Below the pieces are notes generated by a model that was not told where the DNA came from, made no database searches, and saw only the letters and a list, made by a program, of their open reading frames with translations. The position numbers were made by a program, and so were the translations under genes. A stretch of 38,713 nt of DNA from NCBI GenBank assembly GCA_002772695.1, contig PFDI01000002.1, positions 30,316 to 69,028 of the forward strand. Direction: 5' to 3'. This document shows, piece after piece, positions 1 through 38,713 of this stretch (position 1 is its first letter; the number at the start of each line of letters is the position of its first letter). This DNA comes from Candidatus Pacebacteria bacterium CG10_big_fil_rev_8_21_14_0_10_44_54. GTDB lineage: Bacteria > Patescibacteriota > Microgenomatia > UBA1400 > PJMF01.

Positions 1-2
1 GC

Positions 3-653
3 TATACTTGGGAAGTTATTTTAAGTGACGACGGCTCAACAGATGGAACGCTCGATGAGTTGTATCGTTTTGCCGCTGCGCAGCAGAATGTAATTGTAGT
101 CGCCAACAAACATGCTGGTAAGGCAGCAACAGTTGCAGCAGGAATGTTGGCAGCAACAGGAGTTTGGCGCTTGTTTACTGATTTTGATCAATCAACACCG
201 CTGAGTGAGGTAGAAAAGTTATTATTAGTTGCGAAAAATAAGCACGATCTGATAATCGGATCTCGTGAGATTCAGGGTGCCAAGCGAGATGATGAGCCAT
301 TCTATCGACATCTCATGGGTAGAGTATTTAATCTGGTGGTGCAGATTATGGCTGTGCCTGGAGTTTATGATACACAGTGCGGCTTCAAGCTTTTTTCAGA
401 GCGAGCCACAATTGAGTTGTTTTCTCGATTATGGGTGTATGGCAATCTCACTGAGCGTGCTGATGCTTATACTGGTGCGTTTGATGTTGAGCTGCTTTAT
501 ATTGCACGTAAACAAGGGTATAAAATTGCAGAAGTGCCAATTTATTGGGAGCATCGAGAGACAGACAGGGTGAGCCCAATCAAAGATTCGCTACGCATGT
601 TTTTTGACATTTTGCGCATCAGGTTAGCTGCTCTGCGCGGCAAGTACGCATAG
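3..653 (+). CDS. GT2 family glycosyltransferase, polyprenyl/dolichyl-phosphate-sugar synthase-like (5' truncated by window edge)
   Basis: Open frame from base 3 (YTWEVILSDDGSTDGTLDELYRF...) continuous with the listed ORF; GT2 motif SDDGSTDGT, TDFDQSTP, and the QCGFKLF segment typical of DPM/DPG synthase-like GT2. Confidence 0.85.
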   Translation, partial: YTWEVILSDDGSTDGTLDELYRFAAAQQNVIVVANKHAGKAATVAAGMLAATGVWRLFTDFDQSTPLSEVEKLLLVAKNKHDLIIGSREIQGAKRDDEPFYRHLMGRVFNLVVQIMAVPGVYDTQCGFKLFSERATIELFSRLWVYGNLTERADAYTGAFDVELLYIARKQGYKIAEVPIYWEHRETDRVSPIKDSLRMFFDILRIRLAALRGKYA

Positions 654-654
654 C

Positions 655-1917
655 ATGAAGTACGCAGTCGCATTCTGGCTGAGTTTGCTTGGTTACACAA
701 TTTGGAGCTATGGCTTGGCAGATCCCAACCTAGTCTTTACCGCTTGGCAACCATACTGGCAGTTTCAAAACTGGGTTTGGTTGTTGGCTAGAACTTGGCC
801 AGCTATCTACGCCGCTGTCTTTATCATTCTTATAATTACACTTTTTTGGCTTTCGCTACAATTACAAAGTTGGTTGAACGATTTCAAAAAAATTTCTACC
901 AGCAAAGCTATTTTTTGTTTTTTTCTCTTAGTTTCACCACTGCTACTTTCATACAACGCACTATCTCATGATGTTTTCAACTATCTTTTTAATGCCAAGA
1001 TGGTTGTGGTATATCAGGCAAATCCTCATGTCCAGACAGCACTCAATTTTGACAACGATGACTGGACAAGATTTATGCACAACACGCACACTGTTGCGCC
1101 ATATGGCTATGGATGGACTGGGTTGTCACTGATTCCATATGTATTGGGATTTGGAAAATTCACCTGGTCGTGGTTAGTTTTTCGGTTATTTTCAGTTCTG
1201 AGTTTAGTTTTGGTATTTTTAAGCTTGAGACAGCTTGCACAGCAAATGGCCAAACATTTCTCGTTTGCCAATGCAGCTGTTTTTTTTCTCAACCCACTCG
1301 TACTTATCGAGGTAATCAGCAATGCCCACAATGATTTATGGATGTTGGCACCAGCCATATTTAGCGTAAGCGTGCTTGTAGCACGCAAACATGCATCGCT
1401 TGTTGCTAGAGTAGTTATTTCTTTGGGACTGCTTGGAGTTTCAATTTCTATCAAGTACGCGACAATTGTTCTTATACCCATTTGGTTTATTGTCTTATTT
1501 TTAGAACGCGTACACTCACGACTGCCCATTCCACAACGTTTTTTGAATATGCTTACTCAGGGCATTTGGGAACATGTATTTCGTCTTGTACCGAATGTCG
1601 CGGCTGTTTTGCTGTTATTGCCGCTCTTGACCTTGCAGTCTCAGCAGTATCTGCCATGGTACCTTACCTGGTCTTTGGTTTGGTTGCCGCTTATTAAAGC
1701 ACCGAGCTGGCGAAGGTTTTGGTTAGTGCTTTCTTTGGCTGCAATGTTGCGGTATGTACCTTGGTTGTATGCTGGTGGATATGAGGGTGACACTGTGTAT
1801 TGGCAAAAAATTATTTCTCTGGGCGTGCCTGCAGCATATCTTGTTTGGAACTTACTACAAAGTAAGTCAAAGATGAGAAAAGAAAATATTTTGCTAGGAA
1901 GAACAATCAATGAGTAG
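655..1917 (+). CDS. Multi-pass membrane glycosyltransferase, GT87/MptA-B-like (GT-C fold)
   Basis: Many hydrophobic segments; early acidic loop motif HDVFNYLFNAKMV...NPH; starts 1 nt after the preceding stop. Confidence 0.65.
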   Translation: MKYAVAFWLSLLGYTIWSYGLADPNLVFTAWQPYWQFQNWVWLLARTWPAIYAAVFIILIITLFWLSLQLQSWLNDFKKISTSKAIFCFFLLVSPLLLSYNALSHDVFNYLFNAKMVVVYQANPHVQTALNFDNDDWTRFMHNTHTVAPYGYGWTGLSLIPYVLGFGKFTWSWLVFRLFSVLSLVLVFLSLRQLAQQMAKHFSFANAAVFFLNPLVLIEVISNAHNDLWMLAPAIFSVSVLVARKHASLVARVVISLGLLGVSISIKYATIVLIPIWFIVLFLERVHSRLPIPQRFLNMLTQGIWEHVFRLVPNVAAVLLLLPLLTLQSQQYLPWYLTWSLVWLPLIKAPSWRRFWLVLSLAAMLRYVPWLYAGGYEGDTVYWQKIISLGVPAAYLVWNLLQSKSKMRKENILLGRTINE

Positions 1918-3499
1918 CACCGCAAATAATAATAGACTCTATTTGTTTGGGCTTGTTGCAATTGTGACGCTCTACCTAACTTCGCACCTCTGGAACTTGC
2001 TCGGGCTACCAGTATTTGCTGACGAAGCTATTTATATTCGTTGGTCTCAATTAATCATTGATGATTGGCGTCGCTATCTATTTTTCCCGCTTAATGATGG
2101 TAAAACTCCTTTTTTTATGTGGTTATTAGTGCCATTTCAGTTTGTATTTTCTGATCAATTATATGCTGCTCGATTTGTTTCCGTACTTATCGGATTGGGC
2201 CAGATTGGTGCAATAGTCTGGGTTGTTCGCCTGTTTGGCGGTTCAAGAACCGCACGCATACTTGCTGCAATATTTGTAGCCATTTTGCCATTTTGGTTTT
2301 TTCATCATCGCATGGCATTGATCGATGCCACCCTAACCTTGTTTCTCACCGTAAGTTTAGCCAGTCTTTTAGAAGTAGTGACACGTTCTTTTACCTTCAA
2401 TTTTAGTTCCACCTGGCAGTTAAAAAAAATAATTCGTACAGCGCTTTATGAACCATGGCTATTTGTAGCAGGAGGATTTTTTGGCTTAGCACTGTGGACG
2501 AAGGTGCCCGCTGTATTATTTGCACCTACGCTACTCGTATTTGCATTTTTACCTGTTAGAAAAACAGTTCTAGAACGCAGCTTGTTATTAGCACAAGCAA
2601 GCATGGCGGTGGTAATTGGAGTTGTCTTGTTTTTGCTGCTCAAGTCACAACCAGTTTTTTCTCAATTATTTTCACGAGGTAATGACTTTTTATTTCCCTG
2701 GAGAGAGGTGATGCTTGGTGGTATGTGGCGACAGACTATGATTAATATCCCTACCTATACTGTGTATTTTCTGCAGTATCTGACACCTGCAGCTATAGCA
2801 TTAATTGGTGTAGGATTGTTTTTTGGCAAGGTAAAAAAGAAAATTTTTCTCTTAGTTTTATCAGCGCTTGCATTTATTTTACCAATCGCGCTGTTTGGCA
2901 AAGTTGTGTATCCACGATATTTTGTACCAGCTATTTTACCGCTTACAATCGCCGCGAGTTTAGCGCTGGCTGAGTTGTTGCAATTTTCTAGAAACACACA
3001 AGTTTTGCTACAGAAACGAGTTTTTGCGGCGGTAGCGAGTGTATTGCTATTAGCAAATACCATTACCAGTTCTTTGTTATTTATTTTTCCAGTTGTTTTA
3101 ACACCAGATACCACTCCGTTTGTACCAGCAGATGTAACGCAGTACCTGACAGAATGGTCATCCGGCCATGGCTTGAAAGAAACAATTTCGCTTATGAGAG
3201 ACAAAACTAAGGAGGGCAACACACTTGCAGTAGCTACAGAGGGATTTTTTGGTACGCTGCCCGACGGCCTTCTCTTGTACTTGCACAACAGAGATGTTTC
3301 ACAACTTATGGTTCAGGGTATAGGACAGCCAGTGTTTGGTATTCCAGAGGAATTTATAACACAAGCTGCCCAGTATGATACTACTTGGTTGGTGGTCAAC
3401 TCGCATCGAATGAAGATGGAGACTACAAACTTCAAATTGGTTGCTGAGTTTTGTCGTCCGTATAATGCTCCCTGCTTGCAGGTTTGGGAGTTACTATAG
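1910..3499 (+). CDS. Membrane glycosyltransferase, GT39/ArnT-like
   Basis: GLPVFADEAIYIRWSQLI first-loop acidic motif, multiple TM helices; overlaps the preceding gene by 8 nt. Confidence 0.75.
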   Translation: MSSTANNNRLYLFGLVAIVTLYLTSHLWNLLGLPVFADEAIYIRWSQLIIDDWRRYLFFPLNDGKTPFFMWLLVPFQFVFSDQLYAARFVSVLIGLGQIGAIVWVVRLFGGSRTARILAAIFVAILPFWFFHHRMALIDATLTLFLTVSLASLLEVVTRSFTFNFSSTWQLKKIIRTALYEPWLFVAGGFFGLALWTKVPAVLFAPTLLVFAFLPVRKTVLERSLLLAQASMAVVIGVVLFLLLKSQPVFSQLFSRGNDFLFPWREVMLGGMWRQTMINIPTYTVYFLQYLTPAAIALIGVGLFFGKVKKKIFLLVLSALAFILPIALFGKVVYPRYFVPAILPLTIAASLALAELLQFSRNTQVLLQKRVFAAVASVLLLANTITSSLLFIFPVVLTPDTTPFVPADVTQYLTEWSSGHGLKETISLMRDKTKEGNTLAVATEGFFGTLPDGLLLYLHNRDVSQLMVQGIGQPVFGIPEEFITQAAQYDTTWLVVNSHRMKMETTNFKLVAEFCRPYNAPCLQVWELL

Positions 3500-4168
3500 T
3501 TCTTTGGCGATGTAGCCAATACCTCTAATAGTTTGGAGTATTGCACCAGAGTTTTTAAGCCGCATTCGTAATCTCCGTATGTATACATCTACAGTTGTGA
3601 ATTCTGGAACATCATCAGAAAATCCCCAAATTCCATCTATGAGCATCGTTCTTGTAATGACTTGGTTTTTTCGGCGGAAAAAATAGGCCAGTATTTCTGC
3701 TTCACGCTTTCTCAGTTGATATTGAGCGGACCCAATATAAAGGTGAGCTGTTTCAAGTTGTAGAGCTACATTTGCCAAGTGGAGTAAGGCTCCGAGCTTA
3801 TGTTTGTCAAAATTAAGTAGTTTATCGCAGTAGAGATCTAGGCATTTTTTGGTCACCGGCTCCTTAAGGAAAAGATCTGCTCCTGACGCTAGATAGCGTT
3901 CTTGTGGTGGATTAGACTCTAGCGAAGCTATAACTAGTATTTTGGTTGGGTATGAAACTTCCCTTACATAAGAAATAAAATCTTGATATTGTGGTACATG
4001 TTTTGTGAGCTCTACAATAAGTAGATCAACTTTGTTTTGTTCTATTAAGTCATTGGCGACGACAAGGCTTTTTGTAGTGTGACAAACTGTTGCAGAGTGC
4101 TCAGGTTTCGCGTGATACTTGTTGCTCACAACATCAGACTGAACCAAGGCTACTATCTGTTTTATCAT
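3494..4168 (-). CDS. OmpR/PhoB-type response regulator with degenerate receiver domain and winged-helix DNA-binding domain
   Basis: C-terminal winged helix (RKREAEILAYFFRRKNQVITRTMLIDGIWG...TVDVYIRRLRMRLKNSG..IQTIRGIGYIAKEL-like). Receiver-like N-terminus. Start moved to MIKQIVAL because the longer ORF runs into the tRNA. Confidence 0.8.
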   Translation of the reverse strand: MIKQIVALVQSDVVSNKYHAKPEHSATVCHTTKSLVVANDLIEQNKVDLLIVELTKHVPQYQDFISYVREVSYPTKILVIASLESNPPQERYLASGADLFLKEPVTKKCLDLYCDKLLNFDKHKLGALLHLANVALQLETAHLYIGSAQYQLRKREAEILAYFFRRKNQVITRTMLIDGIWGFSDDVPEFTTVDVYIRRLRMRLKNSGAILQTIRGIGYIAKEL

Positions 4169-4171
4169 TTT

Positions 4172-4180
4172 TGGTATACT
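4172..4180 (+). promoter_or_regulatory. Extended -10 promoter (TGGTATACT) for tRNA-Gln
   Basis: TGn-TATACT ends 12 nt upstream of the predicted tRNA 5' end; no convincing -35. Confidence 0.5.
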
Positions 4181-4192
4181 ATCTATTCTCGC

Positions 4193-4263
4193 TCCCGAGT
4201 AGTGAAGCGGCATCACAACAGGTTCTGGTCCTGTTATCCTAGGTTCGAATCCTAGCTCGGGAT
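4193..4263 (+). tRNA. tRNA-Gln (anticodon CUG), no encoded CCA
   Basis: 7-bp acceptor TCCCGAG/CTCGGGA, D stem GTG/CAC, anticodon stem ACAGG/CCTGT with loop TTCTGGT, T stem CTAGG/CCTAG with loop TTCGAAT. The U1-A72 pair is typical of bacterial tRNA-Gln. Confidence 0.92.
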
Positions 4264-4322
4264 CACACTTTTTCTCAATGAATCAAGGTAACTCATTTCA
4301 TTATTTGCAGTGATCTCATAAG

Positions 4323-4343
4323 CTTCCTTTATAGCAAAGGAGG
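4323..4343 (+). promoter_or_regulatory. Hairpin that pairs the Shine-Dalgarno of the VanX-like gene
   Basis: CTTCCTTT-ATAGC-AAAGGAGG: 8-bp stem (one G-U), 5-nt loop; 3' arm is the SD, 5 nt before the ATG at 4349. Confidence 0.6.
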
Positions 4344-4348
4344 TCGAT

Positions 4349-5125
4349 ATGATAGAACGATATGAATACCATCCGTATGCAGAGTTGCAAACACTCGATT
4401 CTGGCAAGCAGCCAATTCCAGTATTACAACCCATCGATGGTTGGCAGAATATTCAGATAGATGAGAGTGGCGAGCCGCTGGTTAATCTGCACAAGTACAC
4501 TGGAAAAAGACTGACAGTACTGCCGCAGTATTTTATCAAGGGGTATAGAGAAGCAAGTTTTGAACAAGAGATTCGAGCCGGTGTCTTTGAGCGTTTATTA
4601 CTTGCCGCCGAAGCTTTGCCTGCCGAGTATCGTTTGGTGATTTGGGATGCATGGCGACCAAAGTCTTTACAAAGTGAAATTTATAATCGTTTTTATCAGC
4701 AGCTAATGCAAGCACATGCAGCTTTGAGTCCAGAAGAGCTAGCAGTACTTTGCGGGCAGTTTGTAGCACTGCCTTCGGCTGATCCGACACAACCCGCCCA
4801 CCACCTAACAGGGGGTGCAGTTGATGTGACAATTATGGATGATTTTGGTCAGGAGTTGTGGATGGGAACAGAATTTGATGATTTTTCTCAAGTTGCTCAC
4901 ACTCGCTATTTTGAATCTGAAGAAAATTGCTTGACAGATCGAGATAAAGAAGCGCAAAGAAACAGAAGAATACTGCACGATGCTATGTGCAATGTAGGCA
5001 TGTTCACAGGTCTGGATACTGAGTGGTGGCACTTTCAGTATGGTACACAAGCACATGGCTTGTTGACCAATCAAAAAGCCTGGTATGGAATACCAAGTAG
5101 TAAACAAGATGGGAGGGTGGCATGA
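4349..5125 (+). CDS. VanX/DdpX-like D-alanyl-D-alanine dipeptidase (peptidase M15D)
   Basis: IWDAWRPKS (VanX Arg motif), HHLTGGAVDVTIMD (Zn His and Asp 7 residues apart), DTEWWHFQYG (ExxH); strong SD AAAGGAGG. Confidence 0.9.
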   Translation: MIERYEYHPYAELQTLDSGKQPIPVLQPIDGWQNIQIDESGEPLVNLHKYTGKRLTVLPQYFIKGYREASFEQEIRAGVFERLLLAAEALPAEYRLVIWDAWRPKSLQSEIYNRFYQQLMQAHAALSPEELAVLCGQFVALPSADPTQPAHHLTGGAVDVTIMDDFGQELWMGTEFDDFSQVAHTRYFESEENCLTDRDKEAQRNRRILHDAMCNVGMFTGLDTEWWHFQYGTQAHGLLTNQKAWYGIPSSKQDGRVA

Positions 5126-6201
5126 GTAGCAAGAAGACATTACTAATAGTATTTGGCGGTGTTTCATCAGAGCATGATGCATCAAAAAAATCTTTTGAAC
5201 ACGTGCTTTCACGTCTTACGGAGAAAAAAATTACACAAACATTCGCTGCTATAGAAATAGCATATGTTACAAGAGAAGGAAAAGTAGTCAGAACGACGTA
5301 TCAGACAGGGATTGAAGTTACAGAGTGTGTCCGAAGTAAAAAATATATCTCTCTTTCTGACTTAGTAATTGACTTGGTCCAACCAAATATCTTTGTTTTT
5401 TCTTTACTGCATGGGCAACACGGCGAAGACGGTTGTTTGCAAGGTTTAGCAAAATTTCTTGGTATTAGCGGTTCGTTTGGATCTATTTTATCTGCGTCTT
5501 TGGCTATGAGCAAACTTCATAGCAATATATTTGTTGCTGGACTAGGTAGTGAAGCTAAAATCCCAAAAACAACAAGCATTACATCTAACAGTGAAATAGC
5601 AAAAGCAATCGAGACTTGGCAGTTAGGCGAGAGAGTTGTGGTCAAACCGAGCTCGCTTGGAGCGAGCATTTTGACTGAACTTGTTACAATCGGTAAAGAT
5701 AATAAAAAAATATCCGATCTGATCAAAAAAATCTTGAGGTACGATACAGCTGTCTTGATGCAAGAGTTTATCTCAGGAGAAGAGTATTCTTGCGGTTGTC
5801 TAGAAGAAAAGGGAAAAATTTTGGCATTGCCTCTAATAAAAGTGATAACTGACAAGCAGTTTTTTGGCCACGCAGAGAAGCATGTATTGGGGAAAAATGA
5901 AGAACTTGTTATTTCTTCCGATGATGAGAACGAGACTGAGACGAGAATTCGCCAATTGTCTCAACAATTATTTCGTGCGATAGGATTGCGCCACATGGCA
6001 AGATTTGATTTTCGAGTCAATGATTGGGGTGAAATTTTTTTCCTCGAGGTAAATCCATTGCCAGGTATGATGGAAAATAGCATCTTTCCCAAGATGTTGC
6101 GCGCTGCCAACAAGAATGTCGAAGATGTGATTTTACTTTCCTTTGATGCTATTAGTCATGACGAGCAAAAAGTAACTGATTTCAGATATCACATAGATTG
6201 A
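5122..6201 (+). CDS. D-alanine--D-alanine ligase family ATP-grasp protein (D-Ala-D-X ligase candidate)
   Basis: FGGVSSEHDAS, SLLHGQHGEDGCLQGL, VVKPSSLGAS, FFLEVNPLPGMMENSIFP; 4-nt ATGA overlap with the preceding gene. Confidence 0.9.
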   Translation: MSSKKTLLIVFGGVSSEHDASKKSFEHVLSRLTEKKITQTFAAIEIAYVTREGKVVRTTYQTGIEVTECVRSKKYISLSDLVIDLVQPNIFVFSLLHGQHGEDGCLQGLAKFLGISGSFGSILSASLAMSKLHSNIFVAGLGSEAKIPKTTSITSNSEIAKAIETWQLGERVVVKPSSLGASILTELVTIGKDNKKISDLIKKILRYDTAVLMQEFISGEEYSCGCLEEKGKILALPLIKVITDKQFFGHAEKHVLGKNEELVISSDDENETETRIRQLSQQLFRAIGLRHMARFDFRVNDWGEIFFLEVNPLPGMMENSIFPKMLRAANKNVEDVILLSFDAISHDEQKVTDFRYHID

Positions 6202-6205
6202 AGCA

Positions 6206-6919
6206 ATGCATAAACCTAAAAAAAGCAAATTACTTGGTTTAATAGGAGGAGTCAGCTGGACATCAACGCTCGAGTATTACAAACGATTTAATCAGCAGGT
6301 GTATCTTGCAAGAGGTGGCTATGAAAGTGCTCGGTTATTGCTAACAAGTGTCAATTTTGCAGAAATACTTGCGCTACAACAAGCGGGAGATAGTGATTTG
6401 GAAGCCGAATTTCTGATTCGTGAATTGCTGCGATTGGAGCGGGGAGGAGCAGATTGTGCATTGATTTGCTCAAATACTACCAATAAAACAATTGATGCAC
6501 TGAGGAAAGCAGTCAGTGTGCCACTCATTTCTCTTCCAGAATCAGTTGCGGTTGAGGCTAGACGACTAGGAATTCGACGACTCGGGTTGTTGGGCACTTC
6601 TTACACGATGTATGGTAGCTTTTATCGAGAGTGTTTAGAGTCCCATGGTTTAGCTGTATCAGTGCCTGAGAAGCAATTAGGCTCGCAAATACACAATATC
6701 ATCTATGAAGAACTAGTCAAAGGAGCTGTCTTACAGAGATCGGCTGAAGTTGTGGACGCTGCTTGCACAGCTTTTGCTGCTGCTGGTGTGGATACAGTAG
6801 TATTGGGTTGTACAGAGCTACCGCTACTGCGATCAAAGTTGAAAACATCTAGTACTTTACTCGATACCATCGATATTCATATTGCACGGGCTTTAAACTT
6901 TGCTTACGCAACAAACTAG
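6206..6919 (+). CDS. Aspartate/glutamate racemase family protein (PLP-independent amino acid racemase)
   Basis: LGLIGGVSWTSTLEYYKRFN, first Cys motif ICSNTTNKT, LGLLGTSYTM, second Cys motif VLGCTELPLL. Confidence 0.88.
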   Translation: MHKPKKSKLLGLIGGVSWTSTLEYYKRFNQQVYLARGGYESARLLLTSVNFAEILALQQAGDSDLEAEFLIRELLRLERGGADCALICSNTTNKTIDALRKAVSVPLISLPESVAVEARRLGIRRLGLLGTSYTMYGSFYRECLESHGLAVSVPEKQLGSQIHNIIYEELVKGAVLQRSAEVVDAACTAFAAAGVDTVVLGCTELPLLRSKLKTSSTLLDTIDIHIARALNFAYATN

Positions 6920-6929
6920 TAGGTAGAAA

Positions 6930-6981
6930 AAGTCTTCAAGAGGACAGTAGTGTGCTGAAGCTACTGTCCTCCTCAAGACTT
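6930..6981. terminator. Long imperfect hairpin between convergent genes (possible transcription end structure)
   Basis: 21-nt arms AAGTCTTCAAGAGGACAGTAG / CTACTGTCCTCCTCAAGACTT, 19 of 21 complementary, 10-nt loop; T-rich tail only on the minus-strand side. Confidence 0.55.
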
Positions 6982-7079
6982 ATGTAGACAATTATAGACA
7001 TACATATTTGATATGTAAATAGCATTTATCCTGATTTATAGATATATTGCCGCTCTGCCCAAGGATTTTGATAGGAAAA

Positions 7080-8762
7080 TTACGAGTATAAAAAAGATTC
7101 GAGCCGGTGTATTTCGAGCTCTTTGCGCTTGTTGAATCCCGTCAAGTCTAAGCCAAAATGAGAAATAATTCTTTGAATATGGTTGGCACCAACCGCATGA
7201 GACCATACGACATACGTTGCTCCAGCATCATAGAGACGCAATGCATCCTGAGCTGAGCGAGCCGACACCACTGCTTTCATGTGTTTGTGTTTGCTTACCA
7301 CATATTTTAGTATCAGCAGATTTGTTTCTAGCTCTGGAATGTTGGAAACAATAAGACGAGTAGTGTCGAGCGGAAGTTCTTGTAGAAATTCAACATTACT
7401 TGCGTCACCAAAGAAGTGTGGCAACTTCTTTTCTTTCAGATTTTTTATAATTTCTGGGTCATGATCAATAATCGCAAATGATTTGGCAGTTTTCAAGAAA
7501 TGCGGCAGCAGTTGCGTGCCAAGATCATCACAGCCGAGGAGCAAAACTTCGTAGGTTGCTTGTGATTTGGGAATACGCTTCTTCTTGTTGCGGAATTCAA
7601 GTAAGCCAAGAATAGGAGAAATTCGCGCGTAGATAGGATCAGCATAGAGGAAAAAATAGGTTGAACCAGCAATTGTAATCAGGCCAACAAGCGTCGTGAT
7701 GGTTATTGCAGTTTGAGAAACGTGACCAAGGTTGCCGCCAAATGCGACAAGAATAAGTGAGAACTCGCTAATTTGGGCAACAGTAAGTCCTGTCATGAAG
7801 CCAGTTCGACGCTCATACCCCATCAAGTTCATAATGAACATGACTATGAGGGGATTACCAAATAGAACAAAAGCTGAAAGTAACAGTACTGGTCCAAATA
7901 AATCGGCGGATGTACTGAGAATGAGTTCTGATCCGAGGAGAATAAAAAACAAGGTGATAAAGAAATCCCTCAACGGCCGCATTCTAGCACTAATCTCTTC
8001 GGTATAATCAGAACTTGCCAGCGCAATACCAGCAGCAAGTGAACCAATTTCGGTTGAAAAGCCAAGCAGAGCGAACAAGGCGGCCGCACCCAGTCCCCAA
8101 GATAGTGAAAACAAAAATAGCAATTCGCTATTTTTGCTGGCAATACTCACTACTTTTGGCAAAACATACTTAGAAATCAGGATCATTAGAAGAGTGAGAC
8201 CCACACCTTTTAGTAATGTGTCAGTGAGTGAGGCGGTCAAGCTGTCAGAATTGGTTTGAGCAAAGGCAGTAATGATTATCAGAATAGCAGCAGCTATTAC
8301 ATCCTGAATGAGCAATACTCCTATAGAAATTTTTCCGTAGAGCGTCTGTAAATCACCACGATCACTGAGGAGCTTGAGAACAATGATGGTACTACTAAAG
8401 GTGAGGGCCAAACTCAGGTAAGCAGCTTCGATGGCAGAAAAACTAAGTAGCCATAAAATAAAAAATCCAAGTGTAGAAGTAAAGAGCACTTGACCCACTC
8501 CAGCGATGCTGGAGACTTTACCGACTTCTTTGATAACAATCGGACTTAGGTGTAATCCAACGATAAAAAGTAAGATAGTGATGCCAAACTGAGAAAAAAC
8601 TTCAAGCAACTCATAGGCCTGAATGAGATTCAGAGCAGAAGGCCCAACAAGAATGCCAGTGAGGATATATGCAACTATCAGAGGCTGCTTAAAAGCTCTT
8701 AATAGAAATGACAACAGCACTGCGATTGCCAAGACGAGAGAGAGCTCGATAAAGATTGGCAT
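7080..8762 (-). CDS. Kef-type CPA2 cation:proton antiporter with C-terminal RCK/TrkA-N domain
   Basis: About 12 TM helices (LLRAFKQPLIVAYILTGILVGPSALNL...) followed by a Rossmann-like RCK domain (EVLLLGCDDLGTQL...FAIIDHDPE). Confidence 0.88.
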   Translation of the reverse strand: MPIFIELSLVLAIAVLLSFLLRAFKQPLIVAYILTGILVGPSALNLIQAYELLEVFSQFGITILLFIVGLHLSPIVIKEVGKVSSIAGVGQVLFTSTLGFFILWLLSFSAIEAAYLSLALTFSSTIIVLKLLSDRGDLQTLYGKISIGVLLIQDVIAAAILIIITAFAQTNSDSLTASLTDTLLKGVGLTLLMILISKYVLPKVVSIASKNSELLFLFSLSWGLGAAALFALLGFSTEIGSLAAGIALASSDYTEEISARMRPLRDFFITLFFILLGSELILSTSADLFGPVLLLSAFVLFGNPLIVMFIMNLMGYERRTGFMTGLTVAQISEFSLILVAFGGNLGHVSQTAITITTLVGLITIAGSTYFFLYADPIYARISPILGLLEFRNKKKRIPKSQATYEVLLLGCDDLGTQLLPHFLKTAKSFAIIDHDPEIIKNLKEKKLPHFFGDASNVEFLQELPLDTTRLIVSNIPELETNLLILKYVVSKHKHMKAVVSARSAQDALRLYDAGATYVVWSHAVGANHIQRIISHFGLDLTGFNKRKELEIHRLESFLYS

Positions 8763-8763
8763 A

Positions 8764-10410
8764 TTATTGGTATAAAGTAGTTTGATACTCTTGCAACATG
8801 CGACCAGCGTCGAATGTACGTGCTGCTAAAATTGATTGTTGCATCATTGCTACCCAGTTTTCAGGGTAAATTTGTGTATTTCGGCGGTAAAACTCAGGAA
8901 TAATTTTTTGCTCCAGAGTTTCATAAAGTGACTCCGAGACTCTCTCACTGTCTAGTGTCCAGCCAACGCCATTCCAATCAAGCTCTGCTGCCCACCCGTC
9001 GGTGACCGTAAAGTTGATTACCCCGTTGGCGAGCGCCTTCATACCAGATGTACCACAAGCTTCCTTGCCCATTTCGGGTGTATTGAGCCAGAGATCTGAG
9101 CCTCGGGTTAAGTGTTGTGCAAGCTCAATATTATAATTGGGAACAAATAAAGCATGTCCCGAGAGTTCTCCTTGCATAGTTTGGATTATTTGCTGCAGCA
9201 GTTCTTTGCCCGATTGATCCTGTACATGTGCTTTACCGGCTACGAGAAGAAGCACGGGCTGATTTATCTTTGTTAGAATTGATTTCAGACGCCTGATATC
9301 TGCAAACAGCGCATTCACTCGTTTGTAACCAGCAATACGTCGTGCCCAGGATATGACGAGCCAACTTGGATCGTAGTTGTAGCCAGTACGGTTTTGCACC
9401 ATTGCTCTGAGTTGTTCTTTTTCCTCAAGATGTGCCTGCCAAAGTGTTTTGGGATTTCCCTGTGCAGCAGCAACAGCAGCAGATTGCCAGGTGCCAAAAT
9501 GTACGGCATTCGTAATGGCACTCCAGTGATACTCAGGCCACATTTTACGCGAGAGCTCTGTGTGTATGGCGCTTACACCAGAAGCTTTTCTTGACGAATT
9601 AAGCGAGAAAATAGTGTTTGAAAAATACTCATTTTTGCTCGACATGCCTGAGAATAGCAAGAGATCGACGTTGTCATCAGCCAACTCTGCGTATGGTTGT
9701 GCAAAAGCACGAATCAGATGTGGTGAGTAGGTATTATTCCCGGCATTGACAAGGGTGTGGTTGGTGTAGACGATTTTTTCTTTTGCTAGTCGCCATGCAG
9801 CGTGATACGCTAGACCCTGACGCTCTTTAAGTTGTCGAATTAACTCCCAAATCAAGAAGCTTGGGCGACCCTCATTTAGGTGGTACACTCGTGGCGTGAT
9901 GCCAAGCTTATCGAGCAATTTGGCGCCGCCAATACCAAGAAGTAGTTGTTGTTTGAGTTGCAACTCATGACTACCGGCATACAGCTCATGTGTAATACTG
10001 CGCTCATGGAGTTGGTTTTGCTCTGTTTCAGTATCAAGTAAATACAACGTGACGGTTGCAGAAATCACTTTTTTCCAGCAGCGGAGCCAAATATTGTTTG
10101 CAGCAATCTTTACTGGTATAAATAACGGCTGTTCGTCGTGATAGACGTGATCTAGACCTGCTTCGACAGGATCAAATTTCGCATTGCTTTCATACTGCAT
10201 TCCTTCTGCAGTGATATTTTGAATGCTACCAATCCCACGATACAAAAGACCAATGCCGACCATATGAACATGATCATCAGCCGCTTGCTTGAGCGTATCA
10301 CCCGCCAAAATTCCTAGACCGCCGGCATAAAACGGCAAATCACTCTCGAGGCCGAATTCGGCACAAAGATAAGCAATAGGATGGGCGGCAGTGGCAGGCA
10401 GAGCAGACAT
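8764..10410 (-). CDS. glgP: Alpha-glucan (glycogen/maltodextrin) phosphorylase, short form (GT35)
   Basis: PIAYLCAEFGLESDLPFYAGGLGILAGD, YHLNEGRPSF, EACGTSGMKALANGVINFTVTDGW (PLP-Lys context). Confidence 0.85.
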   Translation of the reverse strand: MSALPATAAHPIAYLCAEFGLESDLPFYAGGLGILAGDTLKQAADDHVHMVGIGLLYRGIGSIQNITAEGMQYESNAKFDPVEAGLDHVYHDEQPLFIPVKIAANNIWLRCWKKVISATVTLYLLDTETEQNQLHERSITHELYAGSHELQLKQQLLLGIGGAKLLDKLGITPRVYHLNEGRPSFLIWELIRQLKERQGLAYHAAWRLAKEKIVYTNHTLVNAGNNTYSPHLIRAFAQPYAELADDNVDLLLFSGMSSKNEYFSNTIFSLNSSRKASGVSAIHTELSRKMWPEYHWSAITNAVHFGTWQSAAVAAAQGNPKTLWQAHLEEKEQLRAMVQNRTGYNYDPSWLVISWARRIAGYKRVNALFADIRRLKSILTKINQPVLLLVAGKAHVQDQSGKELLQQIIQTMQGELSGHALFVPNYNIELAQHLTRGSDLWLNTPEMGKEACGTSGMKALANGVINFTVTDGWAAELDWNGVGWTLDSERVSESLYETLEQKIIPEFYRRNTQIYPENWVAMMQQSILAARTFDAGRMLQEYQTTLYQ

Positions 10411-10418
10411 AAGTAGTA

Positions 10419-11627
10419 TTACATACTATACATGCCATTTTGGTAGAGGGGAATCTGCTCTCCAGATGTCAAAGTAGCAATCACCGTGCGGTCACTGGTA
10501 GAGACGATATCAGTATGCTCTGCTGAGTCATTAAATCCTCGCTCCAACCAGTCATTTTTGGTTAGCTCACTTGGTTTGCCTCGGAAGCAATCTTTGTACG
10601 CCATGCCTATGGCAATATGCATGTTACCAAATGGTCCTCCCATATTTTCATCATAGAGCGTCTCTGCCATTGGATGTGTAATGCGTGATAAGCGTTTGTC
10701 TGTTAGAGAGAACTCGCCGATCTTATTGGCGTTTTTAGACTTAAGCATTTCATTCAGAATTTTTTGACCTACTCTTGCTCGAGCTTTAGCAACTAAACCA
10801 TTTTTGAATTCAAGCTCAATTCCATCAATTTTATTGCCGTATCGATAGACAGGTTGATTAAATTTTACCCAACCACGACTACCTCGCCAGTCTGGAGAAG
10901 TAAATAGTTCAAAGCTAGGAATATTCCGATCAACCCCGCCTTTCCAGATCCGATCTGGCCCAAGCTTGAGTTGGAGATTTATGTCATTGCCAGTGATATG
11001 AAGTGATTCAATTGAGAGTTTGTTCAAAGCATTGCGCGTTTGTTCTTGCAGCGTTTTAACTTTGCGCCACTCGGCGATCGGATCATCTGAGTCGAGAAAG
11101 CAGGCGTGAATAATTTGTTCCCAGTATTTTTTGAGTGAAAGCCCAACAATATCTGCTTTGGCTTGTACTCCCCAGAGGCCAACCGTCCAAGTGTGTTTGC
11201 CCTTATATTCTTTCTCGAACAACCACTCGCGGTATTTTTTTCTGGAATCTCTGGCTAACAATAATTTCTCAGGTGGAGTTGACTCAAGTTCAAACGGGTC
11301 GACGTCTGCAATTATGGCGATAGTATGATCGATGACATCAGATTTTGCTTTCAGATATTTTGCAGGGAAGAACGTCAGTTGCTCTTTTGAAGCAAGCGAA
11401 AAAAAATCTTTTTCGAACCCAGTCGGAACGATTCTCATCAGGACGTGCCCGCCAGCCCGAAGAACTTCATTCTGTAGTGCAAGGGCGAGCGGCTTGGCAA
11501 CATCAGGTACAATGCACTCGACAACTTCATTTTTGGCTATACCTTCTTTGCTGCCTAAGGCAAAATTAACCAGTACTTTGGCGTATTTCTTGAGTATTGT
11601 TGTTGATGGCTGATATGCTGCTGTCAT
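10419..11627 (-). CDS. M29 family aminopeptidase
   Basis: GRxVDRNIPSFELFTSP-like region, GNMHIAIGMAYKDCFRG, HTDIVST segment typical of AmpS/AmpT. Confidence 0.8.
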   Translation of the reverse strand: MTAAYQPSTTILKKYAKVLVNFALGSKEGIAKNEVVECIVPDVAKPLALALQNEVLRAGGHVLMRIVPTGFEKDFFSLASKEQLTFFPAKYLKAKSDVIDHTIAIIADVDPFELESTPPEKLLLARDSRKKYREWLFEKEYKGKHTWTVGLWGVQAKADIVGLSLKKYWEQIIHACFLDSDDPIAEWRKVKTLQEQTRNALNKLSIESLHITGNDINLQLKLGPDRIWKGGVDRNIPSFELFTSPDWRGSRGWVKFNQPVYRYGNKIDGIELEFKNGLVAKARARVGQKILNEMLKSKNANKIGEFSLTDKRLSRITHPMAETLYDENMGGPFGNMHIAIGMAYKDCFRGKPSELTKNDWLERGFNDSAEHTDIVSTSDRTVIATLTSGEQIPLYQNGMYSM

Positions 11628-12214
11628 AGATTGATCTTTTGAAGATACTCGACTACTTGAGTAAATGCAATAGAGCGATGAGAAATTGTATTTTTCTTAT
11701 TTAAACCGAGCTTGGCAAGTACTTCCTTTTCTTCAGTTGGTATAAATATTGAGTCGTATCCGAATCCAGTATCATTCGAAATTTTCATTGCAATTTCTCC
11801 AGACATTTCCCCAGTGAATGATCTTCCTACCGCGCTTATTGGGTCATAGAAATAAGCTACAGTAACGAACTTTGCTGCTCTATGTGGATTGTCAGCTAAT
11901 CGATCAAGTAGAGCTTTATTTCTATCATAGTCACTACCACTAAGCCAGCGCTTGCTCGCAACACCAGGTTCTCCACCCAGAACCGCTACTTGTAAACCAG
12001 TGTCCTCAGCGATGCTGGCTATACCGCTCTCTTGAGCAAATGCGCGCGCCTTGAGTTCTGCATTTTCTGCAAATGTTTTACCCGTTTCTGCTACATCAAG
12101 ATTTGCTACTGTTGGAATCTGGTTTGGAAATAACAACTCAATACCAGATGTTTTGAGCAGCGAGCGAATTTCTTGTTGCTTACCGGGGTTCTGTGTCGCA
12201 ACCAAGAGCCGCAT
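11624..12214 (-). CDS. rdgB: XTP/dITP diphosphatase (RdgB/HAM1)
   Basis: LLVATQNPGKQQEIRSLL, AEDTGLQVAVLGGEPGVAS, TGFGYDSIFIP, SHRSIAF. Confidence 0.93.
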   Translation of the reverse strand: MRLLVATQNPGKQQEIRSLLKTSGIELLFPNQIPTVANLDVAETGKTFAENAELKARAFAQESGIASIAEDTGLQVAVLGGEPGVASKRWLSGSDYDRNKALLDRLADNPHRAAKFVTVAYFYDPISAVGRSFTGEMSGEIAMKISNDTGFGYDSIFIPTEEKEVLAKLGLNKKNTISHRSIAFTQVVEYLQKINL

Positions 12215-12501
12215 TAATTTCCGCCACCACCCAACATGCTACCAAGACCGCCGGTCATACTCGAGAGTTTTTTGGCGGCGAGCTGTTGTGATTGTTTGAT
12301 TGCATCATTAAGGATATCGATTGCTTCATTGCTTGTTACACCTTGTACCGAAAATTGTTTAATTTTTTGGTCACCAGAGATAACGACAACAATGTCACCT
12401 TTTTCAACGCGAATTTCTTCGGCAGCTAGATCTTGCTGCATTTGTTTTGCCTGTTGGCGAAGTTTGTTTACATCACCGAGTGCTTTGAATGGATTTGCCA
12501 T
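12214..12501 (-). CDS. ybaB: YbaB/EbfC family nucleoid-associated protein
   Basis: MANPFKALGDVNKLRQQAKQMQQDLA, ...VVISGDQKIKQFSV..; directly downstream of dnaX. Start set to MANPF. Confidence 0.85.
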   Translation of the reverse strand: MANPFKALGDVNKLRQQAKQMQQDLAAEEIRVEKGDIVVVISGDQKIKQFSVQGVTSNEAIDILNDAIKQSQQLAAKKLSSMTGGLGSMLGGGGN

Positions 12502-12530
12502 ATAGCCTTTCTGAGTATTTGGCAATTCTA

Positions 12531-14009
12531 CTACATGAGGGCGTCTACAGCTAGTTGCTGCAAAGGTGTTTTGCCAACCTCAATTATTTCTGCTTCGCTC
12601 GGTAGAGCGGTGGTTGCAACTGAAAGCAGTATCGAGCCTCCAGATATTTGTTCAATTATATCGCAAAGTGTTGTATAGAATTTTGGTTGCAGCAGTTGCT
12701 CACGGTGAAAATCATAGAACACCCTTATTTCGAGAGAGTTCTCTCCCAATGCAATTGCTCTGGCTGATCTTAGTAGAGTTGCAAGCCCAAAGTTTTGTTT
12801 GGAGCATGACGCAAGTATTTCTTCCCAGTGATCACAAGCTTTTTTTGAGCTTCCTGTATGAGCTTTTGCGGTTTTTATTGGTTTTGGCGTCATTGTTGCT
12901 GCTACAGAGACAGTACTACTGCCTACTTTTGGCGGCATTTTTTTACCAGTTTGTTTTTGCTTTATTCCAGATTTAGCAATCATATTGAGCAATGCTAGTT
13001 CGAGCGAGAGATGTGGTAGGGGAGAGGAGGAATTTTTTGATATATTCTGTAGTTGTGTTAGCAGATAGCGTAAAACTGTCTCATTAGCGAGAGCTTGAGA
13101 ATTTTTGGTATAGCTTGAGATTAGCTGTACGTGAAGAAAGTTTAAAAACCCTTTCAGAAAAGCCTGTTCGTCAGTATTATTTATTCGTAATTGTTCAAAA
13201 AATGTCAGGAGTTTTGTCGGATTCTTTGCAAGTACCAGCTCAAGTAATTCAGTATATCCAGCAGTTGTCTGTTTGCCGAGTACAGTTGCTAGAGTCTGCT
13301 CCGTAATGCTTTTAAGCTCTGCAATTTGCTCAAGTAGCTTAATGCCATCGCGAAAACTCCCATTGGCAGCTTCGGCAATTTGCTCGATTTTTGCTGGTTC
13401 TAGTTTGAGTTTTTCTTTTTTGACCACTGTCGCTAGCGCAGTTGCAATTTCTTGCGTACTGGCCTGAGAGAAAAACACTTCTCGACAACGAGAGCGAATA
13501 GTATCTGGAATTTTTTGTAACTCAGTTGTAGCAAGAATGAAAATAACGTGTTCCGGTGGCTCTTCGAGTAACTTAAGTAAGGCATTCCATGCTTCGGTGG
13601 TAAGCATGTGGGCTTCGTCGAGTATGAAAATACTGCGAATACCAATAGGCGGAGGCGTGAAGGCAGCTTCTTTTAATTGGCGAATATCATCTATGCCGCG
13701 GTTGCTGGCTGCATCCATTTCTCTGACCAAAAATGAGGAGCCAGCCAGAATACTTGCTTGATTAGCAGTCAGTTCTCCGACATCTTGTAAGATACCTTTT
13801 TGCTTGGTAATGACTGCGGTGTTTTTCGAATCATTGAGCACTGCCGCCAAAACTCGTGCGGCAGTAGTTTTGCCTGTTCCTTTTGGACCAGCAAAAAGCA
13901 ACGCTTGTGGTATTGAGCCAGATTGTAATAACTGCAGCATTTCGTTGCGTACAGACTCAAGATGCAGGGAAGCAAAGCTGGTAGGACGATACTTTCTATT
14001 CCAGTTCAT
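12531..14009 (-). CDS. dnaX: DNA polymerase III subunit gamma/tau
   Basis: GPKGTGKTT (Walker A), DAASNRGIDDIRQL, FILDEAHMLTTEAWNALLKLLEEPPEHVIFILATTE, IRSRCREVFF. Confidence 0.95.
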   Translation of the reverse strand: MNWNRKYRPTSFASLHLESVRNEMLQLLQSGSIPQALLFAGPKGTGKTTAARVLAAVLNDSKNTAVITKQKGILQDVGELTANQASILAGSSFLVREMDAASNRGIDDIRQLKEAAFTPPPIGIRSIFILDEAHMLTTEAWNALLKLLEEPPEHVIFILATTELQKIPDTIRSRCREVFFSQASTQEIATALATVVKKEKLKLEPAKIEQIAEAANGSFRDGIKLLEQIAELKSITEQTLATVLGKQTTAGYTELLELVLAKNPTKLLTFFEQLRINNTDEQAFLKGFLNFLHVQLISSYTKNSQALANETVLRYLLTQLQNISKNSSSPLPHLSLELALLNMIAKSGIKQKQTGKKMPPKVGSSTVSVAATMTPKPIKTAKAHTGSSKKACDHWEEILASCSKQNFGLATLLRSARAIALGENSLEIRVFYDFHREQLLQPKFYTTLCDIIEQISGGSILLSVATTALPSEAEIIEVGKTPLQQLAVDALM

Positions 14010-14011
14010 AT

Positions 14012-14401
14012 TTACTCATGGTGATACCCCAACAAATGCATAATGCCATGTTCAAGATAAAAACAGATTTGATCATCGACCAGCTTACCATATCGACGAG
14101 CAGTGCCGACTGCCTCGGGAAAACTGATGACAACATCGCCAAGGTGTGGTGGAATACTGCTCGGGAGGGGAAAGTCATCGAGTTGTTTTTTTTCGTGTTG
14201 GGGAAACGAAAGCACATCAGTCGTCCCACTATGTTTGAGTTTTGACTCATTTAGTTCTCGAATTTTTCGTTTTCCGACAATTGAAATGTCAATTTGAGCG
14301 TGCTCAATGTCATGACTGTGCAAGAAGTCTTTAGCGCGACAGCGAATTTTTTTACGATCTATTGGGTAGCGGGAACCAACAAACAAATTTACTTGAATCA
14401 T
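14012..14401 (-). CDS. ybeY: Endoribonuclease YbeY (rRNA maturation)
   Basis: LNESKLKHSGTTDVLSFP, LGDVVISFPEA, HGIMHLLGYHHE (Zn-binding HxxxHxxxxxH). Confidence 0.88.
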   Translation of the reverse strand: MIQVNLFVGSRYPIDRKKIRCRAKDFLHSHDIEHAQIDISIVGKRKIRELNESKLKHSGTTDVLSFPQHEKKQLDDFPLPSSIPPHLGDVVISFPEAVGTARRYGKLVDDQICFYLEHGIMHLLGYHHE

Positions 14402-14739
14402 ACAGAATGCAGTATAGCTGAGCTGTCTTCGGCTGCAAGTTCTGCTTGAATTTGCAGGATAGTGCGATCAAGTCGCTCGCGCAATGAATCAGTAATCGGA
14501 AGCGGTTGCTGTTTTAGCCATTCTGAAATTGTCTGATCATCACCAGAAGTGAGCAGTTCTGCCACCTCCGCTTGGTATGAGGCTTCTGTTTCTTCTAGAA
14601 GAATGCTTCTGGCTGTTAGCGCGAGCATCTCAGTGATCATTTTGTCGGCCGCAACCTTGTCTTGCTCGGCAAATCCAGATAGTAGAGAGGCGTAGAGGGC
14701 ATCTGAAGCATATAGTGTTAACCAACCGACTGAGATCAT
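14398..14739 (-). CDS. Hypothetical protein (113 aa)
   Basis: Intact ORF with 4-nt overlaps with both neighbours in a co-directional run. Confidence 0.7.
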   Translation of the reverse strand: MISVGWLTLYASDALYASLLSGFAEQDKVAADKMITEMLALTARSILLEETEASYQAEVAELLTSGDDQTISEWLKQQPLPITDSLRERLDRTILQIQAELAAEDSSAILHSV

Positions 14740-15467
14740 ACTTTGTGTACTCCTGGATTAACTCGAGCTGCATCCGGTATAAAAAATACGCAGACCAGAC
14801 CCTGGGCTTGTGGCGACCAAGCCTGAGAAGCTCGAATAAGATCTGGTGATCCACCAAATTGGTACTGCATAGGGTTTGGCAAGGTTGCAGCAGCTAGTTC
14901 TACAACGACAGAAATTCGATTGAATGGATTGATAAGAAGTAGTTTTTTCCACTTATACCAACGTTTATAGTGAGCATATTTTTGATGCCAATCTTGAAGA
15001 AATGGAAGGTGATTAGCGAGTAAAAAATGATTGCTGTCAGGCACAATATCTTCTGTACCCCAGCCAAGTGATGGTCTACTTTTTTGTATATGTGCGCCTC
15101 GAACATTTTGTGATCTATTTGTTGTCGTGTGAGGTTGAAGTGAGAATTCGTCAAGTGCTTGAATTTTTCCAAAAGTATGAGTCAATTTTTTACCCTCAAG
15201 TTCACTGCTAATTTCAAATCCTAGTAAATCTGAAACCTGTTGTTCCAAATACAGCGACTCTTTTTCTGATAGTTGGGCAGAAGTCGCAGCTACTGTTTCT
15301 AGTTTGGCGAAAATTTCATCACGCTCTTGCTTGGGGACGGCAACGCTAGTTTGGGAAGACGTGATAGGAGTTTTGAAATCAAATTGTTCAGAGAATTCTT
15401 GACGCTTTTTATCCAAAATTTTTTCAAGCTTATTGAGTGAATAGGTTGAGGCAGGTGCGGCTATCAT
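14736..15467 (-). CDS. Hypothetical protein (243 aa)
   Basis: Intact ORF, 4-nt overlap with gltX and with the downstream ORF. Confidence 0.7.
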   Translation of the reverse strand: MIAAPASTYSLNKLEKILDKKRQEFSEQFDFKTPITSSQTSVAVPKQERDEIFAKLETVAATSAQLSEKESLYLEQQVSDLLGFEISSELEGKKLTHTFGKIQALDEFSLQPHTTTNRSQNVRGAHIQKSRPSLGWGTEDIVPDSNHFLLANHLPFLQDWHQKYAHYKRWYKWKKLLLINPFNRISVVVELAAATLPNPMQYQFGGSPDLIRASQAWSPQAQGLVCVFFIPDAARVNPGVHKV

Positions 15468-16891
15468 AGTAAAGAGAGCCGTTCAAGTGTTCGTTTCTTT
15501 CCGAGTACTTCAATCATAGAAAAAAGTGGTGGTGTAGCTGTTTGTCCACTGACAGCCAGACGAAGTAACATGAAATACTGGCTCTTGTTCCAGTTGTGTT
15601 GCTCTTGTAGGTTGCGGACAACAGTCTCGATGGCTTGTTCATCCCAAGTTGCTATAGCGGTGAGCGAACTTGTCGTAATTTTTAATTGTTCTTTTACCAA
15701 CTCTGGAGTGGCTTTTTTGCATAAACGCGTTTGATCTACAGAAATAGGTCGATAAAAAAAATCGGTGTATTGCTCAAAATCACTCAGTGTCACCAGTCTC
15801 TCTTGTACAAGAGGTAGCAGTTTTTTGACTAATTCTAATGGACAATCTGGCGGAATAAAGGGTTTGAGTCGTTCAAGTAACTCAGTGGTCGAGAGCGCTC
15901 GAATATACACGCCGTTAAGCCACCGCAACTTGACAATATCAAAGGCTACCGAGTTTGGGCTGATATCTGCTGGGTCGAAATGTTCAATGTACTCAGTGAG
16001 CGTGAGAACCTCTTTTTGCTCAGGATGACTCCAGCCTAGAATCATAAAAAAATTAAGTAGACTTTCTGGTAAGAATCCTTGATCAAGAAATGATTGAGCT
16101 GAGACTTCGCCCTTGCGCTTGCTCATTTTTCCTTTGCCATTGGGATTGAGAAAAATAGGGATGTGCGCAAACACTGGCGGTCGCCAACCAAAAGCATTGT
16201 AGAGCAAAACATGTTTTGGAGTCGAGCTAATCCATTCTTCTCCACGAAGAATATGTGAAATCTGCATTGCATGGTCGTCTACAACAACGGCAAGGTGATA
16301 GGTTGGAAAGCCATCTGTTTTTAGTAGCACCTGGTCATCAACATCAGCTCCAGACACTGTAATAGTGCCTCGGATTAGGTCGCGAAAAGTGATGACTTCT
16401 TCTTTCGGCACTTTGAGACGAATAACTGCGGGATGTTTGTCTGCTAGACGATTTGCCACTTCTTGAGAACTCAGCTGACGACAGGTGCCAACATATTTCG
16501 GCTGTTGCTTATTTGCTATTTGCTCGGCACGAACTTTTTCGAGCTGCTCGCGGGTACAGAAGCAATAAAATGCTTTGTCTTGTGCCACCAATTGCTCAGC
16601 TCGCTCTCGATAGAGAGAAAGACGTTTTGACTGTATATAAGGGGCATATGGTCCGCCAATATCTGGACCCTCATCCCATGTAAGACCATAGGCTTTGATA
16701 GTTTTCAGGATGCGGCTGACAGCTCCAGGAACCTCGCGAGTTTGGTCGGTATCCTCAATTCTCAGAATGAATTTCCCGGAATATTTTTTGGCATACGCGT
16801 AGTTTTTGAGCAACATCGCCATACTGCCGACGTGAATTTCGCCAGTTGGACTTGGGGCCATGCGGGTACGAACAGTACTTGATTTGTTCAT
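15464..16891 (-). CDS. gltX: Glutamyl-tRNA synthetase
   Basis: RMAPSPTGEIHVGSMAMLLKNYAYAKK (HIGH region), FILRIEDTDQTR, CFC...YVGTCR zinc motif, GKMSKRKGEVS (KMSKS). Confidence 0.95.
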   Translation of the reverse strand: MNKSSTVRTRMAPSPTGEIHVGSMAMLLKNYAYAKKYSGKFILRIEDTDQTREVPGAVSRILKTIKAYGLTWDEGPDIGGPYAPYIQSKRLSLYRERAEQLVAQDKAFYCFCTREQLEKVRAEQIANKQQPKYVGTCRQLSSQEVANRLADKHPAVIRLKVPKEEVITFRDLIRGTITVSGADVDDQVLLKTDGFPTYHLAVVVDDHAMQISHILRGEEWISSTPKHVLLYNAFGWRPPVFAHIPIFLNPNGKGKMSKRKGEVSAQSFLDQGFLPESLLNFFMILGWSHPEQKEVLTLTEYIEHFDPADISPNSVAFDIVKLRWLNGVYIRALSTTELLERLKPFIPPDCPLELVKKLLPLVQERLVTLSDFEQYTDFFYRPISVDQTRLCKKATPELVKEQLKITTSSLTAIATWDEQAIETVVRNLQEQHNWNKSQYFMLLRLAVSGQTATPPLFSMIEVLGKKRTLERLSLL

Positions 16892-17964
16892 AAGCTTTTC
16901 TGTGCAAATTCTGGCGCAACAGCAGGAACATAACCAAGGAAGTTGTCATCACCCTCAAAAACATAAATTGGTTGCAAGTATGGTTGAAAAACAAAGTTAT
17001 CGAAGTATCCGAGGCGAACACTGCGAATAATTGCCTTCTCTGCTGAAAATTCTGGCACAACGTAGCCTTCACCAGCTTGCAAGATTTCCCATGCTGATTG
17101 TACTGAACGGAGTGGGTAGGTGTGGGTAAAGTTGGCAAATGTGGGAAAGTAGTTGTATTCAAGCTCAACAATTGCATTACTGCCTGATAAACCGCCGGCA
17201 ATAATTGCATGGATGATGCCACGATCTTTGTAAGGTGTGAACATCGGATACATACCGTCTACAGCAGAACGATTAATCTCAATTTTAATAAATTCTGCAT
17301 CTGAAACCGAGACGGCAGGTTGCAGTGTTCTACCAACTAGCTTTTGGTAGGTGATTTCTCCTGAGCTCGTGGCTACATCATCAGGTAGCAAACTTGCGCT
17401 ACTCAAAAATTGTTTGACAACTGAGACAGCCTGAAATCCATCAGGCAATTTAGGGCTAGCAAGTAGTTCTGGTCGACTCATAAAGTCGGTAGTCAGGGAA
17501 AATTGATTAGTGTTGATGTCCATCTCAAATACTGTCACGAGTGGTTGTGATTTGGTCCAACGGTATACTGTTTCATCTATGGCCTCTGGAGTAAATACAA
17601 AATTGTAGGTGTTTGCAATGTCTTTTGCATTTTGATCTGCCAAAAGACTTGGTGTCGCTTGTGAATAGAGAAAGACTTTTGCCCTATCTGGGAAGGTAGG
17701 AAATTTTCCCGTTGGAAGCTCGAGTGAATAGCTGAGTGGCGATTTTGAGAGAGATTCATCAAAAACTATGCCGGGCAAAATGCCAAAACCAACCGTTGGG
17801 GGCTCAGGTTTTGGTGGATTCATCGCTTTCCAAAAAGCAACCAATGATGTAACAAGTACCCGACCGACAATCATAGCTACTAGGGAGATGACTCCCCACT
17901 TGACTACCGCTCGGCCAACCATGGTGGCACGTGCAAGGCTGGATGTGTTTTGTGTTACCGGCAT
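16888..17964 (-). CDS. Hypothetical single-TM anchored extracytoplasmic protein (358 aa)
   Basis: N-terminal TM helix (VVKWGVISLVAMIVGRVLVTSLVAF) then a long soluble region; 4-nt overlap with gltX. Confidence 0.7.
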   Translation of the reverse strand: MPVTQNTSSLARATMVGRAVVKWGVISLVAMIVGRVLVTSLVAFWKAMNPPKPEPPTVGFGILPGIVFDESLSKSPLSYSLELPTGKFPTFPDRAKVFLYSQATPSLLADQNAKDIANTYNFVFTPEAIDETVYRWTKSQPLVTVFEMDINTNQFSLTTDFMSRPELLASPKLPDGFQAVSVVKQFLSSASLLPDDVATSSGEITYQKLVGRTLQPAVSVSDAEFIKIEINRSAVDGMYPMFTPYKDRGIIHAIIAGGLSGSNAIVELEYNYFPTFANFTHTYPLRSVQSAWEILQAGEGYVVPEFSAEKAIIRSVRLGYFDNFVFQPYLQPIYVFEGDDNFLGYVPAVAPEFAQKSL

Positions 17965-17979
17965 AGTAGTATCTTATCA

Positions 17980-17987
17980 AGTATACT
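17980..17987. promoter_or_regulatory. Palindromic bidirectional -10 element AGTATACT
   Basis: TATACT reads on both strands between divergent starts at 17964 (-) and 17995 (+). Confidence 0.45.
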
Positions 17988-17994
17988 ATCCTTT

Positions 17995-18642
17995 ATGAAC
18001 CTGAAAATACTTTCTCTTTTTCCTGATTATTTTTCTTCTGGTTTGGCGACGTCACTTATGAGACGGGCAATCATAGAGAAAAAGCTTGTTGTCGATCTGG
18101 TCAATATTCGTGATTACACAACTGACAAGCACAAAATTACTGACGAGCGACCATACGGTGGTGGCGCTGGTATGGTGCTGAAGGTAGAACCTATTGTGCG
18201 GGCATTGCGAGACATTGATGTCAAGCGACACGCTGCAAAGAGTAAGGTTGTACTACTCTCTGCGCAAGGATCACCCTACACACAGACTGATGCTGTCCGC
18301 TATGCACAGATGGATGAGTTAATTTTGATCTGCGGACACTACGAAGGGGTCGATGAGCGAGTCGCAGAACACTATGCAGACGAGGAAAAACGCATAGGCG
18401 ATTATGTTTTAATGGGTGGAGAAGTAGCCGCAATGGTTATTGCAGAAAGTGTGACACGATTACTGCCGGGAGTGCTTGGCAATCCTGAGAGCAATAAAGG
18501 CGAGTCGCACAGCGAGCCAGGATTTTTGGGTTTTCCTCAGTACACCAGGCCAGAAGTATTTGAAGGACACAGGGTGCCAAAAGTTTTACTTAGTGGTGAC
18601 CACAGAGCAATTAAAAAGTGGCGGGAGGAGCAGCGTAAATAA
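17995..18642 (+). CDS. trmD: tRNA (guanine-N1)-methyltransferase
   Basis: ILSLFPDYFSSG, DERPYGGGAGMVLKVEP, ILICGHYEGVDERV, IGDYVLMGGEVAAMV, LGNPESNKGESHSEPGFLGFPQYTRPEVFEG. Confidence 0.95.
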   Translation: MNLKILSLFPDYFSSGLATSLMRRAIIEKKLVVDLVNIRDYTTDKHKITDERPYGGGAGMVLKVEPIVRALRDIDVKRHAAKSKVVLLSAQGSPYTQTDAVRYAQMDELILICGHYEGVDERVAEHYADEEKRIGDYVLMGGEVAAMVIAESVTRLLPGVLGNPESNKGESHSEPGFLGFPQYTRPEVFEGHRVPKVLLSGDHRAIKKWREEQRK

Positions 18643-18646
18643 AATT

Positions 18647-19531
18647 CTAGAGCTCAATCAATTTGAGCGCCTCGACGACCGACTTCTGTTCTAACGGCAA
18701 AATTTTCAAGAGTTTTTTGCAGTTAAGTGCAGTATTGGCTTGATATGGCCTGGTCTGTTGCTTTTGGTAAGCGTCGAGATCATTTCTTTCAATTTTCCCT
18801 GGTAGTGAAAGCGCATTTTGCAGTGCTACACCAAAGTCATAATCACTCCATTTTTCGCCACTTGTTGCATGAAAAATACCAGAAATTCTACTTTGAATCA
18901 TAAAATCTAGAACTCGGACAAAGTCGTCGATAAATGTTGGACCGAAATAATGATTGTCAAATAATTTGGCAGCGCCTTGAGAAATCTTCTGGGCAAATTT
19001 GTGGGCAACGTCGAGTTTGGCAAATGGGTCAGAGCGAAACGGTTGGTCGATACGCGCAATGGTCCAAGAATGCAAGGAACTCATGACGATCTCTTCTGCA
19101 TAGGCTTTGGTCTGACCATACCACTCAATGGGGTTTGTGGTATCTGTTTCGGTGTAGAGTGTATCCTTTTTGCCGTCAAACACGTAGGCAGTTGAGACAA
19201 GAATGAGGTGTTTATCAAATTTACTTGCTGCACGAGAGAGCACTTCTGTTCCGGTTACATTAACCCTATATACAAGCCCATTTGTATCTCCCCGCTGCTG
19301 CCAAGCAGCAGTCACATCAGTAAAAGCTGCGAGATGCACACACGTTTTTGCAGTTGATTTTTCAAAAAAAGAAAATACCGTTTGTTCATCGGTTATATCA
19401 ACTGGTTGGATGGGATCAGAGATATCGAGTGTTTGCAGCTCATATTTGTCTGCATATATTTGTGCAAATTTGCTGCCGATAAGACCACTGCTACCCGTGA
19501 TAAGCAGTGCTTGTTTCGCTTCATTTTGCAT
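18647..19531 (-). CDS. rmlD: dTDP-4-dehydrorhamnose reductase-like (RmlD) short-chain dehydrogenase
   Basis: TGSSGLIGS, STAYVFDGK, YGQTK; adjacent to rmlB and an rmlC-like gene. Confidence 0.75.
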   Translation of the reverse strand: MQNEAKQALLITGSSGLIGSKFAQIYADKYELQTLDISDPIQPVDITDEQTVFSFFEKSTAKTCVHLAAFTDVTAAWQQRGDTNGLVYRVNVTGTEVLSRAASKFDKHLILVSTAYVFDGKKDTLYTETDTTNPIEWYGQTKAYAEEIVMSSLHSWTIARIDQPFRSDPFAKLDVAHKFAQKISQGAAKLFDNHYFGPTFIDDFVRVLDFMIQSRISGIFHATSGEKWSDYDFGVALQNALSLPGKIERNDLDAYQKQQTRPYQANTALNCKKLLKILPLEQKSVVEALKLIEL

Positions 19532-19532
19532 A

Positions 19533-20066
19533 CTAACCTTTGGTCATTTCCCAAACGTCAGCACCAAACTGGTCCCAAGATAATCGAAACTCGTCTGGAT
19601 CTGCTTTATCAAATTGTTCGCTGGTGTAGTAAATCAAGTTGGCAGCTACAGCACCAAGATTTGCGACACCATGGGCTACACCGGGTGGAATAGCAAGCAA
19701 TTTTGTGTTTGTACCACCAAGCATAAATCTCATATGTGTCTGGTATGTAGGTGAACCTGCTCGTACGTCGTGCAGGTTGACGAGCAGTGAAGATTCTGGT
19801 GGCGCAAACCAGACGTCTGTTTGGTTGTGATGTAGGTGATACGCCTTAATTACCCCGGGAGACATGTGAGAAAGACTCACCTGTTTGACAGTGATAGGCT
19901 GGGAAAAAACATGGAGTAGTCCAGTTTCGAGTCGAGCTAATTCGACAAAGTAACCACCATCATCTTGCATTACCGGCGTTGGAACAAATTCAACTCCATC
20001 AATTTTTGCTTGCTGTTGGTAGCTTTGTCTTGTTACCTGGTTAGCTATCTCTGTATGAATGTCCAT
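19533..20066 (-). CDS. RmlC-like cupin (dTDP-4-dehydrorhamnose 3,5-epimerase family, divergent)
   Basis: GVIKAYHLHHN, DVRAGSPTYQTH, LLAIPPGVAHGVANL; active-site Lys position not conserved. Confidence 0.7.
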   Translation of the reverse strand: MDIHTEIANQVTRQSYQQQAKIDGVEFVPTPVMQDDGGYFVELARLETGLLHVFSQPITVKQVSLSHMSPGVIKAYHLHHNQTDVWFAPPESSLLVNLHDVRAGSPTYQTHMRFMLGGTNTKLLAIPPGVAHGVANLGAVAANLIYYTSEQFDKADPDEFRLSWDQFGADVWEMTKG

Positions 20067-20080
20067 GACTATTCCTTTTA

Positions 20081-21112
20081 TTATTTTCTATCCTGATACT
20101 GTGTTTTGAAATACGCTTGATTTTGCTCTTTAAGCGGTCGCCACCAAGCCTCGTTGGCTCGGTACCACTCGATAGTCTTATTCAGACCTTCTTGAAGTGT
20201 GACGCTTGGTTTCCAACCAAGTGTTTTATTAATATGCGACCAATCAACGCTGTATTTTCGATCGTGACCTGCTCGATCAGTAACGTATTCAATGTTACTC
20301 TCTGGAATTTCCATTGCCTTAAGAATATATTTTATAACTTCGAGGTTGGTTGTTTCGATTGTTTCACCTCCAACCAAAAAAGTCGTATTAAGTTGGTCGC
20401 TCAAAATAATACATTCTATAGCGGAGCAGTGGTCGAGTACATAGAGCCAATCTCGAACTTGCAAGCCGTCACCATAAACAGGTACTTTATCTCCATCTAT
20501 GGAGTTGGTTATTGCAAGACCTACGAGCTTTTCTGGGAATTGGTGGGGTCCATAGTTGTTTGAGCAGTTTGAGATCGTGTAAGGCAATCCATAGGTCTCG
20601 CCATAGGCGCGGACAAGATGATCGGAGCCGGCCTTGCTTGCGGCGTAGGGACTTCTTGGGTTGTAGGGAGTTTTTTCACTAAATTTTCCTGGCTGACCGA
20701 GCTCAAGTGTGCCAAATACCTCGTCAGTCGAAATATGATGAAATCGCTTAACTTTTGATTTAAGCGCAGCATCAAGTAATACTTGAGTTCCAATCACATT
20801 TGTTTTGAGAAAGATTTGGGGATCAAGAATAGAGCGATCAACATGTGTCTCTGCTGCAAAGTGAACGACAATATCAACTCCTGCCATTGCGTGATCAACA
20901 ACTTCTTGGTTGGTGATAGAGCCTTTGATAAACGAGTATTCAGATTCATTTTCGACAGATTTTAGATTTTCTAATGTACCTGCATACGTGAGAGCGTCAA
21001 GATTGCGGATTTGATCATTGGGAAATTTCTTGTGCCAATACTGAATGAAATTGGATCCGATGAATCCTGCACCACCTGTTATGAGGAGTGTGATTGAGTG
21101 TTCTGGGTGCAT
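20081..21112 (-). CDS. rmlB: dTDP-glucose 4,6-dehydratase
   Basis: ITGGAGFIGSNFIQYW, VHFAAETHVDRSI, HHISTDEVFGTL, YNPRSPYAASKAGSDHLVRAY, SNNYGPHQFPEKL. Confidence 0.93.
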   Translation of the reverse strand: MHPEHSITLLITGGAGFIGSNFIQYWHKKFPNDQIRNLDALTYAGTLENLKSVENESEYSFIKGSITNQEVVDHAMAGVDIVVHFAAETHVDRSILDPQIFLKTNVIGTQVLLDAALKSKVKRFHHISTDEVFGTLELGQPGKFSEKTPYNPRSPYAASKAGSDHLVRAYGETYGLPYTISNCSNNYGPHQFPEKLVGLAITNSIDGDKVPVYGDGLQVRDWLYVLDHCSAIECIILSDQLNTTFLVGGETIETTNLEVIKYILKAMEIPESNIEYVTDRAGHDRKYSVDWSHINKTLGWKPSVTLQEGLNKTIEWYRANEAWWRPLKEQNQAYFKTQYQDRK

Positions 21113-21113
21113 A

Positions 21114-21290
21114 CTACTCCTTGCTGTTCTCTTGCATTATACCAAGCTTGATTTGTTCTAGTTTATTATTTTTGTGCACTTCTGTCTGGTAGAGCGCATG
21201 ATAGTAGCCAGCAAAAAGGGCCAACAATACTATGACGACCATCAGTATTTGGATAATTCGATTGGGGGGAATTGGTTGGTTTTTTGTCAT
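21114..21290 (-). CDS. Small single-TM protein (58 aa)
   Basis: MTKNQPIPPNRIIQILMVVIVLLALFAGYYHALYQTEVHKNNKLEQIKLGIMQENSKE*; ATGA overlap with the upstream LCP gene stop, stop 1 nt before the rmlB ATG. Below the ORF-track size cutoff. Confidence 0.7.
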   Translation of the reverse strand: MTKNQPIPPNRIIQILMVVIVLLALFAGYYHALYQTEVHKNNKLEQIKLGIMQENSKE

Positions 21291-22387
21291 TGTTGTATGT
21301 CAAGTGCTTTGTTAACTTCAGCTTGAAAAAGCTCTTGGTTTGTAATTTGGTACAGCCATGTACCATTGGTCATCTTGATGTTGGGGTGAGCAAGCACTCC
21401 AGATTCTGTTGCAGATTGTATTGAGAGTACTGCTGACTCTATTGTAAGGCCAGTCACAGCATGCTCACCCAGGGCTTTGCCAATTGCCACAATATCTTCT
21501 AGAGGAACAGCAGTTGAGAATCTTGTTTCATAAAATGAGAACAACTTGCCAAGCGTGCTTGGTTGACTAATGAGACGATCACTTATCGCACGCAACACGG
21601 CTGCAATAGCAAGCTTTTGACGCTCTGAACGGGCTAGGTCTGTGCCCTCTGCAGAGTCACTGTGTCTACTACGAATAAACTCCAAGAAACGCTCACCAGA
21701 CATGGATTCTTCGCCTTTGGCAAACGCGACCGTTTTATACAATTTGTTTGGATCTTGCTCGATTGTAACGTCGACACCTGGAATTGGAAACAGGGTATCA
21801 ACGAACGAATTTGGCACGTTGACAGTCACGCCTCCAAGTATGGTCACGAGTTCAGAGAGAGAATCCATATCAATTACAACCGTAAAATCGATCGAGATAT
21901 TACTCATCTCTTCAAGAACTTCTTTAGGAAAACGTTCTGGTTCATCTGGGTAGCGTTCAAAGCCGTAAGCATAGAGAGCATTGATTTTTGTTTTGTAGGC
22001 ATCACTCCAAATATCACGTGGGAGCGGTAATAGGTGGGCCGTACCAGATTGCAGATCTAGAGAGACAAGCAATATTGTATCTGTCAGTGGTGGAACATCA
22101 CCTCGACCTGCGATGGCATCACTCCCAAGAATAAGAAAAACAGGATTTGTCTTTCTTGATTCAACAATGCTCAATTTTTTTGCAAGCTGAAAGAGTTGTT
22201 TTGGAGTCCTGTCTGTTTCATCTGCCACCTGAACTAGATAGCGGTAGCCGAACCAACCTGCAATGATTCCAAAAATGAGAAATGAGGCAATTACGAGTGC
22301 GATCGCCAATGCAGTTGCCTTGAGTACGATACTCTTGAGTGAGAAAGTTTTTGGTGGTGCTAGTTCTTGCTGAGTGACTGCCTTCAT
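21287..22387 (-). CDS. LytR-CpsA-Psr (LCP) family cell-wall glycopolymer transferase
   Basis: N-terminal TM, VFLILGSDA...LTDTILLVSLDLQSGTAHLLPLPRDIW, ELVTILGGVTVNVP, RSRHSDSAEGTDLARSERQK. Confidence 0.9.
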   Translation of the reverse strand: MKAVTQQELAPPKTFSLKSIVLKATALAIALVIASFLIFGIIAGWFGYRYLVQVADETDRTPKQLFQLAKKLSIVESRKTNPVFLILGSDAIAGRGDVPPLTDTILLVSLDLQSGTAHLLPLPRDIWSDAYKTKINALYAYGFERYPDEPERFPKEVLEEMSNISIDFTVVIDMDSLSELVTILGGVTVNVPNSFVDTLFPIPGVDVTIEQDPNKLYKTVAFAKGEESMSGERFLEFIRSRHSDSAEGTDLARSERQKLAIAAVLRAISDRLISQPSTLGKLFSFYETRFSTAVPLEDIVAIGKALGEHAVTGLTIESAVLSIQSATESGVLAHPNIKMTNGTWLYQITNQELFQAEVNKALDIQQ

Positions 22388-22397
22388 ACTCTTGAGC

Positions 22398-22403
22398 TAT
22401 AAT
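22398..22403 (+). promoter_or_regulatory. Candidate -10 element TATAAT upstream of the glycan island
   Basis: Consensus TATAAT 15 nt before the ATG at 22418 in a 30-bp divergent gap; no clear -35. Confidence 0.4.
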
Positions 22404-22417
22404 GACCTACATCATAC

Positions 22418-24070
22418 ATGAGAAGATTATTTACGGCGACTGCGCTTCTAGTTATTTTACTTGCCTGCAGTTGGCCACTCTTACATACTGGTTTTTTTCG
22501 TGTTCACGACTATACACATGGTGCTCGTATCGTTGAGATGACACAGGCGGTGACGGATGGACATATCCCCCCTCAGTGGAGTAAACATTTTGGCTATGGC
22601 TATGGCATGCCCTTATTTTTATTTTATGCTCCCTTACCATACTATTTTGGGGCGCTGATATATTGGCTTAGTGGATCACTAATTCTATCGGTGTCTGCTT
22701 TATTTTGGGCAGCCAATGTTATTACAATTCTTGGTGCATATTTTTTAGGCAAGCGCATTTTCAGCTCACTTGGTGGCGTGTTACTTGCAGCTGCAGTTGC
22801 ATTGGCACCATATCGGGCAGTTAATTTATTCATTCGAGGGGCAGTTAGTGAAACTTGGGGAATTGCCGCAAGCATTTGGTTGCTACTCGGATTTGTCTTG
22901 GTTTTAAAGAAAGAAAAGCATGGTTGGTTGATTTTGTGTCTCAGCACTGTTGCTTTGCTGCTAAGTCACAACTTAATCACAATGATGTTTTTGCCTTTTT
23001 TTACAGTATTTGCGACAGTGATCATTTTATACAGACGAGCATGGTCAGAAGCGGTAACAACATTTTTTAGCACAGCTCTTGGTTTCGGAATAGCAGCGTT
23101 TTATATCTTTCCTGCATTTTTAGAAAAATCGAACACGCAGGTTGCCGAGAGAATCTTGACTCAATATTTTGATTTTCATTTACATTTTTTATACCTGAGA
23201 CAATTTGTCACTCCGTATTGGGGGTATGGAGGTTCTATTTGGGGACCAAACGATGACATTTCGTTTTTTTTGGGTTACGGCATGTTATTTGGGCTGGCGA
23301 TTACGATTGGTCTGTTGTTTCGCCAGGCACAAAAAAGAAAGTTTTTTGAGAAAAAATCACTGATCACACTCCTCTCACTTATTCTTGGAGCAGTTGCTGT
23401 TTTGCTTACTACCCAAAAGTCCCTATTTGTTTGGGAGAGTATTTCCCTTTTCAAGTTTATTCAGTTTCCTTGGAGATTTTTGTCGATTGTAATTATCTTT
23501 TTTTCGCTCGCACTGACTGGCGGCATTATACGTTTAAGTGGCGGTATCTTGAGATTTATATTGGTATTACTACTTTTAGTTGTTTTATTGGGAAACGCCC
23601 GTTATTTCCGACCAGAAGCGTATTTGGACAATCCGGAATTTTTATACTCCGAAGATCAAGGGCAGGTCTCAGAGAATATGAGTGGTATTCTGCCAGACTT
23701 TTTGCCACAAGGTTTTGATGAGCAGATTTTGCCTCTCAACCCAGAAATGTTACTACTCGAACCCGAACTTCCGAATCAAAATATTTTGGTTGATCGAACG
23801 CACGAGAAGCTTGTTTTTCTTGAACTCGATCTAGCACAAAACATTGTGTTTGCTGTAGCAGATTTTCCCGGTTGGCAGGTAGAGATAGATGGAGAAAAGA
23901 TCGAGCATAAGACGACGTCAGCAGGGTTAATACAAGTTGCTGTGCCGAGTGGGGCACATTACGTTGGCGTGCTATTTAGCACAACACTTATTCGGACATG
24001 GGCAAATAGTATTTCTCTAATTAGTCTGCTAGTGCTACTTTTTATACTGTTGCGCCAAGAGAAGAAGTGA
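22418..24070 (+). CDS. Multi-pass membrane protein, PTPS-related/YfhO-like (putative GT-C)
   Basis: TDGHIPPQWSKHFGYGYGMPLFLFYAPLPYYFGAL, many TM helices, C-terminal extracytoplasmic beta-rich region. Confidence 0.6.
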   Translation: MRRLFTATALLVILLACSWPLLHTGFFRVHDYTHGARIVEMTQAVTDGHIPPQWSKHFGYGYGMPLFLFYAPLPYYFGALIYWLSGSLILSVSALFWAANVITILGAYFLGKRIFSSLGGVLLAAAVALAPYRAVNLFIRGAVSETWGIAASIWLLLGFVLVLKKEKHGWLILCLSTVALLLSHNLITMMFLPFFTVFATVIILYRRAWSEAVTTFFSTALGFGIAAFYIFPAFLEKSNTQVAERILTQYFDFHLHFLYLRQFVTPYWGYGGSIWGPNDDISFFLGYGMLFGLAITIGLLFRQAQKRKFFEKKSLITLLSLILGAVAVLLTTQKSLFVWESISLFKFIQFPWRFLSIVIIFFSLALTGGIIRLSGGILRFILVLLLLVVLLGNARYFRPEAYLDNPEFLYSEDQGQVSENMSGILPDFLPQGFDEQILPLNPEMLLLEPELPNQNILVDRTHEKLVFLELDLAQNIVFAVADFPGWQVEIDGEKIEHKTTSAGLIQVAVPSGAHYVGVLFSTTLIRTWANSISLISLLVLLFILLRQEKK

Positions 24071-25542
24071 TGAAATCAAACGAGATACAAACACTCAAGA
24101 GGAAGTCAATACTTGGCGCAGCTTCATACTTTGGTCGTTCAGTTTTTTTACAGGGGATTGGTTTTGTTTCTGCAATCATACTCAGCGCTTACTTTATTCC
24201 TGAAGACTTTGGTATTTATGGTATTGTGCTTAGCATAATTGGAATACTAATTTTTTTCTCAGACATTGGTTTGGCGTCGACGTTAATACAAAAGAAAGAG
24301 CAACCAAGCCTGACTGAGTATCGCAGTGTCTTTACAGTCCAGTTTGGCCTCTCAGTTCTTATTTTTTTTGCGTGTATTGTGGTGGCTGTTAGCGGATTAT
24401 TGACAGTCAAAACCGGTGAAGTAGGAAATTATATTCTCTTGGCCTTAGGTATTTCTTTTCCGCTTGCAACGCTCAAAACAATTCCTTCGATTATCTTGGA
24501 GCGAAAACTCCTCTTTTCAAAATTGGTTATTCCACAGATAGTAGAGCAAATTACTTTTCACGCAATCCTCGTTTGGTTGGCTATCGCAGGGTGGGGAGCA
24601 TTTGCCTATGTGCCTGCTGTTTTGACCAGATCGACACTTGGTGTTGTAGTGATGTTTGCTATCCAGCGTTGGAAGATTGGTTTTTCGAGCAACTGGACAG
24701 TGTTGCGCTCATTACTTGGGTTTGGAGTCAAATTTCAGCTCAATGACTTCTTAGCAAGAATAAAAGATCAATTATTTTTTCTCATACTTGGCATTATTTT
24801 GCCGCTGAAAGAAAATGGTTTTATTCAGTGGTCCAAGAATTGGTCAATGTATCCCTATAATCTGACGGTGAATAATGTGATGGCAATCACTTTTCCTACT
24901 TTTTCTCGTTTGCAAGATCACCCAAAACAACTACAAACCGCAGTCGAGAAGTCGCTTTTTTTTATTACATTAGCCATACTACCTATTCTTGGTGGCATGG
25001 TGCTATTTATCTCGCCGTTACTCGAATTATTTCCGGCTTATGGCAAATGGCAACCAGCAATTCCCAGTTTTATTTTTTTTACGTTGAGTATCGGCTGGAG
25101 TTCAATTTCTTCACCACTGACAACCACGCTAACTGCGATTGGGCAGATCAATTACACGCTTAAATTGATGATTATTTGGACAGTTCTCACCTGGGTATTG
25201 TCACCTCTTTTATTATTTTGGCTTGGTTATAACGGAATTGCTTTAGCAGCTTTTCTAATCAGCTTCAGTTCTGTACTTTCTATCTGGTACGTCAAGCGGT
25301 TTGTTCAGTTGCGTATCTGGGAGCAGGTCTGGCGTCAATTATTTGCTACGGCCTGTATGGTTGCCGTCGGCTTACTCGGCAGCGGCTTCTGGGTCCACTC
25401 AGTTTGGTGGTTGTTACTTGGTATGGTTTTGTGCGGCTTAACATATACTGCTGCTTTGCTATTGTTTGGTAAGTCAGTTTTGATAGCACAGATAAGTAGT
25501 CTTTTGGCAGTTCGGACTGAAAAAATTGGTAATTCTGAGTAG
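24067..25542 (+). CDS. Polysaccharide/O-antigen flippase (Wzx/MATE-like)
   Basis: SILGAASYFGRSVFLQGIGFVSAIILSAYFIPEDFGIYGIV..., about 12 TM helices; overlaps the previous stop. Confidence 0.8.
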   Translation: MMKSNEIQTLKRKSILGAASYFGRSVFLQGIGFVSAIILSAYFIPEDFGIYGIVLSIIGILIFFSDIGLASTLIQKKEQPSLTEYRSVFTVQFGLSVLIFFACIVVAVSGLLTVKTGEVGNYILLALGISFPLATLKTIPSIILERKLLFSKLVIPQIVEQITFHAILVWLAIAGWGAFAYVPAVLTRSTLGVVVMFAIQRWKIGFSSNWTVLRSLLGFGVKFQLNDFLARIKDQLFFLILGIILPLKENGFIQWSKNWSMYPYNLTVNNVMAITFPTFSRLQDHPKQLQTAVEKSLFFITLAILPILGGMVLFISPLLELFPAYGKWQPAIPSFIFFTLSIGWSSISSPLTTTLTAIGQINYTLKLMIIWTVLTWVLSPLLLFWLGYNGIALAAFLISFSSVLSIWYVKRFVQLRIWEQVWRQLFATACMVAVGLLGSGFWVHSVWWLLLGMVLCGLTYTAALLLFGKSVLIAQISSLLAVRTEKIGNSE

Positions 25543-25553
25543 AATGGGAAGCA

Positions 25554-26447
25554 ATGAAGCTAAGTATTGTTGTTACTACTAAAAATGCTGCGCGAACGCT
25601 CGAGCGCACACTCAAATCAGTGCGGTTTGCAGACGAAATAGTAGTAGTAGATATGATGAGTAGCGATGAGACCCAGCTCATTGCACGCAGGTTTACAGAT
25701 AAAGTTTTTACTACTGCTGATGTCGGATATGTTGAGCCAGCCAGAAATTTCTCCCTTAGTAAGGCGAAAGGTGAGTGGGTGTTGGTTGTAGATGCAGATG
25801 AGGTTGTTTCTGCGACACTACGTGATCAAATTTTGCAGGTAATTGAGTTAGATTCCAATGTTGTTTGCTATGCTATTGCCCGAAAAAATATCTTGTTTGG
25901 GAAATGGGTGCAGACAGCTGGTTGGTGGCCTGATTTTCAGCCCCGCCTGTTTCAGAGGGGTTGTGTTGAGTGGTCAGATGCAATACACAGTAAGCCAAAA
26001 GTAACTGGAGAATCTGTTCATTTTCCTGCAGATGAGGCGTTGGCTTTTGAGCACTACAATTATGAGAGTATCTCAGAGTTTGTGTCTCGGATGGACTTGT
26101 ACACAACAATTGCAGCTCAAAATAAAGTTGGACGCGATACGATAGTCGAAGGACCTGTGGACGTATTTCGTCGAGAGATGCTGCAACGGCTTTTTCCACT
26201 TCGAGGCATCGACGGTGGTTATAGAGGCTTGCTGCTGGCATTTTTACAAGGTTTTTCTGAGGTTGTGCAGGCAGCAAAATTTTGGCAGTTACAGCGATCT
26301 GAGGAAATTGAGACCAAGCCTGAGACGCTCCTTGCACTTGCAGAACTGCGTGCGCAACTTGCCTACTGGATCGCCGATGAGCAGATGCGAAACAGTAATG
26401 GTATAGCTGCTCTGACTTGGCGCTTTCGCAGGAAGTTGCGGTTATGA
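25554..26447 (+). CDS. GT2 family glycosyltransferase (WaaE/KdtX-like)
   Basis: LSIVVTTKNAARTLERTLKSVRFADEIVVVDMMSSDET, VLVVDADEVV. Confidence 0.85.
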   Translation: MKLSIVVTTKNAARTLERTLKSVRFADEIVVVDMMSSDETQLIARRFTDKVFTTADVGYVEPARNFSLSKAKGEWVLVVDADEVVSATLRDQILQVIELDSNVVCYAIARKNILFGKWVQTAGWWPDFQPRLFQRGCVEWSDAIHSKPKVTGESVHFPADEALAFEHYNYESISEFVSRMDLYTTIAAQNKVGRDTIVEGPVDVFRREMLQRLFPLRGIDGGYRGLLLAFLQGFSEVVQAAKFWQLQRSEEIETKPETLLALAELRAQLAYWIADEQMRNSNGIAALTWRFRRKLRL

Positions 26448-27358
26448 AGCACATTTCAATAATTATTGTAAATTTTAATCAGAAGAAGCTGACTGATAAT
26501 TGTTTGTACTCTTTGAGTAAAGTAAAAAAAGAGAATTTTGATTTTTCAGTGTTTGTTGTGGACAATGGTTCACCAGAAAATTATCGCTTGCCAGCCAAAC
26601 TATCGAAAAAGCAATTCACCCTGCTTCGCAGCGATGCAAATCTTGGTTTTACAGGTGGGAACAATTTGGGCATTCATACCGCAATTGAACGGTTTGATTC
26701 TGAGTATGTGTTGTTGCTCAATAATGACACTGAGGTTGCAACAGATTTTTTGAAAATACTATTTCAATTTACAGAATCACATCCAAGGATGGGTGTTGTA
26801 TCTCCAAAAATTTTCTTTTCTCCAGGCAAAGAATTTCATACTAATAGCTACAAGATTGACGAGCGCGGCAGTGTGTTGTGGTATGCCGGTGGCAGCATTG
26901 ATTGGGATCATTTGGTAGCGTTTCATCGAGGTGTCGACGAGATCGATCGCTCGCAATTTGCTCGACAAGAACTGAGTGATTTTGCAACTGGATGTTGTGT
27001 ATTGATTCGCCGGGAGGTTCTCGAAAAGGCGGGTTTTTTAGATCGGCGCTATTTTCTCTACCTCGAGGATGTCGATTTAAGCATGCGAGCTCGACAATTT
27101 GGCTATCAAGTTGGATATTGTGATGCTGCCAAGATTTGGCATCTTAATGCTGCTTCAAGTGGTGGGAGTGGCTCACAATTTCACTTGTATTATCAGTTGC
27201 GCAATCGCTTATTTTTCTTTTTTTATTATGGCACTTGGCAAGTCAAGCTGCGTGTTGTAAAGATTCTTTTCCAGCGACTCATCCAAGGCAATCGGCTTGA
27301 ACACAAAGCTATTTGGCATTTTTTGACGCTCCAGGATGGCAAACAACCGGTACACTAG
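26444..27358 (+). CDS. GT2 family glycosyltransferase (rhamnosyltransferase-like)
   Basis: ISIIIVNFNQKKLTDNCL, VVDNGSPENY, ANLGFTGGNNLGI, LLLNNDTEV; ATGA overlap with the preceding stop. Start set to MKHISI. Confidence 0.85.
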   Translation: MKHISIIIVNFNQKKLTDNCLYSLSKVKKENFDFSVFVVDNGSPENYRLPAKLSKKQFTLLRSDANLGFTGGNNLGIHTAIERFDSEYVLLLNNDTEVATDFLKILFQFTESHPRMGVVSPKIFFSPGKEFHTNSYKIDERGSVLWYAGGSIDWDHLVAFHRGVDEIDRSQFARQELSDFATGCCVLIRREVLEKAGFLDRRYFLYLEDVDLSMRARQFGYQVGYCDAAKIWHLNAASSGGSGSQFHLYYQLRNRLFFFFYYGTWQVKLRVVKILFQRLIQGNRLEHKAIWHFLTLQDGKQPVH

Positions 27359-27367
27359 GAATGTAGT

Positions 27368-28183
27368 ATGCAAGAAAAAATCACCGCTATTATTATTGCC
27401 AAGAATGAAGCCGATATGTTGGCAGCCTGTTTGGCCACTGTAGCGTGGTGTGATCAGGTCCTTGTCCTCGACTCAGGTTCAACAGACGACACAGCAAAAA
27501 TTGCAGAGCAAGCTGGAGCAAAGGTGGTATTGTTTTCACACTCATCCTTTGCTCGGTTGAGAAACGAAGCGCTCAAACATGTCTCAACTGAGTGGGTTTT
27601 TTACCTTGACGCTGATGAGCGTGTCTTGCCGCAACTTGCTCGAGAGATTCAAGTGCATATAGAGACTGGCAAGGATACAACACTACAACTTGAGAGAAAA
27701 AATGTTTTTTTCGGTCAGGCTTTTTCGGCTGGCGGTTGGTCTCCAGATTATGTTACTCGCATATTTCGCAAAACTAGTTTGCGAGGCTGGAGTGGCGTCG
27801 TGCACGAAAGTCCAGAGTTTGAAGGTGGGGTTGTTCAATTACAAATTCCCTTAGTTCATCTCACTCATCGCAGTGTTAGTGATGGGTTGAAGAAATCAGT
27901 CGTCTGGACTGCTCTCGAAGCTGAACTATTGAGTGAGACACTGACGTTTGCTGTCACACCCAGAACGGTAATCAGAAAAGGAGTGATGGAGTTTTTGCGC
28001 CGCGGCTTTTTTTGGCGTGGTTATAAGGATGGCACTCCGGGTATGATGGAGGCTTTGATTCAAGGAATTAATAAAATGCTTGTCTACTTACAAGTTTGGG
28101 AATTGCAACAACAACCACCAATTGAGCAACAATACAAAGCTGCAGAAAAAGAAATAGCTGACTTGTGGCGAAAAAAATCGTGA
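27368..28183 (+). CDS. GT2 family glycosyltransferase (WaaE-like)
   Basis: TAIIIAKNEADMLAACLATVAWCDQVLVLDSGSTDDT, WVFYLDADERV. Confidence 0.87.
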   Translation: MQEKITAIIIAKNEADMLAACLATVAWCDQVLVLDSGSTDDTAKIAEQAGAKVVLFSHSSFARLRNEALKHVSTEWVFYLDADERVLPQLAREIQVHIETGKDTTLQLERKNVFFGQAFSAGGWSPDYVTRIFRKTSLRGWSGVVHESPEFEGGVVQLQIPLVHLTHRSVSDGLKKSVVWTALEAELLSETLTFAVTPRTVIRKGVMEFLRRGFFWRGYKDGTPGMMEALIQGINKMLVYLQVWELQQQPPIEQQYKAAEKEIADLWRKKS

Positions 28184-29268
28184 AAGTTTGTCTCTTCTCA
28201 CCCTATTTTCCCGATCACTTTGGTGGGGGAGAGCGACATCTTTTGGACATTGCTGCGCATTTGTCGCCCACATCCCGGGTCTGCATCGCATTTCCAGAAG
28301 CAAAAGCAGCAAGCATTGATCTTACTGCCGTAAAAGAAAATTATGAGAAATTTTATGGGGCTTCGCTTGAGACAGTAGCATTTATAACTACACCAGTCGG
28401 TACTCGGGAAAACTTTTTTCGCAAGTTATTTTGGACAAGGCAGTTTTCTCATATATTTGCAGTGAGTGACGGCTCGTTATTTTTTTCTCTTGCCAAGCAC
28501 AATATCGCACATTTGCAAATACCGTTTAGCAGTTATCCTCAAGGTTTTTTGAATCAACTGAAACTGGCGCATTGGCGACTCAATACCAATGCCTATTTTA
28601 CCAAGCGGGTGATTGAGCATAGTTGGAAGACACGTGTTTCTAGTGTTTTGCAGCCCATGGTTGCGAATGATTTATTCGCACTTGCTCAAAAAAAGGAAAA
28701 AATAATTTTGCACGTTGGCCGATTTTTTACCCAATTACATAGCAAGCGTCAGGATGTTTTGGTAGAAACTTTTCGCAAATTACTTGAAAAATCTCCAGCA
28801 CACCAAGACTGGAGACTGGTGTTGGTTGGCAGTGTTGAGGATGAAGCATACCTGGCGAATCTTCGAGTTTTGAGCAGAGGACTTCCTATTGAGTTTAAAA
28901 CCAACTGCAGTCGTGTTGAGTTGTTAGGTTGGTATGCTCGAGCTAGCATCTATTGGCACGCAACGGGGTTTGGCGCTGACGAAGAGTCTGAACCAGAAAA
29001 AGTCGAGCACTTTGGTATAACAACTATAGAAGCAATGGCAGCAGGGGTTGTTCCTGTTGTGCTGGCAAAAGGCGGTCAGGTTGAAATCTTGAATACTGAG
29101 CTCCAGTCGCTAAGTTGGCAGACTCAGGAAGAGTGTGTAGAGCAAACAAGCAAACTACTTGCCTCTGAGACACTACTCAGACTTTATCAAGATATTGCGA
29201 GACGGCGAGCCGCTGAGTTTGGTGAAGCAAGATTCGTAAAACAGCTAGAAGCCGTGTTTGGAGTGTAG
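28165..29268 (+). CDS. GT4 family glycosyltransferase
   Basis: CLFSPYFPDHFGGGERHLLDIA, ILHVGRF, EHFGITTIEAMAAGVVPVVLAKGGQVEIL; GTG start overlapping the preceding gene. Confidence 0.87.
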   Translation: MAKKIVKVCLFSPYFPDHFGGGERHLLDIAAHLSPTSRVCIAFPEAKAASIDLTAVKENYEKFYGASLETVAFITTPVGTRENFFRKLFWTRQFSHIFAVSDGSLFFSLAKHNIAHLQIPFSSYPQGFLNQLKLAHWRLNTNAYFTKRVIEHSWKTRVSSVLQPMVANDLFALAQKKEKIILHVGRFFTQLHSKRQDVLVETFRKLLEKSPAHQDWRLVLVGSVEDEAYLANLRVLSRGLPIEFKTNCSRVELLGWYARASIYWHATGFGADEESEPEKVEHFGITTIEAMAAGVVPVVLAKGGQVEILNTELQSLSWQTQEECVEQTSKLLASETLLRLYQDIARRRAAEFGEARFVKQLEAVFGV

Positions 29269-29272
29269 TTAT

Positions 29273-30076
29273 ATGCATGACAAGTCAAAAGCAATTAGTG
29301 TGATAATCCCAAGTTATAACGGCAGGACTTTGCTTGAAAAAAATATTTCAACAATCTTGAATCAGCTTGAGAGCTACGACGAAGTAATCGTGGTTGATGA
29401 TGGCAGTCAAGATGATACGCAAGCATATATAGTCGAAAGACTCGGCCACCCTCAGGTGCGTGTTTACTCGATTGCCTCCAATGCTCGTTTTGCTCGAGCA
29501 GCCAATCATGGAGTTGAGGCTGCAAATAACGCATATATCTTTCTTTGCAACAATGACGTACGACTGCAAGAACATTGCCTTACGAGACTTCGCTCACACA
29601 TTGGGGTAGATAATTTATTTGCCGTAGGTTGCCTGGAGTATGAAGATCATATTGGTGGTAAAAAAAGTGGCAAGAACAAATTGTGGTTTAGTCGCGGTCT
29701 GTATCAACACAGTGCTGCTGATACTTTTGAATCAGGTCCAACAGCTTGGGCGAGTGGAGGTAGTGCATTGTTTGATAGGCAGAAGTGGCTACAACTCGGA
29801 GGATTTGACGAAAAATTTTCCCCAGCATATTGGGAAGATGTCGACCTTTCATTTCGAGCTCACCAGCGTGGCTGGTTGGTTTTATTTGACGCTGATGCAG
29901 TAGTTTTGCACAAACACGAAACAACTAATGCAGCAATTTTTGGCAAGCAGCATTTGGAGACAATTAGCTGGAAGCATGGTCAGTATTTTACTTGGAAGCA
30001 TGCAAGCTTGTTTAGAAAGTTGTTGTTTTTAGTTTGGTGGCCATACTGGTTTTTACGAAGGAGCTTGACGCAATGA
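29273..30076 (+). CDS. GT2 family glycosyltransferase
   Basis: ISVIIPSYNGRTLLEKNI, VIVVDDGSQDDT, LCNNDVRL, WEDVDLSFRAHQRGW. Confidence 0.87.
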   Translation: MHDKSKAISVIIPSYNGRTLLEKNISTILNQLESYDEVIVVDDGSQDDTQAYIVERLGHPQVRVYSIASNARFARAANHGVEAANNAYIFLCNNDVRLQEHCLTRLRSHIGVDNLFAVGCLEYEDHIGGKKSGKNKLWFSRGLYQHSAADTFESGPTAWASGGSALFDRQKWLQLGGFDEKFSPAYWEDVDLSFRAHQRGWLVLFDADAVVLHKHETTNAAIFGKQHLETISWKHGQYFTWKHASLFRKLLFLVWWPYWFLRRSLTQ

Positions 30077-31620
30077 GGCTTTGGTCAAAACAGTTCTGGC
30101 TGTTTTTTTCTGCAATTTTAGTAGTGGCTGCAGCCATTCGCCTCTATCAGCTTGGCAGCATTCCCCATGGCGTGACTTGGGATGAAGCAGCAATTGGTTA
30201 TAACGGCTATGCAATTCTTACCACGCGCAGAGATGAATGGTTGGTGAGACTGCCAATTTCATTTCAATCTTTTGGTGATTACAAAGCACCACTTGCTATT
30301 TATCTCAATGGTATTTTTACAGCTTTGCTAGGTATGACACCTTTTGCTATCCGCTTGCCCTTTGCGCTTGCGGCAATTCTTGCGATAGCAGGTTGGATGC
30401 TATTGCAAATAGAGCTACGCTTATTTAGTAAATACTCTGCTGAGCTAGCACTGCTTACTGGGTTTTTTCTAACGCTCAATCCATGGCACATACATTACTC
30501 AAGAATCGCCTTTGAGTCTGGAATGAGTATGTCATTGGCAATTTGGGGTTTACTGCTATTTACAAAAGTATTGCATTCAAAATTTTCACCAAGATGGTTG
30601 GTCCTGAGTGCTTTCTCAGCTTCTACCATAGCAGGTTCACTCTATACGTATCACAGTGCCAAAATTGTCGTTCCGATTATGATCGTTGTGGTTTTTTTCT
30701 TTGTTCAAAAGCTACACAAAGCATCGCTTACACTCTCACTACCTACAGTAATTTTTACACTAGTGTTGCTTGTACCTCTGATAAAGGACACACTTTTTGG
30801 ACCAGGGGCAGCCAGAGCAGGCGTGCTTCTTTTTAATCAAGGACTTGCGGTACCAGAACTGTGGCGAGCTATCATAACCAATGTATTTAAACAACTAGAT
30901 CCAGTTTTTTTGTTGCTTGGTAAACATATTGCAACACTTCGAGATGGCGGTGGGGTCTGGGGCTTTTTACACCTGAGCACATATGTTTTATCTGTACTGG
31001 CCATTCCACTGGCGATACGAAATAGAGGTTATACTCGTCCGCTACTCTTTGGTTTGCTGGTGATAGCAATTGGTAGTTTGCCAGCTATTTTGGCGACCGA
31101 GGCACCACACAGTAACAGAGGTCTTTTTGCGGTACTTGGATTTTTGACACTAGCAATGGTGTGTGTACGAATTTTTTTTCGGTACAAAGCTGTTTTTGGT
31201 TCCATTATCCTTGTACACATATTTTTATTTGTTAGTTATTGGCAAGTATACAGAAGTGACTTTGCAAAAATATCAGCAACTGATTTTCAAGATGGCTATA
31301 TTGAGGCATTTTCAATCGCCCGTGAGTATGAATTGGGAAGCAATGGTAAGCAAAAAGTTGATAAAGTTTTGTTTAGTAGTGAGTACGGGCAACCCTATAT
31401 TTATGCTTTGTTTGTACGGCAGACTAATCCAATCTGGTATAGAGGTGGTTCGCTGAATACCTATGAATTTACCGACAAAATTGGTGTAGGCGATTTGAAC
31501 AGAGCCAATACACTCATAGTGGCTTCAGCCTCACAAGACATACCAGCAGAAAAAGCAGTCGCCTTGGTGTATGGTAGTGATGGAGAAGTACGATTTAAGT
31601 TATATCTGACGGATAAGTAG
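30073..31620 (+). CDS. Membrane glycosyltransferase, GT39/PMT-like
   Basis: GVTWDEAAIGYNGYAIL, multi-TM; ATGA overlap with the preceding gene. Start set to MRLWSK. Confidence 0.7.
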   Translation: MRLWSKQFWLFFSAILVVAAAIRLYQLGSIPHGVTWDEAAIGYNGYAILTTRRDEWLVRLPISFQSFGDYKAPLAIYLNGIFTALLGMTPFAIRLPFALAAILAIAGWMLLQIELRLFSKYSAELALLTGFFLTLNPWHIHYSRIAFESGMSMSLAIWGLLLFTKVLHSKFSPRWLVLSAFSASTIAGSLYTYHSAKIVVPIMIVVVFFFVQKLHKASLTLSLPTVIFTLVLLVPLIKDTLFGPGAARAGVLLFNQGLAVPELWRAIITNVFKQLDPVFLLLGKHIATLRDGGGVWGFLHLSTYVLSVLAIPLAIRNRGYTRPLLFGLLVIAIGSLPAILATEAPHSNRGLFAVLGFLTLAMVCVRIFFRYKAVFGSIILVHIFLFVSYWQVYRSDFAKISATDFQDGYIEAFSIAREYELGSNGKQKVDKVLFSSEYGQPYIYALFVRQTNPIWYRGGSLNTYEFTDKIGVGDLNRANTLIVASASQDIPAEKAVALVYGSDGEVRFKLYLTDK

Positions 31621-31623
31621 TTT

Positions 31624-33231
31624 ATGAGAAAGAAATTGCCTGTTTTTCTATTTATTTCAATACTAGCTCTAGCTGTATTTTTTCGTGCTTATAAAATAAC
31701 AGAGAATCCTCCAGGATTGTATTGGGAGGAGGTGGCCCTCGGATATGATGCTTACTCTCTTCTTAAAACCGGTGCCGATCACCATGGCAATGTATTACCA
31801 CTAGTTGCGCTTGAGTCATTTGGTGATTGGAAGCCAGCGTTGTATGCTTACACAATTATTCCGTTTATTTGGTTGTTTGACCTAACAGCACTCGCTGTTC
31901 GATTGCCTTCCTTATTGGCGGGTAGTAGCATTGTTATTTGCTCTTACTTTTTTGCAAAGAGGCTCGGGCAAAACCCACTTATTGCAATGGGGGTAACAGC
32001 AATTGCCCCCTGGGCAATACATTTTTCTCGCGCTGGTTGGGAATCACATCTTGCAACTGCTTTTTTGCTGTGGGGGCTGTATTTTGGGATGTGCAGTATC
32101 CAAAAAAAAATACCTGTTATACGAGCAATGATAAGCGTAGTTTTGTTTGGTTTAGCACTCTATACGTACCATGCAGCTCGCATCACAGTCCCGCTTATTG
32201 CATTGGGATTACTTGTCTACGTAGTAGTAAAAATGAGAAGAAAAATTACATTTAAAGATTTTATTTCTAAGAACTTGAGCACGGTAACTGGGTTATTTGT
32301 TGCTACAGCTTTGTTTGTTTTGCCGTTTTTGCAGAACTTGAACTCCCCAGTACTTGTACAGCGTGGTAAAGAAACAAGCATTTTCACTGACATTACTGTT
32401 ATCGAGGAAAGCAATCAGTTGCGAGAAAATAGTGGTGACTCGCTACTCTCTAGAATTTTATATCACCGCTATGTTTTGTTTGGCAAAGAGATACTGAAGA
32501 ATTATTCCTCTCACTTTAATCTAGACTTTCTTTTTGTTTCTGGTGATGCCCAGCCGCGACACGCGACTCAGTTTTTTGGCCATCTATATCACATAGAACT
32601 CATCTTTTTGCTTTTTGGTTTTGTTGCTTGGTATCAGAAAAGATCGGGGGAGCGATTATTGCTTTTATTTTGGTTGATGATCAGTATCATTCCTGGATCT
32701 ATTACTAAGGCATCGCCTCATGCTTTGCGAATGCTGGCAGGTTTTCCGATCTTTGCATTACTAATTGCTGGTGGAATAGAGTACTTGCATCGAGAGTACA
32801 AAATGTGGTTAGGCAAATCACACAAAAGATTTTTACCGCTATTTCTTTTGGCAGTTATCGGGGCATACTTGCTGGAACTAACTGCTTTTTGGCAACACTA
32901 CAGCAAAATTTACCCAGTTGTGCATGCTAAAGAGTGGCAGGTAGGATATCCAGAGATGATAGGCAAGTTGGCAGAAAAAATGCGCGAATATCCCGACCTA
33001 CCGGCTTTTGTTTCTCGGGATATGGGTCGCCCGGCAATGTACTATTGGTTTTATACCAAGACGGATCCGAAACTAGTTCAAGCTGCCAATGACACAGCCG
33101 AGAAGGATCAGGGAGAGTTTTTGGAGTTTGGGAGGATTAGGTTTGTGAGGGGGCTAGAACTTTCAATTGGTCAGAGAGGAATATTTTCCAGAGTTGTTGA
33201 TGGAAATTGGAGTGTGATGGATTTTGAATAA
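31624..33231 (+). CDS. Membrane glycosyltransferase, GT39/PMT-like (paralogue of preceding gene)
   Basis: GLYWEEVALGYDAYSLLKTGADHHGNVLPL...SFGDWK parallels the previous protein; multi-TM. Confidence 0.7.
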   Translation: MRKKLPVFLFISILALAVFFRAYKITENPPGLYWEEVALGYDAYSLLKTGADHHGNVLPLVALESFGDWKPALYAYTIIPFIWLFDLTALAVRLPSLLAGSSIVICSYFFAKRLGQNPLIAMGVTAIAPWAIHFSRAGWESHLATAFLLWGLYFGMCSIQKKIPVIRAMISVVLFGLALYTYHAARITVPLIALGLLVYVVVKMRRKITFKDFISKNLSTVTGLFVATALFVLPFLQNLNSPVLVQRGKETSIFTDITVIEESNQLRENSGDSLLSRILYHRYVLFGKEILKNYSSHFNLDFLFVSGDAQPRHATQFFGHLYHIELIFLLFGFVAWYQKRSGERLLLLFWLMISIIPGSITKASPHALRMLAGFPIFALLIAGGIEYLHREYKMWLGKSHKRFLPLFLLAVIGAYLLELTAFWQHYSKIYPVVHAKEWQVGYPEMIGKLAEKMREYPDLPAFVSRDMGRPAMYYWFYTKTDPKLVQAANDTAEKDQGEFLEFGRIRFVRGLELSIGQRGIFSRVVDGNWSVMDFE

Positions 33232-33232
33232 T

Positions 33233-35200
33233 ATGTCAGAATACCTCTTGTCAATTCTCCTCGGATTTTTTGGACTCTTTATTTTTTATTTTCCAGTGGG
33301 CTTATTCCTAATAAGCTTACTTCATGTTTTTAAACGAACATTATTAAAGATAGTATTGAGTTTTTATATAGGTTTTGCGTTCGTTAGCTCGATTTACTTT
33401 TTTTACGGAAATTTAGTAAGCAATTCTGCACAATTTTTAGACTTTGTATTTCTAATCATTGGAGTAATTTTATTACCACGAACTATATTGTTTTTGCGAA
33501 AATCACAAGTGATCAAAAAAGTTTTACAAACATTTCTTTTGAGTCGAAACTCCACTGCTCGGTTTCGAGTTTTTTCAATTTTTTGCTCTCTAACTTTATA
33601 CTTGACTGTTTCTCTCAGCGGATTTCCAATTGGTGATAAAAGATATATCCAATCTGGACTTGATCATGACAGTTATTGGCATATTGCTCTTGTAAATAAC
33701 CTCACCGAAAGTATTCCGCCATCTCATCCATCTTCTTATCTAGAAGTGCTTTCTAAATATCACTACTTTTATGACATCCTATTTGTTCCAGTGATCAGAG
33801 TATTTTCTACAGATATATTTGCGCTTTATTTTCAAGTTTTTCCACTACTACTCACACTGCTTTTGGGTTTATCAGCCAGCCTGCTTGCAGAACGAGTTTT
33901 GAAAAGAAATAAATACTTGCTACCATTTTTTGTATTTTTTGGTGGTAGTTTTGCCTATCTATTACCACTTTTTTTACCAGGGATTCAATGGGGTGAATCA
34001 AGTTTTTGGGTGAGTCAGACATTTGCAACGATGATAAATCCACAGGCCATCTATACCTTTGGTCTTTTGTACGCAGTCATTGTTATATTTTATGAAATAA
34101 CTAAAGAAAAAAGACTAAAACTTAAAATAAGGCTAATTTTTCTGATTATTTTTTTAATTGCTAGTTCAATCGGTTTCAAGAGTTACTCATTTTTAGTTTT
34201 AGCAGTTTTATTTTTCTCATTTTTAGGACATTCTTTTGTGCTTACGAGAAATACAAAACTTACTACTATTTTGTGCGTATTGTTTCTATTTTTTTCTTTT
34301 CCTTATGTTTATTTTGTAGTCGGTCTTGGCGGTACGTCTTCCTTTATATTTGCTCCCCTATGGTTTCTTACGAGCATGATCGAATCGAGGGATAGGGTCT
34401 ACTATCCACTATTCAAGTTGCAAGAAGAGCACTACCTTGTACATGGGAATTACTTACGAGTTCTTGAGATTAAGCTTAAAGAACTTCTAATTTTTTTTGT
34501 TGGAAATTTGGGTACAAGAATCTTGCTTGTGGTGTTATTTTTGAGACGAAAAATTTTGCATGAGTTTAAAAATGATGCTGTTCTTACCTCGATCTTAATT
34601 GCTTTTCTTTTTGCTTGTAGCTTCCCTCTAATTTTTTTGCAGCAGGGCATCGTGTGGAACACTATTCAAGTTTGGTATTATGGCCTTATTTTAGGAAATA
34701 TTTTAGCTTCAATTGCTATCTCTAAAATTTTAATAAAAATTGACCAAAAAGTTATGCAAACAGCATTCATTGCGACTTTGATTTTCGCGACAATTCCGAC
34801 TTTTTCTGTAACAACTGTTAACAGACTTATGAATCATTATTCAATAAGTTTAGAAACAGAAGCCTGGTTGCAAAAAAATTTATCTAAAAATGACAGAGTT
34901 TTAATTTGTCCCTCTGACGATATTTTATTTACAACATCATTTGTAAAAATGTTTGCAGAAGCAGAAATTCTGCTAGCAGATTCAGTGCAATTAGCTCTGG
35001 TCTCTAGTCCTGTTTATGAAGAGCAGGATGCTCTATATAATGCTTTTAGAACTTCTGATCTACGTAAAATAAAAGAACTTACTGCCAAGCATCAAGTTAC
35101 AAAAGTTCTGTGTTCAAATTCTGACTACTTGCCTCTGATAGAAAAAATCTCGGATGACACTATTAATAGAATTGGAAATATGTACGTTAAGAAAATATAA
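33233..35200 (+). CDS. Large multi-pass membrane protein, putative glycosyltransferase (GT-C-like)
   Basis: Many TM helices; loop SGLDHDSYWHIALVNNLTES; C-terminal extracytoplasmic domain. Start set to MSEYLL. Confidence 0.55.
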   Translation: MSEYLLSILLGFFGLFIFYFPVGLFLISLLHVFKRTLLKIVLSFYIGFAFVSSIYFFYGNLVSNSAQFLDFVFLIIGVILLPRTILFLRKSQVIKKVLQTFLLSRNSTARFRVFSIFCSLTLYLTVSLSGFPIGDKRYIQSGLDHDSYWHIALVNNLTESIPPSHPSSYLEVLSKYHYFYDILFVPVIRVFSTDIFALYFQVFPLLLTLLLGLSASLLAERVLKRNKYLLPFFVFFGGSFAYLLPLFLPGIQWGESSFWVSQTFATMINPQAIYTFGLLYAVIVIFYEITKEKRLKLKIRLIFLIIFLIASSIGFKSYSFLVLAVLFFSFLGHSFVLTRNTKLTTILCVLFLFFSFPYVYFVVGLGGTSSFIFAPLWFLTSMIESRDRVYYPLFKLQEEHYLVHGNYLRVLEIKLKELLIFFVGNLGTRILLVVLFLRRKILHEFKNDAVLTSILIAFLFACSFPLIFLQQGIVWNTIQVWYYGLILGNILASIAISKILIKIDQKVMQTAFIATLIFATIPTFSVTTVNRLMNHYSISLETEAWLQKNLSKNDRVLICPSDDILFTTSFVKMFAEAEILLADSVQLALVSSPVYEEQDALYNAFRTSDLRKIKELTAKHQVTKVLCSNSDYLPLIEKISDDTINRIGNMYVKKI

Positions 35201-35215
35201 ACATATTAGAATTTA

Positions 35216-36448
35216 ATGTCACATATTTTCAAGAATCAAAAATTAGTGATCGTTATATTACTGTTGATTTTTGCATTGTCAAGGCTAATAACCTGGTTTT
35301 TTGGACCAGTTTATTTTACAGAAATTATTTACAGCTACATGCCGTTCGCTCATTTATGGGCTAGTGGTGTTGTGCCATATTTAGAGCAATGGTATGAGTA
35401 TCCACCTGCTACGATTCCTCTGTTTTATATTCCTCACCTTATTGATTCGCTAACACATGGGACAATTTTACATTTAAACTACGCAGTCTCATATAGATTG
35501 CAAATGCTCATAATTGATAGTTCTTTATTTGGATTGATTATGATTGTCCTTAAAAGGAGGCAGGCAAGCGGACTACTTTTTATTGCTCCTCTCGTTTACT
35601 ATATTTTGGCGACAGCCAAAGCTCATGACTTTATCTATGACACGATGGATTTGAGTTTTGCAGCAGCAATGACTCTTGGACTTACAGCCCCAGAATTATT
35701 TAAAGGCTCCAGAGCTATTTTTATTTCTTGGTTTGGTTTTGCTCTTTCGGTTGCCCTGAAGTTAATGAATGGCCCACTGGGGATTGTCTATGCCATTCAA
35801 GAGCGAAAAAAGTGGAAAAAATTTCTTATTGTGGGAAGTGTTGCAGTGCTAGCAGTCTGGGCAGTGCCTTTAGTAATCTATCGATCTTCACTTTCAGTTA
35901 TGTTTGTATACCATCAAATCAGAGGGTTGCAGGCAGACAGTACGGGTGCAGTTATTGTTCGGATTATTGATAAGTTTACACATTCAGAAAAAGTTATTGA
36001 GGTATATAAAAACTACGAGATGAGTGGGTTTCTGTCTACGGAAATGCTAAAATTTCTGGCAGTATTTTTTCCTATCAGTATACTTCTCTTTGTACTTTAC
36101 GCTTCGTATATAGTTTTTAACGCTAAACAAAGCAAGCAGCAGTATCTACGCATTAGTTTCACTATAGGTTATTTACTTTTAATGATGTTAGTTGGGAAAG
36201 TTTTATCGAGGCCTTTTATGTTGTGGCTGATTCCGCTCATTGCAGTTCTTCCTTTTAGCTCTTGGAAAAAGCAGATGAAGTTCTTGGTGATTTCGTTGTC
36301 TGCAGTGAGTGTCCAGCTTACATTGATACCCCATTTTGAGATATGGGTATTCGACTCTGGTTTGTTGGTTGGAATTACAAGATCGATACTATTTGCCACA
36401 CTATTTTACTGGTGGTGGCAAGAACTGCGAGTACAAATTTCAAGCTAG
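35216..36448 (+). CDS. Multi-pass membrane protein, GT87/DUF2029-like putative mannosyltransferase
   Basis: YMPFAHLWASGVVPYLEQWYEYPPATIPLFYIP first-loop pattern, multi-TM. Confidence 0.6.
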   Translation: MSHIFKNQKLVIVILLLIFALSRLITWFFGPVYFTEIIYSYMPFAHLWASGVVPYLEQWYEYPPATIPLFYIPHLIDSLTHGTILHLNYAVSYRLQMLIIDSSLFGLIMIVLKRRQASGLLFIAPLVYYILATAKAHDFIYDTMDLSFAAAMTLGLTAPELFKGSRAIFISWFGFALSVALKLMNGPLGIVYAIQERKKWKKFLIVGSVAVLAVWAVPLVIYRSSLSVMFVYHQIRGLQADSTGAVIVRIIDKFTHSEKVIEVYKNYEMSGFLSTEMLKFLAVFFPISILLFVLYASYIVFNAKQSKQQYLRISFTIGYLLLMMLVGKVLSRPFMLWLIPLIAVLPFSSWKKQMKFLVISLSAVSVQLTLIPHFEIWVFDSGLLVGITRSILFATLFYWWWQELRVQISS

Positions 36449-36449
36449 T

Positions 36450-37175
36450 CTATTTTGTAAACGCTGATCCACCTGTCGCTGCGTATAGGCCCAGATCCCG
36501 AAGTATTGAGAGTCCGTAAATACAAGAGCGCACGAAATTTATTGAGGAAGCTTCTTTAAAGTAACGCACAGGGACGGCAACCTCCCCAATACGAGCTTTC
36601 TCCGCTATTGCTCCGAACAAAACTTGAGAATCGAATACAAAATCATCAGAATACCTATGAAAGGGGAGTTGTTTTAGACATTTAGCACTAAAGGCTCTGA
36701 ATCCAGTATGATACTCAGATAAATTTTGTCCCAATATAAGATTTTCAACAAGCGTTAGAAACCGATTCCCAAAATATTTATATGAAGGCATTCCGCCAGA
36801 CAAAGCTTCGGTTCTGGTTCGAATTCTTGAGCCAAGCATTACATCAAATCTGCCACTTATAATAGGGTTGACCATCTCTGCTGTAAGACTACTGTCATAT
36901 TGGTAATCAGGATGAATCATAACAACTACATCAGCCTTGTTTGAGAGTGCAAGTGTATAGCAGGTTTTTTGGTTGCCACCATAACCTCTGTTCATCGGGT
37001 GTTCTACGATAGTGAGACCAAGTTTTTTTGCCTCAATTATTGTTTTGTCAGAACTACCGTCATCTACTAGAATAATTTCATCGACAACATGTTTGGGTAT
37101 GTCAAGCACCGTTTTCCTGAGTGTTTTGGCTGCATTAAAAGCTGGCATTACTGCTATAACTTTTTGCTTTTTCAT
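36450..37175 (-). CDS. GT2 family glycosyltransferase, polyprenyl-phosphate-sugar synthase-like
   Basis: VIAVMPAFNAAKTLRKTVLDIP, EIILVDDGSSDKT, NRGYGGNQKTCY, IHPDYQYD. Confidence 0.88.
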   Translation of the reverse strand: MKKQKVIAVMPAFNAAKTLRKTVLDIPKHVVDEIILVDDGSSDKTIIEAKKLGLTIVEHPMNRGYGGNQKTCYTLALSNKADVVVMIHPDYQYDSSLTAEMVNPIISGRFDVMLGSRIRTRTEALSGGMPSYKYFGNRFLTLVENLILGQNLSEYHTGFRAFSAKCLKQLPFHRYSDDFVFDSQVLFGAIAEKARIGEVAVPVRYFKEASSINFVRSCIYGLSILRDLGLYAATGGSAFTK

Positions 37176-38713
37176 GTTTTTCGATTCTTGGGCTGCAACA
37201 GTAGTACAAAGATTATAACGATGCTTGCCATGCTTAGGAACTCCGAAAATTTGGTTATCTTATTTTTTTGAAAAAACACTTCAATTTCATCACTATTTTC
37301 TGGGATATCTACGGCAACTCTACCCAAATCATCAGTTTCGTATTGGGCGCTTTCTCCATCAACGGTTACTGCTATCCCAGGAAATGAAAACTGATGCAAG
37401 CTAATTACCCCCTTGTCTGTCGGCTTCAACTTTGTGATTAATCGGTTATTTCTGATGACAATATTTTCCCTACTGGTATTTAGAAGTTCTTTTTTGGCAG
37501 TGATAGGCAGATATTCGTGATAAGTATTTGTGGTTGTTTCTGCTCCGACATACTCCTCAAGTGCATACTGCGTGTACATATTTACATTTCGATGGTTTCT
37601 ATTTGTATAAAGTGCAATTAAAACTAATGCTATTCCTGAAAAAATCTGTAATTGCTTGTTTTCAAGACTTGCAAGGGAGAGGGTCGCAAGCATTGATCCA
37701 GAGAAAACTGAGAGAAGTAGTAAACGAAATGGAAAATCTAAAGCGATGAATTTTGTTGTAAAATTCCAAAATGGCAGTGAAAAATCGAGCATAAAATAAA
37801 TGCTCAGAATAAACAGAGTGCAGTATCCAATGATAGTTTGTAGGTGTGATTTGTGGACCAATTTGTTTAGAAATTTTAAATTAGTTGCAAATAATAGGAC
37901 AACACTCAAACCAAATGACAGCCACTGCGCAATTCCAATTTGCATGGAAATGTCACCATCCTTTGCATTCGAAATAATTGGTCCATAGCCCCATGTTGAA
38001 TAGATGAGTTGTCGAAGTGACGGAAAGTAGCGTTGGAAATTATTGGATAGCCCTCCACCTTCAGCGCTTGCAGTTATGTTTGGCAAATAAGCAAGCAGAG
38101 GAAGCAGATAAAAGGCTGAAATAAGTAGTCCTAACAACACTGCTCCAAGTGTAATAGATGATTTTTTGATTATGGATTTCTTTTTTATAGCTTGAGTAGC
38201 AAAAAAAATAACTGCGAATGGTGCAATCATGGCTAGTGTCATCAAGTGCGTGAGCACACTACCTGAAATTGCAGTAGCTATAGCAAGAATGCCCCACTTA
38301 TATGATCGATCAAAGGTCAAATGTATTCCCAGAAAGAGTAGTGGTAGTAGTGCAAACATGAAAACAGTGCCAATAGCAGCCGCTACATACACAGAAAGAA
38401 AGTGATATGGCGCCCAAACATAAATCGTTGCACCAACAAAGCTGGCCCAATTTTTTTTGGTAATTCTAAAAAGTAAGACGTACATAGAGGTTGCTGATGT
38501 TAGCAAGCCAAAAATAAAGAGAACTCGTATCGAGGTAAAAATTGAAACGCCACTTAGAGTCAAAGGTAAAGCAAAAAGCCATGGTAGATGATATGAGAAA
38601 ATAAATAATGGGTAACCATAACCACTTGCTAAGCTAGCAACCCAGCGAGGAGGAAAGTCTCCTGCCAAGACTACCTCGTTATAGTGATAGAGACGAGCTA
38701 CCTGATGCCAAAT
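37172..38713 (-). CDS. Multi-pass membrane protein, PTPS-related-like (5' end beyond window)
   Basis: In-frame codons to the window edge (IWHQVARLYHYNEVVLAGDFPPRWVASLASGYGYPLFIF); resembles the 22418 product; ATGA overlap with the downstream GT2. Confidence 0.6.
   Translation of the reverse strand: MWHQVARLYHYNEVVLAGDFPPRWVASLASGYGYPLFIFSYHLPWLFALPLTLSGVSIFTSIRVLFIFGLLTSATSMYVLLFRITKKNWASFVGATIYVWAPYHFLSVYVAAAIGTVFMFALLPLLFLGIHLTFDRSYKWGILAIATAISGSVLTHLMTLAMIAPFAVIFFATQAIKKKSIIKKSSITLGAVLLGLLISAFYLLPLLAYLPNITASAEGGGLSNNFQRYFPSLRQLIYSTWGYGPIISNAKDGDISMQIGIAQWLSFGLSVVLLFATNLKFLNKLVHKSHLQTIIGYCTLFILSIYFMLDFSLPFWNFTTKFIALDFPFRLLLLSVFSGSMLATLSLASLENKQLQIFSGIALVLIALYTNRNHRNVNMYTQYALEEYVGAETTTNTYHEYLPITAKKELLNTSRENIVIRNNRLITKLKPTDKGVISLHQFSFPGIAVTVDGESAQYETDDLGRVAVDIPENSDEIEVFFQKNKITKFSEFLSMASIVIIFVLLLQPKNRKT

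Follow-up and report, generated by a model that had tools for sequence, protein, structure and literature searches.

A candidate van-like gene cassette with an Asp/Glu-type racemase in a Patescibacterium

The stretch of DNA analysed here (the window; 38,713 nt from Candidatus Pacebacteria bacterium CG10_big_fil_rev_8_21_14_0_10_44_54) contains three genes encoding an M15/VanX-like dipeptidase, a Ddl-like ATP-grasp ligase and an EcL-DER-type racemase, which are located behind a tRNA-Gln gene and a divergent OmpR-type regulator gene. Judged from its sequence, we give slightly better than even chances to the view that this cassette is van-like, clearing D-Ala-D-Ala and providing the stem peptide with a different terminus. 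An initial annotation of the window had proposed such a remodelling module, and three observations speak for it: the conservation of the cassette in a sister species, the replacement of both specificity residues of the ligase, and the existence of analogous gene sets elsewhere. The cassette is not an addition to a normal Ddl/Alr pathway. The novelty is that a van-like set is found in a lineage without such known sets, and that it is built from different parts.

The dipeptidase gene (positions 4349-5125, forward strand; 258 aa; Pfam PF01427, 4e-19) overlaps by 4 nt (5122-5125) with the ligase gene (5122-6201, forward strand; 359 aa; Ddl N-domain 2e-14, C-domain 1e-31), and a gap of 4 nt (6202-6205) separates the latter from the gene of the PLP-independent Asp/Glu-type racemase (6206-6919, forward strand; 237 aa; PF01177, 1e-39). 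The Pfam domains and coordinates agree with the initial annotation on the identity and spacing of the trio, and, as it also stated, there is no VanH-like gene, none being present within positions 60-12214 of the window. Neighbouring genes in the window encode glycosyltransferases, an antiporter and a phosphorylase; the cassette itself contains no transporter, exporter, tailoring or self-resistance gene, and no MurF gene. The genome from which it comes is a 0.84-Mb genome.

By its domains and catalytic residues the ligase is predicted to belong to the Ddl family, but its active site departs from that of enzymes making only D-Ala-D-Ala. Residues E15, K97, K215, R255, D257, E270, N272, G276 and S281 of DdlB are all retained; S150 is replaced by alanine (Ala181), G153 by leucine, E180 by glutamine and Y216 by histidine (His254). 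All comparison Ddls (85/85) carry S, G, E and Y at DdlB positions 150, 153, 180 and 216, and S150 and Y216 are present in every canonical patescibacterial Ddl examined. Ligases that make only D-Ala-D-Ala have been reported to conserve S150 and Y216, and DdlB changed at both positions to have weak depsipeptide activity (PMC7691350). An AlphaFold model of the ligase (mean pLDDT 84) matches Ddl, VanG and VanA structures with a query TM of about 0.7-0.8; the omega-loop (residues 241-260) has a pLDDT of only 56-69, so that the model does not settle the pocket.

The racemase scores above the TIGR00035 cut-off (173.6 bits, cut-off 93.1). It retains the second base, Cys202, and has Ser89 at the position of the first base, and its sequence places it in the EcL-DER/YgeA/RacX subfamily; EcL-DER/RacX members convert L- to D-amino acids and have a first base other than cysteine. 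The possibility that it serves as the MurI of the cell was rejected, since a separate MurI (TIGR00067; 148.1 bits, cut-off 146.65) is encoded on contig C3. In the M15 dipeptidase the active-site set Arg, His, Asp, Glu, His is intact: alignment to 1r44 and to the sister, Rhodococcus and G033 enzymes shows equivalents of VanX R71, H116, D123, E181 and H184. The enzyme has about 80 additional N-terminal amino acids, and no signal peptide was seen in it by eye. Its score against the NCBIfam VanX equivalog NF033115 (31.7 of 320 bits) is below the cut-off, and its best NCBIfam match is the DdpX-type D-Ala-D-Ala dipeptidase (PRK10178).

The trio is present in the same order and with the same spacing, again with a divergent regulator gene, in the sister species Ca. 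Pacebacteria CG_4_10_14_0_8_um_filter_42_14 (G002), the identities being 41, 55 and 49% for dipeptidase, ligase and racemase, respectively; in that assembly an apparent frameshift interrupts both the M15 gene and a C39 gene. The anticipated co-occurrence of the three genes in relatives therefore holds for the sister species but not for any other of the 94 genomes searched in the order. Nor was the trio found among 384 genomes of the phylum, in which the next ligases reach at most 124 bits compared with 740, and when 85,488 species genomes were scanned with a pattern, a method that would miss distant relatives, a close relative was detected only in G002. Two further members of the same genus, G001 and G003, do not have the cassette.

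The genus keeps MurC, MurD, MurE, two MurF-like ligases, MurI and PBPs. However, no Ala_racemase_C domain was detected in any of its four members (4/4), and no canonical Ddl was found in the genus. The search for a second canonical ddl gene, which had been suggested as a check, thus yielded none; the window ligase is the only single-domain Ddl in its genome, and yet has an Ala/His pocket unlike that of D-Ala-D-Ala-only enzymes. Because canonical Ddl and Alr are absent, the cassette does not provide a second ligase over a normal D-Ala-D-Ala pathway. These absences also favour an alternative that we consider rather unlikely, namely that the cassette is a substitute and not an editor: racemase and ligase would supply the D,D-dipeptide for MurF, and the M15 enzyme would recycle or trim dipeptides. 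Consistent with this, the MurF-like ligases and PBPs are present, the family members that keep the pathway have Alr, Ddl and MurF side by side (L227), and one RacX-type racemase has been reported to accept 15 of 17 amino acids. On the other hand, two of the four genus members have neither the cassette nor a canonical Ddl, and therefore the genus can manage without the cassette; it would be wasteful for one operon to encode both the ligase and a hydrolase of its product; and a protein of 808 aa, one half of which is Ddl-like, is an alternative ligase candidate.

For the van-like module, we infer the following catalytic steps and substrates. The racemase would convert the L-form of an amino acid X to its D-form; the ligase, with its altered second-substrate pocket, would couple X to either D-Ala or a further X, with X in the second position; the M15 dipeptidase, acting in the cytosol, would clear the D-Ala-D-Ala competing for MurF; and either of the cell's two MurF-like ligases would add the alternative dipeptide to UDP-MurNAc-tripeptide, after which lipid II would end in D-X, not D-Ala. 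The most likely candidates for X are small or acidic D-amino acids, and our leading guesses are D-Asp, D-Glu and D-Ser, because the racemase is of the Asp/Glu type, the analogous operons elsewhere have enzymes of the Ser/Thr-dehydratase type, and His/Arg would face the second site. The module may protect the cell from wall hydrolases or from agents that bind D-Ala-D-Ala, or may allow it to use scavenged D-Ala-D-Ala. Several observations count against a van-like reading. With neither Alr nor canonical Ddl found, the cell has no evident source of D-Ala or D-Ala-D-Ala; the cassette has no MurF of its own, its M15 enzyme scores far under the VanX equivalog, the M15 and C39 genes of the sister species are interrupted in the assembly, and G001 and G003 do without the cassette; and the Paraburkholderia and rhizobial contexts of related ligases, discussed below, do not point to the wall.

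The logic of VanX, VanA and MurF has been described, and an alternative precursor remodelling has been proposed for the predicted pdx operon of Micromonosporales (PMC8698665). This predicted actinobacterial operon is the closest described system, the comparison being one of description and not of sequence. Like the window, it combines in one set a Ddl-like ligase, a VanX-like dipeptidase, a racemase/dehydratase-type enzyme and a regulator. Its third enzyme, however, is a PLP-dependent Ser/Thr dehydratase-like protein, whereas that of the window is a PLP-independent Asp/Glu-type racemase, and its regulator is a VanRS pair, whereas the window, from a Patescibacterium, has an orphan regulator whose receiver is degenerate. 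Of the four pdx features (PALP, Ddl-like, VanX-like and VanRS), two are thus present in the window, there being no PALP protein and no kinase near the trio. The D-Ala-D-Ser operons (vanC, vanE, vanG, vanL and vanN) share the logic of ligase, D-Ala-D-Ala hydrolase and racemase, but their hydrolase is VanXY and their racemase is VanT, a PLP enzyme of the membrane, in place of a PF01177 racemase of the Asp/Glu type, and the window ligase remains under the NCBIfam cut-offs for D-Ala-D-Ser ligase types (VanG, 140.9 of 495 bits; D_ala_D_ser, 121.9 of 520 bits). As in the D-Ala-D-Lac operon vanHAX, an M15D-type dipeptidase adjoins a variant Ddl-family ligase; unlike vanHAX, the window has a racemase and no VanH dehydrogenase, and its ligase scores far under the VanA/B/D cut-offs. 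Judged by these comparisons, the cassette is not a member of any named van type. A comparable pairing occurs in enterococci and lactobacilli, where the D-Asp ligase Aslfm, an ATP-grasp enzyme, is combined with an aspartate racemase supplying the D-amino acid that enters peptidoglycan. It differs in that Aslfm attaches D-Asp to the cross-bridge, and Aslfm is not known to be related to Ddl in sequence or to have a dipeptidase partner.

Relatives of the window ligase are located on plasmids. An operon on pGD02.2.2 of Rhodococcus rhodochrous (L249:5944-9365) has the order ligase, PLP racemase-like enzyme, C39 and M15. Its ligase is 34% identical to that of the window and has the same Ala/His substitutions, its M15 protein is 36% identical, and its C39 protein is 40% identical to that of the sister species; it differs from the window in that a PLP enzyme replaces the Asp/Glu racemase and M15 comes last, not first. 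In Streptomyces, an altered Ddl-like ligase and a PLP enzyme are followed by the Rhodococcus-type C39 family. The ligases of these sets have Gly/Arg at the two DdlB specificity positions, and the sets adjoin a dedicated MurF gene and, in four loci, also a MurC-like gene. The analogous operons include enzymes of the Ser/Thr-dehydratase type. A set of the ligase-PLP-C39 type in Nonomuraea adjoins an M55 D-aminopeptidase gene, and other Patescibacteria have the gene order MurA-C39-Ddl. The C39-like protein beside a Ddl-like ligase in G024 has no detectable relation to the C39 family of the sister species, Rhodococcus and Streptomyces. A literature search found no description of a link between C39 proteins and these ligases. 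A viral origin was rejected, as a search of viral contigs yielded relatives of neither the ligase nor the C39 protein; the matches in phage records are ligases of about 25% identity in unannotated entries.

Some of these contexts are less suggestive of the wall, and it is conceivable, though quite unlikely, that the three enzymes form and degrade a soluble dipeptide of D-amino acids, such as a small natural product or signal, unrelated to the wall. The closest ligase outside the phylum, on a Paraburkholderia plasmid, adjoins a MATE exporter and an AMP-binding protein, and the set of S. chartreusis lies near a tgm peptide-maturase pair. Against this, the MurF and MurC companions in Streptomyces and the patescibacterial MurA-C39-Ddl order point to wall precursors, and the cassette, in so small a genome, is without export, tailoring or self-resistance functions. 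Rhizobial relatives of the ligase adjoin panD or alr. Degradation of D-dipeptides from host wall fragments to L-amino acids by the M15 enzyme and racemase, ddp-like and with the ligase as a side activity, would fit the DdpX-type top match and the dipeptide transporters and dipeptidases beside C39 relatives in Mesorhizobium terrae and Brucella anthropi, but is about as unlikely, given that breakdown has no use for a ligase that consumes ATP and whose altered pocket is conserved, that the cassette has no transporter, and that EcL-DER-type enzymes favour the L to D direction.

A wider generalization is possible but doubtful: the cassette may belong to a broad and so far undescribed class of modules that edit wall precursors and are assembled from exchangeable components; it would install a stem terminus other than D-Ala, D-Lac or D-Ser, and in this genus would operate without alanine racemase. 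Such modules would combine an altered Ddl-type ligase from either of two independent lineages, a racemase of the Asp/Glu type, the Ser/Thr-dehydratase type or Alr, a D-peptidase of the M15, M55 or S58 type and a C39-like enzyme dedicated to the module, and many would bring a MurF and a MurC of their own. If the van-like reading is correct, D-Ala-D-Ala remodelling would extend past Gram-positive glycopeptide producers and resistant Gram-positives, and uncultivated, probably episymbiotic bacteria would remodel the target by means of another kind of racemase, perhaps ending the stem in a residue not seen before. The Ala/His pair at the specificity positions of DdlB would then be a signature for finding further modules, the C39-like protein would be a new linked gene family for such searches, and the module would bear on how Patescibacteria without Alr and Ddl complete their stem peptides.

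As to expression, the extended -10 and the tRNA gene reported upstream of the cassette were both recovered. The extended -10 TGGTATACT (4172-4180, forward strand), read from the sequence, lies 12 nt ahead of the tool-confirmed tRNA-Gln(CTG) gene (4193-4264, forward strand), the first of the transcription unit; a promoter scan found no -35 element there, which explains why the scanner does not list this site. Through read-through, this element of the tRNA promoter probably drives expression of the cassette as well. The link between tRNA and cassette is seen in the window genome, the sister assembly having 170 N at this place. A mobile element at the tRNA was rejected: the tRNA 3' end has no second copy in the window or its flanks, and therefore gives no sign of an integrated element, and there is no GC anomaly.

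The divergent gene (3494-4168, reverse strand, ATG at 4168) had been described as response-regulator-like. Its orientation and OmpR/PhoB-type winged helix (PF00486, 1e-18) are clear, but no receiver domain passes in Pfam, the phospho-acceptor Asp is replaced by Glu (IVELT aligned to ILDIM of 1kgs) and, in the sister gene (L046:3511-4182), by Ser (ISVTY), and no partner kinase was found among the neighbouring genes scanned around the trio. Its sequence thus marks it as an orphan whose receiver is degenerate, rather than as an ordinary response regulator. A 9-bp hairpin does cover the dipeptidase Shine-Dalgarno sequence (4322-4344, forward strand), as annotated, but it is only modestly above chance, being matched by 7 of 200 shuffles (39 nt) or 24 of 200 (101 nt), and was not seen in the sister species, so that a role as a conserved regulator is unsupported. 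The long hairpin closing the unit (6930-6981, forward strand) is indeed strong (-28.5 kcal/mol; 0 of 200 shuffles equally stable), is not a classical terminator because it lacks a T-run, and lies also downstream of the convergent antiporter gene.

The three genes of the cassette, encoding an M15 dipeptidase (4349-5125), a Ddl-like ligase (5122-6201) and an Asp/Glu-type racemase (6206-6919), are tightly packed on the forward strand of the window (G000:C18:30316-69028; genome G000 has a size of 0.84 Mb and is 96.8% complete). On the same strand they are preceded by an extended -10 element (4172-4180), located 5' of a tRNA-Gln(CTG) gene (4193-4264), and the unit is closed by a hairpin (6930-6981) whose stability was equalled in none of 200 shuffles. 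The regulator gene, which starts at 4168 on the reverse strand and is divergent from the trio, encodes an OmpR-type winged helix. VanR-like control of this regulator by phosphorylation is unlikely. Firstly, the acceptor aspartate of the receiver is replaced, by glutamate in the window and by serine in the sister species G002. Secondly, only the regulator of G002 comes even close to the Pfam cut-off for the receiver. Thirdly, no kinase gene is present among the neighbours.

Compared with E. coli DdlB (identical in sequence to 1iov), the cassette ligases retain E15, K97, K215, R255, D257, E270, N272, G276 and S281, and differ at four positions: S150 is replaced by Ala, G153 by Leu, E180 by Gln and Y216 by His. 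At all four, the standard residue is found in every one of the 85 comparison Ddls and in the canonical patescibacterial Ddls examined, of which two deviate with Gln at 180. The comparison set had been collected by a search with a peptide from the N-terminal part of the cassette ligase, which excludes these four positions. It has been reported that S150 and Y216 are conserved among Ddls making only D-Ala-D-Ala, and that DdlB in which S150 is changed to Ala and Y216 to Phe gains weak D-Ala-D-Lac activity (PMC7691350). Since both residues are replaced in the cassette ligases, there are good grounds to infer a second substrate other than, or in addition to, D-Ala. The predicted model of the ligase matched structures of Ddl, VanG and VanA to a similar degree.

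The racemase is a TIGR00035 member whose nearest structures are of the EcL-DER type, and G000 encodes a separate MurI elsewhere. In the cassette racemase, Cys202 is the second catalytic residue, and the position of the first is occupied by Ser89, corresponding to Thr83 of EcL-DER and Ala79 of RacX. EcL-DER works in the L-to-D direction, and RacX has a broad substrate range with an L-to-D bias. The dipeptidase is, by fold, assigned as an M15 D,D-dipeptidase: its residues 81-230 align with VanX (1r44), and it retains the catalytic set of Arg, His, Asp, Glu and His. In score it falls well short of the cut-off for the VanX equivalog. No signal peptide was evident by eye, in agreement with the cytosolic location of VanX and DdpX. 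Its additional N-terminal stretch is shared with a protein of another family member, G033, in which the 376-aa M15 protein (L224:3174-5347) adjoins a gene judged by eye to be FemAB-like.

The initial annotation had named as a ground for refutation that the three genes never co-occur in relatives. In G002, the trio is found in identical order (identities of 55% for the ligase, 49% for the racemase and 41% for the dipeptidase), the regulator is also divergent and the far-side glycosyltransferases are the same as in the window. At the expected place of the tRNA, the G002 assembly has 170 N. The trio is absent from the remaining two genus members. In a ligase search of the 94 genomes analysed from the order, the two cassette ligases reached 740 bits, and the best of the others 103; in a sample of 384 genomes across the phylum, the best of the others scored 124 bits. 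G002 has a fourth, C39-like gene (L046:168-719, reverse strand) that overlaps the racemase end. This gene (within L046:1-719) and the dipeptidase gene (L046:2507-3292) are each split by an apparent frameshift, which may reflect either assembly error or gene decay. In the window, dTDP-rhamnose-type genes and a LytR-CpsA-Psr protein gene (18647-22387) adjoin a long series of genes for glycosyltransferases and large membrane proteins (22418-38668), which suggests a surface-polysaccharide locus.

Outside the phylum, the closest ligases among plasmid records are those of Paraburkholderia phymatum (37%) and Rhodococcus rhodochrous (35%), which share the Ala/His pair of the cassette. The Rhodococcus operon has the order ligase, PLP enzyme, C39 protein, M15 peptidase; its C39 protein shares 40% identity with the fourth gene of G002 (E = 9e-43), and its M15 enzyme 36% with that of the window. 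In a maximum-likelihood tree, the Paraburkholderia, Rhodococcus, rhizobial and cassette ligases form one clade (100/100), separate from canonical Ddls. The Streptomyces ligases lie on another branch (100/100) and are still altered at both positions (Gly150/Arg216), and the Nonomuraea ligase has Asn at 216. The PLP partners of the Streptomyces ligases contain a Ser-Gly-Asn-His motif, which accompanies racemase ability in this fold. MurF adjoins the ligase set in five Streptomyces loci, four of which also have a MurC-like ligase; an M55 D-aminopeptidase lies beside the Nonomuraea set, and the rhizobial relatives are accompanied either by Alr and an S58 peptidase or by panD. Plasmid-borne rhizobial ligases that belong to the cassette clade, mostly with Gly/Thr at the two positions, follow panD (L252:5421-9788, L254:6459-8436, L256:6412-8071), and perhaps make a beta-alanine-containing dipeptide. 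In L252 and L254 the ligase is followed by alr or an Alr fragment, and L252 also has an S58 peptidase.

The C39 family (Peptidase_C39_2-like; motifs IPYFAQWESPxLV, CGMACLKM, GGHLVL and NPSG) includes, besides the G002 protein, those encoded at L249:8053-8706 (the Rhodococcus plasmid), L277:8663-9301, L278:6779-7417 and L265:5980-6600. Its gene is linked to a Ddl-type ligase in Patescibacteria, Rhizobiaceae and Actinobacteria. Among 53 plasmid records with the family, at least 28 have a nearby ligase, either at 49-75 nt (Rhizobiaceae; Ser/Tyr canonical in the one ligase examined) or at about 1 kb (Streptomyces, Nonomuraea and Rhodococcus, a PLP gene lying between in annotated loci). Two further Patescibacteria have a C39 gene flanked on one side by a MurA-like gene and on the other by a Ddl.

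The genus members have MurC-, MurD-, MurE- and MurF-kind Mur ligases, classified by model in G000, where two are MurF-like, and several penicillin-binding proteins. Neither Alr nor a canonical Ddl was found in the four genus genomes; these are 89-97% complete, so that a single absence is no proof, and it is the agreement across all four that carries weight. The second, canonical ddl whose possible presence the initial annotation had raised was not found in G000, where the sole other Ddl-like domain lies in an 808-aa double ATP-grasp protein (L047:10227-12650, reverse strand) with an L-amino-acid-ligase-like half and a Ddl-like half. This protein, also present in G001, G002, G004, G012 and G026, could be an unusual Ddl. 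In related genomes retaining the pathway, Alr, Ddl and MurF adjoin one another. Within this patescibacterial family, Alr was found in only 8 of the 57 genomes searched (G000-G056); many are without any Ddl, and all keep Mur ligases. On the gene content of the genus, the cassette is not superimposed on a standard D-Ala-D-Ala pathway; either a scavenged dipeptide would be edited, or the cassette itself would provide the dipeptide.

The recurrence of a racemase, a D-peptidase and Mur ligases beside these ligases favours a function connected with wall precursors. In the probable mechanism, the racemase would supply D-X, the altered ligase would form a D,D-dipeptide with X at its end, the M15 enzyme would remove D-Ala-D-Ala, and a MurF-like ligase would add the dipeptide. 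D-Asp, D-Glu or D-Ser may be guessed for X, as they would suit the two types of racemase and a basic residue at 216. The cassette passed none of the membership tests applied for named van types. This weakens its claim to be a van operon, not the claim of van-like working. A predicted 'pdx operon' of Micromonosporales, which combines a PALP dehydratase, a Ddl-like ligase, a VanX-like dipeptidase and VanRS, and rare racemase-Ddl-VanY sets have been described, with a proposal of alternative precursor remodelling (PMC8698665). The pdx operon is the same kind of set as the cassette, which differs in its racemase, regulator and phylum. Another family member, G024, has a locus (L049:8043-10534) at which a different Ddl-like ligase is grouped with a convergent Asp/Glu racemase and with a C39-like peptidase of a second kind.
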